In this document: positions 1-64,000 of the stretch, piece after piece
How the letters are laid out: each line of letters opens with the position of its first letter
Position numbering within the stretch: the first letter of the stretch is position 1
Assembly (NCBI RefSeq): GCF_900111585.1
Contig: NZ_FOHI01000009.1
Location: 1-64,000, forward strand
Source of the DNA: Nitrosospira multiformis
GTDB taxonomy: Bacteria; Pseudomonadota; Gammaproteobacteria; Burkholderiales; Nitrosomonadaceae
Direction: 5' to 3'
Length of the DNA stretch: 64,000 nt
Position numbers and translations under genes: made by a program
Notes under the pieces: generated by a model
Told to the model about the DNA's origin: nothing
The model's input: only the letters and a program-made list of their open reading frames with translations
Database searches by the model: none

Positions 1-191
1 CGAAAGTTGCCACCGGGCCCAAGGATGGCCACATCAACATCGTCATGAATGGCAAGAGCGGCACGGCAATGGCGCCATTCAAGCATCTGTCGGACATGGA
101 TATTGCCTCGGTGATCACCTACCAGCGCAATTCCTTCGGCAATTCGACAGGCGATGCCGTCCAGCCATCCGAAATCAATCAACTCAAGTAA
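1..191 (+). CDS. coxB: Cytochrome c oxidase subunit II, C-terminal fragment
   Basis: The window opens inside this gene; 62 codons remain, in the frame starting at base 3, ending in TAA. The fragment has the C-terminal signature of subunit II proteins that carry a fused cytochrome c domain: a Met in the stretch GTAMAPFKHLSD, where the axial ligand is expected, followed by DIASVITYQRNSFGN. In this family the protein accepts electrons from cytochrome c at the CuA site on the periplasmic side and passes them to subunit I. The CuA and CXXCH parts lie outside the window. It is followed on the same strand by coxA and coxC, so it is the first visible gene of the oxidase operon. Confidence 0.88.
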   Translation, partial: KVATGPKDGHINIVMNGKSGTAMAPFKHLSDMDIASVITYQRNSFGNSTGDAVQPSEINQLK

Positions 192-207
192 TAGTTAAGG
201 AGAAATC

Positions 208-294
208 ATGAACCTGCGTATTCGATGTTGCCCAACAGGGCATTGCAGCAGGATGACAGAGCGATCGCTATCCTCCTTTGATGAGTTGGGATAA
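208..294 (+). CDS. Possible 28-codon leader or remnant ORF between coxB and coxA
   Basis: An ATG at 208 lies 7 bases after AAGGAG, a good ribosome binding site, and opens a 28-residue reading frame ending in TAA at 292-294. The peptide (MNLRIRCCPTGHCS...) has three Cys and no recognisable domain or membrane segment. It lies between the coxB stop and the coxA ribosome binding site. It may be a translated leader, the start of a decayed gene whose binding site survived, or chance. Nothing beyond the binding site supports function. Confidence 0.3.
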   Translation: MNLRIRCCPTGHCSRMTERSLSSFDELG

Positions 295-345
295 CAGTCG
301 ACAGAGATATCAAAAATATTCAAGAAACAGCATCCAGGAGAAACC

Positions 346-1938
346 ATGGCAGCAATACCTGATCACGATGTCGTGCATGGCGCCGATCACGCGCACGACC
401 ACCACCTCACCGGCCTGATGCGGTGGCTGACCACCACGAATCACAAGGATATCGGTACGCTTTATCTCTGGTTCAGTTTCATCATGTTCCTGACAGGGGG
501 CGTGATGGCGCTGACCATTCGGGCCGAACTTTTTCAGCCGGGCTTGCAGATCGTCAATCCCGAATTTTTCAACCAGCTCACCACCATGCACGGATTGATA
601 ATGGTATTCGGCGCCATCATGCCGGCCTTCGTCGGTTTTGCCAACTGGCAGATACCGATGATGATCGGCGCCCCGGACATGGCCTTTGCGCGAATGAATA
701 ACTGGAGCTTCTGGCTGCTTCCTCCCGCAGCATTGTTGCTCATCACTTCTTTCTTCGCGCCCGGCGGCGCTGCTGCCGGGGGCTGGACTTTTTATCCTCC
801 GCTGTCAGTGCAAATGGGCATCGGGATGGACATGATGATTTTTGCCATCCATATACTCGGTGCTTCCTCCATCATGGGCTCGATCAACATCATCACCACC
901 ATTCTCAACATGCGCGCGCCTGGCATGACGCTGATGAAGATGCCCATGTTCGTGTGGACCTGGCTGATTACCGCTTATCTGCTGGTGCTGGTCATGCCGG
1001 TGCTGGCGGGTGTGGTGACCATGCTGCTGACCGACCGCAATTTTGGTACCAATTTCTTCAATGCGGCGGGCGGGGGTGATCCAGTGCTGTTCCAGCATGT
1101 TTTCTGGTTCTTCGGGCACCCGGAAGTCTACATCATGATCCTGCCGTCATTCGGCATTGTCTCCGAGGTGATTCCCACTTTTTCCCGCAAGCCGCTGTTC
1201 GGTTATTCCTCGATGGTGTATGCAACTGCTTCCATCGCCATTCTTTCCTGCATCGTCTGGGCGCATCATATGTTCACTGCGGGCATGCCGGCGGTAGGAC
1301 AGCTGTTTTTCATGTATGGCACCATGCTGATCGCGGTGCCGACTGGCGTGAAAGTGTTCAACTGGACCGCCACGATGTGGCGCGGCTCCATGACTTTCGA
1401 GACGCCCATGCTGTTTTCCATCGGCTTCATTTTCCTGTTCGTCATCGGGGGTTTCAGCGGCGTGGTCTGCGCCATTGTCCCGATCGATGTGCAGGTGCAG
1501 GATACCTACTATGTAATCGCGCACTTCCACTACGTGCTGGTATCCGGTTCGCTCTTTGCCATCTTCGCCGGGGCGTACTACTGGCTGCCGAAGTGGACGG
1601 GTCACATGTATGACGAGACGCTGGGCAAATGGCATTTCTGGCTGTCGATGTTCTTCTTCAACCTCACCTTCTTCGTGCAGCACTTCCTCGGACTCGCCGG
1701 CATGCCGCGCCGTATTCCCGACTATGCGCTGCAATTTGCGGACTTCAACATGATTTCCAGCATTGGAGCATTCGGATTCGGTACGACCCAGTTGTTGTTC
1801 CTGTATGTGGTGCTGAAGTGCATTTGTGGGGGGGCGAAGGCGCCGCAAAGACCATGGGAGGGTGCAAAAACACTGGAGTGGACCTTGCCCTCGCCGGCGC
1901 CGTATCACACTTTTGAAACGCCGCCGCTCGTGAAATAA
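346..1938 (+). CDS. coxA: Cytochrome c oxidase subunit I (aa3-type)
   Basis: The 530-residue protein is the catalytic haem-copper subunit that reduces O2 to water and pumps protons in the inner membrane. The start ATG is preceded by AGGAG. Visible family marks are the haem a ligand region TTMHGLIMVFGAIMP (His), the CuB/cross-linked Tyr segment FWFFGHPEVYIMILP, the paired His in WAHHMFT, and the late His pair in YYVIAHFHYVLVSG for haem a3 and haem a. About twelve hydrophobic helices and the length fit the family. The N-terminus is His/Asp-rich (DHDVVHGADHAHDHH), common in betaproteobacterial versions. It lies in the coxB-coxA-small subunit-coxC operon. Confidence 0.97.
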   Translation: MAAIPDHDVVHGADHAHDHHLTGLMRWLTTTNHKDIGTLYLWFSFIMFLTGGVMALTIRAELFQPGLQIVNPEFFNQLTTMHGLIMVFGAIMPAFVGFANWQIPMMIGAPDMAFARMNNWSFWLLPPAALLLITSFFAPGGAAAGGWTFYPPLSVQMGIGMDMMIFAIHILGASSIMGSINIITTILNMRAPGMTLMKMPMFVWTWLITAYLLVLVMPVLAGVVTMLLTDRNFGTNFFNAAGGGDPVLFQHVFWFFGHPEVYIMILPSFGIVSEVIPTFSRKPLFGYSSMVYATASIAILSCIVWAHHMFTAGMPAVGQLFFMYGTMLIAVPTGVKVFNWTATMWRGSMTFETPMLFSIGFIFLFVIGGFSGVVCAIVPIDVQVQDTYYVIAHFHYVLVSGSLFAIFAGAYYWLPKWTGHMYDETLGKWHFWLSMFFFNLTFFVQHFLGLAGMPRRIPDYALQFADFNMISSIGAFGFGTTQLLFLYVVLKCICGGAKAPQRPWEGAKTLEWTLPSPAPYHTFETPPLVK

Positions 1939-1966
1939 CCCGCTAATCGATAAACAGGAGATCGTC

Positions 1967-2110
1967 ATGTCGAAAAATATGGATATGTCGCAGCCCCTAA
2001 GCCTGTCGGAAGACGAGGAGATCGAGAGGAAGCTTGCAGCAATCAGAACGGCTTTATATGCGCTGGCTTTCTCTCTGGTGGTGCCCCTTATGCAATATTT
2101 TTGGCAATAG
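1967..2110 (+). CDS. Small single-helix protein of the cytochrome oxidase operon
   Basis: This 47-residue frame begins with ATG after CAGGAGATCGTC, a good binding site, and ends in TAG. It has an acidic N-terminal half (SEDEEIERKLAA) and one hydrophobic helix near the C-terminus (LYALAFSLVVPLMQYFW), the layout of small accessory oxidase subunits. It sits between coxA and coxC in the same direction, where many proteobacterial operons carry a short membrane protein and the copper chaperone gene ctaG/cox11; ctaG is not found here. A structural or assembly role in the oxidase is inferred from position only. Confidence 0.6.
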   Translation: MSKNMDMSQPLSLSEDEEIERKLAAIRTALYALAFSLVVPLMQYFWQ

Positions 2111-2163
2111 CTGCTGTCGAAACCATTCGGCATCCTATCGATTAACTATAAAGAGAGAAAAAA

Positions 2164-3015
2164 GTGAGTCAAGAAGCGAGTCATTACTACGTTCCGGCGC
2201 CGTCACCCTGGCCGATAACCGGTGCGATCGCACTGTTATTCATGGGCTTCGGCGCTGCATTTTCCGTCAACCGGCTTCCCCTGGGTTACGGATTGCTGGC
2301 AACGGGCTTTGCCATACTCGTCTACATGATGTTTGGCTGGTTTGGCACCGTGGCCGGTGAAAGCGAGAGCGGCAAATTCAACAAGCAGGTCGATAAATCC
2401 TTCCGCTGGGGGATGAGCTGGTTCATCTTCTCGGAAGTCATGTTTTTCGGGGCTTTTTTTGGCGCGCTGTACTACATGCGCCTGCATTCCATACCGGATC
2501 TTGCCGACCTGGACAACAAAATACTGTGGCCGGACTTCACCGCCGACTGGCCCACTGCCGGTCCCGGCATCCAGGAGAAATTCATGCCCATGGGCCCCTG
2601 GGGTCTCCCCGCGCTCAATACCCTGATCCTGCTGACCTCGGGCGTGACAGTCACTTGGGCGCACTGGGCACTGAAGCTGAACAAGCGCGGGCAGCTCAAA
2701 TTAGGGTTGTTCCTCACGTTCGCCCTGGGATTCCTGTTCGTGGGCCTGCAGGCTTACGAATACAGCCACGCCTACTCGGAGATGAACCTCAAGCTCTCCA
2801 CCGGAGCCTATGGCGCCTCGTTTTTCATGCTGACCGGCTTCCACGGTTTTCATGTAACGTTGGGTTCCATCATGCTGTTCGTCATCTGGTGCCGTGTGCT
2901 GAAGGGCCACTTTTCACCCGAGAATCACTTCGGCTTTGAAGGCGTCGCCTGGTACTGGCACTTCGTGGACGTCGTCTGGCTGGGCCTGTTCATATTTGTT
3001 TACTGGCTGATATAG
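2164..3015 (+). CDS. coxC: Cytochrome c oxidase subunit III
   Basis: A 283-residue membrane protein starting at GTG, preceded by the purine-rich AAAGAGAGAAAAAA. It has the subunit III pattern of seven helices: the N-terminal pair, the conserved RWGMSWFIFSEVMFFGAFF with the invariant Glu, and the C-terminal GFHGFHVTLG and WYWHFVDVVWLGLF segments. Subunit III binds subunit I and supports sustained proton pumping. It ends the oxidase gene run; the next gene (Rrf2-type regulator) follows after about 50 bases. Confidence 0.96.
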   Translation: MSQEASHYYVPAPSPWPITGAIALLFMGFGAAFSVNRLPLGYGLLATGFAILVYMMFGWFGTVAGESESGKFNKQVDKSFRWGMSWFIFSEVMFFGAFFGALYYMRLHSIPDLADLDNKILWPDFTADWPTAGPGIQEKFMPMGPWGLPALNTLILLTSGVTVTWAHWALKLNKRGQLKLGLFLTFALGFLFVGLQAYEYSHAYSEMNLKLSTGAYGASFFMLTGFHGFHVTLGSIMLFVIWCRVLKGHFSPENHFGFEGVAWYWHFVDVVWLGLFIFVYWLI

Positions 3016-3067
3016 GAATTAGTCTTAAAAAAATTCTAAATATTCGCCGTATTTTCTCCGGTTCTCG

Positions 3068-3538
3068 ATGATTCTTTCGCGTACGACCCAATATGCCATT
3101 CAGGCGCATATCTACATGGCAACCCAGCCTCCCGGGGTGGCTGTGCTGAATCGCACAATAGCGGAATACCTGAGGTCGCCGCCTACTTATCTCGCAAAGA
3201 TTCTGCAGGAGTTATGCAAGGGCAACCTTTTGTATTCTTTTCGCGGAAAGCAGGGGGGGTTCTGCTTGCGGGAAAGCAGTGACAAGATTAACCTGATGCA
3301 GATTGTCAGGATCACCGAGGGCCCGGGATTTACGGAGGAGTGCGTTCTGGGGCTGAAAGTTTGCAGCGACACCACCGCTTGTCCCATGCACGCAAAATGG
3401 TGGCCAATCAAGCAGGAAATCGTGAAACTTCTGCAAGGCCAGACGCTGGATACCCTAGCTGCGATGGTGGTAAGCGGCAAGTATCAGTTAACGGATTTTC
3501 CCGGAGCGGTTCTCGGCAACATCGAGTTGCCGGCATAG
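3068..3538 (+). CDS. Rrf2-family transcriptional regulator with a cysteine cluster
   Basis: The 156-residue protein starts MILSRTTQYAIQAH, the typical N-terminus of Rrf2/IscR/NsrR winged-helix regulators, and continues with the GKQGGFCL wing segment. Three cysteines at about 92, 99 and 105 (ECVLGLKVCSDTTACPMH) match the place where IscR and NsrR bind a 2Fe-2S or 4Fe-4S cluster, with spacing C-x6-C-x5-C. Members sense NO, O2 or cluster status. It lies just downstream of coxC and 30 bases upstream of an FNR-type regulator, so control of respiration is a reasonable inference. Whether it is NsrR cannot be decided from sequence alone. Confidence 0.85.
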   Translation: MILSRTTQYAIQAHIYMATQPPGVAVLNRTIAEYLRSPPTYLAKILQELCKGNLLYSFRGKQGGFCLRESSDKINLMQIVRITEGPGFTEECVLGLKVCSDTTACPMHAKWWPIKQEIVKLLQGQTLDTLAAMVVSGKYQLTDFPGAVLGNIELPA

Positions 3539-3568
3539 CCATCCAATTTATTGCCTATAGGTTCTTAC

Positions 3569-4351
3569 ATGTCAAAACACGCACTCAAGCTGATCCCTTC
3601 CTCCACGGAGCACGCGGATGTACCCAGTGATTGCAAGAATTGCGGGGCGTATCACCTTTGTATGTCCCTCTGGCTCAAAACCGGCGATTCATCCCTGCTT
3701 GAGCGCGTGGTAAAAAAGAAACAGGTATTCAAGCGTGGAGAGGTGCTTTACCGTATGGGCCAGCCGCTGGAGTATATCTATGTCATTCGCGGCGGATCGG
3801 TCAAAACCTGCGTGAGCACCGAGGATGGAGAGGTTCAGGTGATGGGTTTTCATACAGCCGGGGAACTGCTGGGACTGAATGCCATCAGTAATCGGGAGCA
3901 TAAATGCGAAGCGAGGGCGATGGGAGTGACCTCCGTATGTGAGGTTTCTGTCGAGCGTTTCGAAGAACTGGCCAAGAAGGATCCGGCCATTCAGTATGAA
4001 ATTCTCAAAATCATGAGTGCCGAAATCCATCACGGTCAGGAATTGCTGCTCCTGCTCGGTAAACACAATGCCGAGGAGCGGATCGCCATCTTTCTGCTCA
4101 ACTTGTCCAGGCAATTTGAAAAGCGGCATTGTTCGGCCACCGAATTCACCTTGTGCATGTCCCGTAGCGATATCGGTAATTATCTCGGCATTGCGGAAGA
4201 GACGGTCTGTCGCATATTTGCCCGGTTTCAGGACGACGGCCTCATCAGCAGTGAATACCGTAATGTCAAACTCAAGGATATCAAGCGGCTTGAGCAGATT
4301 GCCAACCAAAGACCCTTGAGGCAAACCAACGTCGCCTCTCTTTACTCGTGA
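3569..4351 (+). CDS. fnr: FNR/CRP-family regulator with four-cysteine Fe-S motif
   Basis: From the ATG at 3569 the protein has 260 residues; a TTG at 3551 would add six but has no binding site. Cysteines 22, 25 and 31 (CKNCGAYHLC, C-x2-C-x5-C) and Cys about 113 (EHKCEARA) match the O2-labile 4Fe-4S ligands of FNR. A cyclic-nucleotide-like beta-roll follows, then a dimer helix and the helix-turn-helix MSRSDIGNYLGIAEETVCRI. In E. coli FNR the recognition helix reads E-x-x-S-R; here it is E-T-V-C-R, so the base-contacting Ser is replaced by Cys. It is next to the Rrf2 gene and the oxidase operon. Confidence 0.88.
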   Translation: MSKHALKLIPSSTEHADVPSDCKNCGAYHLCMSLWLKTGDSSLLERVVKKKQVFKRGEVLYRMGQPLEYIYVIRGGSVKTCVSTEDGEVQVMGFHTAGELLGLNAISNREHKCEARAMGVTSVCEVSVERFEELAKKDPAIQYEILKIMSAEIHHGQELLLLLGKHNAEERIAIFLLNLSRQFEKRHCSATEFTLCMSRSDIGNYLGIAEETVCRIFARFQDDGLISSEYRNVKLKDIKRLEQIANQRPLRQTNVASLYS

Positions 4352-4572
4352 AGTGAAGTGACCCCAGGCAGGTTGGCCGGGTTTTGCAGAGTTGACCCTG
4401 CCAGTCCCCCGCTCGGCGGAGATCACCTTCTTTCCGCTTTTTTCTGATTCACCATCAATACCACCGGGCAACTCCACCATTTGTTCAAGCTGATTCCGGG
4501 TTGATGGCCGGGGGCGATACCGTTTCCAGTCATCTCGTCTCCAGCCCCGGAAGCTCCTGCGCTTCTTCTGTC

Positions 4573-4624
4573 TTCCCGTTTGGGATTCCCGTTTGGGATT
4601 CCTGCTTGGGATTCCCGTTTGCCT
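4573..4624. repeat. 13-bp tandem repeat, about four units
   Basis: The unit TTCCCGTTTGGGA occurs exactly at 4573-4585 and 4586-4598, with two changes at 4599-4611, and as a decayed fourth copy at 4612-4624. It is noncoding minisatellite DNA in the gap downstream of fnr, directly next to a hairpin. Such arrays arise by slippage and vary in copy number between strains. Confidence 0.9.
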
Positions 4625-4641
4625 GCCTCATTTAGAGGCAG
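4623..4641. other. Perfect 7-bp hairpin beside the tandem repeat
   Basis: CTGCCTC (4623-4629) and GAGGCAG (4635-4641) are perfect inverted repeats around the loop ATTTA. A short T run follows after AACA on the plus strand, so it could act as a weak terminator for fnr, but it lies nearly 300 bases from the fnr stop. Confidence 0.5.
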
Positions 4642-5159
4642 AACATTTTTCTGCCCGATTCAGTCCGTTCCGGCCCGGATATCTTTTTATCATGATGACG
4701 AAAGCATTATTGGTTCTGCGAAGGCAGAGCCCAAAGGCGGATACAGCCATGTGAAAAGGTAGTGAGCGGTAGTGAGGGCAACGAGAAAGAAACCTAATGG
4801 CATAGAGGTTCCGGGAAAACAACCAGAACATGACATTCATCAACTTTTTTTTGGAGGGCAAGACATATCATGCTTTCGCGATATGAAATCCGATTATCCA
4901 TATTTCCTGACTCGAAGCTCAGATAACCCGTCCGATGCGGTTGTCCGTCCTCTTTCCTGCATTCTCATCCAGTCTTCCCCGGAATCACCGCGAGAGTCTG
5001 TTGCTATCGTCAGGAGCGCGATCCGCATCGCAGCGGAGGGTAGATGGCAGAGCGCAGCGCAGGAGTGTCCACCGCTCCCCCGGACCTTCCGCGCATCTTT
5101 TCCTGCTTCCGGGAAACGGGGAGTCAGCAAAATTCGACAACAACCATGGAGGAAATTAG

Positions 5160-6047
5160 ATGAAATATTTTTTTGACAAGATGCAAACGACTGCTGCCGT
5201 TTCTGCTGCTTCGATTGCTATTGTCATATCTGTGGCTGCACCCGCGGCTTCCGCCCAGGATGCGAGAACGCAAGCATTGGAGCAGCAACTCAGACAGCTG
5301 GAGGCGAGTCTGCAAGCCGTTCGAAAAGAGCTGAACCAGGTGAAAGCGGAATCCGCGCGAGAAGCGCAGAGGCTGATGCAGATCGAGCAGAAATCGACGT
5401 CGATAGAAAAACGCCAGGCGGTGGACGCGCAAAAGATTGCGAAAATCGAAGAGAGTGGGTCCTCATTCGAAAGAACTCCAGATCAAAAAGCCCACATGGT
5501 TTTTTTTCGGGGTGGCTATGGGCGCAGCAACGATCTTCGTAACGGAGTATCCATTCAAAGCGGTGGAGCTGGTGGCCCCGGAGGGCAGGCGGACCGGGAT
5601 GCCTGGTATATCGGCGCGGGGCTGGATTTCAATCTGACAAACGATGTCTGGGGTCTGATGCCAAACACCAGTGTCCTCTCGGAAGTCATGTTCGAATACA
5701 AGGAATTCGGCAGCAAGGTAGCCAGTAGTGCGCTTCCTCCCCCCGGCTCCGGCGTGAATATCAGTCAGTTCACCTTGACGGCGGCACCCAAGATCAAGTT
5801 TTTCGAGGGCTCCCGCTTCAGGCCCTGGATCATTCCCGCAGGTCTCGGCCTCCATGTGATCAGTCCGCCTTCCGAATCCATCACGGTATTGATTCCCGGC
5901 GTCATGTTCGGTGTCGGGGCCGACTATCAGATTTGGAAAAACTTCTTTGTCGGTATCGATGGCCGCTATCACCTGACCAGTGGCAGAACCGATGGCGTCA
6001 AGATCGATGGCATGACTGGCGGGGGCTACATTGGAATGGGTTTCTAG
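5160..6047 (+). CDS. Outer-membrane beta-barrel protein with N-terminal coiled coil
   Basis: The 295-residue protein starts at ATG after GGAGGAAATTAG. A signal peptide ends near ASA-QD (residue about 32), followed by a charged heptad-rich coiled coil (residues about 35-95, QALEQQLRQLEASLQ...) and a Gly/aromatic-rich domain of alternating strands ending in GGGYIGMGF, the usual C-terminal Phe signal of barrel proteins. The last 200 residues resemble OmpA/OmpW-like eight-stranded barrels. The coiled coil may trimerise or reach into the periplasm. Function is unknown; it seems to be a single-gene unit. Confidence 0.75.
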   Translation: MKYFFDKMQTTAAVSAASIAIVISVAAPAASAQDARTQALEQQLRQLEASLQAVRKELNQVKAESAREAQRLMQIEQKSTSIEKRQAVDAQKIAKIEESGSSFERTPDQKAHMVFFRGGYGRSNDLRNGVSIQSGGAGGPGGQADRDAWYIGAGLDFNLTNDVWGLMPNTSVLSEVMFEYKEFGSKVASSALPPPGSGVNISQFTLTAAPKIKFFEGSRFRPWIIPAGLGLHVISPPSESITVLIPGVMFGVGADYQIWKNFFVGIDGRYHLTSGRTDGVKIDGMTGGGYIGMGF

Positions 6048-6180
6048 GGAGGTCGATTGTCAGCCTCAATATCGTACGGGTTTAAACCTGCCTCCTGCCA
6101 GATCGGGGTGTTGAAAAAATTCGGGCAGTCTACCCGAATGTCGTGCAACCGCAGTTCATTCATACAAAGAGGAGAAAACC

Positions 6181-6480
6181 ATGCGCAAACTGCTCATCAT
6201 TATTTCAGCACCGCTGATCTTCGCAGGCAGTGTTCATGCCGCTGTCAATATCAATACCGCTACCCAGCAAGAGCTTCAGACCTTGAGCGGTATTACTTCC
6301 GCCAAAGCCAGGGCGATCATCGAATACCGGTCGAAGGCGGGCAAATTCAGGACGGCGGAGGACCTGACAAAGGTAGATGGCATCAATCCCCGTTATCTGG
6401 ATATGAAGCAGCTCTACAAGGATGTTTCAGTCGCCGGACCGACCGTTCTGAAGGTGGGAGCAAAGCCTGCGGGTAAGTAA
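6181..6480 (+). CDS. ComEA-like helix-hairpin-helix protein
   Basis: A 99-residue protein with a signal peptide ending near VHA-AVNINT, then a single helix-hairpin-helix module (NINTATQQELQTLSGITSAK ... IEYRSKAGKF...DLTKVDGI). In this family (ComEA and short relatives) the module binds double-stranded DNA in the periplasm, in some species as part of natural transformation. The length is that of the stand-alone proteobacterial form. The ATG follows GAGGAGAAAACC. No other competence gene is adjacent, so a role in DNA uptake is only a family-based suggestion. Confidence 0.85.
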   Translation: MRKLLIIISAPLIFAGSVHAAVNINTATQQELQTLSGITSAKARAIIEYRSKAGKFRTAEDLTKVDGINPRYLDMKQLYKDVSVAGPTVLKVGAKPAGK

Positions 6481-6607
6481 TGTTGCCGCAATATTAGATT
6501 GCGATAATGCGATAGATAATGGAGATGGCTGGTAGGAAGGACAGGCAGCAGGGCATAGCCGTACTGGAAATGCATAAACCTGCCGGCACGATCGCTGCTT
6601 GACAAAG

Positions 6608-6630
6608 ACCCGCTCGCGCGGGTTTTTGTT
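6608..6630 (+). terminator. Rho-independent terminator downstream of the ComEA-like gene
   Basis: ACCCGC (6608-6613) pairs with GCGGGT (6618-6623) around the loop TCGC, followed by TTTTGTTT. This is a compact G+C-rich stem with a T run on the plus strand, 128 bases after the stop codon. Confidence 0.75.
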
Positions 6631-6743
6631 TATCTCCCGCCTGCTTTTTACATCTGGATTCAAGGCATGAAAATTTTCCAGGGTAGCGACACCTTGGAAC
6701 TTCATGAGCACCCCGATGTCAGCATGCATGTCACTCATCGACC

Positions 6744-6752
6744 TGTTATAAT
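6744..6752 (+). promoter_or_regulatory. Probable extended -10 promoter of typA
   Basis: TGTTATAAT is a perfect TATAAT hexamer with the TG extension, 36 bases before the typA start codon. No good -35 hexamer is seen at 16-18 bases, in keeping with an extended -10 promoter. The rest of the 308-bp gap 6481-6788 holds only the terminator above. Confidence 0.5.
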
Positions 6753-6788
6753 TCCGCCCCTTTTGACATTGTAAGCCTACGAACCTTT

Positions 6789-8600
6789 ATGTCTCGTTCC
6801 CTCCGCAATATCGCCATAATCGCTCACGTCGATCATGGAAAGACGACACTGGTGGACAAACTGCTGCATCAGGCCGGCTCCTTCGCGGCACATCAGCACA
6901 TCGCCGAACGCGTGATGGATTCCAATGATATCGAGCGCGAGCGCGGCATCACTATCCTTGCAAAGAATTGCGCAGCCGATTACGAAGGCGTGCATATCAA
7001 TATCGTGGATACGCCGGGTCATGCCGATTTCGGGGGTGAAGTGGAGCGTGTCTTATCCATGGTGGATGGAGTGCTGTTGCTGGTGGATGCAGTGGAAGGT
7101 CCGATGCCGCAGACGCGCTTTGTTACCAGGAAGGCGCTTTCGCTGGGATTGCGTCCGATCGTCGTCATCAACAAGGTCGATCGGCCCGGCGCACGGCCGG
7201 ATTGGGTGGTAAACCAGACCTTCGATCTGTTCGACAAGCTTGGCGCAAGTGAAGAACAGCTTGATTTTCCGGTTGTGTATGCTTCGGCACTCAACGGTTA
7301 CGCCACGCTTGACCTGAAACAGCCGGGCATCAATATGCGCCCGCTTTTCGACACGATCCTCAGTCATGTCAGAGCGCCGGTGGAGGATATCGATGGTCCA
7401 CTGCAATTACAGATCAGCGCGCTGGATTATTCCAGTTTCGTGGGACGCATCGGTATTGGACGCATCAATCGTGGAAGACTTAAACCCGGTCAGGATGTCA
7501 CTGTGTTGGCGGGGAGCAATCCGCCCAGGAAAGCTCGGGTCAACCAGGTTCTGGGCTTCCGGGGCATTGAACGCGTCCAGCTCGCCGAGGCGTTGGCGGG
7601 TGACATCGTCCTCATCAATGGTGTCGAAGAGCTGAGTATCGGCGCGACGCTTGCCGATATCGACGAGCCTGAGGCATTGCCCATGCTTGCCGTGGACGAG
7701 CCTACGCTCACAATGAATTTTCAGGTGAATACTTCACCTTTTGCAGGAAAGGAAGGGAAATTTGTCACCAGCCGGCAACTGCGCGAACGCCTGGAAAAGG
7801 AGTTGCTGACCAATGTTGCCATGAAGTTGGAGGAAACCAAGGATACCGACTCTTTCCTGGTTTCAGGCCGGGGCGAATTGCATCTCACCATTCTGCTGGA
7901 GAACATGCGGCGCGAAGGCTATGAACTGGCGGTGTCGCGGCCCCATGTCGTGATTCGCGAGATTGACGGCGTCAAATGCGAGCCCTTTGAGATGCTTACG
8001 GTTGATGTTGAGGAGGCGCATCAGGGCGGGGTGATGGAGGCGCTGGGTGCGCGGCGTGGCGATCTGCAGGATATGGTTTCCGATGAGCGCGGGAGAGTGA
8101 GACTCGATTACCGCATTCCTGCCCGAGGCCTGATCGGCTTTCAATCCGAATTCATGACCATGACGCGGGGCACGGGTCTCATGAGTCATGTATTCGACGA
8201 ATACGCGCCCATGCGGCCTGAAATAACCGCACGTCGCAATGGGGTTCTGATATCCGCCGAGCAGGGTGAAGCGGTGGCGTACGCTCTGTGGAAATTGCAG
8301 GAACGTGGACGCATGTTTGTCAGCCCGGGCGAGCGCCTGTATGAAGGAATGGTGATCGGTATTCACAGCCGCGACAACGATCTGGTGGTCAATCCTATCA
8401 AAGGCAAGCAACTCACGAATATACGAGCATCGGGAACTGATGAAGCCGTCGTTCTGACGCCGCCCATCCAGCTCACCCTGGAATCGGCTATCGAATTCAT
8501 CGCGGATGATGAACTCGTGGAGATTACGCCTAAAACCATTCGCATCCGCAAGCGCCTGTTGCAGGAGCACGAACGCAGGAAAGCGGCTCGCGCGGCGTAA
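6789..8600 (+). CDS. typA: Translational GTPase TypA/BipA
   Basis: The 603-residue protein has the EF-G-like order: G domain with [10 protein letters not shown] (P loop), RERGITI (switch I), DTPGHADF (G3) and NKVDRPGA (G4), then domain II, a domain III/V pair and the TypA C-terminal domain ([19 protein letters not shown]). TypA binds the 70S ribosome and supports ribosome assembly and stress responses. Length matches the family. It appears to be transcribed alone from the extended -10 promoter near 6747; the gene after it starts 131 bases downstream. Confidence 0.97.
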
Positions 8601-8731
8601 GCCGGTTTCTTTCTCCGTTTTCTTCCGGTGAGTGACGTTCAACCGGAAAAAGACGCGCGGCGGTTCAGAGCGCGACTAGAACATTGCTTTCCTGAACCCG
8701 ATCAGTCGAAGCGATCTCGGGTGTTACCCTC

Positions 8732-9355
8732 ATGAACGAAAAAATCCTCTGGTATATCGCCGATCCGATGTGTTCCTGGTGCTGGGGATTTTCGCCGGTG
8801 ATCGAGAGAACCCGACAGGAGTATGGCGATCGCCTGAGGATGGAGTTATTGCTGGGCGGATTGCGCGCCGGGACCAAAACTCCCCTGCCTCCTCAACAGC
8901 GTGAGGAAATACTCCATCACTGGCATGCCGTGCAGCGTGCAACAGGACAGCCGTTCAGCTTCGAAGGCGCGATGCCGGAAGGCTTTATCTACGATACGGA
9001 GCCTGCAAGCCGTGCAGTTATCGCCGCTTCCCGGATCAGTCACGATGCCGTATTCCCATTTTTCAAGATCATTCAGTCTGCGTTTTATGTCGATCAACAG
9101 GATGTGACCCGGCAAGAGGTACTGGAACGATTGGCTGTTGTTGCAGGACTGGATGCACGGCTTTTCTCTCAGGTATTCGAATCCGAAGCCGTAAAGGAAT
9201 TGACGCTTGTCCATTTTCAAAAGGTCCGCCAGTGGGGCGTGCACGGGTTTCCCGCTGTGGTCGGGCAGGAGAACACGGATTACGCGGTATTGACCAGAGG
9301 CTATTGTTCATTTGAAGATTTCCGCCCGAGACTGGACAGTTGGCTCGAGAATTGA
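8732..9355 (+). CDS. DsbA-family thioredoxin-fold protein (CSWC)
   Basis: The 207-residue protein begins ILWYIADPMCSWCWGFSPVI, with a CXXC active site directly after the first beta strand, and keeps the DsbA-type helical insert and the cis-Pro segment HGFPAVV near residue 168. It lacks a signal peptide, so it acts in the cytoplasm, unlike DsbA itself; related proteins are often named protein-disulfide isomerase or FrnE-like. Substrates are unknown. It follows typA but is separated by about 130 bases and likely forms its own unit. Confidence 0.8.
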   Translation: MNEKILWYIADPMCSWCWGFSPVIERTRQEYGDRLRMELLLGGLRAGTKTPLPPQQREEILHHWHAVQRATGQPFSFEGAMPEGFIYDTEPASRAVIAASRISHDAVFPFFKIIQSAFYVDQQDVTRQEVLERLAVVAGLDARLFSQVFESEAVKELTLVHFQKVRQWGVHGFPAVVGQENTDYAVLTRGYCSFEDFRPRLDSWLEN

Positions 9356-9403
9356 TCGTTGCGAGCCTTCGCGCCGCAAAACTTATGATTTCCCCGGATA
9401 ATT

Positions 9404-9901
9404 ATGCAAAAAATACTTCTGGCATTCCTGGCTCCGGCTTTTGCTCTCTCGATGTTTTTGATCTCCCCGCCTGTATTGGCTGATAAGTGGAGAGATGACG
9501 ATCATCCTGGTCGGCACGGTCACGAAGGAAAAAAGTGGAACAAAGGCAAGGACGGGAAAAACCACAGAGGTGGCAACAGCCACGGCCATTACTATTTTGA
9601 TGACCGGCAACGCGCCATTGCTCACAACTATTATGCACCGCGTTTTCAACATGGCCACTGTCCGCCCGGTTTGGCAAAAAAATATAACGGTTGCATGCCG
9701 CCGGGACAGGCGAAGAGATGGAGAACGGGTTATCCGTTACCCCGCGAGGTTATTTTTTATGACTTGCCTCCCGTTTTGCTGCAGCAACTGGGCTATCCTG
9801 CTCCGGGCTACCGTTACGTTCGGGTGGGAATCGACATACTCCTGATTGCGGTGGGAACCGGAATGGTCATCGATGCAATCCAGGATTTGAATGCAATGTA
9901 G
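9404..9901 (+). CDS. Secreted His-rich protein of the CigR/RcnB type
   Basis: A 165-residue protein with a signal peptide ending near VLA-DKWRDD. The N-terminal third is His/Lys/Gly-rich (DDDHPGRHGHEGKK), suggesting metal binding. The C-terminal half has CPPGLAKKYNGCMPPGQAKRW and a final segment YRYVRVGIDILLIAVGTGMV, typical of RcnB/CigR-like periplasmic proteins. RcnB influences Ni/Co homeostasis and CigR acts in Salmonella virulence control; which role applies here cannot be told. It starts about 50 bases after the DsbA-family gene, so co-transcription is possible. Confidence 0.7.
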   Translation: MQKILLAFLAPAFALSMFLISPPVLADKWRDDDHPGRHGHEGKKWNKGKDGKNHRGGNSHGHYYFDDRQRAIAHNYYAPRFQHGHCPPGLAKKYNGCMPPGQAKRWRTGYPLPREVIFYDLPPVLLQQLGYPAPGYRYVRVGIDILLIAVGTGMVIDAIQDLNAM

Positions 9902-9975
9902 CAGCGCTTGCAGTTCGAGGGGGATCGATATCGCTCGGGATTGCTCCGGTTATGTAGGATTCCGTCGGCTATTTT

Positions 9976-10635
9976 TCACATCCCCGACCCGGTAGACCAG
10001 CCAAAGCGCTCCAATAGCGCTCTAAACGCCTCGCTGGCAATGATGAAGGCGATAAGATATGACGTCAAGCTTAGCAGGACGATTGTCCAGATTGCTCGCC
10101 AGGGACTCAGAGTCGAGTATTGTTTCCATTGCGAGAGAAAAGCGGCATCGTCCTCCTTGCTTGCGCGGTTCAAGCTCAGTTCGGCGAGAACGTTCTCCCG
10201 CGCTCGCCGCAGCGCATTCTCGATCCCCGTTCGATAAGTGGTATCGATAAGATCCAGGCGCTTTGCTTGCGCTTGCGAAGTTTCCGAAACTGTTTCCCCA
10301 GCCGCCTGTGCATAAAACTCGCGCATGCGTGCGAGGTATCGTTCATCCGCCAATAGATCATTGATTGCTTTCTCCACAGACTTCGCTCCCCCGGCCGAGT
10401 CCATAGATTTCCCATCGATCTTCTTCTGTTTCGCAGTCCTTATTTCCTGTATGAACTCCTGCTCCTTGCATCCGATCAGCCTGAGCCAGATCGCTTCCGC
10501 AGCTTGAGGAGATGGACCGCGTGAAGTTGAACCGGTGGAAGGCCCCGTCTCGAATAGTCTGTCAAGTTCCGCTTTAGCTGCTCTTTCGCAATCCGCATCG
10601 ATTGCTTCGAGCCTGCTGTTGAGATCGTCATTCAT
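9976..10635 (-). CDS. Unknown protein with C-terminal membrane helix
   Basis: I take the ATG at 10635 (MNDDLNSRLE), giving 219 residues; the open frame continues 32 codons upstream with unlikely sequence. It is largely helical and charged, with one strong hydrophobic segment near the C-terminus (IWTIVLLSLTSYLIAFIIA), so it looks like a tail-anchored membrane protein. A Gly/Ser-rich stretch (ETGPSTGSTSRGPSP) lies near residue 35. I do not recognise the family. It converges with the CigR-like gene and has no operon partner. Confidence 0.55.
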   Translation of the reverse strand: MNDDLNSRLEAIDADCERAAKAELDRLFETGPSTGSTSRGPSPQAAEAIWLRLIGCKEQEFIQEIRTAKQKKIDGKSMDSAGGAKSVEKAINDLLADERYLARMREFYAQAAGETVSETSQAQAKRLDLIDTTYRTGIENALRRARENVLAELSLNRASKEDDAAFLSQWKQYSTLSPWRAIWTIVLLSLTSYLIAFIIASEAFRALLERFGWSTGSGM

Positions 10636-11109
10636 GATGTCTGGAGGCTGAAGGATTGAACTGCTGCCCTGAGTGCAGACAGTGTAACGTAAATTTCCAG
10701 AGACAAGGGAGCGGCAAAAGTGAAATTGCAATATGCAGAGTTTCCGGTTATAGCGCTCTGCTGCCGGACTAAGTTAGCAGTCAAGGCTCTAAAAGATTGC
10801 TACCATTGGTTTAAGGAATTAAAACTTCATTTACCAACTTCTTTCAGTTCTTCCATGGGTTATTCCTGAACTCCCCCTCTGCGAACGCTGGGGCGGGAAT
10901 TATGGTGTCGGGCCTATCAAGACATCGTCATGCCCGCAAAAATAGGTATCCAGATTTTTCAAGGCAATAATATTATAAATCAACGTATTTCCAATCTTGG
11001 AGAAATGACATCGAGGTTTTCCTCAAGAACTCTTCGTTATTACAGAACGACCGTCTTTTGCCTATGCAGTTCTCTGGATGCCACTAATTTTATTCCAGAC
11101 AGCAGGGGG
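10636..11109. other. 474-bp gap without a supported gene
   Basis: The space between two minus-strand genes contains no frame with a binding site or family match. It is A+T-richer around 10950-11100. No terminator-like hairpin or repeat was found. The part next to 10636 should hold the promoter of the unknown membrane protein. Confidence 0.6.
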
Positions 11110-12180
11110 TTATAGCGGGATTGCCGCAAAAGCATCGAGGTCGTTCACAGCGGTGGCGACGCGACGAATCAATTCGCGGTTGGTTTCCGGTTTTATCATT
11201 CCGCCGACAGCAAGCGACACCACCATTGCTTCGAACGGATAAACGAGGTGAGCACGGTATCTCTGCTTCAATATCTCGCTGTCAATGTTTTCGATACCAC
11301 TGTTGGTGAGCTCTTCGGCATAGATAGTCAACAGATTTGCCTCATGATTTCGCCGCACCTCGGGCGTAAGAGCGGTAGCAAGAAAATAAGCGACATCGCT
11401 AATGCCTTCGCCAAAACGCACGAGTTGCCAGTCAAGAAGACCCGGTTGAGATTGGCTCCAGAACAGGTTGCCGGGGTGACAATCATGATGAACGAGTGTT
11501 TGCGGTCGCCCCGAAAGAAAGCGCATGGCGCGCCGGCGCTGGCGAGCATAATTTATAGCGGGTGCATGAAGCAGCGAAGGTATGAGTTTTTCCGCCTGCC
11601 GGAGCCCCCGCTTCATTAACGGAACGGCAAGCGCAGTCCCCAGGTGATCTTCGAGTTGGCGTATGGGACCCGCCAGCCAGGCATATTTCTGCATGAGATC
11701 GAATTTGTTCCAGAAGCGGGCATGCAGCCGGGCCAACTGCTTGATGACAAGTGCGGCGCGATCAGGCGTCAGTGCATCGTCGGGGTTGCCGGCAGTAGCG
11801 CCGGATTCAGTCACATCATTCAAAACCAGCGTCGCACCCTTACCAGGTTTACTCTGACCCGCGAGAAAACCGGGTACGGCAATAGGCACCGCCTGCGCCG
11901 TTTCATTGTAGAAGCGGGTTTCAGTATGAAGCAACCCTGGCAACGCAGTAATCAGCCTTGGCCGCCAGGCCAGCGAAGGTAATTTTACAAACCACTTGCG
12001 TGAGATCGTCCTCGGACCATCATGTTCAACCGCAATACGAACCCGTGTCGTCGTTCCTATATCCACGGAAACCAGATCTACCCTGGATACCGTTACATGG
12101 GAACAATGACAATTCACTACCCGTTGCGCCCAGCCGGCATTCAAATCGCTGAGTTGGCGAGCGAGAATATTATGCTTCAT
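11110..12180 (-). CDS. Aminoglycoside phosphotransferase-like kinase
   Basis: A 356-residue protein of the APH/choline-kinase fold. Near the C-terminal half it has the catalytic loop LVHHDCHPGNLFW (Brenner-type HxDxxxxN) followed by the metal-binding GLLDWQLV motif, and an N-terminal lobe with the Lys of WFVKLP. Such kinases phosphorylate small molecules, including ecdysteroid-type and choline-like substrates; the substrate here is unknown, and resistance should not be assumed from the name. It stands alone on the minus strand downstream of the TIGR04073 gene, separated from it by a terminator. Confidence 0.75.
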   Translation of the reverse strand: MKHNILARQLSDLNAGWAQRVVNCHCSHVTVSRVDLVSVDIGTTTRVRIAVEHDGPRTISRKWFVKLPSLAWRPRLITALPGLLHTETRFYNETAQAVPIAVPGFLAGQSKPGKGATLVLNDVTESGATAGNPDDALTPDRAALVIKQLARLHARFWNKFDLMQKYAWLAGPIRQLEDHLGTALAVPLMKRGLRQAEKLIPSLLHAPAINYARQRRRAMRFLSGRPQTLVHHDCHPGNLFWSQSQPGLLDWQLVRFGEGISDVAYFLATALTPEVRRNHEANLLTIYAEELTNSGIENIDSEILKQRYRAHLVYPFEAMVVSLAVGGMIKPETNRELIRRVATAVNDLDAFAAIPL

Positions 12181-12333
12181 TTACAGGCTGGAGCGGGGAC
12201 TGAACCCGACGAAGTTGAATCGGGGGGGTACACTCGGATTTTCTTTTGGGAGGTTGCTGAGGCGCATCAGAGAGACTGCGGTCGATCAGGAATTGCAGTA
12301 TGCACATTCATTTATTTAGAAATACATTGGTTC

Positions 12334-12369
12334 CCATAGAAAAGGGAGCCGAAGCTCCCTTTTCTATGG
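12334..12369 (-). terminator. Strong hairpin terminator after the TIGR04073 gene
   Basis: Positions 12334-12349 and 12354-12369 form a perfect 16-bp stem around the tetraloop CGAA. The arms contain AAAAGGGAGC and GCTCCCTTTT, so T runs occur on both strands. It lies 20 bases after the stop of the minus-strand TIGR04073 gene and upstream of the kinase gene. Confidence 0.85.
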
Positions 12370-12388
12370 AATGCGACAGCAGCAGGAA

Positions 12389-12835
12389 TTACTGATAACG
12401 TTGATCCGCAGGTGGCTGCTGCTCATAAGACCCGGCGGGCTGGCGATAGGATTTTTCCTTGGGTTCATCCGTGCTCAATTTCCAGTCAGGATGATAGTGT
12501 GTCTCTCTATCCCAGTCTTTCCAGATATAGTCGGGATAGATAAGGGGTTTGGTTGGAATGACAAATGTGACCAGGTCTACCGCACCCGTCAATGTGCGGC
12601 CGATACCGTGCACGATACCTGTAAGCAGGCCAGCGGTAAGTCCGTAGCCAAGTCCCTTCTCGTTGGTTCCTATCATGATGTTCTTCGGCACTTCGCCTAT
12701 GCCTGTGACTGTGTTGGCAAGGCCATGCGCAAGCTTGTCGCCCACGCCTTCCGCATAGCTGTGTGCAAACGCTGCTTGTGGCGAAACGAATAATAATGCA
12801 GACAGTATCATTAGCGTTTTCAACATATTTTTCAT
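12389..12835 (-). CDS. Exosortase system-associated protein, TIGR04073 type
   Basis: A 148-residue secreted protein: signal peptide to about AFA-HSYAEG, then the signature GDKLAHGLANTVTGIGEVPK and repeated Gly-rich hydrophobic stretches (YGLTAGLLTGIVHGIGRTLTG), ending in a polar Pro/Gln tail. This matches the TIGR04073 family, found mainly in species with PEP-CTERM/exosortase systems; its molecular role is not known. No exosortase gene is in the window. A clear terminator follows at 12334-12369. Confidence 0.78.
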   Translation of the reverse strand: MKNMLKTLMILSALLFVSPQAAFAHSYAEGVGDKLAHGLANTVTGIGEVPKNIMIGTNEKGLGYGLTAGLLTGIVHGIGRTLTGAVDLVTFVIPTKPLIYPDYIWKDWDRETHYHPDWKLSTDEPKEKSYRQPAGSYEQQPPADQRYQ

Positions 12836-13229
12836 CGATACCTCCCTTAATAGATTAAATAAAAATTTAATTCCAACTTAATACTAGCATACCGCTAAGA
12901 AATATGGAAAAGGCATGTAAAATTCGTAGGCTCGGCGTCGTATCTGCCGCGTGGTCAAATTGGTTAAAGGCGGGAATTTTTGTGGATATCAGCACCTGCA
13001 GCGAATGTACCGGCTTCACGCAGCGCGGCAGTCCGCTTCAAAATGCGGTCGAACCAGCAAATGTGATTCTTATCGGTATTTGTGCTTCCCGGTCATCTTA
13101 ATCATTCAGCATTCAGGCGTTCTTGCACGAATTGTGCTACGCTTCCGCATGTTTCGTAATTGTGAAACCATCATCTGACGGATTGCAAGCAGAAACTGTG
13201 GCCCGTCCCCGTACAAGAAAAGCAGCTAC
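12836..13229. other. 394-bp divergent intergenic region
   Basis: Lies between the minus-strand TIGR04073 gene and the plus-strand glycosyltransferase, so it should contain both promoters. The left part (12840-12900) is A+T-rich. No convincing -35/-10 pair, operator repeat or RNA gene was found, and the short frames in it lack binding sites. Confidence 0.6.
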
Positions 13230-15935
13230 GTGAGTTCTTTACCTAAATCACCGGAAGCATCCGGCTTCCTGTCTTTGCGTTCGTTTTCCTCGGCATCACT
13301 CCATCCTTCAAGCATCCGCCTGGCAGGTTCCATCCAGTTTTCGGTAATCGTTCCCACACTCAACGAGGCCGACAACATCGACCCGTTACTGACCAGGCTA
13401 TCCGCGCTTGATTTGCCGGAGGGAAGTTTCGAAGTCATCTTTGTGGACGATGGCTCATGCGATGGAACGCCGGAAAAAGTCCGCGAATGGGAAAGTTGCG
13501 GCAACATAAGACTGATCGAACGCCGGGAAAAACCCGATCTCACGCGTTCAATTCTGGCGGGAGCGGTATCGGCGCGAGGAGATGTTATTGTCGTGATGGA
13601 TGCGGACTTGAGTCATCCGCCCGAGCGATTGCCCGCCCTGATCGCGCCGATATTGGATGGGAGTCATGACGTCGCAGTCGGGAGTCGTTATGTACCTGGC
13701 GGCAGTACAGAGGGCTGGCCGCTGCACCGGCAGTGGCTGTCCCGCCTCGGCAACTGGCTTGCCCGTTCCCTGTGTGACATCAATGATGCGACCTCCGGAT
13801 TTTTCGCATTCCGCCATGAATTGTCAGGAACTGTTGCGGAACGTGCGGGCGGATACAAGATATTGCTCGAACTGCTCATGGCAGGGCAGGGCAAGCTTCG
13901 GGTGGTGGAAGTGCCGATCTGCTTTCGCGATCGGATTCACGGGGCGTCGAAGCTGTCGTTTTCACATCGATGGACATATTTGCAGCGCCTGATGACCCTG
14001 GCTGGCGGCACGATTTCAATGGGCATAACCAGCCGCTCCGCAGCAGCAGGATTATTTGGCGTTTTTGTCGATGCGCTGCTGTTCCAATGGTTGTTGAGCA
14101 GCGGAGCAAGGCTTGCGCTGGCACATATCCTGAGTTTTTTTGTCGCTACCTCGGTAAGTTATTCGCTCAATTCCAAATGGTCTTTTCATCTAAACCATGA
14201 AGGATACTTGCGGTGGTCGCAATTCGGGCGTTTTCTGACGGTCGGGTTGTTCGCATTGTTGATGCGTGGAGGCGTGCTGGCTCTCCTCGTTCACGGCTGG
14301 CATATGCCGCCACTGCTGGCGATATTTCCCGCTATTGCGGCCGCGGCTGCCGTTATTCATATGGGCTCGGTTTTCTACGTATTTCCGGTAAAACAGAATC
14401 CGCCCTCCCTGGATGTCCGGTGGCGCGTCGCCTCGTTTGGAATCGTCGCGTTTGCGGTACTGCTGCGCCTGATCTATATCGGTATAGCGCAGCTGATTCC
14501 GGATGAAGCGTACTACTGGAATTACGCGCAGCACATGGACCTGAGCTTTTTCGATCATCCGCCCATGGTGGCCTGGCTGATCTGGTTCGGGACCTCGATC
14601 TTCGGTGACAACGAGTTCGGAGTACGGATAGGCGCCTTCATCTGCGGGCTGATTACAATAGGTTATCTGTACGCCCTCTCGCGGAATCTCTACGACAAAT
14701 CGACCGGTATCCGCGCTGTCCTGCTGCTGACCGTGCTGCCCCTTGGCTTTGTTACCGCAACGCTCATGACGCCGGATGCTCCGTTAATGGCTGCCTGGGC
14801 TGCTACCTTGTACTACATGGAGCGGGCATTGATAGCGGACCAGCGATGGGCCTGGCTGGGCATGGGCATTGCATTCGGACTGGGTATTCTGTCCAAATAC
14901 ACGCTGGGACTGCTGGGTCTTGCAGCACTGCTGTTTGTAGTGATCGACCCGGGCTTGCGTCGCTGGTTGCGTCGGCCGGAGCCCTATCTTGCGGCAGCGC
15001 TTGCACTATTGCTGTTTACACCCGTTATTGCCTGGAATATGGAGAACGACTGGGCATCCATTATGTACCAGTCCCAGCGCGCGACGGGAATAGGCAGCAA
15101 GTTTTCCTTGCACCTGCTTTTCTTTCATATGCTGCTTGTCCTGACGCCGGTTGGTTTGGTTGCAGCATTCATGGCGCTGGTTGTGCGCCATGAGCGAACG
15201 GTCAACCCCCTGATACGCAGACGCCGCCTGTTCATGCAGGTGTTCACGATTGCGCCGCTCGCGGTATTTTTCTGGCTCAGCCTGTTCGGCTGGCCGAAAT
15301 TCCACTGGACTGCGCCCGTCTGGCTGGCGATTCTGCCGGCAATGGGGTGGATGTTGGGCCAGACGGATAGCTGGAGCAAGGTGGCAAGCCGTTTGCGCGC
15401 AGCATGGAAACCAACCATAGGAGTCTGTATGTTTCTCTATGCATTGGCACTACATTACGTCGTCCTGGGCATCCCTGGCATTCCCTACGTGGGTTTCAGC
15501 GAACACTACTTCTGGCGCGAAACCACGCGTGAAGTCGAACGGCTTGCGGCAGAAGTTGCGCAGCAGACCGGAAAAAAACCGCTTATAGTGGGGATGAGTA
15601 AATGGTCAGTCGCGAGTTCCTTGTCGTTTTATAACGATAAAAGCGAACCGCTGGATATTCGCGGACGCAACATGTTCCTGCAGAGCGCGGCCATGTATGA
15701 TTTCTGGTATCCCTCGGAATCCCCGACGAATCGTCCCATTATTCTGTTTGGAATGAAAACGCATCAGCTCGAGCATGACATCGATGGCAACGATAACATT
15801 ACTCCGCTGCTGGTGCAGCCTGGCCCGATCAGGGAATTGAAGATCGAGCGGGAAGGGAAGACGCTGCGCGGGATATATTACCGGGTTGCACAAGGTTATC
15901 TCGGTCTCCCGGCAACCGGTTCTCAGGTACGTTAG
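13230..15935 (+). CDS. Three-domain glycosyltransferase: GT2, GtrA-like and PMT/ArnT-like
   Basis: The 901-residue protein starts at GTG. Residues about 35-245 are a dolichyl-phosphate-mannose-synthase-like GT2 domain (FSVIVPTLNEADN, DADLSHPPERLP, GSRYVPGG). Residues about 265-385 are four helices of GtrA type (LFGVFVDALLFQWLLSS). The rest is a PMT/ArnT-like GT39 transferase with many helices and PDEAYYWNYAQH plus DHPPMVAWLI motifs. The layout suggests that one protein loads a sugar onto undecaprenyl phosphate, flips it and transfers it to a periplasmic acceptor. The acceptor (lipid A, protein or glycan) is not shown by the sequence. Confidence 0.88.
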   Translation: MSSLPKSPEASGFLSLRSFSSASLHPSSIRLAGSIQFSVIVPTLNEADNIDPLLTRLSALDLPEGSFEVIFVDDGSCDGTPEKVREWESCGNIRLIERREKPDLTRSILAGAVSARGDVIVVMDADLSHPPERLPALIAPILDGSHDVAVGSRYVPGGSTEGWPLHRQWLSRLGNWLARSLCDINDATSGFFAFRHELSGTVAERAGGYKILLELLMAGQGKLRVVEVPICFRDRIHGASKLSFSHRWTYLQRLMTLAGGTISMGITSRSAAAGLFGVFVDALLFQWLLSSGARLALAHILSFFVATSVSYSLNSKWSFHLNHEGYLRWSQFGRFLTVGLFALLMRGGVLALLVHGWHMPPLLAIFPAIAAAAAVIHMGSVFYVFPVKQNPPSLDVRWRVASFGIVAFAVLLRLIYIGIAQLIPDEAYYWNYAQHMDLSFFDHPPMVAWLIWFGTSIFGDNEFGVRIGAFICGLITIGYLYALSRNLYDKSTGIRAVLLLTVLPLGFVTATLMTPDAPLMAAWAATLYYMERALIADQRWAWLGMGIAFGLGILSKYTLGLLGLAALLFVVIDPGLRRWLRRPEPYLAAALALLLFTPVIAWNMENDWASIMYQSQRATGIGSKFSLHLLFFHMLLVLTPVGLVAAFMALVVRHERTVNPLIRRRRLFMQVFTIAPLAVFFWLSLFGWPKFHWTAPVWLAILPAMGWMLGQTDSWSKVASRLRAAWKPTIGVCMFLYALALHYVVLGIPGIPYVGFSEHYFWRETTREVERLAAEVAQQTGKKPLIVGMSKWSVASSLSFYNDKSEPLDIRGRNMFLQSAAMYDFWYPSESPTNRPIILFGMKTHQLEHDIDGNDNITPLLVQPGPIRELKIEREGKTLRGIYYRVAQGYLGLPATGSQVR

Positions 15936-16028
15936 CCTCTCGCCTTCCATTTTCCCTGGCGTTGCGCCTTACCCCTTACCCCATTAACAGGCCCTATGTA
16001 AGAGTGCCTCCTTTCTCCATTTCCTACC

Positions 16029-17534
16029 ATGACAATTTATGCCAAAAACATAATGCGGAAAATATTAATGGATCATATGATGTCGCTTGCGTGCGGATTG
16101 ATCTTTATCCTGTTCTCTACGTACAGCATGGCGGGGCTACCTGCCGGGAAAGATGAAAGAATTGCTGATACTTCGCAACAGAAAGAGGTTGCCATCACGA
16201 TTTATGGCAATAACCTGGGTTTGATAAAAGATACGCGCCACCTTGGTCTCGCGCGTGATTTCAATCAACTCATCTGGCTTGATGTTGCAAAGCAGATACG
16301 TCCGGAAACGGCACGATTGCGTAATCCTGCTCATTTCCGTGGATTTCGCGTACAGGAACTGAGTTTCGACCTCGATCTGTTAACCCCTGGAAAACTGCTG
16401 GAGCGATACATCGGCAAGGAAGTAACGGTCATTCATGCGAATCCAGCGACAGGGAAGGAGAGTAGAGAGACCGCTATAGTACTTTCCGCACATGACGGCG
16501 GAGTGTTCAAGTATGCGGACCGCGTTGAAATCGGCAACCCCCATCTGGACCGATTGGCTTTCCCCGCTGTTCCCGCGAGATTACAGGACAAGCCCAGTCT
16601 GGCTATTTCCTTTGTCAATCCGGTTGCCGGCGAACAGGACCTGGAACTTTCCTATTTGACAACGGGGTTATCCTGGCGAGCGGATTATGCAGTGGAATTG
16701 AATGAGCGCGAGGATCATGCGGATATTCAGGGCTGGGCGACCATAACCAATCAAAGTGGAACAGCCTACCTGAACGCTGCCTTGCAACTGGTTGCAGGGG
16801 ATGTCAACCAGGTGCGTCAAGGCGCGCCTGTACCGCGCCATGTCATGGCCATGGCAAAAATGGCCGAGGCGACCGACCTGAAACAGGAGCCGCTGCTTGA
16901 ATATCACCTCTATACCCTCGATCGCCCCATAACGCTGGCGGAGAACCAGATCAGGCAGGTAGAGCTGATGTCTGCAACCCGCATACCGGTGAAGAAGGAA
17001 CTGGTCTTGATGGGTTCCGATTATTACTACTCCGGGAAATATGCTGATATAGGGCAGAAGCTGAAGCCGGCGGTATTCCTCGAATTCAGGAACAAGGGAG
17101 AAGGACTGGGAATTCCCCTGCCTGCAGGAATAGCACGAATATATAAAAAAGACTTACGCGGCCATATCCAGTTTGTGGGTGAGGATCAGGTGGATCATTC
17201 GGCTGCAGGTGAAATTGTCCGGCTGAAACCGGGAAATGCATTCGATGTAACAGTGGAAAGAAAACAGACGGACTTCCTGAAGTTGGCGGGAGAAGGACTG
17301 AAAGACTCGCGGGAGGGGAACACGTTCGAAAGCGCATTTGAGATTCTTTTGCGCAATGCCCGCAAAGAAACTGTCACAGTGACGGTGCGGGAACCAATAC
17401 CCGGGGATTGGCAGGTCGTATCCGAATCGCAAGCACACAACAAGGTTTCTTCGAATATGGCGGAATGGAAAGTGGTTGTTCCTCCCGCCGGCCATAATGT
17501 TCTGAACTACCGGGTTCGTGTAAAAAACTTCTGA
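16029..17534 (+). CDS. DUF4139-type secreted protein
   Basis: The 501-residue protein has an N-terminal hydrophobic signal (LACGLIFILFSTYSMAG); several in-frame ATGs (from 16029 onward) leave the exact start open. The body contains ITIYGNNLGLIKDTR, typical of the N-terminal part of DUF4139 proteins, and GLSWRADYAVELNE and a C-terminal immunoglobulin-like region (TVTVREPIPGDWQVV). Family members are secreted or periplasmic and of unknown function. It follows the glycosyltransferase by about 90 bases, so joint transcription is possible. Confidence 0.75.
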   Translation: MTIYAKNIMRKILMDHMMSLACGLIFILFSTYSMAGLPAGKDERIADTSQQKEVAITIYGNNLGLIKDTRHLGLARDFNQLIWLDVAKQIRPETARLRNPAHFRGFRVQELSFDLDLLTPGKLLERYIGKEVTVIHANPATGKESRETAIVLSAHDGGVFKYADRVEIGNPHLDRLAFPAVPARLQDKPSLAISFVNPVAGEQDLELSYLTTGLSWRADYAVELNEREDHADIQGWATITNQSGTAYLNAALQLVAGDVNQVRQGAPVPRHVMAMAKMAEATDLKQEPLLEYHLYTLDRPITLAENQIRQVELMSATRIPVKKELVLMGSDYYYSGKYADIGQKLKPAVFLEFRNKGEGLGIPLPAGIARIYKKDLRGHIQFVGEDQVDHSAAGEIVRLKPGNAFDVTVERKQTDFLKLAGEGLKDSREGNTFESAFEILLRNARKETVTVTVREPIPGDWQVVSESQAHNKVSSNMAEWKVVVPPAGHNVLNYRVRVKNF

Positions 17535-17668
17535 AAAAGTCCCTATAGTCTTTAGCCTCTACGCCTTATCCCCTATCTCCTTATCCCTTTCGAGCAGCTG
17601 GAAACAGGCTGAGGGATGAGGTGAGGGGTGAGGACCAAGTGGAAAGAACGTCGATCCAAAAAAGGAAA

Positions 17669-17694
17669 CCCGGTGGAGCTTCGCTTCCACCGGG
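17669..17694 (-). terminator. Terminator of hsp20
   Basis: CCCGGTGGA (17669-17677) and TCCACCGGG (17686-17694) form a 9-bp perfect stem. Read on the minus strand it is followed by TTTCCTTTTTT, as expected for an intrinsic terminator 24 bases after the hsp20 stop. Confidence 0.85.
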
Positions 17695-17717
17695 CTCTGT
17701 CAGCCGGTTTAATACTC

Positions 17718-18152
17718 TTATTGAACGGTCACGTTGATCTTTTTCGGCTGGACCGGTTCGCGTTTGGGGATGATAATTTCCAGAACGCCCAGGTTGGACT
17801 TGGCGGATATCGCGTCCGCGTTGGCAGTGTCCGGCAAGCTGAAACGGCGGTGGAAGGAGCCATAGGCGCGCTCGACACGCTTGTAGCCTTCCTTCTCGGT
17901 GGTGGCCTCGGTTTTCTTTTCGCCTTTGATCGTGAGCATGCTTTCTTCCATGCTGATATCGATATCTTCGGGTTTTACGCCGGGAAGATCAGCCTGAAGA
18001 ACGAACTTGTCCGCTTCTTCCTTGATATCCACTGCTGGCGCCCATTCAGCGGTCGCGGCGGAGCCATCGCCGGCAACGTTCTCCCGCGCACGATCCAGTT
18101 CCCGATGTAATTGGTGGAGCAAGCTCCACGGTTCATACCGACTAATAGCCAT
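17718..18152 (-). CDS. Small heat-shock protein, Hsp20/alpha-crystallin family
   Basis: From the ATG at 18152, preceded by AAAGGAGATATT, the protein has 144 residues. The alpha-crystallin domain covers about 40-135, with FVLQADLPGVKPEDI near its start and the closing GVLEIIIPK motif (G-x-L). The C-terminal PKKINVTVQ contains the I-x-V oligomer anchor. Hsp20 proteins hold unfolding proteins in large oligomers. It is monocistronic with a strong terminator. Upstream sequence (18160-18250) shows no obvious CIRCE element. Confidence 0.93.
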   Translation of the reverse strand: MAISRYEPWSLLHQLHRELDRARENVAGDGSAATAEWAPAVDIKEEADKFVLQADLPGVKPEDIDISMEESMLTIKGEKKTEATTEKEGYKRVERAYGSFHRRFSLPDTANADAISAKSNLGVLEIIIPKREPVQPKKINVTVQ

Positions 18153-18427
18153 AATATCTCCTTTGAAATAAATGTCTGACATCAAGCTGATGCTGTGAAT
18201 CAGCACTTATTAATCAATATAGGTTCGTTTGGCTATTTTTCAACCGATCCCCTCGATTTTTTTGCCACCCTCAGCCTCGGGATTTGTTCAGCAGCTTCCT
18301 AGGTGCGGTCGTATAGTGAAAAGTGGCAGAGAACGCTGGAGCTGCTGCTGCGGATGAGAGTCGCAAAACAGAGGAAACCCGCCGTGGCAGGATGAGCGGG
18401 GATATGGAAGGTGAGTTTCAGATTTTG

Positions 18428-19477
18428 CTACACCAGCGGCAACTCACCGCTGCGAACGCCGATACCTGCAATTTTTTCCACGGCACTGACGAAGTTCGGG
18501 TTTTCGTGCAGTTTCACCAGCGAATCCGGGTTTGGCCGTCCACGCATGCGGGCGAGACGAATCACCCCGAGGGCGGGCAGGTCCCAGTGTAGATCCGCGA
18601 GCAGCATTTCGGCTGCTTCCGGGTTATTACACAGCAGCACCATGTCGCATCCCGCATGCAATGCTTTCTGGGCCCGCTCCACCGGATTGCCTGCAAAAGC
18701 TGCTCCCGCCATATTCAGATCATCGCTGAAGATACACCCTTCGAAACCCAGCTCACCCCGCAAAACCTTTTTGAGCCATACTTCGGAAAAACCGGCCGGT
18801 AATGCATCCACCTTTGGATAAATGACGTGGGCAGGCATCATCCCGGTAAGGCCGAAACCGATCATTTTACGGAATGGAATGAGATCATCCATTTCAATCT
18901 GTGCGTAAGTTCGTTCGTCCACCGGCATTTCGAAATGGGAATCGGCCTCGATATAACCATGACCAGGGAAATGTTTGCCCACCGCTGCCATTCCGGCTGA
19001 TTTCAACCCGCTCATCAGACTATGGGCCAGATCGGCAATGGCTTGCGGGTCACGGTGAAAAGCACGGTCGCGGATGACGCTGCTTTGGCCATAATCCATA
19101 TCCAGGACTGGTGTAAAACTGAAATCCACGCCCGCAGCCCGTAGTTCCGCCGCCAGGACATATCCCGCCTGATGCGCCAGATGCCGCGCCCGGGCAGGAT
19201 GCTCATCCCAGATCCTGCCGAGTTCTCGCATGGGGGGCAGGCGCGTGAAATCTTCCCGGAAACGTTGAACCCTGCCTCCTTCGTGATCGACTGCGACCAA
19301 GAGCGGCGGCGTTCGCAGCGCATGGATTTCAGCAGTCAGATGCAGGAGTTGCGCAAGCGAGGAATAGTTGCGCGTGAACAGGATCACCCCTCCAACCAGC
19401 GGGTGCCGGAGTTTTTTCTTATCGTTGGCGGTGAGTTGCGTGCCTTCGATATCGAGCATGACGGGACCGAGCGACAT
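18428..19477 (-). CDS. nagZ: Beta-N-acetylhexosaminidase NagZ
   Basis: The 349-residue GH3 enzyme removes GlcNAc from anhydro-muropeptides in cytoplasmic cell-wall recycling. Visible motifs are [12 protein letters not shown], the [14 protein letters not shown] loop carrying the catalytic His/Asp dyad, and [10 protein letters not shown] with the nucleophile Asp. It starts at ATG immediately after the acpS stop with no gap, so it is the last gene of pdxJ-acpS-nagZ. Confidence 0.95.
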
Positions 19478-19855
19478 TTATTTTTCCAATATGACAAAAG
19501 CGCATGCGAGGTTCAATTCGTCACTGATGGAGAGATGGTGACGGGTGATGCCTTCGTTTTGGGCGAGGGTATGCAATTCAGGGTGGAATTTGAAATAAGG
19601 TTTGCCCAAGGTATCATGAGTTACTCCGATATGGCTCAGGCTGACAGGATGACGAATACCCGTGCCAAAGGCTTTGGCGAGGGCTTCCTTGGCGGCAAAA
19701 CGCTTCGCCAGGAACATTGCGGGCTGCATGCTTTTTGCATATTCCGGCCACTCCTCGTCTGTCAGCAGGCGCCGAGCGAAACGCTCTCCGTATTTTTCCA
19801 GCAGGTGCGCAATACGCGAGGTTTCAACCAGATCGGTTCCGATCCCATAGATCAT
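19478..19855 (-). CDS. acpS: Holo-[acyl-carrier-protein] synthase
   Basis: A 125-residue protein with the AcpS signatures GIGTDLVE at the N-terminus and [15 protein letters not shown] in the middle; Asp and Glu of these bind Mg2+. It transfers 4'-phosphopantetheine from CoA to the acyl carrier protein. Its start codon overlaps the pdxJ stop (ATGA), implying translational coupling. Confidence 0.96.
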
Positions 19856-20577
19856 TTACATGCTTCCAGCATCAGGTTTTTCATTTCCCGGACTGCCTGC
19901 TCGAAGCCTACGAACAATGCGCGAGCCACGATCGCGTGGCCGATGTTGAGCTCCGACACGCCGGGGATTGCTGCAATTGCCTGAACATTCAGGTAATGCA
20001 ATCCGTGCCCTGCGTTGACCGTGAGCCCTTGGCCCAAGCCCTTGCTTACCGCCGCCCGGACCCGCTCCAGCTCGCCTTGCTGCTCGTCTGCCGTTTGGGC
20101 ATCGGCGTAATGTCCCGTGTGAATTTCGATGACCGGTGCGCCGGCCTCGACGGACGCATCGATCTGCGCGGGTTCGGCATCGACGAAGAGTGAAACCCGG
20201 ATGGCGGCTTCAGCCAGCCTGCGGCATGCGCGTTGCACTTGCTCGAAATGCCCTACCACATCGAGTCCGCCTTCGGTTGTCAATTCTTCGCGCCGTTCCG
20301 GCACAAGGCAGATATCGTGGGGTTTGATGCGGAGCGCAAATCCGATCATTTCATCCGTGACCGCGCTCTCCAGATTCATGGGGGTCTTGAGCGCGCCGCG
20401 CAGGATTTCCACGTCTCTATCCTGTATGTGGCGCCGGTCTTCCCGCAAGTGCAAGGTGATGGCATCTGCTCCGGCCGATTCAGCAATGAGTGCCGCCTCT
20501 ATTGGATCGGGATAGGTTGTACCGCGCGCTTGGCGCAAGGTGGCGACGTGATCGATATTAACGCCGAGTTTGATCAT
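19852..20577 (-). CDS. pdxJ: Pyridoxine 5'-phosphate synthase
   Basis: Start chosen at ATG 20577 ([18 protein letters not shown]), giving 241 residues, the family length; the frame runs on upstream without homology. PdxJ condenses aminoacetone phosphate with deoxyxylulose phosphate to make the B6 vitamer PNP. Seen are [24 protein letters not shown] and VNAGHGLHY. In most relatives pdxJ follows recO directly; here a DUF202 gene and an MBL gene lie between them. An A+T-rich stretch with TATAAT on both strands lies around 20690. Confidence 0.96.
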
Positions 20578-20865
20578 GATAGTGGCGAGAGTTTTCCTGA
20601 TTCGGCTTTTTTCAACGATTGCCTGAATGATATTTGCTCTCCCGCACATCTGGAAGAGGCAAGAGAGATCGGGCAAAAAATGACTATATTATAATAGCGT
20701 ATGCGGCGAAGACAGTATGTACATAAAAGCGGATCGCCAAGTTGATTGCCTTGGGGACTTTACTCTTTGGGTCGTTACTCCTGGCTGGTCCGTATTTGAT
20801 TGAAGAGGGCGACTATAAATCCCGCGTCTGAAAACCTGCGAGGAGGAAAGGGGGATCTGGAGAAA

Positions 20866-21240
20866 ATGTCGGACCCGCGCGTTTTCTTCGCGGCGGAGCG
20901 GACACTTCTGGCATGGGTGCGCACGGGGCTAACGATCATCGCACTTGGTTTCGTCGTCGCCCGCTTCGGTCTGTTTCTGAATCTTCTTGTGGTTTCCGGG
21001 GAAATTTCCAAAAATGGAGGTACTGCCAGCGCTCATGGAATCTCCGGTGTGTTCGGCATTATTCTTGTGCTCTCAGGCACCGCGACCATTCTCGGCGCAT
21101 TGCTCAATCACAGACATTATGTAAGCTCATTGCCGCCTGAGGATTTGCCCAAGCTGTCCTTACCCTGGCTCTCATCGTTCCTGTCTTTATCGGTTGCTAC
21201 CATAGGATTTCTGCTGGCGGCTTACCTCTTGTTTACATGA
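20866..21240 (+). CDS. DUF202 (YidH-like) membrane protein
   Basis: From the ATG at 20866, 4 bases after GGAG, the protein has 124 residues; a TTG at 20800 would add 22. It starts SDPRVFFAAERTLLAWVRTG, the hallmark of DUF202/YidH proteins, followed by three hydrophobic helices. Related domains in eukaryotes occur in VTC polyphosphate machinery; the bacterial proteins have no established function. It is the only plus-strand gene between the minus-strand pdxJ and recO groups. Confidence 0.82.
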   Translation: MSDPRVFFAAERTLLAWVRTGLTIIALGFVVARFGLFLNLLVVSGEISKNGGTASAHGISGVFGIILVLSGTATILGALLNHRHYVSSLPPEDLPKLSLPWLSSFLSLSVATIGFLLAAYLLFT

Positions 21241-21339
21241 AACATATAGGGAGTTGATCATGTCAGAAAGGGGTTAACAGGCCCTAGCTCCTGAATCGGC
21301 TGCCGCCATTTCTGCCGTCTCTGACAGGTGTGTAATGGC

Positions 21340-22200
21340 TCAGATGACGTTCAACGGTATTTTGAGATACGAAATACCGTTATTCTCGGGCGGCGGCATG
21401 AGGCCCGCGCGCACATTCACTTGGATCGACGGCAGCAGCAGCGTGGGCATTTCGAGCGTCCGATCGCGCGCTTCACGCATCGCGACGAATCGGTCTTCGT
21501 CAATGGCGTCGCGCGCATGTACGTTATTTGCACGCTGTTCCCCTACACTCGTTTCCCACCGAGGGGACCGGCCTTGCGGCGGATAATCATGGCACATGAA
21601 CAGTCGGGTATCCGCGGGATAATCCAGTATTTTCCTTATTGACCGGAATAGTCTGCGTGCATTCCCTCCCGGAAAATCGGCGCGCGCCGTACCGACGTCC
21701 GGCATGAACAGGGTATCGCCGACAAAGATCGCTTCCTCTACCTGATAGGACAAGTCCGCCGGCGTATGACCCGGTGTCGAGAGCGCTTTCACGTTCAGTT
21801 TGCCTACGCTGAAAACTTCGTTATCGGCGAATAAATGGTCAAACTGTTTGCCATCCGGCGTGAAGTCTGCTTCAAGGTTGAATATTTCCTTGAAGGTTTC
21901 CTGCACGAGGGGAATCTCCTTCCCGATCGCCGTCTTGCCCCCCAATCTTCCCTTAAGATAGTGTGCTGCTGTGAGATGATCGGCGTGCGCATGAGTCTCC
22001 AGAATCCATTCTGTCGCCAGATTCTTTTCCTCGATAAAGGCGATCAGTTTATTGGCGGAGGTAGTGCGCGTTCTGCCTGATTTGGGATCGTAGTCCAGTA
22101 CTGGATCGATGATTGCACAATATCCATTCGGTTCATCGAAAACTACGTAGCTTACTGTCCAGGTCGCGCCGTCAAAAAAAGCTTCAATATTCGGTTTCAT
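21340..22200 (-). CDS. MBL-fold persulfide-dioxygenase-like protein
   Basis: From the ATG at 22200, after AGAGAGAGAAA, the protein has 286 residues. Metal ligands are seen in order: THAHADHLTAAHYL (HxHxDH), STPGHTPADL (His), FVGDTLFMPDVGTARADFPGG (Asp) and FMCHDYPP (His). The segment GTARADF is typical of ETHE1/Blh persulfide dioxygenases, which oxidise glutathione persulfide to sulfite with a single Fe. Unlike ETHE1, the C-terminus has an extra 40 residues, as in Blh-like proteins. No rhodanese or sqr gene is adjacent. Confidence 0.82.
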   Translation of the reverse strand: MKPNIEAFFDGATWTVSYVVFDEPNGYCAIIDPVLDYDPKSGRTRTTSANKLIAFIEEKNLATEWILETHAHADHLTAAHYLKGRLGGKTAIGKEIPLVQETFKEIFNLEADFTPDGKQFDHLFADNEVFSVGKLNVKALSTPGHTPADLSYQVEEAIFVGDTLFMPDVGTARADFPGGNARRLFRSIRKILDYPADTRLFMCHDYPPQGRSPRWETSVGEQRANNVHARDAIDEDRFVAMREARDRTLEMPTLLLPSIQVNVRAGLMPPPENNGISYLKIPLNVI

Positions 22201-22358
22201 TTTCTCTCTCTTCAAAGGCTTGATTGGGATATCCGGAAGCAAGGCGATCTAAATAAAGTCTGGGAATTCTACGCTGAACACAGCGCTGCACTCTTCCGTG
22301 AGGAAGGCTTACTCTCATGCCGCCTGCTGACCCTCGCCCTACTCCGCAGGGACGAGCG

Positions 22359-23087
22359 TTACAATTGCTGAAACTCTTTCAGTAACTGGCGTGTATGCAA
22401 TGGCTTATCTCCCAGATAGTGGCTGAGCAGGTGGCGCATCAGGATCCTGCTCTGCAGACGGGTCAAAGGGGCTGAATAGTCTCCCTGACTCATATCCAGC
22501 AGTGTTTTTCCGCTTAACTGGAGATTAAAAGGACAGCCGCCGTTGCTCGACGCAACGGGTCCTCGCTCGATTTCGTAGCAGTACGTCTGGGTTGGTTTAA
22601 TCAGTTTTCCCGATGAAACATCGCGATCGAGCGTCAAGGCATAGCCCATCTCCTCCAGGAGACGCTGCTCGAAGCTGCGTAGTATGGGAATGTAGTCGCT
22701 TGCCGTACTCAGATCGGACAAGGCCTCCTGATAGCAGGCAAATAATCGTTCGTGCGGATCATTACGGTGCAATAGCCGTATCAAAAGTTCATTGAGATAA
22801 AATCCGCAGATCAGGGCAGTTCCCTGTAAGGGTAATTGCCCACCCTGCCATTCCGCCTTGTGCAAAGTGCGTAATTCGGACTTTCCTCCCCAGCTCAGCA
22901 GGAGAGGCTGGAATGCGCGCAGCAATCCCCGTAGTGCAGATGTCGGACGCTTGGCGCCTTTCGCAACCACGGCAATGCGTCCGGAATTTTGCGTGAAAAC
23001 TTCCACGATAAGGCTGGTTTCAAGATAAGGATAGCTATGCAACACAAAAGCGGGTTGTGCTTCTTGACGCTGTTTATCTACGCTCAT
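22359..23087 (-). CDS. recO: DNA repair protein RecO
   Basis: The 242-residue protein has the N-terminal OB fold (AFVLHSYPYLETSLIVEVFTQ, KGAKRPTSALRG) and the helical C-terminal part with GCPFNLQLSGKTL. RecO works with RecR to load RecA on SSB-coated single-stranded DNA. It follows era on the minus strand after about 230 bases that hold a direct repeat. Confidence 0.94.
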   Translation of the reverse strand: MSVDKQRQEAQPAFVLHSYPYLETSLIVEVFTQNSGRIAVVAKGAKRPTSALRGLLRAFQPLLLSWGGKSELRTLHKAEWQGGQLPLQGTALICGFYLNELLIRLLHRNDPHERLFACYQEALSDLSTASDYIPILRSFEQRLLEEMGYALTLDRDVSSGKLIKPTQTYCYEIERGPVASSNGGCPFNLQLSGKTLLDMSQGDYSAPLTRLQSRILMRHLLSHYLGDKPLHTRQLLKEFQQL

Positions 23088-23133
23088 GTTTTAGCGAGCA
23101 CCGGCTACGATCTTCGCTTATGCGGTTTCTCGC

Positions 23134-23182
23134 AACCCGCTCCGGGGTCGCATCTTCCTTCGGAAGACACTGCTCCCCCTCC
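23134..23182. repeat. Direct repeat copy 1 between recO and era
   Basis: A 49-bp block beginning AACCCGCTCC and ending CTCCCCCTCC recurs with a few changes at 23266-23315. Its core CTTCCTTCGGAAG can form a hairpin. Both copies lie in the noncoding stretch between era and recO. Confidence 0.85.
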
Positions 23183-23265
23183 GCGCTAGCGCCCCAAATC
23201 GTTGTATACGGGATTCCAGAAAAGTGATCGAGCGGTGCAGAAACTTAATACTCATGGGGCCAGTA

Positions 23266-23315
23266 ACCCGCTCCAGAGTCGCACCTTCCTTCGGAAGGCA
23301 CTGCTCCACCCTCCA
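23266..23315. repeat. Direct repeat copy 2 between recO and era
   Basis: The second, 50-bp copy (AACCCGCTCCAGAG ... CACCCTCC) ends 4 bases before the era stop codon. Its core CCTTCC-TTC-GGAAGG is a perfect 6-bp hairpin, where copy 1 has two changes, one of which breaks the pairing at the outer end. Confidence 0.85.
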
Positions 23316-23319
23316 AGGG

Positions 23320-24228
23320 TTACTCATACCCGAGCGTCTTCAGCATCCGTGCATCTTCGGCCCAGCCGCTTTTGATCTTTACCCAGACCTTGAGATAAAC
23401 CTTGCCACCGAAGCTTTCTTCCATGTCCTTGCGCGCCTGGGTAGCGATCAGCTTCAATTTTTCTCCGTCCTTGCCGATGACAATCGCTTTCTGGCTGGAT
23501 TTGTCCACCACAATGGAAGCGTGAATCCTGCGCAACTCGCCTTCCATCACAAACTGATCAATGATGACGCTGGTGGAATAAGGAATCTCTTCTCCCAACA
23601 GCCGGAACAATTTTTCGCGAACCAGTTCCGCGGCTATGAAGCGTTCATCCCGGTCGGTTACTTCATCTTCCAGGAATAGTGGCGGATTTTGCGGCAGGTG
23701 CGGCTGTATCGCAGCTCTCAATTCGGGCAACTGCTCTCCATTCTCGGCACTTACCGGCACCATGGCTGCGAAATCAAATTCCTTTGACATCTTTTCGAGG
23801 AAGGGAAGCAGTTGGGATTTATCCGTCAGGCGGTCTATTTTGTTGAGGGCAAGAACCACAGGCTTGTTCTTTGGCAGGAGTTTCACCACCAGTTTGTCGC
23901 GATCGTCGAAGCGCATCGCTTCAATCACCAGTATCACGACATCCACATCCCGCAGCGTCTGGGTAACCAGACGATTCATTCCGCTGTTCAAACGGCTTGT
24001 ATGCCGCGTCTGGAAGCCCGGGGTGTCGACAAAAACAAACTGGGAGCATGCATCAGTGAAAATCCCGTGTATGCGATGCCGAGTCGTCTGGGATTTTTTT
24101 GATGTAATACTGATCTTTTGGCCGACCAGCCTGTTCAACAGGGTGGATTTTCCCACGTTGGGACGGCCAACGATGGCAATATAACCGCTGCGATAAACGG
24201 GGTCTGCAAGGGGAGCTTCAGTGTTCAT
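23320..24228 (-). CDS. era: GTPase Era
   Basis: The 302-residue protein shows [20 protein letters not shown] (G1), DTPGFQT (G3), NKIDRL (G4) and a C-terminal KH domain with [10 protein letters not shown]. Era binds the 3' end of 16S rRNA and helps 30S maturation. It follows rnc after 114 bases; rnc-era-recO is a common block. Confidence 0.97.
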
Positions 24229-24342
24229 CAGAAAAGGTTTTGCGCCATATACAGTTGGGTAAATCCCTCGCAGCCTTGCTGTTGGAATATTTTGGCTCTG
24301 CCAGGAAGTGCTTCACAGTCTAGGAAAGCACGAAAGGTGTTT

Positions 24343-25080
24343 CTAATGCGACTGGAGTTGCTCATAAGCTTGCCTGGCCGCGTCCTGTTCCGCACTGCGA
24401 CGGCTCGCGCCTTCGCCCAGAGTGCGGATTTCAGGCCGGGAAATCACGCATTCCACCTGAAACTGCTGCTGGTGAGCTTCGCCTCGGGTAGCAACGACAG
24501 CATACCGGGGCAGCGCCAGCTTGCGGCTCTGGAGATATTCCTGCAAAAGGGTTTTGGGATCCTTGCCGAGGGCATGGGTGTTCAGCTCCCCCAGGGAGGG
24601 AATGAAAAGATTTTCAACTGTCTTCTCGGCCTGCTCAAAACCTGCGTCGAGATATATGGCGCCAATCACAGCTTCCAGCGCATCCGCAAGAATCGAAGGC
24701 CGCTTGTCTCCTCCACTTTTGAGCTCACCCTCGCCAAATCGGATAAGCTTTCCCAGCTCAAGCGTTTGCGCCAGTTCGGCCAGCATCTTCTGGTTTACGA
24801 GGTTCGCCCGTATCCGGGACAAACTACCTTCGCTGAGATCAGGAAAATGATGGAATATCAATCCGGCGACGGCGCAGTTGAGGACGGCGTCACCCAGAAA
24901 TTCAAGCCGTTCGTTGTGAGGTAGGCTGTGGCTGCGGTGCGTCAGCGCTTGCCGCAGCAGTTCGGGCCGATGGAAGGTGTGACCGAGTTTCCGACACAGT
25001 GCCGCACTCTCCGTATTCCGGTAAGCTGTCCCCAATTTTGCGCGTTCCCTCCGACCAATTGTGGCGAGCTGATCAGCCAC
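24343..25080 (-). CDS. rnc: Ribonuclease III
   Basis: A 245-residue protein beginning at GTG. It contains the RNase III signature [13 protein letters not shown], the second acidic site [13 protein letters not shown] and a C-terminal double-stranded RNA binding domain ([13 protein letters not shown] ... [13 protein letters not shown]). It processes rRNA and structured mRNAs. The N-terminal 30 residues before the first helix are longer than in E. coli, so the true start could be slightly downstream, though no better in-frame start was found. It follows lepB after 28 bases. Confidence 0.96.
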
Positions 25081-25108
25081 ATGCTCAAGGTCCTGATTAC
25101 CGCCCGAA

Positions 25109-25915
25109 TTACTTGATCGATAATCCGATGCGTTTCAGGTCGCTGAAATTCCACCAGATCATGAAAGCCTTGCCGACAATGTTCTGGTCGGGTACGAATC
25201 CCCAATAACGACTGTCACTGCTGCTGTCCCGGTTGTCTCCCATTGCAAAGTAGTTGCCGGGAGGAACCTTGCAGGTAAATCCACGATCGTTATAGCTGCA
25301 ATTTTCATGATGAGGGAAGGGGAGCACACCCCCTAGCTGGATACTATGCTCCTCTTGGGGATTGATAAGGACATTATAGCGGTGATTTCCGAGTGACTCC
25401 GTGTAGCTGCGGCTGTAAACGAATTTCAGGCCTGATTCCACATAGGTATATTCCCCGTTCGGCTCCATTCTCACCGGTACGTTGTTGACGCTCAGTTGCT
25501 TGTCGCGATAGGTGATGATATCTCCCGGTACCCCCACGATACGCTTGATGTAATCCATGGAGGGATCCACCGGGTAGCGGAAAACCATGACCTCCCCACG
25601 CTGAGGGGTGTTTATATCCATCAACTTGACGTTGGCGACCGGCAACCGGATACCATAAGTATATTTATTGACGAGAATGAAGTCTCCTACCAGCAGAGTC
25701 GGAATCATCGAGCCCGAGGGGATTTTGAAAGGCTCAACCAGGAAAGAACGCAGGCAGAACACGACAAGAATCACCGGGAAAAAGCTTTTCGGATACTCCA
25801 CCCACCATGGCCCCTGGTCTCCCGGCGCGCGGTGTCGTTGCAGCACGGTACGATCGAGCAGGGCGATACTGCCGGTGATTAACAGCAATATCAGCATAAT
25901 GAGCGGAAAGTTCAT
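25109..25915 (-). CDS. lepB: Signal peptidase I
   Basis: The 268-residue inner-membrane protease has an N-terminal helix ([16 protein letters not shown]), the catalytic Ser motif [12 protein letters not shown], the Lys in [11 protein letters not shown] and the [14 protein letters not shown] box. It removes signal peptides from exported proteins. It lies in the lepA-lepB-rnc-era order typical of proteobacteria. Confidence 0.97.
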
Positions 25916-26023
25916 TCTTATTCCTTATTCCCTTCGGGTGAACAGTCCATTGCTCGCGCGGAAACGGGATTTTCCCGGTGAGCATGTGCCCCTTGTTGAA
26001 GGCGAGCCATCGTATTGTTTGAA

Positions 26024-27817
26024 CTACTTTTCTCCAACCTGCAGAATAGCGAGAAACGCTTCCTGCGGAATTTCGACGTTACCGACTTGCTTCATGCGTT
26101 TTTTACCGGCTTTCTGTTTTTCCAGAAGCTTGCGTTTACGGGTGATATCGCCGCCATAGCATTTGGCCAGCACATTCTTGCGCAAAGCCTTGATACTTTC
26201 CCTGGCGATAATGTGCGAGCCTATGGCGGCTTGAACAGCAATATCGAACATCTGCCGGGGAATCAGTTCACGCATCTTCTGAGCGAGTTCCCGTCCGCGG
26301 TACTGGCTGCTCGCACGATGCACAATCAGCGACAAGGCGTCCACACGCTCGCCATTGATGAGGATATCCAGCTTGACGAGATCGGAAGCCCTGAACTCCT
26401 TGAATTCATAATCAAGTGAAGCGTAACCGCGGCTGGTCGATTTTAACCTGTCGAAGAAATCCATGACGACTTCATTGAGCGGGATTTCATAGGTCAGCAT
26501 GACCTGCCTCCCCATATATTGCATATTCTTCTGGATTCCCCGCTTGCTGATGCAAAGCGTAATGACCGATCCGACATATTCCTGCGGGACGAGGATGGTT
26601 GCCGTAATGATCGGCTCCCGAATCTGCTCTATTTTTGAGAGATCAGGCAATCTGGATGGGTTTTCGATTTCAATGACTGATCCATCGCGCAGCACCACCT
26701 GATACACCACCGTTGGCGCGGTGGTGATGAGGTTCATGTCGTATTCCCGCTCCAGTCTTTCCTGTACGATGTCGAGATGAAGGAGCCCGAGAAAGCCGCA
26801 GCGAAAACCGAACCCCAGCGCCTGCGACGTTTCCGGTTCGTATTGCAATGAAGAATCATTGAGTTTCAACTTCTCCAGCGCATCGCGCAGGGCGTCGTAC
26901 TGGTTGGATTCAACGGGGTAGAGCCCGGCGAACACCTGCGGTTTGATCTCCTTGAAGCCGAGCAGCGGTTGGGGGGCGGGGCGGTCAGCGAGTGTTACGG
27001 TATCGCCGACCTTGGCAGATTTCAACTCCTTGATTCCGGAAATAATGAAGCCCACTTCACCGGCGCTGAGAGATCCCCGGTTTCTGGATTTGGGCGTAAA
27101 TACGCCCACCTGTTCACACAAATGGGTAGTTTTACTGGCCATCAGCAATATTCTGTCCTTGGGCTTCAATACCCCATCCATTACCCGCACCAGCATTACC
27201 ACGCCCACATAGTTGTCGAACCAGGAATCGATGATAAGGGCTTTCAGGGGTGCTTCCGGATTCCCTTTCGGTGGGGGAATACGCGAAATGACCGCTTCCA
27301 GGATATCCTCCACACCGAAACCGGTTTTTGCGCTTGCCCGCACGGCATCCTGCGCTTCTATGCCGATGATATCTTCAATTTCCTTGATGACGCGTTCCGG
27401 TTCGGCAGCGGGCAGATCGATCTTGTTCAATACCGGTATGACTTCTACGCCCTGTTCGATTGCGGTGTAGCAATTTGCAACGGTTTGGGCTTCCACGCCC
27501 TGGGAAGCATCAACCACCAGAAGGGCTCCCTCGCAGGCTGCGAGCGAGCGCGATACTTCATAGGAGAAGTCGACGTGGCCGGGCGTATCGATCAGATTCA
27601 GGAGATAGCTACTGCCGTCACGGGACTTGTATTCCAGAGCCGCCGTCTGCGCCTTGATGGTGATTCCGCGCTCGCGCTCCAGTTCCATCGAGTCCAGCAC
27701 CTGTTCTTCCATTTCCCGGTCGGATAACCCTCCGCATAAATGGATGATGCGGTCCGCGAGCGTGGACTTGCCGTGATCGATATGGGCGATGATGGAAAAG
27801 TTGCGGATGTGCTGCAT
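26024..27817 (-). CDS. lepA: Elongation factor 4 (LepA)
   Basis: I set the start at ATG 27817 ([19 protein letters not shown]), which matches the family N-terminus; an ATG at 27835 would add six residues. The 597-residue protein has the GTPase motifs, [14 protein letters not shown], and the LepA-specific C-terminal domain ([20 protein letters not shown]). It back-translocates ribosomes or aids initiation-stage assembly under stress. It is the first gene of lepA-lepB-rnc-era-recO; a terminator of the upstream grx gene separates it from the degQ cluster. Confidence 0.97.
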
Positions 27818-27885
27818 CAGGGATCGGGATAGCAAGGGAAGAGGGTGATAACAGGACGATGCCGGAATTCACCGGCAATCAAAAA

Positions 27886-27904
27886 AGGGCACATGGTGTG
27901 CCCT
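27886..27904 (-). terminator. Terminator of the degQ-glutaredoxin unit
   Basis: AGGGCACA (27886-27893) and TGTGCCCT (27897-27904) form a perfect 8-bp stem with a 3-base loop; on the minus strand a TTTTT run follows directly. It lies between the glutaredoxin-like gene and lepA. Confidence 0.85.
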
Positions 27905-28006
27905 CTCATGGCGTGGCCCTCTGGTCGCACGTATATCCGGTCCCTGCAAATTCTTGTTCAAGACGGACATTTTATCGAATTTTGAGGAAATAAGCACCTG
28001 CCGAGT

Positions 28007-28041
28007 CGCCTCCTTCCCCGATGATAAAGGGGAAGGAGGCG
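28007..28041 (-). other. Perfect 13-bp stem-loop downstream of the glutaredoxin-like gene
   Basis: CGCCTCCTTCCCC (28007-28019) and GGGGAAGGAGGCG (28029-28041) pair perfectly around a 9-base loop, 30 bases after the stop at 28071. No T run follows on the minus strand, so it is not a standard terminator; it may protect the transcript end or be a mobile repeat. Confidence 0.7.
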
Positions 28042-28070
28042 GCCCCCGTTTCCACAAAAGAACAGGAGTG

Positions 28071-28340
28071 CTATTTTTCGATTCGCTGAAATATCCGGCC
28101 AAACGCATTCAGGTCGAGGTGATAGTGGCAAATTTCCCTGTTCCCGGCCATCAACACCGGAACGCGTTGCCCGTAGCGCGATTGCAGATCGCTGTCGCTA
28201 TCCACATCCACGACCTCGAGCTGAAAAGGATAGCTTGCTTTCAATTCCTGCAGGGTTGCGAGCATGTCCTGGCAGAGGTGGCAGTGCTCCCGGCCATAGA
28301 CTGTCAACAAGACAGGGAGATCAGGATCGGGAGCAGTCAT
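28071..28340 (-). CDS. Glutaredoxin-like thioredoxin-fold protein
   Basis: An 89-residue protein with the dithiol motif REHCHLCQDM after the first strand and VPVLMAG in the cis-Pro position, the fold of DUF836/glutaredoxin-family proteins. It starts immediately after the degQ stop, so it is translated from the same transcript. A link to envelope or redox stress is suggested by position only. Confidence 0.8.
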   Translation of the reverse strand: MTAPDPDLPVLLTVYGREHCHLCQDMLATLQELKASYPFQLEVVDVDSDSDLQSRYGQRVPVLMAGNREICHYHLDLNAFGRIFQRIEK

Positions 28341-29762
28341 TTATTTGTGTTCACCATTCATCTTCATGGTGATGAAGGTGGCTGTATCACCGCGTTTGAC
28401 CAGCAGGGCGATATTGCGTCCTTTCTCGACCTTGTTGAGCAACTGGTTGAATTGATTAACCGTTTTGACATCCTGATTATTGATGCTCAGAATGACATCG
28501 CCGGGTCTGACCCCCGCGCGGCTTGCGATACCAGGCACCATATCCTCGACCAGAAGCCCGCTCTCAGTTTCCAGTTCCTTCTTCTGATCCGGAGTCAACT
28601 CGATCAGGCTCAAGCCGATGCGATTTGCCGTATCCGGCATCTTGCCCCGCTTTCCAGAACGCGCCGCTGGTTTTTCATCCTCCGGAAGCTCATCCACTGT
28701 AATCGTAAACTCCTTGGTCGACCCATTCCGCCACACCTGCATCTGCACTTTCGTGCCTGGCTTGGTCGAGCCAACTATGCGCGGGAGGTCGCCCGAGGAA
28801 TTCACGGTCTTGCCGTCGAACTTGAGAATGACATCCCGTGCTTGAATACCTGCCTTGTCTGCCGGACCGCCTTTCTGGACAGAAGCTACCAGCGCGCCGG
28901 CTGGCTTGGGTAAACCGAACGATTCCGCCAGTTCCTTTGTGATTTCCTGAATCAGCACGCCGATTCTGCCTCGGCTTACCTTGCCGCTCGCAATCAGCTG
29001 ATTCGATATATCGCGGGCAACATCGATGGGAATGGCGAATGACAAACCCATAAATCCGCCAGTGCGGCTGTAGATCTGGGAATTGACACCGACCACCTCA
29101 CCGTTCATATTGAATAGCGGTCCACCGGAATTCCCGGGATTGATCGCGACATCCGTCTGGATGAAGGGTACGAAATTCTCCTGTGCCAGAGAGCGTCCTT
29201 TGGCGCTGACAATCCCGGCAGTGACGCTGTTTTCAAAGCCGAAGGGTGATCCGATCGCTACCACCCATTCTCCCACCTTCATTTTGTTGGGATCCCCCTG
29301 GGTAACTTTCGGCAGTTCCATAGCATCGATCTTGAGGAGGGCGATGTCCGTCTTGCGATCCGCGCCGATCAGCTTTGCCCGGAACTCCCGCTTGTCCGTA
29401 AGCTTCACATTGATTTCATCGGCTCCATCCACCAGATGGGTATTTGTCAGAATATAGCCGTCCGAACTGATAATAAAGCCGGAACCTACCGATTTGGATT
29501 CGAAATCTCGTGGCATTCCTCCATGCGGCTGCATGTGTCTCCGGAAAAACTCGAAAAACGGATCATCCTCGGGTATGTTCGGCATTCCCGGGAAAGCCCG
29601 TTCCGTGGTTGCGTTGCCTGACTGAACGGTGCTGATATTTACGACCGAAGGTCCTTCTCTTTCGACCAACCCGGTAAAATCCGGCAATTCGCGCGCTGGC
29701 GTCTCCGCGAACGCGCTCGTAGATAATCCAAGCAGCACCATCAGTAAAAATTTAGCAATCAT
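28341..29762 (-). CDS. degQ: DegP/MucD-type periplasmic serine protease
   Basis: The 473-residue protein has a signal peptide (to about AFA-ETPA), the trypsin-like domain with catalytic His (TNTHLVDGAD), Asp (DRKTDIALLKI) and Ser (NPGNSGGPLFNM), and two PDZ domains (about 265-350 and 380-465). It degrades or refolds damaged envelope proteins. It is the last member of rpoE-rseA-rseB-degQ, the same set as algU-mucA-mucB-mucD in Pseudomonas. The canonical His in HV is replaced by HL in TNTHLV, a harmless change. Confidence 0.95.
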   Translation of the reverse strand: MIAKFLLMVLLGLSTSAFAETPARELPDFTGLVEREGPSVVNISTVQSGNATTERAFPGMPNIPEDDPFFEFFRRHMQPHGGMPRDFESKSVGSGFIISSDGYILTNTHLVDGADEINVKLTDKREFRAKLIGADRKTDIALLKIDAMELPKVTQGDPNKMKVGEWVVAIGSPFGFENSVTAGIVSAKGRSLAQENFVPFIQTDVAINPGNSGGPLFNMNGEVVGVNSQIYSRTGGFMGLSFAIPIDVARDISNQLIASGKVSRGRIGVLIQEITKELAESFGLPKPAGALVASVQKGGPADKAGIQARDVILKFDGKTVNSSGDLPRIVGSTKPGTKVQMQVWRNGSTKEFTITVDELPEDEKPAARSGKRGKMPDTANRIGLSLIELTPDQKKELETESGLLVEDMVPGIASRAGVRPGDVILSINNQDVKTVNQFNQLLNKVEKGRNIALLVKRGDTATFITMKMNGEHK

Positions 29763-29885
29763 ACTTTTTCTTCCATGGAGTAAAAACGGGTGAACCCTTC
29801 ATCCATCTGCCCAAAATCATGGGATAGTAGTACCTAGTACCAGATCCGCATTCAGACCGGGCCGCGATCGGACTGTCTTGATGAC

Positions 29886-30875
29886 CTAACGACTGGTAAC
29901 AGAATTGCCGATTTGCATTACGGTGGCTGGCGGTACTTCACCTATGGCAGTTACCCTATTGTCACCGAGAGTACGTGTATAGATATTGATCGCGCCGCGG
30001 CTGTGGTAGAGACCCTCGACAGGAGAGGAAGCCTCTCCCGAACTCGGCTCGATAAATACCGAGACGGCGGCAAGACCATCCGAGAGAGCAATATGCGCAA
30101 CAGGACGTGATTTACCGGAGAGATTACGTTTCATTTCCACAATCTTTTTGAATCCTGGAGGCGGGTCTTTGACTTGCCAGCCAAGTTTTCCGCTCCCCTG
30201 TGTCGAGGAGATAAGATTTGTCTTGCGCCATTCGGCAGCTTGGCCCAAATATTGGGATTTCAACAGATCTTTGTCTATTTCACCGCCAATTTTCAGGTCG
30301 GTGAATACAAATTGTTCCACCACCCGGCCCTTATCCATTACGGCGGCTTTCAGCAACAGGCCGGTATTGGGGTCCATCCATAATTTCTGACCATAACGCT
30401 TGTCATCCCTGGGCTCCAACTCGATGACCTGGCTGACATAATCGCTGACCCGCTCCTGCTTGCCCTTTTTGACGATATAGTTGTCGTCGAGATTGATCAG
30501 CGGTTGAGGCAGCAGTGCGGGAAAAACTTTTCGCAACCATCGTTTTTCCGTCACCACGGTCTTGTTTTCCGGAAGATAACATCTCATTTCGTCGTTGTTG
30601 CGGATAATCTCACGGGGAGGACCATCCAGCACCATGCTTTTTTCCTGCTCACCTTCCTCATTCACCAGATGGATGATGCGGGATGTTTCTATCTGATCCT
30701 CGGACGAATAGACGAATGTCCCGACATAGTTGTAATGGCGGGGCGCGGCGGCAATCTTTTGCAGCCAGTTAAGCGCCTCGGGGGATGAGGGAGGAGATGA
30801 ACTGGAGGGATTCTGCGCGAATGCGGATTGAACGATAACTGTCAGCAACAGGGAAGACAGTGAAACCTGTGTCAT
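29886..30875 (-). CDS. rseB: SigmaE regulatory protein RseB/MucB
   Basis: A 329-residue periplasmic protein with a signal peptide (to about AFA-QNPSS), the RseB N-terminal lipoprotein-carrier-like domain (RHYNYVGTFVYSSEDQIE...) and the C-terminal domain (WQVKDPPPGFK, HIALSDGLAAVSVFIEP). RseB binds RseA and blocks its cleavage until lipid or LPS signals arrive. It follows rseA by 9 bases. Confidence 0.94.
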   Translation of the reverse strand: MTQVSLSSLLLTVIVQSAFAQNPSSSSPPSSPEALNWLQKIAAAPRHYNYVGTFVYSSEDQIETSRIIHLVNEEGEQEKSMVLDGPPREIIRNNDEMRCYLPENKTVVTEKRWLRKVFPALLPQPLINLDDNYIVKKGKQERVSDYVSQVIELEPRDDKRYGQKLWMDPNTGLLLKAAVMDKGRVVEQFVFTDLKIGGEIDKDLLKSQYLGQAAEWRKTNLISSTQGSGKLGWQVKDPPPGFKKIVEMKRNLSGKSRPVAHIALSDGLAAVSVFIEPSSGEASSPVEGLYHSRGAINIYTRTLGDNRVTAIGEVPPATVMQIGNSVTSR

Positions 30876-30884
30876 CTGTGAACG

Positions 30885-31448
30885 TTATCGCGCGCTTTCC
30901 GCCGCTGTACGCATGAAAGGAATTGCCCCGTGCATGGTGGTGCTAGGCGAGAATTGCTGATGCGCCAGGAGATAGTCGTTGATTTGCGCAGATTCGGACG
31001 CAGCGATGGAAGCTTTGGCAGGAATTGCAGGATAAGTGGCAACAGGCGCCATAGTGGCTGCAGAAGTCGAGGGCGACGTCCTGTTGGTGGCCAGATTCTG
31101 CCTCAGAAGATCCGATTCGTGCGTCGTTTGCAGAATTATCCACCCACCCACCATTGCTGCCGCGATGGAGGCCGCGGCAGCATAGGCGCCTGGCCTGCGC
31201 TTCGGTGCCGGATAACGCAATGTTGCGCTTGATACTGCGAATACCGTAGGTTCCGCTACCAGTCTTGCGTTAACTCGTCGCGTAATGTCGAGTGGTTTGA
31301 CCTCCGATTGACCCAACGCATCGCTGATCAGGTGGTAAGCAATCCAGTGTTCCCGTAATTCCTCCCCGTTCTTGAATTGCTCGATCAGTACCGACGCATC
31401 GTCCGCGTCCAGTTCACCATCCATCAATGCCGATATTTTTTCTTGCAT
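30885..31448 (-). CDS. rseA: Anti-sigmaE factor RseA/MucA
   Basis: The 187-residue protein starts MQEKISALMDGELDADDAS and has the N-terminal anti-sigma helices (EHWIAYHLISDALG), one membrane helix (AAAASIAAAMVGGWIIL, about residues 92-110) and a Ser/Thr/Ala-rich periplasmic tail. It holds sigmaE at the membrane until regulated proteolysis. The stop of rpoE is 2 bases upstream. Confidence 0.93.
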   Translation of the reverse strand: MQEKISALMDGELDADDASVLIEQFKNGEELREHWIAYHLISDALGQSEVKPLDITRRVNARLVAEPTVFAVSSATLRYPAPKRRPGAYAAAASIAAAMVGGWIILQTTHESDLLRQNLATNRTSPSTSAATMAPVATYPAIPAKASIAASESAQINDYLLAHQQFSPSTTMHGAIPFMRTAAESAR

Positions 31449-31449
31449 A

Positions 31450-32052
31450 TTACCACCTCTTATCTTTACCAGTCCCCAGCAAGGGGCGCAATTTTTCCGC
31501 TATTGCTTCCCGTGCACGAAATATTCGCGAACGCACCGTGCCGATAGGACAATTCATGATCGCTGCGATTTCCTCGTAGCTCAGTCCCTCAATTTCTCTC
31601 AACGTAATTGCCGTTCGCAGTTCTTCAGGCAATTCTTCCAGCGTTTGGTTCACCGTTTGAGCGATCTGTTTACTTGTCAGTTCGCTCTCGGGCGTATTCA
31701 TTTCGCGCAGTTGGCTCGCTTCTTCAAAACCTTCGGCCTCTTCGCTATCGAATCCTGTCGTGGTGGTAGGCGCCCGTCGTCCTTGAGCCACCAGAAAATT
31801 CTTGGCAGTATTGATGCCGATCCTGTACAACCATGTATAAAACGCACTGTCTCCACGGAACGACGGTAGTGCGCGGTAAGCCTTAATGAAGGCCTCCTGG
31901 GTCACATCCTCTACTTCTGACGGATCGCGGATGAATTGCGAAAGAAGACGTGCAAGCTTGCGCTGGTACTTGATCACCAGAAGATCGAAGGCCTGCTTGT
32001 CGCCGTGTTGCGCACGTTCCACCAGTTGCTGATCGATTTCCCGGTCACCCAT
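31450..32052 (-). CDS. rpoE: RNA polymerase sigmaE factor (RpoE/AlgU)
   Basis: Start at ATG 32052 (MGDREIDQQLVERAQHGDKQ), preceded by AGGTGG, giving 200 residues; upstream codons lack homology. Region 2 (DVTQEAFIKAYRALPSFRGD, FYTWLYRIGINTAKN) and region 4 (LREIEGLSYEEIAAIMNCPI) are clear. It directs the envelope stress regulon. First gene of the rpoE-rseA-rseB-degQ cluster. No convincing sigmaE-type autoregulatory promoter was found upstream. Confidence 0.96.
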   Translation of the reverse strand: MGDREIDQQLVERAQHGDKQAFDLLVIKYQRKLARLLSQFIRDPSEVEDVTQEAFIKAYRALPSFRGDSAFYTWLYRIGINTAKNFLVAQGRRAPTTTTGFDSEEAEGFEEASQLREMNTPESELTSKQIAQTVNQTLEELPEELRTAITLREIEGLSYEEIAAIMNCPIGTVRSRIFRAREAIAEKLRPLLGTGKDKRW

Positions 32053-32260
32053 GCCACCTAATTCCTGAATTGACGAATCTCTTACTTGTAACTGCTTTGT
32101 TATAAGGCAGCTCAGCCAAGTATACCCGTTCAGGAGCCCATCGGGAATTACGCACCGGTCTATCATCCGCGGTCTGAGTGAACAGACACGCGTAGTATAA
32201 ATTAGTTCAGTTGAAAACGTGGTTATTCCAACAGATGGAGTACATGTCAGATTCAGGGTC

Positions 32261-32487
32261 TGTTAGCACTTGTTTCATGCTCCGAAGAAGACGGATTTTA
32301 TTCGCCGCAGGGCAAAGCTCTGTAAGCGGCAAATAACGATGGACTGGGTAAAATCCATCCCTTCGGAGGGCGCCCGAAAAACGTGAATGCTGCGTTGCAA
32401 AGCTCGACCCAGGTTCATTACGCCTTCGCTTGCGCCTTGGTTAGGTTTTTCCGTGCAGCAACGCGCGCCGCGAAACAAGTGCTAACA
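32261..32487. repeat. 227-bp element with perfect 16-bp terminal inverted repeats
   Basis: TGTTAGCACTTGTTTC at 32261-32276 is the exact reverse complement of 32472-32487. Between the ends is noncoding sequence with further internal pairing (GATGGA ... TCCATC near 32340-32360) and no transposase. A minus-strand frame of 67 codons spans nearly the whole interval but has no binding site. The structure fits a MITE-like nonautonomous element. No obvious target duplication is seen. It fills most of the rpoE to copper-protein gap (32053-32501). Confidence 0.65.
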
Positions 32488-32501
32488 TACTTCGTATGTT
32501 T

Positions 32502-32843
32502 TTATGCTGCCATCTTGTGGCAGTGCTCCGCGCACTGGCGGCAAGCTTGCACACACTCTTCCATTCCATCCAGCTGTTCGCAACTTTTAGCACAAGCGTC
32601 GCAAATTTCGGCACAGACGCCACAGACCTTGGGACTGAATCTGGAGGCGCTGAGCATGAAATTCAGCGACGTGTGGCAGATTTCCGCGCAATTCATCATC
32701 AATCGGAGGTGATCGGCCTCAACATGTTTGCCGCCTGATTCGAGGCAATGGTTCATGGCCATTTGCAAGCAGGTGCGATAACAATGGTTACATGCATCGA
32801 TACAGGCTTGCAGATCCTGATCGGTTTCCGTATATAAAAACAT
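32502..32843 (-). CDS. Cys-rich four-helix copper-storage protein (Csp3/DUF326-like)
   Basis: Start at ATG 32843, six bases after AAGGAG. The 113-residue protein has no signal peptide and is built of helices with Cys spaced C-x3-C-x2-C-x3-C (ACIDACNHCYRTC, VCGVCAEICDACAKSC, CVQACRQCAEHC), about 14 Cys in all, plus several Met and His. This is the pattern of Csp copper-storage proteins that pack Cu(I) inside a four-helix bundle; a cytosolic Csp3-type place follows from the lack of a signal. Ammonia oxidisers have a high copper demand, so storage is plausible. A CDF exporter is transcribed divergently next door. Confidence 0.88.
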   Translation of the reverse strand: MFLYTETDQDLQACIDACNHCYRTCLQMAMNHCLESGGKHVEADHLRLMMNCAEICHTSLNFMLSASRFSPKVCGVCAEICDACAKSCEQLDGMEECVQACRQCAEHCHKMAA

Positions 32844-33058
32844 GGTCATCTCCTTTTCCGTTTTGGGAAATTCTTCGGGTCGATGGAGCTTCCTCAAACC
32901 CGCTAGCGCATAATGTGCGCCCGCCCCACCTCACATTCTGTACGGTAGCAGACATAAATTCAGGGGCGGGAAAGAGACTGGCGATGGCGGAGCAGGAATA
33001 GGGATAGATTGTTGCTATCATTGTTCGGATTACGCGTCTTCCATTCAGATTGAGGCAA

Positions 33059-34033
33059 ATGGCAAATCATCACAGTCGCGGACACGGTTTTTCCAACATG
33101 CCATCTCATATCGACCACCCTGGACACCACAACCATTCTCCCGCACGCGATCATGGACGTGCCTTCGTTATTGCTATCGCCTTAAACGCCGGCTTTGTCG
33201 TAGTTGAATTCGGTTACGGCTTTGCCGCCAACTCAACGGCACTCATGGCGGATGCAGGGCATAATTTATCGGATGTGCTCGGGCTCGCGTTAGCCTGGGG
33301 CGCGGCGATTTTGAGCCACAAGGCTCCGAGCGAACGTTATACCTATGGTTTGCGCAGCACTTCCATACTCGCCGCGCTGGCAAATGCTGTTCTGCTTCTG
33401 GTGGCGTGCGGGGCAATCGCTTGGGAAGCTTTTCAGCGGTTTTCACAACCGCCGCTGGTAGCGGGCCTCACCGTTGCTTCCGTCGCGACCGCTGGTCTTC
33501 TGATCAACGGTCTGTCTGCCTGGCTGTTTTTGAAGGGGAGCAAGGAGGACCTGAATATTCGCGGTGCTTTCCTGCACATGGCGACAGATGCCGCGGTTTC
33601 GGCGGGCGTGCTGGTGTCGGGAGTGGCGATCCTTTTTACGCACTGGTATTGGCTCGACCCGGTGATCAGCCTGATGGTCGTTACCGTCATTATGTTCAAT
33701 ACATGGGGTCTTCTGCGCGACTCGGTTCAGCTTGCGCTGAGCGCCGTGCCCCCGCATATTGACATTGTTGCGATCGAAGCTTTTCTGCGCAACCAGCCGG
33801 GTGTGACGGACGTACATGACCTGCATATATGGGGCTTGAGTACGACCGAGAGCGCACTCACTGTCCACCTCGTCATGCCGGACGGTTACCCCGGCGATGC
33901 GTTCATGGACAATATCAGGAACAACCTTGAATCGCACTACGCAATCCACCACAGTACCCTGGAGATCGAACAGGGAACCATCAGTCATTATTGCCCGGTA
34001 TCGACGGGATCGGAGTCGATTGATCTTCGTTGA
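33059..34033 (+). CDS. Cation diffusion facilitator metal exporter
   Basis: From the ATG at 33059 after TTGAGGCAA, the protein has 324 residues: a His-rich cytoplasmic N-terminus (MANHHSRGHG ... HPGHHNHSPARDHG), six helices with the metal site ADAGHNLSDVLG in helix II and HMATDAAVSAGVL in helix V (HxxxD and HxxxD-type), and a C-terminal cytoplasmic domain (DVHDLHIWGLS). It belongs to the CzcD/ZitB group that exports Zn, Co or Cd using protons. Metal specificity cannot be fixed from this. Confidence 0.92.
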   Translation: MANHHSRGHGFSNMPSHIDHPGHHNHSPARDHGRAFVIAIALNAGFVVVEFGYGFAANSTALMADAGHNLSDVLGLALAWGAAILSHKAPSERYTYGLRSTSILAALANAVLLLVACGAIAWEAFQRFSQPPLVAGLTVASVATAGLLINGLSAWLFLKGSKEDLNIRGAFLHMATDAAVSAGVLVSGVAILFTHWYWLDPVISLMVVTVIMFNTWGLLRDSVQLALSAVPPHIDIVAIEAFLRNQPGVTDVHDLHIWGLSTTESALTVHLVMPDGYPGDAFMDNIRNNLESHYAIHHSTLEIEQGTISHYCPVSTGSESIDLR

Positions 34034-34180
34034 TTGGAGTTAAAATCGCCCAGCGTCCACGGAAAGAATGAAGTGAGGCGGAAGATCAATCGCCTCTGAC
34101 CCTATTGACTTTGCTGCCGTAAAAGCATCCGTCAGGTCTGTTATCATTCCCTGCTCACAAGAACAAAATAACGACGACCA

Positions 34181-35785
34181 GTGCCACAGCTTACTTTCGA
34201 TACTCTGATAATTGGCAGCGGCCTGGCCGGGCTCACTCTTGCGCTCAATCTGGCCCAAAACAGGAAAGTGGGCCTCATCACCAAGCGTGCCTTGCTTGAT
34301 GGGGCAAGCGGGTGGGCGCAGGGAGGAATCGCCGCAACATTATCGGAAGAAGATTCGCCCGAAGCTCACTTCCACGATACTCTTGTCGCAGGCGCAGGTC
34401 TCTGCAATGAAGATGTGACGCGATATGTAGTGGAAAATGGTCCTCAAGCTGTCCAATGGCTGATCGACCAGGGCGTACCTTTCACGCGCGATGGCGGTAA
34501 CGGAACCGGCTATCATCTGACGCGTGAGGGAGGTCATAGCGTTCGCCGCGTCATTCACGCGGCGGACGCGACCGGCAAGGCAGTGCAATTGACATTGATC
34601 GAAAGAGCGCATGCCCACCCGAATATCACCGTGCTCGAGTATCACGTTGCAATCGACCTCATAACAAGCGTCAAATTAGCCGGCCGTATCGAGCATCCTT
34701 ACAAGAAGGGCAATCGCTGCCTGGGCGCTTATGTGCTGGACAGCAGGGAAGGGAGGGTACGCACCATAGCGGCGAATAACACCGTGCTGGCGACAGGTGG
34801 GGCGGGCAAGGTCTATCTTTACACTACCAACCCGGATACTGCGACCGGCGATGGCATCGCCATGGGCTGGCGCGCCGGTTGCCGCATAGCGAATATGGAG
34901 TTTATCCAGTTTCATCCAACCTGCCTTTATCATCCTCACGCCAAATCGTTCCTCATCAGCGAAGCGGTGCGAGGCGAGGGCGGGCTGCTGAAACTGCCCG
35001 ATGGCACGCGTTTCATGCCCGCGCATGATGAACGTGCGGAACTTGCGCCGCGTGATATCGTTGGGCGCGCAATCGACTTCGAAATGAAGAAGCGCGGGCT
35101 CGACTGTGTGTACCTGGATATCTCGCACAAGCCGGGAAACTTCCTGAAGGAGCATTTTCCGACCATTTACCAGCGCTGCCTGGAATTCGGGATCGATATC
35201 ACCAAAGAACCGATACCTGTGGTGCCTGCGGCTCACTATACATGTGGCGGTGTCGTCACCGATTGGAACGGAAAGACTGATCTGGACAATCTTTACGCGA
35301 TTGGCGAAACCGCGCACACGGGTCTGCACGGAGCCAACCGTCTGGCAAGTAATTCACTGCTCGAATGCCTGGTATTCGGCCAAGCCGCGGCACGGGATAT
35401 CAAGCAGCAGGCACCTGAGCCCATCACCGCGTTGCCGCAATGGGATGAAAGCCGCGTGACCAATGCCGATGAGGAAATTGTCATTTCCCATAACTGGGAT
35501 GAATTGCGGCGCTTCATGTGGAGCTACGTTGGCATTGTTCGCACCACTAAACGTTTACAGCGCGCGCAGCACCGCATCAATCTTTTGCGTGAAGAGATCA
35601 ACGAATACTACGCGAATTTCCACGTCACCAACGATCTGCTGGAATTGCGCAACCTGGTGGATACCGCGGGTCTGATCGTGCAAAGCGCCATGCTGCGGCA
35701 TGAAAGCCGGGGGCTACACTACAGCAAGGATTATCCGGACTTGCTGCCGGAGGCAAGGGATACGGTGTTGAAGCGGGGACAGTAA
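34181..35785 (+). CDS. nadB: L-aspartate oxidase
   Basis: The 534-residue flavoprotein starts at GTG ([22 protein letters not shown]). It shows the FAD-binding GSGLAG, the [10 protein letters not shown] loop, [15 protein letters not shown], and the flavin-site [20 protein letters not shown]. NadB oxidises aspartate to iminoaspartate, the first step of NAD synthesis; nadA and nadC are not in the window. The C-terminal helical domain is complete. Confidence 0.97.
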
Positions 35786-35825
35786 GGATGGATCTGCTGT
35801 ACTGACAGAGTGGCAGCGAAGTTCA

Positions 35826-36263
35826 TCAATTTCTTGTGCACACTTCTTTCGTATCGATCGAAAACTCGCATGGCTGTGGCTTGCCCATCCAGCGGTGACG
35901 ATCCATGCGCCCGGAACATCCTGCGTCTTCGAGAAGGGCGCGCTGCCCGGAGGCATCGCAAACCAGCACGACGGAGTGCTTGTTCTGGCGCAGCACTCTC
36001 ACCTTATAGCCTTTAAAGTTTCGCAGCAGTGCCGGATCATGTTGCGTCGCCCGCATGAGCAACTCCTTTTCATCGAGCCCGGACGGGGGATTCTTGTAGC
36101 GGACCGTGGATTCTACTGCGGTGGCGAGCTTGGTCAGTGCAGAAGCCTTGATAAACATCTCTTCGCTGTAAGGAAGTTTTGGGGTGGGGGCGCAACCTGC
36201 AACGAGCGATAGCACAAGCGTGACAGTTATGCTGAGACGGATACCGGCAGGACGTATGCTCAC
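35826..36263 (-). CDS. Small lipoprotein of unknown function
   Basis: I choose the GTG at 36263, which overlaps the stop of the upstream gene (GTGA), giving 145 residues. A lipobox LVAGC ends the signal (SITVTLVLSLVAGC), so the mature protein should be lipid-anchored. The rest has a helix-rich part (KASALTKLATAVESTVRY) and a small beta region with three Cys (VLVCDASGQ, DAGCSG, PCEFS) but no known domain. The overlap with the phospholipase-like gene implies coupled translation. Confidence 0.72.
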   Translation of the reverse strand: MSIRPAGIRLSITVTLVLSLVAGCAPTPKLPYSEEMFIKASALTKLATAVESTVRYKNPPSGLDEKELLMRATQHDPALLRNFKGYKVRVLRQNKHSVVLVCDASGQRALLEDAGCSGRMDRHRWMGKPQPCEFSIDTKEVCTRN

Positions 36264-37195
36264 GAGACACCCTTTTTCCAATAGATGTGGTTGCCCTGCT
36301 CATCTTTTCCTGTATCCAGATTGCAATTCACCACGGCCGTCGCGTAGCTATTATCGTTTTCGAAGACGGCCTTGGCGATGAGCGACCCGGTAGCAAGAAC
36401 ATTCTCCAGGGCACGATCAAATATCGCATCATAGCTCATCGCTTCAAGCGGGGTCGCAAGGCTTTCCAGATATTGGGGGTCGAGATCGGCAACCGCGGGG
36501 TAGGTCAAACCGAGGTTGGCGGCGACATGTCGCGCAAAAGGAGGAAGCACATGGCCTTCTTCCGCTTTGTCGACAACGAACTTGAATGCGCCGTGCCAGT
36601 TGTCGATGAGGGGAGGGTCGGTTTGGTAAGCGCCGGCATAGCAGGTTTCAAGCATACTCTGCCACGTACGTGTGATGACGGAATCGAGTTTTCCGCTGCC
36701 AGGCTTATCGCAGCAGCCCCATATTCCGGAATCCAGATGTTCCGCCAGGCCTATCTCACCGAGATTCAATCGCTGGAAAATATAGGCATCCTGATGCATC
36801 TCGCATATCCGGTGCTTATCCTTGTTCTTCTGGTATTCACCCACCTTGAGTTCGATGACGGGATGAATGGTCGTATCAGTAACGACATGGCTGGTGTATC
36901 CCAGCAGCCATGAAAATGCTTTTTGCCGGGATGCTTCATTGAGTCTTCTGATCCATTCGACCCCCGCTTTGATCATGTCCCCGGTTCTCTGATAGTGCAT
37001 TCGATCCGCCCACTGGCCAGCACTGGAGTGAGCAATGTCCAGATAGGGATAATCAGGGCTCACGGCGCCAAGCTCACAGAAACGGAAGTAATCCAATACC
37101 GAGACAATTGCTTCCGGAGGAAACCCCTGCTTTTCAAGCCGGTCCGGTTCCTTGACCAGGTTCACCATGGTGAGGTGTGCATAAGCGCCAGGCAT
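36260..37195 (-). CDS. Zinc-dependent phospholipase C-like protein
   Basis: Start taken at ATG 37195 (MPGAYAHLTMVNLV); an ATG at 37240 would add 15 residues. The 311-residue protein has His and Asp at positions typical of the zinc-dependent PLC/S1-P1 fold: YAHLTM, SPDYPYLDIAHSSAGQWADRMH, and GYTSHVVTDTTIHPVIE. Substrate is unknown and no signal peptide is seen, so it may be cytoplasmic. It is translationally coupled to the lipoprotein downstream. Confidence 0.65.
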   Translation of the reverse strand: MPGAYAHLTMVNLVKEPDRLEKQGFPPEAIVSVLDYFRFCELGAVSPDYPYLDIAHSSAGQWADRMHYQRTGDMIKAGVEWIRRLNEASRQKAFSWLLGYTSHVVTDTTIHPVIELKVGEYQKNKDKHRICEMHQDAYIFQRLNLGEIGLAEHLDSGIWGCCDKPGSGKLDSVITRTWQSMLETCYAGAYQTDPPLIDNWHGAFKFVVDKAEEGHVLPPFARHVAANLGLTYPAVADLDPQYLESLATPLEAMSYDAIFDRALENVLATGSLIAKAVFENDNSYATAVVNCNLDTGKDEQGNHIYWKKGVS

Positions 37196-37389
37196 GGATA
37201 GTCGCAAAGAGTGATTGATCGAGAATGCAATGGAGAACAATGTTATTGTATATCTTGCCTCGTTTTCGGGAAGTATTCAGACAGCAGGCGGAATATCTCC
37301 TTCCCACGGTGGTCATACGGCCCACCAAAGATCGAATCTGATCACACCAGATTTGGCATGATTCGCTATAGATTCCTACAATGGTTTAA

Positions 37390-39219
37390 ATGCTCAGCTA
37401 TTTCGAGAAACTGATTTACCCCTATCCCGATCCCATCGACAGGATTCCCCCAAAAGGTTTTTTTACCTTTATCTGGGAAGCAACCGAGGGTGTAAGACGA
37501 TACTTGGTGGCGATGACGCTGCTTACCGCATCAATAGGTGCGTTTGAAGCTTTGTTGTTCGCGATGCTGGGAAAAGTCGTCGACTGGCTCAACCAGATCC
37601 CGCCCTCTCTTCTATGGGAACAGGAGCGGAACACGCTTCTTCTGTTTGCTGGACTGCTGGTTGCAAGCCCCCTGTTGGTCGGTATACAAAACCTCGTCAA
37701 GCATCAGGTGTTGGGCGGGAATTTTCCGATGCGCCTGCGCTGGAATTTCCATCGCCTGATGCTGAACCAGAGTATGCACTTCTATCAGGATGAGTTTGCA
37801 GGGCGGGTGGCGGCCAAGGTGATGCAAACCGCTCTCGCGCTGCGCGATGTCTGCTTTATTCTCGGCGATATACTCGTCTATGTAACGATTTACTTTTTTA
37901 CCCTGGTTGCCGTGGTGGGGACATTCAATCCCTGGATATTGGTGCCTTTCGCAGGCTGGTTTGCTCTCTACCTTTGCGCACTGCGCTATTTCGTGCCCAG
38001 ACTCAGCAGGGTATCCCAATCTCAGGCGGATGCGCGCGCCTTGATGACAGGACGCATCAGTGATGCTTATACCAATATCGCCACCGTAAAACTCTTCTCT
38101 CACGCTGGCAGGGAGGCCGGTTATGCCAAACTGGCGATGCAGGAGTTTCTCGGGACAGTACATAGTCAGATGAGGTTGATCACCTGGTTTGAAACCGTGA
38201 ACCAGGTGATGGGGGCAAGTCTCATCATCAGCGCAATTGCGGTTGCCTTGCTGTTGTGGATGGATGGGCAGATCGGCGTGGGCGCGGTGGCAGCCGTCGG
38301 CGCCATGTCGTTGCGGCTTAACGGGATGTCGCATTGGGTCATGTGGGAAATGACTTCATTGTTCGAACAGGTCGGTACCGTACGCGATGGAATCACCACC
38401 TTGTCACGTCCCCACCTGGTGACCGATCATCCCGATGCAAAACGTCTTCAGATTAAAACCGCCGAGATACGATTTGAGAATGTGGTTTTCTGTTACGGAA
38501 GTGACGTTCCCGTAATAGATCATCTTTCGTTGCATATCAGGCCGGGCGAAAAAATCGGCCTGGTCGGACGCTCGGGCGCGGGTAAATCCACTCTCGTCAA
38601 CTTGCTGCTTCGTTTTTATGATGTGGAGGAGGGGCGCATACTGATCGACGGGCAGGATATCCGGTATGTTACTCAGGACAGTTTGCGTGCCAATATCGGC
38701 ATGGTTACGCAGGATACCTCCCTCATGCATCGTTCGGTAAGGGACAACATCGCTTATGGCCGACCTGACGCAACCGATGCGGAAACGACCGCCGCTGCAA
38801 AGAAGGCGGAGGCGCACGATTTCATTATGGGCCTGACAGACCCGGGGGGACGCTATGGCTACGATGCGCATGTGGGGGAGCGAGGGATAAAGCTTTCGGG
38901 CGGCCAGCGCCAGCGGATCGCCATAGCGAGAGTAATGCTGAAAAACGCACCGATTCTTCTGCTTGATGAAGCGACCAGCGCGCTGGACTCTGAAGTGGAG
39001 TCAGTCATCCAGTCCAGTCTCTACCGCCTGATGGAGGGCAAGACGGTGATCGCCATAGCGCATCGCCTATCGACCATTGCTGCCATGGATCGATTGATCG
39101 TGATCGACAAGGGGCGGATCGTAGAGGAAGGAACACATCAAAGCTTGATCGCAATGAACAGCCTCTATGCCCGGCTCTGGGAGCATCAGAGTGGCGGGTT
39201 TCTGGGGGAAGACGTATAG
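37390..39219 (+). CDS. ABC transporter, fused permease and ATPase (MsbA-like)
   Basis: The 609-residue protein has a six-helix type IV exporter domain (about 35-325) and an ATPase domain with GLVGRSGAGKSTL (Walker A), LSGGQRQRIAIARV (signature), ILLLDEATSALD (Walker B) and the switch His in IAHRLSTIA. Half-transporters of this kind export lipids, peptides or drugs as dimers. Its N-terminus, YPYPDPIDRIPPKGF, is that of a subgroup common in proteobacteria. The cargo is unknown. Confidence 0.93.
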   Translation: MLSYFEKLIYPYPDPIDRIPPKGFFTFIWEATEGVRRYLVAMTLLTASIGAFEALLFAMLGKVVDWLNQIPPSLLWEQERNTLLLFAGLLVASPLLVGIQNLVKHQVLGGNFPMRLRWNFHRLMLNQSMHFYQDEFAGRVAAKVMQTALALRDVCFILGDILVYVTIYFFTLVAVVGTFNPWILVPFAGWFALYLCALRYFVPRLSRVSQSQADARALMTGRISDAYTNIATVKLFSHAGREAGYAKLAMQEFLGTVHSQMRLITWFETVNQVMGASLIISAIAVALLLWMDGQIGVGAVAAVGAMSLRLNGMSHWVMWEMTSLFEQVGTVRDGITTLSRPHLVTDHPDAKRLQIKTAEIRFENVVFCYGSDVPVIDHLSLHIRPGEKIGLVGRSGAGKSTLVNLLLRFYDVEEGRILIDGQDIRYVTQDSLRANIGMVTQDTSLMHRSVRDNIAYGRPDATDAETTAAAKKAEAHDFIMGLTDPGGRYGYDAHVGERGIKLSGGQRQRIAIARVMLKNAPILLLDEATSALDSEVESVIQSSLYRLMEGKTVIAIAHRLSTIAAMDRLIVIDKGRIVEEGTHQSLIAMNSLYARLWEHQSGGFLGEDV

Positions 39220-39280
39220 AAATACTGCTTGAGAAAGCGATATCTCCTGCGGTTCAAACGGTTTTCGATCGTTTCTGCAG

Positions 39281-40225
39281 TCAGTCGCCGAGTTCCACTC
39301 CTGCTCGCGGCCTCACACCCGCCCGGATAGCGGCTTCCGTCAGGGAAGGAAGGCAAAGCTCGATGAATCGGTAGGCGTATCCCCGCAGGTAATGACCACG
39401 GCGGATCGAGATGTTGGTGGTGTTTTGCCCGAACAGATGTGAACTGTCCAGCAGAGTCAGCCGGGTGTCCCGCACGGGATTGAAGGCCATTGACGCAACA
39501 AGACCCACCCCCAGCTCCAGTTCCACGTACGTTTTAATGACATCTGCATCGAGTGCGGACATGGCGATGTCCAGCACTAATCCTGCCCTGGCAAACGTCT
39601 GATCAATTCCTGTCCGGCCGGTAAAGCCTTCGTGATAAGTGATGATCGGGAACTCTGCAATGCCTTCAAGCGTGAGCGGCTGTATTGCTTCCAGTGGGTG
39701 TCCGTGCGGCACAATGACAGCGTGATGCCACGAGTAATAAGGAAAAGAGACCAGTTCTGCAACGCTCTCCAATGCTTCGGTGGCAATGCCGAGATCGGCC
39801 ACCCCGTCCAGCAGCATCGATACGATTTCGCCAGGGCTGGCCTGGTGCAGGACGAGATGCACCTGGGGAAAGGTTTTCTTGAATTGCGTGACCACCGTAG
39901 GGAGTGCGTACTGCGCCTGCGTGTGCGTAGTGGCGATGGTCAGGCGTCCCTTATCCCGCTTGCTGAACTGTTCAGCCAGGCGCTTGACATTCTTTGCATC
40001 CAGAAGGATGCGCTCGACAATCTCTATCAATTCCTTGCCCGGATTGGTCAGGCCGAGCAGTCGTTTGCCTTTGCGCACGAATAATTCGACGCCCAATTCA
40101 TCTTCAAGATCCTTGATGTGTTTGCTGACACCGGACTGGGAGGTGAACAGGGCATTGGCCGCTTCGGTCAGGTTATAGTTCTGGCGGACTGTCTCATGGA
40201 TGATGCGCAATTGTTGAAAGTTCAT
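39281..40225 (-). CDS. cysB: LysR-type regulator CysB
   Basis: Start at ATG 40225 (MNFQQLRIIHETVRQNYNLT), giving 314 residues. The helix-turn-helix region (ALFTSQSGVSKHIKDLEDEL) and effector domain with TTHTQAQYALP (ligand loop of CysB/Cbl) identify the group. CysB activates sulfate assimilation genes in response to N-acetylserine. No cys genes are adjacent. It converges with the ABC transporter gene. Confidence 0.93.
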   Translation of the reverse strand: MNFQQLRIIHETVRQNYNLTEAANALFTSQSGVSKHIKDLEDELGVELFVRKGKRLLGLTNPGKELIEIVERILLDAKNVKRLAEQFSKRDKGRLTIATTHTQAQYALPTVVTQFKKTFPQVHLVLHQASPGEIVSMLLDGVADLGIATEALESVAELVSFPYYSWHHAVIVPHGHPLEAIQPLTLEGIAEFPIITYHEGFTGRTGIDQTFARAGLVLDIAMSALDADVIKTYVELELGVGLVASMAFNPVRDTRLTLLDSSHLFGQNTTNISIRRGHYLRGYAYRFIELCLPSLTEAAIRAGVRPRAGVELGD

Positions 40226-40578
40226 ATTTATAAGCCGTAGCCTGTTATTGTCGTGATCGGTTTCGAGTAATGATGGAGGTGGAATGCTCATTCAAAAATC
40301 ATTATGGCTTCCCAGGGGTGTGATAAAGAAAAGGCGCGAGCCGATGGCCAGCGCCTTGAAAATAACAACAACAACGGAGAATAACCACATCCGAAAGTTA
40401 TCAGTTCTGTTTTCCCCAGTGAACCAATATTAATTCATTTGTTTATACGTTTTTATGCATAACCCGCGGGAAAGAGCGCCCGACGCTCACGGGCAGGAAG
40501 GACAGGAGACGTAAACGAGCAGGATGGCGCCGATGCTAAATTCCCTTGATCCTTTATATTGGATGGAGAAATAAAAAA
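40226..40578. other. 353-bp gap upstream of cysB
   Basis: Holds the cysB promoter region. A short ACAACAACAACGG run occurs at about 40366. No gene, strong hairpin or clear promoter pair was recognised. Confidence 0.55.
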
Positions 40579-40734
40579 TGTCTTTCCATAACTCTCCCCG
40601 CCTTGCTGTCAGTCTGTTCATCTCACTGATCAGTCTCGAGGGCGCCTGCGCGACACTGAACAGCGGCTATTCAAGCCGCTCAATTCACCTCCGCTTCTCC
40701 ATCTCCATCGCAACAGCACCCGTAACTGCCTGAA
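40579..40734 (+). CDS. Doubtful 51-codon ORF with signal-like N-terminus
   Basis: An ATG at 40579 after GGAGAAATAAAAA opens a frame MSFHNSPRLAVSLFISLISL... whose first 25 residues resemble a signal peptide ending at ACA. It overlaps the last 105 bases of ygfX on the other strand, so one of the two ends may be misjudged. The frame crosses a hairpin (AGCGGCT ... AGCCGCT). Probably too weak to be a real gene. Confidence 0.25.
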
Positions 40735-41178
40735 TTCTTCCGGGTTTATTCCATCTGGAAGGATTACAATACTGCGCGAAAAGTACCGGCTCCACTGTCG
40801 TGGAGAGGCGTCTGTTTTATCGATTTTCAGGGGTCTCAAGTCGAGCACCGTCAGATAGGGGGCGACGAAACTGCTGCCAAGCAAGGCACAGGCGATCTGC
40901 CTTCCATCCTGGGTATTCAGGGTGAACACCATTTCATCGGTTACTTCGAGGCCGGAAACGGAATCCGGCGAGCGCAACAAGGCGTAGCGCTTCAGGTAGA
41001 AAACAAGGCTGATGATGAGCAAAGCGGAGCCCGTCAATTTGGCTGAAAGGGGCAACATCAGGGGCCACAACAATACAATAGCCACAAAGTGCGCGAAGCT
41101 GAGGACTATTCCTAATCTACGGGAGGGTTTCAGGTGGACGACGAGGGAAGGCGCGGGGCGTTGCACAACGGGTTGCAT
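40630..41178 (-). CDS. ygfX: YgfX-like membrane protein
   Basis: A 182-residue protein with two hydrophobic helices close together near the N-terminus (IVLSFAHFVAIVLLWPLML, LTGSALLIISLVFYL) and a soluble C-terminal part (DGRQIACALLGSSFVAPYLT ... IVILPDGINPEEFRQLRVLLRW), the layout of YgfX/CptA proteins. In E. coli, YgfX pairs with SdhE (YgfY) beside ygfZ; here ygfZ is divergent next door but sdhE is absent. The last 20 residues (SGLNSRCSVSRRRPRD) extend beyond the usual end and look like read-through. Confidence 0.72.
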   Translation of the reverse strand: MQPVVQRPAPSLVVHLKPSRRLGIVLSFAHFVAIVLLWPLMLPLSAKLTGSALLIISLVFYLKRYALLRSPDSVSGLEVTDEMVFTLNTQDGRQIACALLGSSFVAPYLTVLDLRPLKIDKTDASPRQWSRYFSRSIVILPDGINPEEFRQLRVLLRWRWRSGGELSGLNSRCSVSRRRPRD

Positions 41179-41293
41179 GTTCTAAAATATTGATGAGTTT
41201 GTTATCTCAATGCGGGCAATTTGCCGCCCAGTTGGAGTGTATGCTTTATAATTAACTTTTTTCGCGCATTCTTCGAGCAATATCTGCCTTTAC

Positions 41294-42340
41294 ATGAATC
41301 CTGTCTGGCACTCCTACCTGCAACGCCGTGGTGCGATTTTTCGGGAAGACTGCATTGTCAGCTACGGCAATGCTGCTGCCGAACTTGAGAGTACCCGATC
41401 TGCCAACGTGCTGAGTGATCTTTCTCATTTTGGCCTGATTCACTTTTGGGGAGAGGATGCGGAAACTTTTCTGCAAGGACAATTGAGTTGCGACATAAGG
41501 CATGCCACTGCTTCGGCAGCTTCCTATGGAAGTTATTGCAATCCCAAAGGCAGAATCCTCGCGACTTTTCTGATTTGGCGCGCGACCGATGACAGTTATC
41601 TCATGCAGTTGCCTGCAATCTTGCTCGCGGGGATCCAGAAGCGCCTTGCCATGTATGTGCTGCGGGCCAAGGTCAAATTGGCGGACAGCAGTGGAGCGTG
41701 GGTCCGCATAGGTGTTGCGGGCTGTCATGCTGCTGCCCTGTTAAGGAAAATCCTGGGGGAAATTCCTGTCGTGCCTCTGGGAGTGAGGCATGGCGAAAGA
41801 GGAAGCATCATTCGTCTTGCAGAGGATCGCTTTCAACTCCTCATTCTTCCGGAGCAGGCGCCCACCATATGGGAAGATTTGAGCAGGAATGCGACCCAGG
41901 TAGGGAAGCCCTGTTGGGACTGGCTGGAAATCCGGGCAGGTATTCCCCACATCCTGCCGGCAACTCAGGAACAATTCGTGCCACAGATGGTGAACCTGGA
42001 TGCTCTCGGGGGGATAAGCTTTCAGAAAGGCTGTTATCCCGGCCAGGAAATCGTTGCCCGCACGCAGTATCTCGGCAAAATAAAGCGGCGCATGTATCTT
42101 GCAAATGTTCGTCCGGCAACGGGTGATCTGCCAATCGAAGCGGGGGATGAGTTATTCAGCGCCGACTTGGGGGAACAATCTGCGGGTATGGTAGTCAACC
42201 CAGCATCGTCCTCCGACGGAGGAACTGATCTACTGGCTGTCATTCAAACTAGCAGTGTCGAGGCAGGTGAAATTCACTGGAAATCGCTGGAGGGTCCCGC
42301 ACTGGGAATTATGCCGCTACCTTATTCCGCGAATCAGTAA
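41294..42340 (+). CDS. ygfZ: Folate-binding Fe-S assembly protein YgfZ
   Basis: The 348-residue protein has the GcvT-like fold and the invariant KGCYPGQEIVAR motif, with its Cys, near residue 240. YgfZ uses folate to help build or repair certain 4Fe-4S proteins, such as MiaB. Start ATG 41294 has a weak binding site. It is divergent from ygfX and lies 124 bases before the pelA frame. Confidence 0.93.
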   Translation: MNPVWHSYLQRRGAIFREDCIVSYGNAAAELESTRSANVLSDLSHFGLIHFWGEDAETFLQGQLSCDIRHATASAASYGSYCNPKGRILATFLIWRATDDSYLMQLPAILLAGIQKRLAMYVLRAKVKLADSSGAWVRIGVAGCHAAALLRKILGEIPVVPLGVRHGERGSIIRLAEDRFQLLILPEQAPTIWEDLSRNATQVGKPCWDWLEIRAGIPHILPATQEQFVPQMVNLDALGGISFQKGCYPGQEIVARTQYLGKIKRRMYLANVRPATGDLPIEAGDELFSADLGEQSAGMVVNPASSSDGGTDLLAVIQTSSVEAGEIHWKSLEGPALGIMPLPYSANQ

Positions 42341-42464
42341 AGAGTAAAAAAGGTATGTGCTCGATTTTGTCATTATCAAATAGCAGCCTTTCTCTTGATG
42401 AAGCCCGCCTTGACGGTCAAACTCCCCATCAAAAAACCAGGCAGAAAGAACATTTCCTGTTACC

Positions 42465-45400
42465 TTGCGAAGCACCTTAGTACAAAATGCATTCCGGTAC
42501 GCCCCACTGGCTTCCGGAGCAGAAAGGATATCTCGACAAGTTTTGCAAACTGCTACACCCAATCCCATTATTCCCGGCATTGACATCGGAGACGGGGGTG
42601 CCCTGCGTATCTGTAAAGGCCGCAAAGACCGTGGCGGCCTCCATGGCAACCTGCTTCAACTATCAGGATTCCGCCTCCTGTTCCATTTTTCCGGTTCGAT
42701 TTGGAGCAAAGTATCGTCGCTCTGTTCAGGTATCTGGCAACTGCTTCTGTTGCTGATGCTGATGGCATCCACGGCCCACGCAGACGGGCTGGAGCTGGAG
42801 AAACGCGATATTGTTTTTTACTATGGCAGCAGGCCGCCTGTCGAAGACCTGCGCCATTTCGACCAGATCGTCATTCAGCCAAGCCAGATTCTGCCGCATG
42901 AGAAAACAGCACTGTTGAATCTGGATTCTTCACTCGTCTTCGCCTATGTCTCGTTTGGTGAAATCGCCCGCAACAGCGAAGATATGGCGCGTATCGATAC
43001 GGATTGGTCGATAGGCGTCAATCCTGCCTGGAACAGCCTGGTAATGGACATGACCGATCCAGCCTGGCGCGAATATCTGCTGAAGCAGCACTTCGAACGC
43101 TTATGGCGTGACGGCTATCGCGCCTTTTTTCTCGATACGGTCGACAGTTACCTGATCGTGACCCCGGAAGGCAAACAACGCGAAGAGCAGGAAAAAGGAC
43201 TGGTTTCATTGCTCGCGGAAGTCAAACAGCGTTTTCCAGGATGCAAGCTCATTCTCAACCGTGGCTTCGAAGTGTTGGACCGGGCCAGTCAGTATGCTGA
43301 TGGTATGGTGGCGGAATCACTTTTTCAGGGTTTTGACCCGGTTAGCGGTAAACACGCCCCAACCAAGGAAGAAAACAGAAAGTGGCTGCTCGACCAGCTG
43401 GTGCGGGCACAAAACGAATTCAAGGTACCCATTACGGTGCTCGACTATGTCGATCCGGGAAACTGGGTAGAGGCGGAAAAAACGGCACGCAATATCCTCA
43501 AACTGGGATTCATGCCCTGGGTTGCCAATGGAGACTTGACGTGGCTGGGGCACGGGCGAATGCGCCTGGCTCCCCGCAAGCTGCTGGCTATCGTAAACGG
43601 AACACCTGCGCAGCAGATGGAGCACGATCTGTTTCGGCGCGCTGCCATGCCACTCGAATATCTTGGCATGGCGCTCGACTATTGGTACGTCGATCAGCTT
43701 CCCTTGCCGATTGAACCGCTCGTCGGGCGGTATGCCGGGATTATCGCGTGGCTGGGGAACGACAGCGCAAATGGCACCGAACGGTATGAGAGTGTCTGCG
43801 CACGGCTGCAATCAGAAGCGAATGCGGGGCTGCCGATAGTGTTCATGGGTTATCTGCCTGCGGGTGTTGCGTGCCGGAATCTGCTGGATTATCAGGGTGA
43901 ATTACAGCCGACGACCGGCATACTGAAACTCGATGGCATTAACGAGCGCCTGGGACGCCCTGAGTCCGCTCCGGTTATCGGCAGCGGCACGCCCGATGTG
44001 CGGGTTCGAGATCGCAATAACGCATGGCTCACTTTGAGCAGTGCTGACAAAATATTTCATCCGATTGCGGTGACGAGCTGGGGCGGTTATGCGTTACATC
44101 CCCATATCCTGAGTGAAAGCGTCTCCGGGCGCCACGAATGGCTGCTCGATCCTTTCGTTTTTTTCCAGGCGGCGTTGCGTCTGCCGGTGCAGCCGGTTTT
44201 TGACATGACAACGGAAAACGGGCGACGCCTGGGGATTATCGAGGTGAGGGGAGACCGCCTGTTTGCAAAGGATGAGCAGGGTGTGGAGGCGATCGATCGG
44301 CTTAGGGCCTGGATGGAAAAAAATCCACTGCCGATAACATTGGGTGTCATCGAAGCGGAAGTGGCCACCGAAGAACAGCGGAGCAAGCTGCGCCAGGTAG
44401 CCAGTTTGCCTCAGGTTCGTCTGGCGAGCCATACTTACAGCCATCCCTTTTATTGGGGGGTATTCGAAGGTAAGACAGATGCGGATCAGCAACCCTACCG
44501 TTACAGTGTATTCATGAAGGATTACGCGGCGGAAATGACGCGCGAAACGGGCGGCACTCTTCCATTCCTGCATACGATGGCACCGGATTCTCCTCCGTTA
44601 TTGATCTGGTCCGGGGATGGCAAGCCAGGACCCGCTGTGCTAGCAGCTGCGCAGAAAGGCGGGCTGCCGCATTATGGCGGAGGGGGGCTGCATTGGCAGA
44701 GCGGACAGATATCGCTTGCAGACCTTGATCCCGCACTTCGTCCGACTGAATGGGGTATTCAGGTGATGACGCCACTGATTGCCGAACCTCTGTTCGCGCA
44801 ACTCTGGTACGGCGAAGCTCTGAATTTTGGCAAGGTTGGCGAGTGGAACCGCGAACTCGACCTTGCGCGCCGGTTGCGTGTTTCGTCCATATCAATTCAT
44901 GCCGATGCATTCCTGAACGAAAGGGGGAGGGAGCTTCTGGAGCAGATGGCGGAGGCGCAGCGGAAGGAAAATGTGCTCGGCATCTGGGTCGATGAATACG
45001 TTACCCGCGTGCGCGCGTTCCAGACCGCGAGCATCGCACGCGATCTCGATGGCAATTGGTCTCTTTTCGGGGATACGCTCAGAACAGTGCGATTGCCCCC
45101 GACCGAAATGACGCCGGAAATCTCCAGCGATGTAGTCGGATATAATGACCGCAATGACAACCGCTACATCTACCTTGCCCGGAATCACGCAATCCTGAAA
45201 GCCGCCCAAGGTAAACGGAACGGAAATCCGGGACTGAGATTGATCGAGGCCAGTGCGCCCCTTAAATCCTGGCATATCAACAATGATGGTTCCGCCACGC
45301 TTTTATTTGAATCGGGGGGGCGTCTGGCTCCCTTGACTGTCACGGCTCCCGCTTCCTGCGCCTTGAGCATAAATGACACAAAATTGACGCCGCAGGCGAA

Positions 45401-45467
45401 GGGTACACATTCCGTTTATACAGTTCCAGGAAACCTGACAGCGGGAAAATTCCGGCTTGAGTGTTGA
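42465..45467 (+). CDS. pelA: PelA, Pel polysaccharide hydrolase/deacetylase
   Basis: The open frame starts at TTG 42465 (1000 residues), but the signal peptide (GIWQLLLLLMLMASTAHA) begins only around residue 88, so the real start is probably later; no in-frame ATG or GTG lies upstream of it. After it come a GH-type hydrolase domain (about 108-340; FFLDTVDSY, GMVAESLF), a middle domain, and a CE4-like deacetylase domain with the metal ligands H656 and H660 (SHTYSH). At the expected Asp-x-Asp site the sequence reads EVRGDRL (593-599), so the first Asp appears to be Arg. PelA trims and partly deacetylates Pel in the periplasm. First gene of the pel operon. Confidence 0.9.
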   Translation: MRSTLVQNAFRYAPLASGAERISRQVLQTATPNPIIPGIDIGDGGALRICKGRKDRGGLHGNLLQLSGFRLLFHFSGSIWSKVSSLCSGIWQLLLLLMLMASTAHADGLELEKRDIVFYYGSRPPVEDLRHFDQIVIQPSQILPHEKTALLNLDSSLVFAYVSFGEIARNSEDMARIDTDWSIGVNPAWNSLVMDMTDPAWREYLLKQHFERLWRDGYRAFFLDTVDSYLIVTPEGKQREEQEKGLVSLLAEVKQRFPGCKLILNRGFEVLDRASQYADGMVAESLFQGFDPVSGKHAPTKEENRKWLLDQLVRAQNEFKVPITVLDYVDPGNWVEAEKTARNILKLGFMPWVANGDLTWLGHGRMRLAPRKLLAIVNGTPAQQMEHDLFRRAAMPLEYLGMALDYWYVDQLPLPIEPLVGRYAGIIAWLGNDSANGTERYESVCARLQSEANAGLPIVFMGYLPAGVACRNLLDYQGELQPTTGILKLDGINERLGRPESAPVIGSGTPDVRVRDRNNAWLTLSSADKIFHPIAVTSWGGYALHPHILSESVSGRHEWLLDPFVFFQAALRLPVQPVFDMTTENGRRLGIIEVRGDRLFAKDEQGVEAIDRLRAWMEKNPLPITLGVIEAEVATEEQRSKLRQVASLPQVRLASHTYSHPFYWGVFEGKTDADQQPYRYSVFMKDYAAEMTRETGGTLPFLHTMAPDSPPLLIWSGDGKPGPAVLAAAQKGGLPHYGGGGLHWQSGQISLADLDPALRPTEWGIQVMTPLIAEPLFAQLWYGEALNFGKVGEWNRELDLARRLRVSSISIHADAFLNERGRELLEQMAEAQRKENVLGIWVDEYVTRVRAFQTASIARDLDGNWSLFGDTLRTVRLPPTEMTPEISSDVVGYNDRNDNRYIYLARNHAILKAAQGKRNGNPGLRLIEASAPLKSWHINNDGSATLLFESGGRLAPLTVTAPASCALSINDTKLTPQAKGTHSVYTVPGNLTAGKFRLEC

Positions 45468-48204
45468 AACGCAACGCGAATCTCTGCTAAACGCACCCGC
45501 GTTGCTGTTCATGAGCGCGGTAGTTCTCATTGCCTTCTGGGTATTGTTTCCGCGTCAGCCCGCATTCAGAGATCCAGTCAACCTGTCAGCAAAAGATGCT
45601 TTGTCAGTAGCTTATCTTCGCGTTCTCGTGCAGTCCGATCCGCGTAACGCCCCCCTGCGCCTGTCGTTCGTACAGGTACTGACGGAAGCGGGCATGACCG
45701 ATGAAGCCATTCTTGCCATGGAACCCCTGCAGAATGCTCCCGAGTCAGGGTTGACTTACGAGATTCGCCTGGCAGAGTTGAAGCTGGCGCTGCAGCAGCT
45801 TTACCGACATCCCCCCCGGGATGTCGAGACATCACTGCGAAGGCGTATCGGGGAGCTGGTCCCTGCATTGTTGCGCTTGGCTGACAATGACAAAGAGTCG
45901 AATCAGGTGGTGTTGCTGGCAGAGCAGTTTGGCGAACCCTCGGTCGTAGCGGAAACCTTCGAGCAATTGGCTGGCATGCAGAATGAAACCCGGCAGACAA
46001 AATCCCGCTGGCTGGCTTTTGCTGCCAAACAACGGCTTGCAGCCGCACAACCCAGAGTTGCAGCACGAAATTTCTGCCAGGCTCTCACTTTCGAACGAAT
46101 AGCCAGGAAGAAAACAGAATTGGCGAAAGCCTGTTTAGGCGCCTATCTTCAGGCGGGTGTCGACCGGGAGGCCTTGAAAGCCGCGATACAGATCCTTTCC
46201 GCTTATAGCGGACCAGCTGATGTCGCAGGTTCCGGTAATTCCGGCGCGGTTGCCCCCTCCAGCGCGGACGCGCAGCTGCTGCTGCTAGCGGCCGACGTTG
46301 CCCAGCCGATGGGTGATCGTGATCATGCATTAGTTTGGCTGGAGCAGGCAAGTGCACATCTACCTGCGGATCAGAAGCTTGCGGAACGTATTGTCCGGTT
46401 ACAGGTTTCGATGGGTCTCCTCAGCGAAGGTCTTGCCCGAGCGGACGTGCTGCGCGCTTCTCTGATTCCTGGAAGTGAACGTCAGCGACTGCTTGCCCAT
46501 TTGTATGACTGGAACGGTCAGGCCGATGAAGCGCTCGCCTTGTGGTTGTCTTTTGCGCGCCATAAGGCTGATGAGGAGGCTGAAACCCGGGCCTTTGCAC
46601 TGGCTCAGGCAAAGCCGGATAATGAGGCGATTGTGCAGCTTCTTGAGGCAATCATGTCCCGCCGCAAGCTGACGGCTACCGAAGCGGGAGCTTATGTCAA
46701 AGCAGGTCTCGCTGTTGCACAGCCGTCTCGTGTGGAAAAGCAGTTGCGACGTCACGCGGAGCGATTCGACAATCCTCCGCCCATACTTAACGCACTGGTG
46801 GAGGTTCTTGTTCTTCAGGGCAAACCGGATGCAGCGCTCACGTTGTATGAAGATATGCCGGAAATACAGGATGGGCGGCAGAGACTTGCATTGGCGAAGC
46901 TATATGAGGAAGCCGGCAATACGCAAAAGAGCTTTCAGTTGCTGCTTCGGGATATCGACTCGCCGGATCCCGCTTCTGCAGAAGAATACTGGCTGCTGCT
47001 GGCGAAAGTTTCCACGCAACTGGGGCAGGATGCATACGCCAGCAAAGCCTACGAAAAGGCGTTGATCCTTCGCCCGGACGACGTGGAAATTCTGGAAAAC
47101 CTGCAACGTCTGGCTCTACGTCATCATGATGATAAAAAAAGCGAGCGGCTTGCGCATTATGGATGGGAAAGATTGAAGCGCATCGAGGACTTGCAGCGCC
47201 TGATGCGTTTTTCCTGGAAGCGGCGGAATTGGGAGGAACTGGATCACTGGCTCAAGGTTGCGGAAAAACTTCCTTCCGCAGGGCAGGCGCCGGATTACTG
47301 GTATTTCCAGGCGATGCGCCGAATGGCGCATGGGGAGCAAAGCGCTGCACGTGATGCGCTGCAGGAGATCCTGAGATTGCAGGCTGCAGATCCGGAAGTT
47401 ACCGAAGCTATGATCTGGCTATTGCTGTCATACGAGAAAATTGATCGTGTACTGCTTGATTCCGTCGTTGCCCCCTATCGTGCCCAGTCAGCCAATCAGT
47501 CCACGGTCAATCCGGCCTTAGCCGAAGCCCTCGCGGCAGCGGAGCAAGGTTTGGGCAGGTCGGTTCAGGCAGCCGCCTGGTTTTTGCGATCGCTTTCGAC
47601 CCGGCCCGGGGATTTTCTCTGGATATTGACGCTGGCGGATAATATGGAATGGGCGGGTTGTCCGGCTCACGCCAATTATGCCCGTTTGCGGGCGCTCGAA
47701 ATATTCGCTTCAAAGCAGAATTCCCAAATTGAAGTGAAATATCCGCCACGCCTCGCCGAATACTTCTTCGGATCAAAGTATCTCCCAGCCAAAAGGGATG
47801 ATACCGAGGATGCAAAGAAACAGGAGGAATTACAGTCGATTCGGAACCAATGGGGCTTTGGAGGAAAACTGGATAATGCCGACTATTTCGCATTGCGTAG
47901 AGAGGTGGAACGACTTGAGCTGTCACAATGGAAAAACTTTGCAAAGGCAGTCAGGAACAGGAATGAGCGTGAAGTGGCGCGGCAGTTGGCGCTCGTTTCG
48001 GAACACCTGAAGCGTCAACCTGCGGCCGCCTCACATCCGGACATGCTCCCCTTATCTATAGACGATGTGGATCGCGCGAATCGCTGGTTGGCGGGCGAAC
48101 CGGAGCCCAACCCGAGCGATTTGGCGACGGAGCTGGATATCTGCCGCGAGACGCTGACCAAGATTCGGGAATTTCCTGCAAACAGTGAGCCTGTAAAGCG
48201 ATGA
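45457..48204 (+). CDS. pelB: PelB-like TPR protein without the outer-membrane barrel
   Basis: Starts at TTG 45457, overlapping the pelA end by 11 bases. The 915-residue protein has one N-terminal membrane helix (about 13-31, PALLFMSAVVLIAFWVLF), then VAYLRVLVQSDPRNAPLRLS and a long series of TPR-type helices up to about 760. The Pseudomonas protein is near 1190 residues because a C-terminal 16-stranded barrel exports Pel through the outer membrane. Here the chain ends in a helical, charged tail (RRLELSQWKNFAKAVRNR in part) and stops at the pelD start, so the barrel is missing rather than frameshifted. The TPR part may still guide PelA and polymer. Confidence 0.85.
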   Translation: MSVETQRESLLNAPALLFMSAVVLIAFWVLFPRQPAFRDPVNLSAKDALSVAYLRVLVQSDPRNAPLRLSFVQVLTEAGMTDEAILAMEPLQNAPESGLTYEIRLAELKLALQQLYRHPPRDVETSLRRRIGELVPALLRLADNDKESNQVVLLAEQFGEPSVVAETFEQLAGMQNETRQTKSRWLAFAAKQRLAAAQPRVAARNFCQALTFERIARKKTELAKACLGAYLQAGVDREALKAAIQILSAYSGPADVAGSGNSGAVAPSSADAQLLLLAADVAQPMGDRDHALVWLEQASAHLPADQKLAERIVRLQVSMGLLSEGLARADVLRASLIPGSERQRLLAHLYDWNGQADEALALWLSFARHKADEEAETRAFALAQAKPDNEAIVQLLEAIMSRRKLTATEAGAYVKAGLAVAQPSRVEKQLRRHAERFDNPPPILNALVEVLVLQGKPDAALTLYEDMPEIQDGRQRLALAKLYEEAGNTQKSFQLLLRDIDSPDPASAEEYWLLLAKVSTQLGQDAYASKAYEKALILRPDDVEILENLQRLALRHHDDKKSERLAHYGWERLKRIEDLQRLMRFSWKRRNWEELDHWLKVAEKLPSAGQAPDYWYFQAMRRMAHGEQSAARDALQEILRLQAADPEVTEAMIWLLLSYEKIDRVLLDSVVAPYRAQSANQSTVNPALAEALAAAEQGLGRSVQAAAWFLRSLSTRPGDFLWILTLADNMEWAGCPAHANYARLRALEIFASKQNSQIEVKYPPRLAEYFFGSKYLPAKRDDTEDAKKQEELQSIRNQWGFGGKLDNADYFALRREVERLELSQWKNFAKAVRNRNEREVARQLALVSEHLKRQPAAASHPDMLPLSIDDVDRANRWLAGEPEPNPSDLATELDICRETLTKIREFPANSEPVKR

Positions 48205-49472
48205 AGAAACCCTGGCTGGAAGGTATAGAGGTTATCGATGTAAACACCCCCGTATCTGCGTGGGGCGGCTGGTTTGAAACATTCGTTATAACTGTTGTTG
48301 TAATTGCGGCATCATTCATTACCCAGCAGGCTGACCCTTTCCGGTTGAGTGGCGGATTCCCGTGGGCAGTGCTGGCGCCCCTGTTCGTGGGGTTACGGTA
48401 CGGGTTTGTCTTTGGTTTTGTCAGCGCCCTGCTGACACTCGCAGTGCTTGGCGTTGCCATTGATCAGCAATGGCAGGCAGCGAAGAGTTTTCCGCTGCCT
48501 TGGGCGATAGGCGTTGTGGTGGTAGCGATGGTGGCTGGGGAGTTTCGTGACATGTGGGGGCGTCGCCTGCACCGGCTGGAGGGCGCGTATCAATACCGTG
48601 CCGAGCGTCTTGAAGAATTCACGCGCAGTTACCAGTTATTGCGTCTGTCGCATGACCGTCTCGAACAGACCGTTGCCAACAGCGGCTTTTCCCTGCGTGA
48701 AGGCATCATGCACCTTCAATCCACCCTGGATGCCATCGATGGATTGACGGAAAGCTCGCTGCAAAAGCTTATTGAATTTGTGGCGGAATATGGTGCATTG
48801 ACTCAGGCCTGCATCATCGGGATTACTGCCGACCGCATTGATACTTCCCACGTTCTGGCCTGCGTGGGAGAGCGATTTCCCATCGATGTGACTGATCCAG
48901 TGCTGAGAATGGCGCTCGACAGCGGCGAACTGGCCACGGTGAATCTTCTGCAGGATTCAGGGATGGATCAGGCCCAGCTTCTGGCTGCGGTACCTTTAGC
49001 CGACTCCATCGGGGAAATAAATGCCGTGCTGGCAGTGCGTTCCATGCCTTTTTTTTCGTTTCATGAAAGCAATCTCAAGCTTATCGCCGTGCTGGTGGCG
49101 CATGGCGTGGACCATCTCCGTTTCGGAACAGCGAGGCCATCGGTTCTTCGGTTTATTGCCTCATTTGAACGGGCATATCAGGATTTTTCGCGCTTCAGGC
49201 TCGATACGGCACTCCTGAGATTATCCGGAAATCCGGAGGAGATGCGGAGCATTCACGAAAAGCTGCGGTTTTCGATTCGTGCTATCGACTTTATCTGCCT
49301 TGCGCGTGAAAAGGAGCAGCATGTCGTCTGGGTAATGTTGCCCCTGACGAATATTACTGGCACACAGGCATGGGCGCAGCGAGTAACAGATATTCCCGCA
49401 ACAATCGCGCAGGAATGGATGTCTATCAACGAAATTGATCCGCAAAGGATCCGTTCCCTGGAGCAGGTGTGA
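48201..49472 (+). CDS. pelD: PelD, inner-membrane c-di-GMP receptor
   Basis: Start ATG overlaps the pelB stop (ATGA). The 423-residue protein has four membrane helices (to about residue 120), a short coiled segment, a GAF domain (about 170-310) and a degenerate GGDEF-like domain. An RxxD inhibitory-site motif is seen as RAID (360-363), with a further Arg at 394, matching the layout of the c-di-GMP contacts R367, D370 and R402 of P. aeruginosa PelD. Binding switches on Pel synthesis. Confidence 0.92.
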   Translation: MKKPWLEGIEVIDVNTPVSAWGGWFETFVITVVVIAASFITQQADPFRLSGGFPWAVLAPLFVGLRYGFVFGFVSALLTLAVLGVAIDQQWQAAKSFPLPWAIGVVVVAMVAGEFRDMWGRRLHRLEGAYQYRAERLEEFTRSYQLLRLSHDRLEQTVANSGFSLREGIMHLQSTLDAIDGLTESSLQKLIEFVAEYGALTQACIIGITADRIDTSHVLACVGERFPIDVTDPVLRMALDSGELATVNLLQDSGMDQAQLLAAVPLADSIGEINAVLAVRSMPFFSFHESNLKLIAVLVAHGVDHLRFGTARPSVLRFIASFERAYQDFSRFRLDTALLRLSGNPEEMRSIHEKLRFSIRAIDFICLAREKEQHVVWVMLPLTNITGTQAWAQRVTDIPATIAQEWMSINEIDPQRIRSLEQV

Positions 49473-50611
49473 TGCGTCGCATGTATCGCCTGCGTGCATT
49501 CTCGGGAGTGACTGCTGAAGTAGTGGCTGTTCTCCTGGTGTGGTTGAGCGCGGATGAGGCGCTTGCGGATTGGCAGGAAGGCGCGCTGCTGTTCACGGCG
49601 GCTGTATTTCACTCTGCTTCATCCTATTACCTTGCGCGCATGTTCTGGCAGTCGTTGCCGCGTCGCTACAAACTTCCTCCTCGCAGGAGTCTGGGGTTGC
49701 TGTTTACCTTTCTATGGATTCTGCCGGTTTTCGGGGCGCTGGGCGTGCTGTGGAGCATAACACGTGCATTGAAACGGCCCCGGACCCGTTCCGCGAAGAA
49801 TGTAAAGATTATAGTCCTGCCTGAGCTGCCTTTTTCACCCCCTGTCATTTTCCCTGTTCCCCCTTACAGCCAGGGGGCTCTGCGCCAGATCGTCCATTTT
49901 GCCGAGCGCTCACTCAAGCGGTTGAAAGCGGTGATGGCAACACGGCACATGGCGCCGAGAGAAGCCATGGAGGTCTGGTCGAAGGCTACTCGCGATCCGA
50001 TCGATGACGTAAGGCTGCTTGCCTATGCAATGAAGGATGCCCATGAAAAGAGGCTCACCGACCGTGTCCTGGCTTTAACCGAAGCACTGCCACACCTTCC
50101 TCCACGAGCACAAAATGCCTGCCGCAAAACGATCGCCGCGCTGTGCTGGGAGCTGGTATATCACAAGCTGGTACAGGGTGCTGTCAGACAGCATTGGCTG
50201 AAAAACGCCCGCGCACAAATGGAGGCTGTATTGACCTTGCCATCCATTCCGCGGCGCGACGTTCCCTCTGCATCTGTATCGGCTCCCGTGGGGACTGCAT
50301 CCGAAGCATCTCTGGCATCGTCCAAACATGAGAGGAGTGAAGCGTCCTCTCTATCCGGGGGCGGGAACGCCGACAGTTGGTTGTTGTATGGTCGGATTTT
50401 ATTGGAATCAGGTGAAGACGTCCTGGCGAGAAAGGCTTTTGTCAACGCACAAATCCATGGCGCGGATCAGCAACAACTGTTGCCATGGTTTGCCGAAATC
50501 GCTTTCCGGGAGCGGAAGTTTACCGAGGCAAAGCGCTGTTTATCGGCGCTTGCACGTGTTGGGGAGAAGGGGCGGGAACTGGCCCTGGTAAGAGCGTGGT
50601 GGAATAAATGA
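49472..50611 (+). CDS. pelE: PelE, inner-membrane TPR partner of PelD
   Basis: Start ATG 49472 overlaps the pelD stop (TGATG). The 379-residue protein has two membrane helix regions near the N-terminus (VTAEVVAVLLVWLSA, LGLLFTFLWILPVFGALGVL), a helical region and C-terminal TPR-like helices (NADSWLLYGRILLESGEDVL). A low-complexity Ser/Ala linker (about 270-300) separates them. PelE forms the synthase complex with PelD, PelF and PelG. Confidence 0.88.
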   Translation: MRRMYRLRAFSGVTAEVVAVLLVWLSADEALADWQEGALLFTAAVFHSASSYYLARMFWQSLPRRYKLPPRRSLGLLFTFLWILPVFGALGVLWSITRALKRPRTRSAKNVKIIVLPELPFSPPVIFPVPPYSQGALRQIVHFAERSLKRLKAVMATRHMAPREAMEVWSKATRDPIDDVRLLAYAMKDAHEKRLTDRVLALTEALPHLPPRAQNACRKTIAALCWELVYHKLVQGAVRQHWLKNARAQMEAVLTLPSIPRRDVPSASVSAPVGTASEASLASSKHERSEASSLSGGGNADSWLLYGRILLESGEDVLARKAFVNAQIHGADQQQLLPWFAEIAFRERKFTEAKRCLSALARVGEKGRELALVRAWWNK

Positions 50612-52191
50612 GCATGATCCAGGCAGGAGCGGAGAAGCCTGCGATGGTACGGGCAGCAGGATCGGTTGTGGAACGGGTGGCGGATATAGCCCTGCTGCTG
50701 GAAGGCACCTATCCTTATGTCCGTGGCGGGGTATCTTCATGGGTCCACCAGATCATAAACGGTTTGCCGGAATTTACCTTCGCCGTGATCTTCATAGGGG
50801 GTCAGAAGGAAATGTATGGACCGGCGCAATATCAGTTCCCGCCGAATGTGACCCATGTCGAAACGCACTATCTGCTGCACCGCAGCCTTGGGAAGCCGCA
50901 TGCCCGCAAGGGCAATCGCCAGGCTTTTCAGGAAATGGAAGATCTGCATGCCATCATGCGGCAGCCTGGGAAATTGGCTGAAGGGAAAATGATTGATGCA
51001 TTTGCGCGCCTGGGCGCCAAAGGCGGCATCAGCCAAGAGGATTTTCTGTATAGCGAAGCTTCCTGGGATTATATTACCCGACAGTATAAAGAGCGCTGTA
51101 CCGAGCCCTCGTTTGTGGGTTATTTCTGGGCGATACGAGCAATGCATGCGCCCCTGTTCGTGCTGGCCGATATCGCGGCTGGGCTTCCGTCGGTTCGGGC
51201 AGTGCACGCCATTTCGACCGGTTATGCAGGATTGCTGGGCGCGATGATACGGCTGCGGCGAAATATTCCTTTTGTGCTCACCGAGCATGGTATTTATACC
51301 AAGGAGCGGAAAATCGATCTGGCCCAGGCTACCTGGATCCATGATCACAATGACGATGTATGCAATACGCTGCACGATGAAATGGGGTATATCCGCGGTC
51401 TCTGGATCAGGTTCTACGAGCAGCTCGGGCGTATGGCGTACGCGCAGGCCTCACCCATTATCAGCCTGTATGAGGGGAATCGGTCGAGACAGGTTGCCGA
51501 TGGGGCAGCCCCGGAAAAAACACGGGTCATTACCAACGGAATCAATGTGGAACGTTATCGGGTCGCACTCGAAAAAAGACCGGAAAAGATTCCACCGGTG
51601 CTGGGACTGGTCGGGCGCGTGGTACCGATCAAGGATATCAAGACGTTCATCCGGACATTGCGGATGCTGGTCAAGGAGCGTCCTGACGCGCAAGGATGGA
51701 TTGTCGGTCCGGAAGACGAGGATCCGTCGTATGTGAATGAATGCAAGGAACTGGCCGAAAGTCTCGGCCTGAGGAATCATCTCAGATTCATGGGCTTTCA
51801 AAATATGCTGGAAATTCTGCCCCAGCTTGGCCTGATGGTACTGACCTCGATCAGTGAAGCCCTGCCGCTGGTAATCCTCGAGGCTTTCGCCAGCGGTGTT
51901 CCCTGCCTTGCCACGGATGTGGGGTCCTGCCGGGAGCTCATCGAAGGAGCGGCCGAGCAGGATCGGGCACTGGGGGCAGCGGGTAGTGTAGTGCACATTG
52001 CCGATCCCGAAGGCACGGCAAAAGCAGCGCTCGAACTGCTGAACAACCCGGAGAAGTGGCGCGCTGCGCAGCAGGCGGGGCTTGCGCGCGTGAAACGCTA
52101 CTATGACGATCAGCTCATGTTTTCATCTTATCGGGAAGTCTACTCGGGAGCCCTGGGCGTACCGCGGCATCCGAGTAGCGAACTGATGTAA
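50608..52191 (+). CDS. pelF: PelF, Pel glycosyltransferase (GT4)
   Basis: Overlaps pelE by ATGA. The 527-residue cytoplasmic enzyme has the PelF N-terminal signature LLLEGTYPYVRGGVSSWVHQ and, in the C-terminal lobe, VGRVVPIKDIKTFIR and the EX7E motif SEALPLVILEAFASG. It polymerises Pel from UDP-sugar precursors. The sequence gives no sign of truncation. Confidence 0.96.
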   Translation: MSMIQAGAEKPAMVRAAGSVVERVADIALLLEGTYPYVRGGVSSWVHQIINGLPEFTFAVIFIGGQKEMYGPAQYQFPPNVTHVETHYLLHRSLGKPHARKGNRQAFQEMEDLHAIMRQPGKLAEGKMIDAFARLGAKGGISQEDFLYSEASWDYITRQYKERCTEPSFVGYFWAIRAMHAPLFVLADIAAGLPSVRAVHAISTGYAGLLGAMIRLRRNIPFVLTEHGIYTKERKIDLAQATWIHDHNDDVCNTLHDEMGYIRGLWIRFYEQLGRMAYAQASPIISLYEGNRSRQVADGAAPEKTRVITNGINVERYRVALEKRPEKIPPVLGLVGRVVPIKDIKTFIRTLRMLVKERPDAQGWIVGPEDEDPSYVNECKELAESLGLRNHLRFMGFQNMLEILPQLGLMVLTSISEALPLVILEAFASGVPCLATDVGSCRELIEGAAEQDRALGAAGSVVHIADPEGTAKAALELLNNPEKWRAAQQAGLARVKRYYDDQLMFSSYREVYSGALGVPRHPSSELM

Positions 52192-52195
52192 CTAT

Positions 52196-53566
52196 ATGGC
52201 CGGCATCGGTTTCGAAATCCGCAAAATCCTGGAGCGCGACAATTACTGGTCGGTGTTGCGTGCCTATGGTTATGCCGGCCTGGTCAGCGGTGGTCCCTGG
52301 GTGCTCTCAATTCTGAGCATCATGATGATAGGCGTTCTTGCCGTCATGCTGGGTGTGGAACAGCGCGAGGTCAACGCCTTTCAGATCTGCGTTACTTACA
52401 TGATGGCGGGTTCGCTGATCTGGACCGGGGGTATGCAGCTCATGTTCACACGGTTCGTCGCGGACCGGACTTATGCCAATGACAAGGCAGAGGTGCTGCC
52501 CAATCTTTTCGGCGTCCTGATGTTGACCATGGCGGGTGGCTTTACGTGGGCAGCGCCCTTTATCTTCTCGCTTTTCACGGGACCATTTTTCCAGCAACTG
52601 TTGCTGCTGTGCAATTTTATTGTGCTGAGCGGGATGTGGATTGTCCTCATTTTCCTGTCGGGGATGAAGGCGTATGGGCGCATCATCTGGACCTTGGCCA
52701 AGGGTTACTCCCTGGGAATTGCAGTCGGACTCCTCGCATTTCCATGGGAACTCAACGGCCTGTTACTTGGCGTGCTGACCGGTCACGGCTATCTGCTGTT
52801 TTCATTCCTGCATCATATCGTGCGGGAATATCCCGGAAATTCTCTGCTCAAATTTGACTTTCTCGATCGAAGCCGGAGCTTTTACAGCCTGTTTGCGGTC
52901 GGCACGCTCTATTACCTGGCGGTGTGGATCGACAAATTCATCTTCTGGTTCGTGCCCTACACTTCCGAGGCAGTCATCGGTCCATTGCGCGCGTCCATCA
53001 TCTACGATCTTCCCATTTTTCTGGCATATCTATTCATTCTGCCGGGGATGGCCGTATTTCTGGTGAGCATAGAAGCGGATTTTGCCGAACAGCACGAACG
53101 TTTTTACCGTGCCGTGCGTGAAGGCGACACGCTGATGCATATTGAATACAGGCGTGACCGGATGGTGTATGCTGCCCGGCAGGGTATCTACGAAATCTTC
53201 AAAGTGCAGGGTCTGACGGTGGTGCTGTGCCTTCTGTGGGGCAGGGGCCTGCTGCAAACCATTGGCATATCCCCGCTCTACATTCACTTGTTTTATATCG
53301 ATGTGGTTGCAGTCAGTGTGCAGGTGCTGCTGATGGCGATACTCAACATACTTTTTTATCTCGACGCCCGGCGGGAAGTACTGATCGTTACGGCATGTTT
53401 TTTTATAACCAACCTGCTGTTCACCGTTGCCACGCTGCAACTGGGAGCCGAATCCTTCGGATACGGCTTTGCGGTATCGGTGACGCTGTCCGCATTTCTT
53501 GGTCTCTTCATCCTCTCGCACAAGTTCAACCGGCTGGAGTATGAAACATTCATGCTGCAGGGTTAG
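52196..53566 (+). CDS. pelG: PelG, Pel polysaccharide membrane transporter
   Basis: Starts 4 bases after pelF. The 456-residue protein begins MAGIGFEIRKILERDNYWSV and has about twelve hydrophobic helices in the MOP/MATE-like flippase fold. It moves the growing polymer over the inner membrane. It is the last pel gene; no pelC follows or precedes. Confidence 0.95.
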   Translation: MAGIGFEIRKILERDNYWSVLRAYGYAGLVSGGPWVLSILSIMMIGVLAVMLGVEQREVNAFQICVTYMMAGSLIWTGGMQLMFTRFVADRTYANDKAEVLPNLFGVLMLTMAGGFTWAAPFIFSLFTGPFFQQLLLLCNFIVLSGMWIVLIFLSGMKAYGRIIWTLAKGYSLGIAVGLLAFPWELNGLLLGVLTGHGYLLFSFLHHIVREYPGNSLLKFDFLDRSRSFYSLFAVGTLYYLAVWIDKFIFWFVPYTSEAVIGPLRASIIYDLPIFLAYLFILPGMAVFLVSIEADFAEQHERFYRAVREGDTLMHIEYRRDRMVYAARQGIYEIFKVQGLTVVLCLLWGRGLLQTIGISPLYIHLFYIDVVAVSVQVLLMAILNILFYLDARREVLIVTACFFITNLLFTVATLQLGAESFGYGFAVSVTLSAFLGLFILSHKFNRLEYETFMLQG

Positions 53567-54108
53567 CCCGCGTCTCTCAAAAATACCAAGTGCATAGCAG
53601 CCCAAATTATGACATAGTCATTTTACGGGAATGACTCGAATCATGAAATGGAGAGTCTCGCCCGTATGGGCGCCGACGCCCAGCACCGGATTTTGCGCCA
53701 TCGATAAACTCTCCTCGCGCCACGCCGTGCAATGAGCGCCTCCGCTTCGGTCAGCACTTCCCCTCCAGCACTTCCTCCTCTCATACGGACTTCTATAACT
53801 GTCCACATTTTTTGACTTGGTGATCAGGTCTGCAGTATTCACAAATTCACCACCTATCCATCATAGTTCTCTTACAACGAGTGTGGTAATTTTGATTCCA
53901 CACTGGCCGTTGGCATCCCTTAAACGTATGCCGATCAGTCGAAGAAAGACCACTGTGGAAAGTGTCGCGTTTAACCGCTGAATCGATCATCCGCACTTCA
54001 TAATCGCCCGTCTATCAGCCGTTGCAGCGTGATAGCACGCAGCTGACGCTCTCGGTGTGCGAGTTACCTGTTTATCTTGGAAGGGGGAAAACTTGAAAGC
54101 TCATCGCC
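53567..54108. other. 542-bp gap after the pel operon
   Basis: No frame with a binding site or family match was found; a 74-codon minus-strand frame at 53618-53842 is not convincing. AGTGTGG (53880-53886) and CCACACT (53898-53904) form a 7-bp hairpin with no T run. The end near 54070 holds a purine-rich tract (GGAAGGGGGAAAA) before the next gene. Confidence 0.6.
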
Positions 54109-55104
54109 ATGCAACTCACCATCCATACGATTGACGTCGGGCAGGGAGAAAGTGCGCTCGTGGTTGCGGCAGACGTGGCAGCCGGGCGACACCGGACGAT
54201 ATTGATCGAGGGCGGACTACTCGGGTATGCCGAGACAGTCCACAACTTTATCGATCCCATCCTCAGGGGTTACGGTTACTCCCTCGATCACATTCTTGTC
54301 AGCCACTACGACAAGGACCATTCAGCGGAAGTCATAGGACTCCTGAATGCGGACAACATGCGCGTCGTAAGCGAAACCATTTCGAACGCGGTGGCAAATG
54401 CGGCGCAATGGGCTGCAGCAGGCACTCGCCCCCAGCAAATCGCCTGCGGAGCCGTGGCCGCATCGGCAACGATCCTCGGAGCTTGCGAACGGAACCTAAC
54501 CCAAATCCTGGCAATGTGCCAGGCTGTTTTTCCCCGGGCTGCCGGGAAGACAGACGACGAAGCGGCGGAGCTTGGATTTAACTATGCGCTGGAGCATACC
54601 GACAAGGTTCAGAGCTTTCCCGCTCTTGAAGTCGGCAAAACTGGAAGACGCAGAAATATTGCAAAAATATCCGCGGTCGCTGCGGCGATTGCCATCGCGT
54701 CGGGAAACAATCCGGCTGCCGCAGCCTTCGGCGCCATCTTCCTCCTGATTGCCAAAACACTTCCCAATCAGCTGCGGCTCGATACCGGCGGCCGATACTG
54801 CAACGTCCATCTTATCGACATCGAACAGCCAATCTGGCCATTGCGATCTGCCGAGACATACGCCGGCACGGCGCTCGGGCAGCACATAACGAAGGACGAG
54901 ATTTTCAGGAACAGCGGGAGCGGTACGGCTCTCTCTTCCCCCCATTCTCCCGGAATATTCTGCCGGGTGATCAGCTTCTGGGTTTGGCAAGGGATGGGCA
55001 GTAATCCTGTTCAGACTGTCTGGAGACGCAAGGCGGGAGACTGCACGTCCAACCTTGTAAGGATTTGCAAAAGAATTGCCTCATCCTTACGTGCAATATT
55101 CTAG
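54109..55104 (+). CDS. MBL-fold (ComEC-like) hydrolase, probably damaged at the 3' end
   Basis: The 331-residue frame starts MQLTIHTIDVGQGESALVV and has the metallo-hydrolase motif VSHYDKDHSAEVIGLL (HxxDxDH variant) near residue 64, as in DUF/ComEC-type MBL proteins. Ala-rich helices interrupt the middle (about 185-220). The final 45 residues are Arg/Cys-rich and unlike a protein of this type, while another frame near 54945 reads NILPGDQLLGLARDGQ; a frameshift is likely there. Function is unknown. Confidence 0.5.
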   Translation: MQLTIHTIDVGQGESALVVAADVAAGRHRTILIEGGLLGYAETVHNFIDPILRGYGYSLDHILVSHYDKDHSAEVIGLLNADNMRVVSETISNAVANAAQWAAAGTRPQQIACGAVAASATILGACERNLTQILAMCQAVFPRAAGKTDDEAAELGFNYALEHTDKVQSFPALEVGKTGRRRNIAKISAVAAAIAIASGNNPAAAAFGAIFLLIAKTLPNQLRLDTGGRYCNVHLIDIEQPIWPLRSAETYAGTALGQHITKDEIFRNSGSGTALSSPHSPGIFCRVISFWVWQGMGSNPVQTVWRRKAGDCTSNLVRICKRIASSLRAIF

Positions 55105-55145
55105 GTAGATGAATTTTTTACCGAAGGCATAAGAGAGAACATAGT

Positions 55146-55280
55146 ATGAACCAGATCGTAATTATGGCGCTGCGGAAACCTTACACCTTCGTGGTTCTTT
55201 CCATTCTGATCGTCCTATCTGGAATCAGGGCGATGCGGCATACGCCGACGGACGTCTTTCCCACTATCAAGACGGCATGA
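55146..55280 (+). pseudogene. N-terminal stub of an RND efflux permease
   Basis: A 44-residue frame MNQIVIMALRKPYTFVVLSI... RHTPTDVFPTIKTA matches the first transmembrane helix and the TPTDxFP motif of AcrB-type RND pumps, then stops at TGA. The rest of that pump is missing. Its stop overlaps the ATG of the following lipoprotein adaptor (ATGA). A weak AAGAGAGA precedes it. It marks the left junction of the imported efflux operon and may still be translated as a leader. Confidence 0.75.
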
Positions 55281-56368
55281 AAATGGTCACTAAATTATCC
55301 ATCGTTCTAGGCTTAATCGCCACTCTGGTATTGAGTGGATGCCAAAAACACGAGACACATGAAGAAATGCCGCACTATGCGGCAACCACACCATTCCGTG
55401 AAGACACTTCCATCCTGGAACCCTATGTCTGTCAGATTCGTGCCATCAGACATATTGAAGTCCGCTCTTTGGAAAAGGGCTATTTAACCCATATTTTTAT
55501 AGACGAAGGGCAATGGGTAAAAAAGGGACAGCCCATGTTCAAAATCATGCCCAACGTCTATCAGGCAGAACTTCTAACCGCGGAAGCCGAAGCGCAAAAT
55601 ATGAACATCGAATACCTCAATACCAAGGCCTTGGCTGATAAGAATATCGTATCACCCAACGAATTGGCTTTGGCAAAAGCAAAATTAGATAAGGCCAACG
55701 CGCAGGTGAACTTGGCGAAAACCCACTTGGGGTTCACCGATATCAGAGCACCTTTTGATGGGATTACGGATCATTTGGCTGTTAGGATCGGCAGCCTTCT
55801 GGATGAAGATGATTTGTTGACGGAGCTGTCTGATATCGCCCACTTGTGGGTCTATTTCAACGTCCCGGAAGCTAAATATCTGGATTTTATAAGGCGCGAA
55901 AAAGGCAAAACCAATGAAAAAGTGCAGTTAAGGATGGCAAATGGCGAGATTTACGATCATACGGGGGTTATCGAGACAATTGTAGGTGATTTTTATAATA
56001 CCTCCGGCAATATTCAGTTTCGTGCCTTGTTCGAGAACCCGGACAGAGTTCTCAGGCATGGTCAGACAGGAACAATCCTAATGACCGTACCTTACCCGAA
56101 CGCCATGCTCATCCCTCAAAAAGCGACGTTCGAAATCATGGATAAAATCTATCTCTACGTCGTCAACAAAGAAGAAAAAGTGGAGCAAAGGCTTCTCCAG
56201 ATAGAGGCCGAATTGCCCCACATGTTTATTGTTAAAAGCGGCGTGAATGACGGCGAGAGGATTTTGATCGAGGGTATGCGCAAAGTTAGTCCTGGAGACA
56301 AGGTTATGATCGATTTAAAGCCACCCCAAGAGGTTCGCTCAGAGTTGATGAAATTGTATACCGAGTAA
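55277..56368 (+). CDS. RND efflux periplasmic adaptor lipoprotein
   Basis: The 363-residue protein has a lipobox at LVLSGCQKH, a lipoyl half-motif (EVRSLEKGYLTHIFIDEGQWV), a helical hairpin (about 95-150), the second lipoyl half (FTDIRAPFDGITDHLAVRIG) and beta-barrel and membrane-proximal domains. It bridges the RND pump and the outer-membrane channel. Codon use is more A+T-rich than that of neighbouring chromosome genes. Its start is coupled to the RND stub. Confidence 0.9.
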   Translation: MKMVTKLSIVLGLIATLVLSGCQKHETHEEMPHYAATTPFREDTSILEPYVCQIRAIRHIEVRSLEKGYLTHIFIDEGQWVKKGQPMFKIMPNVYQAELLTAEAEAQNMNIEYLNTKALADKNIVSPNELALAKAKLDKANAQVNLAKTHLGFTDIRAPFDGITDHLAVRIGSLLDEDDLLTELSDIAHLWVYFNVPEAKYLDFIRREKGKTNEKVQLRMANGEIYDHTGVIETIVGDFYNTSGNIQFRALFENPDRVLRHGQTGTILMTVPYPNAMLIPQKATFEIMDKIYLYVVNKEEKVEQRLLQIEAELPHMFIVKSGVNDGERILIEGMRKVSPGDKVMIDLKPPQEVRSELMKLYTE

Positions 56369-56389
56369 CCTTTTAGTCAGGATTAAGCC

Positions 56390-59300
56390 ATGTTTGGTAT
56401 TTTTCTCAAAAGACCTGTGCTGGCGATCGTGTTATCGCTGTTGTTCATATTCATGGGCTTGTTGGCAATGAAATCATTGCCCGTTTCCCAGTTTCCGGAT
56501 ATTGCACCGCCCCGGGTCACGGTTTCAGTATCGTTTCCCGGTGCCAGCGCCCAGGTACTGGTGGAATCGTCCCTGATCCTCTTAGAACGCGCTATCAATG
56601 GCGTGCCTGGTATGAGATACATCACTTCGGATGCAACCAGCGCCGGAGAAGCGACCATTCAAGTATATTTCAATTTAGGCGTCGATCCGAATATCGCGAT
56701 GGTTAACGTGAAGACGCGCGTGGATCAGATGATGAGCAGGCTACCCGTACTGGTGCAGCTGGAAGGCGTGATTGTAAACTTCGTCCAGCCCAGCATGCTC
56801 ATGTATGTCAACCTCTACAGCAAAGACAAAGACGCCGATCAGAAGCTTTTGTTTAATTATGCCTATGTCAATGTTATTCCGGAGATTCAACGCATTACTG
56901 GAATTGCCCAAGCAACGATATTGGGTTCCCGCCAATATGCGATGCGGATTTGGATGAATCCGGAACGGATGAGAGCCTATGCCGTCTCGTCAGAAGAGGT
57001 GATGAAGGCACTGGCGACTCAAAGCATTATCGGACGACCTGGTCGGCTGGGCCAAAGCACAGGCATGCTCGCCCAGTCCAAAGAGTACGTGCTGGTTTAT
57101 AAAGGACGCTTTAACAAGCCGGAAGAATATGGGGACATTATTCTCCGGGCTGCTCCAACAGGCGAGATTCTGCGCATTAAAGACGTTGCCAAGGTCACTC
57201 TGGACAGCGAGTTTTATAATATTTTCTCCGATAAGGACGGATTCCCTTCCGCGTCCATCGTGCTGAAGCAAAACTACGGCAGTAATGCCCAAGTAGTCAT
57301 AGAGAACGTGAAGAAAAAACTGGAAGAATTGAAAAAATCCTTCCCGGAGGGCATGGACTACGAAATCAATTACGATGTGTCGCGTTTCGTTGAGGCGTCC
57401 ATCGACCAAGTGCTGCACACATTGGTGGAAGCCTTCATTCTGGTCTCCTTGGTGGTTTTCATTTTCCTTGGCGACTGGCGTTCTACCCTGATTCCCGTCC
57501 TCGCGGTACCGGTTTCGCTGGTCGGAGCATTTGCCGTCATGTCTGCGTTCGGGCTTTCCATCAACCTCATCACCTTGTTTGCCTTAGTGTTGGCTATTGG
57601 TATTGTGGTCGATGATGCCATTGTGGTAGTGGAGGCAGTGCATGCAAAAATGGCAGCCGAGCATTGCACCCCTTATGAGGCCTCCCGAAAAGTGTTGCAG
57701 GAAATCGGTGGCGCCATTATAGCGATTACGCTGGTCATGGTATCAGTGTTCGTCCCTCTTGCGTTTATGCCAGGACCGGTCGGGGTGTTTTATCGACAGT
57801 TCGCTATCACTATGGCGTCGTCGATCACTATTTCAGCAATTGTGGCTTTATCGCTCACCCCGGTACTGTGTGCCATGATTCTTAAAAACACTCACGGCCA
57901 GCCGAAACGGAGAAACCCGATAAACATTTTCATCGATGGCTTTAACTCTGTTTTCGAAAAGGTCACCGGCCGCTACGTCAAATTCCTGAATGTCACGGTC
58001 ACCCGGCGCCTTGTCACGCTTTTGGTATTGGTCGGGTTTGGCTTCGGCATTTTCGCGGTCGATAAAGTCTTGCCTTCCGGCTTTATTCCCGGCGAAGATC
58101 AAGGCATGATTTATGCGATTATCCAAACACCGCCCGGGTCAACCATCGAAGTGACCAACAAAGTGGCACGTGAACTGGAAATAATGGCCGCAGAAATCGA
58201 AGGCGTACAATCAATTTCTTCCTTAGCCGGCTACGAAGTACTCACCGAAGGCCGTGGATCAAATGCAGGGACTGTTGTTGTCAACCTGAAAGATTGGTCG
58301 CAACGTAAACATTCGGTAACTCAAGTCATCCACGAGTTGGAGGAAAAAGCCCATAACCTAGGTGCGACCATCGAGTTTTTTCAACCGCCCGCAGTGCCGG
58401 GATACGGTGCGGCATCGGGTCTGTCGTTTCGCTTGGTGGACAAGACGTTAGACACGGATTACTTCGAATTCGATGAACTTAATAAAAAGTTCATGGCTGC
58501 GATGCGTGAACGTAAGGAATTGACCGGCTTGTTCACTTTTTATGCGGCCAATTATCCGCAATACGAACTGGTCGTCGACAATAGGCTGGCCATGCAAAAA
58601 GGGGTTACCATCGAAGACGCGATGAATCACCTGGACATCATGATCGGCAGTACTTATGAACAGGGCTTTATTCGCTTCAATAACTTTTTTAAGGTCTACA
58701 CCCAGGCCGCGCCGGAATTCAGGCGAGCCCCTGAAGATGTGTTGAAATATTTTGTGAAAAATGATAAAGGCGAGATGGTGCCGTACTCTGCCTTCATGAC
58801 CATGGAGAAAAAGCAGGGGCCCAACGAGCTGACGCGTTATAACCTCTATAACACGGCGGCGATCCGGGCTGAGCCCGCACCCGGTTATACCACTGGCGCA
58901 GCTATCAAGGCAATCGAAGAGGTCGCGGAAGCCACTTTGCCGCGAGGTTTTGAAGTTGCCTGGGAAGGCTTGACATTCGACGAAGCCCTCCGGGGCAATG
59001 AAGCAGTGCTGATCTTCGCCGTCGTTATCCTGTTTGTCTATCTGGTGCTGGCCGCACAATACGAAAGCTTTGCTTTACCCTTGGTCGTGTTATGTTCGCT
59101 ACCCCCTGGTATTTTCGGTGCCTTTTTATTGTTAAAAGGATTAGGGCTTGCCAATGATGTCTATTCCCAACTGGGAATGGTGATGTTAATTGGCTTGCTC
59201 GGCAAAAACGCGGTACTGATTGTCGAGTTTGCAAGCCAGAGGCAAGTCGAAGGAGGCATGACGGTCAAAGAAGCGGCGATTGCGGGCGCAAAAGAGCGTT

Positions 59301-59569
59301 TTCGGCCGATTTTGATGACTTCCTTTGCCTTTATAGCCGGGTTGATACCCCTAGCGATGGCTACGGGAGCTGGAGCGGTCGGCAACAGGACGATTGGTAC
59401 CTCAGCACTGGGTGGGATGCTTACCGGTACCGTGTTTGGCGTCCTCGTTATTCCAGGACTTTATTATATTTTTGCGAAAATGGCAGAGGGTAAAAAATTA
59501 ATTCAAGGTGAAGACCTTGATCCTCTAGCCGAAACTTATCATTACGGCCCGGATGACAATGAAAAATAA
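56390..59569 (+). CDS. RND multidrug-type efflux permease (HAE1 family)
   Basis: The 1059-residue protein has the twelve-helix two-repeat RND plan. It begins MFGIFLKRPVLAIVLSLLF; the proton-relay Asp pair is in GIVVDDAIVVVEAV in helix 4, and GKNAVLIVEFA lies in the second half. The length is as for AcrB/MexB. Substrate is not predictable. It lies 22 bases after the adaptor gene and overlaps the channel gene. Confidence 0.95.
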   Translation: MFGIFLKRPVLAIVLSLLFIFMGLLAMKSLPVSQFPDIAPPRVTVSVSFPGASAQVLVESSLILLERAINGVPGMRYITSDATSAGEATIQVYFNLGVDPNIAMVNVKTRVDQMMSRLPVLVQLEGVIVNFVQPSMLMYVNLYSKDKDADQKLLFNYAYVNVIPEIQRITGIAQATILGSRQYAMRIWMNPERMRAYAVSSEEVMKALATQSIIGRPGRLGQSTGMLAQSKEYVLVYKGRFNKPEEYGDIILRAAPTGEILRIKDVAKVTLDSEFYNIFSDKDGFPSASIVLKQNYGSNAQVVIENVKKKLEELKKSFPEGMDYEINYDVSRFVEASIDQVLHTLVEAFILVSLVVFIFLGDWRSTLIPVLAVPVSLVGAFAVMSAFGLSINLITLFALVLAIGIVVDDAIVVVEAVHAKMAAEHCTPYEASRKVLQEIGGAIIAITLVMVSVFVPLAFMPGPVGVFYRQFAITMASSITISAIVALSLTPVLCAMILKNTHGQPKRRNPINIFIDGFNSVFEKVTGRYVKFLNVTVTRRLVTLLVLVGFGFGIFAVDKVLPSGFIPGEDQGMIYAIIQTPPGSTIEVTNKVARELEIMAAEIEGVQSISSLAGYEVLTEGRGSNAGTVVVNLKDWSQRKHSVTQVIHELEEKAHNLGATIEFFQPPAVPGYGAASGLSFRLVDKTLDTDYFEFDELNKKFMAAMRERKELTGLFTFYAANYPQYELVVDNRLAMQKGVTIEDAMNHLDIMIGSTYEQGFIRFNNFFKVYTQAAPEFRRAPEDVLKYFVKNDKGEMVPYSAFMTMEKKQGPNELTRYNLYNTAAIRAEPAPGYTTGAAIKAIEEVAEATLPRGFEVAWEGLTFDEALRGNEAVLIFAVVILFVYLVLAAQYESFALPLVVLCSLPPGIFGAFLLLKGLGLANDVYSQLGMVMLIGLLGKNAVLIVEFASQRQVEGGMTVKEAAIAGAKERFRPILMTSFAFIAGLIPLAMATGAGAVGNRTIGTSALGGMLTGTVFGVLVIPGLYYIFAKMAEGKKLIQGEDLDPLAETYHYGPDDNEK

Positions 59570-60989
59570 AACATTTCGGCTTATGGCTTTAGTCGTGCTG
59601 GGGCTGCTGTTGCAGGGTTGTATTCCTAAAGTAGCAATCAAAAAAGCAGATGTGCCTCTTCCTGCTACTTTTGAACCGGACGTTTTTGAAACGACCAGTA
59701 CGGCGACCGTCATGCGGAAGGATTTTTTCGATGACCCTGCCTTATCAGATTTGCTAGAGATAGCTGTTGCTAATAATAAAGAAATTAATATTATGCTGCA
59801 GCGCATCACCATTGCACAAAATGAAATCCAAGCGCGTAGAGGCCAATATTTGATGCCATTGGTAGGTATTCGTGCTGGCGCAGGCGGAGACAAAGTCGGC
59901 GAGTTTACGCGCTTCGGCGCTATCGAAGAGGAACTGCCATTAGCCGGCAAACACTTTCCTACGTTTCTTGGCGATTTTCGATTTGAGCTATTTTCAACTT
60001 GGGAGGTAGATATATGGAAAAGATTGAGGAATGCGAGAGAAGCGGCTGTGCTGGAGTACATGGCATCTAAAGAAGGTCAAAATTTTTTAGTGACCAACCT
60101 GGTCGCTGACGTTGCTCATTCGTACTATGAATTGCTTGCCCTGGACAACCACCTTGAGAATTTAGAGCAAAATATCAGGATTCAGGAAAATGCGTTGGAG
60201 ATGGTTAAACAACTTCTGCTGTATGCAAGAACAACTGCACTTGCGGTCAAACGTTATGAAGCAGAAGTGGCAAAAAACAAAAGCAACATATACAAAATTA
60301 AACAGGATATTACGGTTGTTGAAAACCGGATCAACTTCCTGTTAGGGAGAACGCCGCAGCCTATCCAGCGTGCTTCCAGTAGTTTTATGGAGCAAAACCC
60401 CAAAGTACTCATGACAGGTATTCCGTCGCAATTGCTACAAAACAGGCCTGATATTAGGCAAGCGGAGCTTGAGCTATCGGCAGCGGAATTAAACATAAAG
60501 GTGGCCAGGGCAAATTTCTTTCCCACCTTTAACATAAACGCCGGGGTAGGATTTGAAGCTTTCGCGGTTAAGTACCTGTTCAATACCCCACAATCATTGG
60601 CAGCCGCTGTTGCCGGAGAGCTAGTAGCTCCAGTGATCAATAGGTACGCTATCAGAGCCGAATATAAAAACGCCAGTGCCAGGCAAATTCAGGCAGCTTA
60701 TGAGTATGAGCAAAGTATTATCAATGCTTATGTGGAAGTAGCGAATCAAATTTCAAACATCGATAAGCTCAAAAAAAACTATCAGTTCAAGACAAGCCAG
60801 GTGGAAGCGCTCGTCCAATCAATTGATGTCGCTAGCCAGCTATTCAAATCTGCTCGTACGGACTACCTGGATGTGCTATTGACACAAAGGGATAGCCTGG
60901 AGGCCAAACAAGATCTAATTGAAACGCAACAAAAGCAATTTGACGCAATGGTGGATCTTTATAGATCACTTGGTGGCGGTTGGCAGTAG
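59553..60989 (+). CDS. Outer-membrane efflux channel (TolC/OprM-like lipoprotein)
   Basis: The ATG at 59553 lies 17 bases inside the permease gene; the ATG at 59559 is an alternative. The 478-residue protein has a lipobox LLLQGCIPK and two TolC-like repeats with long helices (about 100-280 and 300-470), including LLQNRPDIRQAELELSAAE. It completes the tripartite pump. It is the most A+T-rich gene of the three, supporting transfer of the operon from another lineage. Confidence 0.92.
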   Translation: MTMKNKTFRLMALVVLGLLLQGCIPKVAIKKADVPLPATFEPDVFETTSTATVMRKDFFDDPALSDLLEIAVANNKEINIMLQRITIAQNEIQARRGQYLMPLVGIRAGAGGDKVGEFTRFGAIEEELPLAGKHFPTFLGDFRFELFSTWEVDIWKRLRNAREAAVLEYMASKEGQNFLVTNLVADVAHSYYELLALDNHLENLEQNIRIQENALEMVKQLLLYARTTALAVKRYEAEVAKNKSNIYKIKQDITVVENRINFLLGRTPQPIQRASSSFMEQNPKVLMTGIPSQLLQNRPDIRQAELELSAAELNIKVARANFFPTFNINAGVGFEAFAVKYLFNTPQSLAAAVAGELVAPVINRYAIRAEYKNASARQIQAAYEYEQSIINAYVEVANQISNIDKLKKNYQFKTSQVEALVQSIDVASQLFKSARTDYLDVLLTQRDSLEAKQDLIETQQKQFDAMVDLYRSLGGGWQ

Positions 60990-61020
60990 AAGGATGAGAG
61001 GAAGGAGCGGTTCAAAAAAA

Positions 61021-61722
61021 GGCTCTGTTGCAAAAAATAAGAAGGGAGGTGCCCTATTGTATTTTTCAGGACAGATCCTCAAATGTCCGATTTCAAATGG
61101 CGTCATTTTCGTGGGGAGTTGATTCCGGGTTATGTCAGGTGGTATTGCAAAATGCGGGATCAGCTATCGTGATCTGGGTGGAAATGATGCTGGAACGCGG
61201 TCTTAAGGTGGATCATACGACGCTCTACCGTTGGGTTCAGCATTACGCGCCGGAAATGGAAAAGCGCCTGAGGTGGTATTGGAAATCTTCCATGGGCTAC
61301 AGCTGGTGAGTGGATGAAACCTACGTGAAAGTAAAAGGGGAATGGACGTATCTCTACCGGGCACTTGATAAAAAAGGCCGTACGATTGATTTCTATCTCT
61401 CCGCTACTCGCAATACCCAGGCTGCCAAACGTTTTCTGGGCAAGGTCCTGAAATCCATGAAACCCTGGGCCCACCCCGGTGCTATCAATACCGACAAGGC
61501 ACCCGCTTACAGGTCCGCCATTGCCGAATTAAAAGCGGAAGGAAAGTGTCTGCCGGATACCGTGCACCGACAAGTCAAGTACTTGAACAATATTGTCGAA
61601 GCTGATCATGGCAAGCTCAAACGCGTGATAAACCCGGTGCGGGGCTTTAAATCGATGAAAACAGCCTACGCCACCATCAAAGGTTTCGAGCTCATGCGAA
61701 TGTTCAAGATAAAAGGAGGTTT
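61021..61722 (+). mobile_element. Remnant of an IS6-family insertion sequence
   Basis: GGCTCTGTTGCAAA at 61021-61034 is the left terminal repeat type of IS6/IS26-like elements, which begin GGCNCTGTTGCAAA. It is followed by a broken transposase gene. A related sequence in reverse orientation, TTGCAACAAAGCC at 62091-62103, matches 12 of 13 bases of the left end and could be the right end, though the transposase C-terminus is missing. No 8-bp target duplication is seen around 61013-61020 and 62104-62111. Confidence 0.8.
61083..61722 (+). pseudogene. IS6-family transposase, inactivated
   Basis: Reading frame by frame, the segments MSDFKWRHF...VRWYCK, then GISYRDL, then EMMLERGLKVDHTTLYRWVQ follow each other but need two frameshifts near 61150-61185. 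A TGA at 61307 replaces the expected Arg in YSW-x-VDETYVK. The DDE residues remain (VDETY, NTDKAPAY, VEADHG). After ELMRMFK near 61710 homology stops and the usual C-terminus is lost. The product cannot be active. Confidence 0.85.
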
Positions 61723-61723
61723 T

Positions 61724-62116
61724 ATGGAAATAACAATTCTAAGGCTTATGACTTCCATGAAGGTAATCCTAATTGTTGCCGCCGTTTGGCTCGCGGCACC
61801 CCTTGCGAAAGCTGACACATGGCGTGGCACCGCACCTTTCTGCGATGGACAATGCCTGCCAAATGAGCGAGAGGTTCAAAGAAGCGAGTGCGGTGACGGT
61901 GGATGCTGTTCGACAGGTAGTAAAGCCTTATGCGCAAATTTAGAACCTACCTGTACCCCTGCGCAGACAAATGTCTCATGCTATGGAGTTGTGCAAGTTT
62001 GCGACAATGGCTATTACTCAGCCCCTGACAGCGTTTGGCACAGTTGTTCCACCTATGCTTGTGGAGTTTGCTTTGGATTTGATTGGCCGATTGCAACAAA
62101 GCCATTATCCCGATAA
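61724..62116 (+). CDS. Cys-rich secreted protein next to the IS6 remnant
   Basis: The ATG at 61724 follows AAAAGGAGG by 4 bases, a strong binding site, and gives 130 residues; ATGs at 61748 and 61757 are alternatives. A signal peptide (MKVILIVAAVWLAAPLAKA) precedes a mature part of about 100 residues with 12 Cys (APFCDGQC, ECGDGGCC, LCANLEPTC, SCYGVVQVC, SCSTYACGVC), enough for six disulfides. The start WRGTAPFCDGQC resembles small secreted proteins of unknown function. It sits between the transposase remnant and the possible right IS end, which overlaps its last codons. Confidence 0.65.
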   Translation: MEITILRLMTSMKVILIVAAVWLAAPLAKADTWRGTAPFCDGQCLPNEREVQRSECGDGGCCSTGSKALCANLEPTCTPAQTNVSCYGVVQVCDNGYYSAPDSVWHSCSTYACGVCFGFDWPIATKPLSR

Positions 62117-62848
62117 TAGAGCCGAATATAGTAATAGATCAGTCAACCGCCTATTTCTTTTTTCCTGCGGCTCGCGCAAATGTACCATATGAGCAGCGTG
62201 AGCAGAACTCCGACCTAGCCCGATTGAAACGACGCATCCTGCGTATCGGTTGATGCGAAGACGGGCAGCGATAATGCAAACAAACCAAGAGCTGTTATAC
62301 CCATCATGTTGTAATTTCTGCTTTTAACGATGTATGGTTTATGGTGGCAGAGCGATCTGGCAATGCGGGCTTTTTCCGTATCGGATTGGTTCTCAACCCA
62401 ATATTTATTGAAGTACGCCAAAATTAACACATCCTTTATTATTGATAAAATACATTATCGATAATCTGCCCACGGGTCAGCTCAGAGAATTCCCGTCCAA
62501 GTCACGATTTTTCTACCGCCTTGCAAAAGGTTGATGATTCCAGAAGAACCATCAAGAATACACCTCTTCCCTTCTTGTCATACACAGATTCTGCACCCGT
62601 CCCTGGCGGAATCCAGGATGCAAACGCAGACTCAATCCTGGGAGTCGAAGGAACTGTACAATACCTGGTGTGACTGCCACTCGAAAGGGTATAAAAAGAG
62701 GATATAAAGCATATTTATCGGGTCGGCGAACAACCGGTACAAACATACCGGCGGAAGCCGGTCCAGGGGCGTTCAAAGCGCGCCATTATTGGCTTGGCTG
62801 GATTCCGGTCTTGCCAGTTTTGTGGAAGTTTGCTCTACAGGTACAGGA
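62117..62848. other. 732-bp gap without a supported gene
   Basis: Contains scattered short frames only. A minus-strand 71-codon frame starting at GTG 62430 includes a hydrophobic segment (ITALGLFALSLPVFAS), but its binding site is too close to the start to be credible. A+T-rich stretches at 62430-62465 and 62690-62715 may hold promoters. No repeat or RNA gene was recognised. Confidence 0.55.
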
Positions 62849-63688
62849 ATGAAAACTCTTACCAATGTTGTAACCATGAAGGAATTATCACCAAATGGTG
62901 GACAACTGAATTATCTGATCAGCGGCGGACGTGTATATGCATCGGCAAAATCATGGGGCAGGGCATTACAGGTGCCGGACGCCATGAAAGTCTGGTTTGA
63001 AACAGGTCTGATCAGAACAGCCTTGCTGAACAAGAACGTGATGGATGGCGAACTGGAAATGATCTACAAGGGTGTGCTGGTTTATCGCTGGCATATCGTG
63101 GCTGAACAGCTGCGTGTCTTCGACAGACAATGGTATCAAACCCAGTTTAAAGGCAGGCCCAAACAGGAGCAGCGGGATATTGAAAGATTTCATGATAACT
63201 ACGAACGCCTGGTTCATTGGGGATATGATCTTCAGGAGCGGGCGCTAAGTCATGGAATAAGCTCCAGTACCATGCCGGGTTCACCTGTTACACAAGAAAC
63301 ATTGCTTGAGGTTATCAGGCAGGTTATTGCGCCGCGGTTGGGAGATCACGATAAGAAATTGCATGAACAGGATGTTGTGATTGCAGAATTGAGAGAAGCC
63401 GTGTCTGCTTTGCGTGACCAGAAGGCGTTTATTTCTGTCAAACAGGCGATTGCCGAGCAGGGTCTGGATTCAAGCCTCATGCCGTTATACCCGAACTCAA
63501 GAGAAAATCTTTCCAGTCTGGTTGGCCATTTTTTAAAGAGACGAGGAGTTGAACAGGGGCCAAACATAGTGGCGAGACTGGATGGAAAATCTTTGTCAAC
63601 CGAGATGAATACCTACAGGCGCGGTGATATTTACGCGGCATTGAACGAATTCAAGGACGTCAAGCAACTAGACCTCAACATAGAATAG
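62849..63688 (+). CDS. Unrecognised 279-residue protein with coiled coil
   Basis: Start at ATG 62849 (MKTLTNVVTMKELSPNGGQ) after ACAGGA; the frame runs 20 codons further upstream without a better start. The N-terminal half is mixed alpha/beta and aromatic-rich (QLNYLISGGRVYASAKSWGR, WFETGL, YRWHIVAEQLRVFDRQWY); residues about 170-215 form a heptad coiled coil (HDKKLHEQDVVIAELREAV); the end is a small helical domain. I recognise no family. It has no signal peptide. Position beside IS debris suggests an accessory origin. Confidence 0.65.
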   Translation: MKTLTNVVTMKELSPNGGQLNYLISGGRVYASAKSWGRALQVPDAMKVWFETGLIRTALLNKNVMDGELEMIYKGVLVYRWHIVAEQLRVFDRQWYQTQFKGRPKQEQRDIERFHDNYERLVHWGYDLQERALSHGISSSTMPGSPVTQETLLEVIRQVIAPRLGDHDKKLHEQDVVIAELREAVSALRDQKAFISVKQAIAEQGLDSSLMPLYPNSRENLSSLVGHFLKRRGVEQGPNIVARLDGKSLSTEMNTYRRGDIYAALNEFKDVKQLDLNIE

Positions 63689-63799
63689 GACAGTAAACGT
63701 CAAGTTGGCTGCGGATATGCGGGAAGCAGCCGTGTGATCAAAATCAGTAATCGACCGATTTGATCGTCCTGACTTGGCAAAACAAGAAGGATCTGCAGA

Positions 63800-64000
63800 A
63801 TGGGTTTACTCGTCAAAGGCAAGTGGGTGGATGAGTGGTACGATACCAGATCGACCGGCGGTCGATTCATCCGGACCAATGCGCAGTTCCGCAACTGGAT
63901 AACGGCGGATGGCAGTCCGGGGCCCAGCGGGGAAGGTGGATTTCCCGCCGAGGCAGGGCGTTATCATCTATATGTCTCGCTCGCTTGCCCTTGGGCTTCC
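63800..64000 (+). CDS. Glutathionyl-hydroquinone reductase, N-terminal fragment
   Basis: The window ends after 67 codons. The visible part, MGLLVKGKWVDEWYDT ... TGGRFIRTNAQFRNWI ... RYHLYVSLACPWAS, matches the N-terminus of the xi-class GST family (YqjG/PcpF type), with the catalytic Cys in the ACPWA motif. These enzymes reduce glutathionyl-hydroquinones in the cytoplasm. Confidence 0.9.
   Translation, partial: MGLLVKGKWVDEWYDTRSTGGRFIRTNAQFRNWITADGSPGPSGEGGFPAEAGRYHLYVSLACPWAS

Follow-up and report, generated by a model that had tools for sequence, protein, structure and literature searches.

The window, the whole 64,000-nucleotide stretch of the Nitrosospira multiformis genome analysed here (assembly of 3.2 Mb, 99.6% complete), contains a compact six-gene pel operon on its forward strand:

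42465..45467, + strand: pelA, signal peptide followed by hydrolase-like and deacetylase domains, start codon uncertain (PF03537, E 3e-14)
45457..48204, + strand: pelB, short form of 915 aa, N-terminal hydrophobic helix and TPR scaffold, TTG start (TPR_15, E 2e-38)
45472..48012, + strand: scaffold segment of pelB (residues 6-852), colinear with its periplasmic counterpart in fused PelB (hhalign)
48013..48201, + strand: C-terminal 63 residues of PelB, at the place of the barrel, with a conserved core at about 865-905
48201..49472, + strand: pelD, c-di-GMP receptor with a degenerate GGDEF domain (solved PelD 4dmz, E 7e-21)
49469..50611, + strand: pelE, flanked by pelD and pelF (similar by BLAST to PelE of second-type loci)
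50608..52191, + strand: pelF, glycosyltransferase (NF038011, E 1.5e-229; PF11997, E 2e-102)
52196..53566, + strand: pelG, inner-membrane transporter (PF16933, E 1e-150)

The ends of neighbouring ORFs overlap or nearly touch throughout pelABDEFG, so that the intergenic space is too small for pelC anywhere in the operon; an earlier note on this DNA had described six closely packed pel genes lacking pelC, and both statements hold. PelF scores 763 bits against NCBIfam NF038011 (cut-off 100), PelG scores 503 bits against PF16933 (cut-off 29), and PelA matches PF03537. Residues 115-969 of PelA align with residues 4-870 of the solved PelA 9cgy_A (855 residues, E 3e-120), and the alignment matches the histidines of SHTxSHPFxW and the glutamate of xxESxxxGx, which we take to be catalytic. 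The PelA start at 42465 is possibly too early, homology to distant relatives beginning at about codon 79-118; the alignment of the open frame starts at codon 1-20 in the loci of the four closest relatives (L036-L039). In PelD, RAID is aligned to RGLD, the RxxD c-di-GMP site of 4dmz; its score against PF16963, 24.3 bits, is below the cut-off of 27. PelE shares 24-32% identity (BLAST) with the PelE of second-type loci and occupies the same position. Judged by these family and structure matches, pelADEFG constitutes the predicted Pel synthase core, the activity of PelA likewise being a prediction.

PelB departs from the fused form at its C-terminus. Residues 9-745 match residues 14-718 of the 1193-residue PelB in 9h80 (chain M, E 3e-20), and hhalign places residues 6-852 on residues 1-836 of a fused PelB of 1192 aa (probability 100, E 2e-54). 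In this fused protein of a relative, the barrel model PF24604 (PelB C-terminal barrel) covers residues 883-1191 (E 1e-83), beginning at residue 883. PF24604 found no match in the window PelB at E up to 1, and a barrel-only HMM found no barrel in any of 21 short PelB proteins of relatives (E up to 10, default filters). The AlphaFold model of PelB is all-helical with no strands (18 related sequences, pTM 0.48), and the 50 matches listed by Foldseek against the PDB are TPR-like or other helical-repeat proteins at TM-scores of 0.13-0.35, too low to be informative. As the earlier note said, the 915-residue PelB stops where the barrel would start, and its end is not modelled as one; most of the 'charged helical tail' that the note described belongs to the scaffold, which extends to residue 852.

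Outside the genus and the type I operons, as we denote the short form, nothing significantly matches the last 63 residues of PelB. They include a C-terminal segment that is conserved beyond a variable linker, with a mean majority fraction of 0.80 at residues 865-905 versus 0.62-0.67 at 736-852, and their dN/dS is 0.07-0.18 in 6 of 8 pairs (the six that were computable). The TTG start of pelB recurs in all seven relatives inspected. As the earlier note stated, pelB is not a frameshifted remnant: the short form is fixed among the sampled genomes of the genus and evolves under purifying selection, its recurrence in 22 genomes rules out a frameshift or assembly error, and a barrel remnant 3' of the pelB stop is ruled out because pelD overlaps that stop.

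Neither Pfam nor NCBIfam matched a relative's PelC at E up to 0.1, so the PelC profiles were constructed from the sequences of relatives. With these family profiles, PelC and the barrel were both detected in all 11 family genomes that carry a second-type operon (E below 1e-90; some sequences from these genomes went into building the profiles), and PelC was detected in 11 of 125 family genomes overall. Neither a PelC nor a PelB-type barrel gene was found by profile searches in the window or in the rest of its genome, which leaves standing the alternative posed in the earlier note, namely, an exit encoded elsewhere or retention of the polymer. A more diverse PelC profile gave nothing in the window's genome at E up to 10, while it matched all five genus control genomes (E below 1e-60); its weak matches in four other genomes were a partial one in G112 (E 2.6e-4), a genome without a second operon, and others in G104 and G105 (about 0.04) and G099 (0.09). 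The split-type barrel profile (A5) was also empty in the window's genome, which is weak evidence: it had no positive control in the genus and missed the known fused-type barrels in five genus genomes, so that its reach across subfamilies is low. As judged by profile search, a maintained Pel operon in a genome with neither PelC nor a PelB-type barrel is confirmed.

The type I operon is present in 23 of 23 sampled genomes of the genus, adjoining the same upstream gene; in one locus (L059), only pelD-G lie on the contig. PelB is short in 22 of 22 readable loci, and all six frames are open in the 22 complete ones. One locus (L049) has two foreign ORFs inserted between its pelD and pelE. Across the six genes, dN/dS between the window and 8 of the 22 relatives' loci is 0.03-0.41. 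A second, canonical pel operon is found in 5 of the 23 genomes; the other 18, including that of the window, have no second operon and no clear Pel exit, with PelC and the PelB-type barrel both absent by profiles A1 and A2. In the tree, the short operon is nested among operons that have both barrel and PelC, and hence the loss of these two components is derived.

All of 37 other loci of the same order have the barrel and 36 have pelC, and among the complete pel loci examined outside type I, a pore gene is present in nearly all and pelC in the majority. The wider survey excluded G925, with pelG at the contig edge, weak PelG matches (G561, G699 and G803), and matches below the cut-off (G953, G1149, G1160 and G1164). 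Separate genes for scaffold and pore have precedents in other pel loci: in split-type loci, a TPR-barrel pore gene is separate from a TPR-only PelB in 8 of 8 read gene by gene, and a TPR-barrel ORF of this kind is present in 14 of 40 wider loci. As in the short operon, the TPR-only PelB of the split operons (L138-L162) consists of a membrane helix and scaffold, but there the pore gene is a neighbour, whereas none was found for the Nitrosospira short operon. Two genomes of the sister genus encode a PelB pore (843 aa) and a TPR partner (399-413 aa) on a contig that carries no further pel genes, probably an unlinked PelB pore. The legend of Figure 5 in a 2020 operon survey (PMC7112194) names 'pelB fission' and, in part (ii), a duplicated N. 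multiformis pel operon with locus gain and loss, which may include the short operon type; as far as that legend goes, it names neither the lost loci, the missing barrel nor genus-wide fixation, and the exit is not analysed there.

Compared with P. aeruginosa pelABCDEFG (PDB 9h80; passages of PMC12141448), PelA, PelD and the scaffold part of PelB align with proteins that are solved or deposited, PelF and PelG match their families, and the gene order is the same save for pelC, but the Nitrosospira short operon has neither the PelC ring nor the PelB barrel. The same passages term the PelC ring essential in the PelBC export complex, and according to part of PMC10269871 all seven pel genes are required in P. 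aeruginosa.

The analysis yielded no candidate pore for another exit. No recurring outer-membrane-pore-like gene was seen in the flanks (about 3-5 kb on each side, judged by eye), and no separate TPR-barrel ORF was found in the operon or recurring in the flanks. An RND pump and outer-membrane efflux protein lie downstream in the window (55277-60989) and were rejected as the exit, since the HlyD-type gene of this pump follows pelG in only 3 of 22 relatives' loci (L037-L039). Wza-type genes, which count in favour of a pore elsewhere, are found in all 23 genus genomes, with two or three per genome and two in that of the window; the latter two sit in XrtA and XrtB exosortase loci that carry their own chain-length and outer-membrane proteins, and they therefore look committed to other polymers.

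The explanation that we favour, at roughly even confidence, is a maintained Pel-type operon that lost pelC and the barrel at the stem of Nitrosospira and hands its polymer to an unrelated pore encoded elsewhere. The loss would have cut PelB at the boundary between scaffold and barrel. By analogy with Pseudomonas, PelF would make a Pel-type polymer (Pel itself is an exported polymer of partly deacetylated GalNAc), PelD, PelE and PelG would carry it over the inner membrane under c-di-GMP control, and PelA would deacetylate it; from its anchor in the inner membrane, the barrel-less PelB would guide it across the periplasm, and the conserved C-terminal segment may pass the chain to a pore in the outer membrane that belongs to another family, through which it would leave the cell. 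The scaffold is retained almost at full length and ends in a constrained segment, as a docking segment would be. In alginate export, AlgK and AlgE are separate proteins. Like the arrangement proposed here, a periplasmic TPR protein is separate from the outer-membrane pore in that system; unlike it, the pore, of an unrelated family, is encoded by an adjacent gene.

It is possible, if somewhat unlikely, that the polymer is instead confined to the envelope, either remaining in the periplasm or being cut back there by the PelA hydrolase. This is consistent with the absence of PelC and barrel from the 18 genomes, with flanks in which no linked pore was seen, and with the preservation in PelA of the presumed catalytic residues. 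The comparable Gram-positive Pel system needs no outer-membrane pore: Bacillus cereus pelDEADAFG, as described in part of PMC7112168, resembles the short operon in having neither pore nor PelC but includes no pelB and belongs to a cell with no outer membrane, whereas Nitrosospira retains the PelB scaffold. The maintenance of this scaffold and its conserved end, seemingly beyond what docking PelA alone would need, argues against retention. A narrower form, which we consider rather unlikely, is a c-di-GMP-controlled synthase-dependent machine that ends in the periplasm, the barrel-less PelB keeping a cationic Pel-type polymer in the envelope; our literature search found no report of such use of synthase-dependent polysaccharide machines.

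Export through an unrelated pore also has to be weighed against a PelB-related pore or PelC that is too diverged for detection or falls within the 0.4% that the assembly lacks. The silence of A5 even where fused-type barrels are present, and the weak PelC match in G112, leave some room for this, but the family profiles recovered both components in every second-type genome, the diverse PelC profile was positive in its five controls and silent in the window's genome, and the absence repeats in 18 assemblies, which makes this explanation improbable. Decay, in which the barrel was lost from a now cryptic operon and the remainder lingers, would fit the loss of export parts that P. aeruginosa needs and the broken operon of L049; the open frames, the low dN/dS at genus depth and the genus-wide presence make it very improbable. 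Least probable of all, the short operon might borrow PelB and PelC from a second pel operon, as the five genomes with both would allow, but the other 18 have none to borrow from, and for the window's genome this is refuted unless the missing 0.4% holds them.

We favour an unrelated pore elsewhere over retention in the envelope. Sampled Nitrosospira keep a Pel gene set without the known outer-membrane doorway, which points to either another exit route or envelope retention of the polymer. With the rest of the set under selection after the double loss of PelC and barrel, these bacteria represent a natural experiment that raises the questions of what role the PelB scaffold plays on its own, whether it can be uncoupled from a pore, and whether a polymer of the synthase-dependent kind can function within the envelope. 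Nitrosospira oxidise ammonia in soil, and their matrix and aggregation could influence nitrification in soil.

The window comprises the initial 64,000 bases of a 97,306-base contig (C20) in a 3.2 Mb assembly of 21 contigs that is 99.62% complete. The six pel ORFs lie where the earlier note had placed them (pelA 42465-45467, pelB 45457-48204, pelD 48201-49472, pelE 49469-50611, pelF 50608-52191 and pelG 52196-53566), with ends that overlap or nearly touch. PelF and PelG both scored well over the cut-offs of their family models, 855 residues of PelA align with solved PelA, and PelD, with a Pfam score slightly under the cut-off, aligns with solved PelD such that RAID stands opposite the RxxD of the c-di-GMP site. 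Three Nitrosospira multiformis records share 92-96% identity with the window PelB, which suggests that species or a close relative as the source; the genus and order names used here follow from these records and general knowledge. At the beginning of pelA (window 42465-42760), codons 61 to 95 contain no in-frame ATG, GTG or TTG, and the signal peptide seems to start within this range despite the lack of a start codon there. Downstream of pelG is an RND efflux set (HlyD-type, AcrB-type and OEP; window 55277-60989).

A Pfam scan detected TPR domains in the window PelB; PF24604, the PelB barrel model, gave no match at E up to 1, and matches residues 883-1191 of one relative's fused PelB (scaffold and barrel in one protein). 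Profile-profile comparison starting from an alignment of 22 short PelB sequences (A3) equates, with a probability of 100 and E 2e-54, residues 6-852 with residues 1-836 of the fused PelB encoded at other loci. The residue alignment with fused PelBs bears out the earlier claim that the protein ends at the barrel boundary: the short form stops just ahead of the barrel region. The AlphaFold2 model (18 sequences, mean pLDDT 78, pTM 0.48, with pLDDT < 50 in parts of the tail) likewise agrees with the helical tail noted earlier, being all helices, with no strand of at least 3 residues. Short PelB is thus the periplasmic scaffold minus its pore. The final 63 residues had no significant match beyond type I operons, that is, those with short PelB and without pelC (best E 0.35). 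The core of this tail (865-905) shows a mean majority fraction of 0.80, compared to 0.62-0.67 for residues 736-852.

As judged from coding sequences, the pel genes and the terminal PelB segment are maintained. When the window was compared in turn with 8 of the 22 type I loci from other genomes, pairwise dN/dS was 0.07-0.11 for PelA (codons 100-1000), 0.08-0.18 for PelD, 0.14-0.33 for PelE, 0.09-0.14 for PelF and 0.03-0.06 for PelG; within PelB, it was 0.10-0.16 for residues 1-735, 0.16-0.41 for 736-852 (4 of the 8 pairs, dS being saturated in the others), and 0.07-0.18 for 853-915 (6 of the 8 pairs).

The absence of PelC and the barrel, proposed initially for the window, extends by profile search to the whole genome, which yielded no match at E up to 10 to either of two PelC profiles (A1, from second-type operons; A6, from 16 diverse PelCs) or either of two barrel profiles (A2, from fused PelBs; A5, from split PelBs, in which the barrel is encoded by a separate TPR-barrel gene). 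As controls, among the 125 genomes of the family, PelC was picked up by A1 in 11 and the barrel by A2 in 14; both sets include the five members of this genus that have a second operon, some of the detected sequences having themselves built the profiles. A6 matched PelC in the same five genomes (E < 1e-60); A5 matched nothing even there, where the barrels are of the fused type, so that barrels belonging to neither of the two kinds could have escaped these profiles. The remaining 18 of the 23 genus genomes contain neither PelC nor barrel according to A1 and A2; one of these (G112) gave a weak partial A6 match within a 534-aa frame (E 2.6e-4).

PelG was found in 29 of the 125 family genomes, namely, all 23 of Nitrosospira and six of another genus, which we take to be Nitrosomonas. 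The type I operon is present in all 23 Nitrosospira genomes, with full-length PelB readable in 22 (one contig, L059, holds pelD-G only), and the barrel-only profile found no match, at E up to 10, in the PelB of 21 type I relatives. Five of the 23 additionally carry a type II operon, with a PelB of ~1190 aa, PelC, and a different gene order. Duplication of the pel operon with locus loss in N. multiformis is mentioned in the legend of Fig 5(ii) of PMC7112194, which leaves the lost loci unnamed; barrel-less PelB in Nitrosospira is not described in the titles and abstract openings among the matches listed, which covered few subscription journals. All 17 named records with short PelB carry Nitrosospira or Nitrosovibrio in their titles, in a search with two narrow peptide patterns that more distant relatives could escape. 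In one type I locus (L049:8637-11109), two opposite-strand ORFs (123 and 515 aa) without Pfam matches split the operon between pelD and pelE; this genome also has a second pel operon. In all four second-type loci scanned, an Agd3-like (CE18) deacetylase gene lies in or near the pelB-pelC region:
L044:4410-6626, (-) strand, Agd3-like deacetylase (PF25115/PF25116)
L031:15791-17995, (-) strand, Agd3-like deacetylase (PF25115/PF25116)
L048:1-1935, (-) strand, Agd3-like deacetylase (PF25115/PF25116)
L033:6100-8325, (-) strand, Agd3-like deacetylase (PF25115/PF25116)
The L044 protein matches Agd3 in the PDB (E 4e-8), and Agd3 homologues close to Pel genes are already reported for some Gram-negatives (PMC7229062).

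At the order level, the window PelG matched 43 of 399 genomes; all 40 loci outside the family were taken, 3 of them cut by contig ends (L068, L070, L094). The barrel is encoded in all 37 others (the PelB frame is broken in L073 and L080) and PelC in 36, the exception being L099, with shortened PelB and PelA. Searches of the class (24 of 369 genomes) and phylum (34 of 398), where some PelG matches were weak and some already counted, contributed 40 further loci. PelC was found in 30 and a barrel in 31 of these, 17 of the fused-PelB family (PelB being divided into two ORFs in L131, L133, L135 and L136) and 14 of the split type, with a TPR-barrel ORF of 472-951 aa. In all eight split-type loci examined gene by gene, the barrel gene adjoins a long TPR-like protein, which we take to be the PelB scaffold (the Pfam scan covered that of L139). 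The PelC profile found no match in L139, L158 and L160, though a barrel gene is present. Of the nine loci in which no barrel was found, five run off their contigs (L123, L126, L132, L134, L153), the contig of L141 (8.9 kb) shows PelG alone, L156 is rearranged, and L161 also belongs to this set. The ninth, L159:4914-16201, which is the second such locus in a distantly related proteobacterium (G886), encodes a 934-aa TPR-only PelB, with neither barrel nor PelC found by profile; it is the sole close parallel to type I among the surveyed loci, possibly an independent one. Joint loss of PelC and barrel is thus rare, and each separate step has precedents.

A tree built from PelF and PelG of 110 loci groups all 23 type I sequences into a single clade (support 1.0), with type II as a clade apart. 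The nearest neighbours of type I at successive nodes (support 0.85, 0.97, 0.96; deeper nodes are less well supported) are L127, L142, and then L143 with L145, which lie outside this order but within the class. All four have the fused-family barrel and PelC, so that the missing parts were most likely lost rather than never gained.

The upstream neighbour of the type I operon, in the window a GCV_T folate-binding protein, is constant in all 21 relatives' loci reaching far enough; the downstream genes differ, with the HlyD-type gene of the RND set after pelG in 3 of 22 (L037-L039), too few for that set to be taken as the exit, and no recurrent outer-membrane-pore-like gene was seen by eye in roughly 3-5 kb per flank. 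An unlinked pore has its closest precedent in two genomes of the Nitrosomonas-like sister genus (G031, G087), where the pel operon has PelC and lacks pelB on its 18-19 kb contig, and split PelB, a TPR protein of 399-413 aa plus an 843-aa TPR-barrel protein, is encoded on a different contig:
L165:7242-10969, split PelB genes
L166:659-4428, split PelB genes
No other pel genes occur within the part examined of L165 (12.4 kb) and L166 (6.0 kb), and contig ends bar proof of distance. In three genomes of the family that gave no PelG match (G091, G060, G059), a gene or gene fragment for a PelB-type barrel was found; these may be relics of lost pel systems or barrels used otherwise:
L167:9922-11517, PelB-type barrel
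L168:4629-7055, PelB-type barrel
G059, contig C200, PelB-type barrel

The pel operon of the window is thus a real variant, conserved and derived, in which no outer-membrane exit can be recognised. The PelC ring is termed essential in PMC12141448, where PelC failed to co-purify with PelB minus its helices. The most likely working of the variant operon, to which we give an even chance, is that the barrel-less PelB scaffold would pass the polymer on to a pore that is unrelated and has its gene elsewhere. The main rival, retention of the polymer in the envelope, is rather unlikely. Wza-type proteins (PF02563) gave two or three matches in every one of the 23 genus genomes. The two of this genome could serve as Pel partners but probably do not, since their genes sit in an XrtA and an XrtB locus, one in each, with chain-length and outer-membrane proteins of their own (TIGR03007, TIGR03016; EpsE, EpsF, EpsL).
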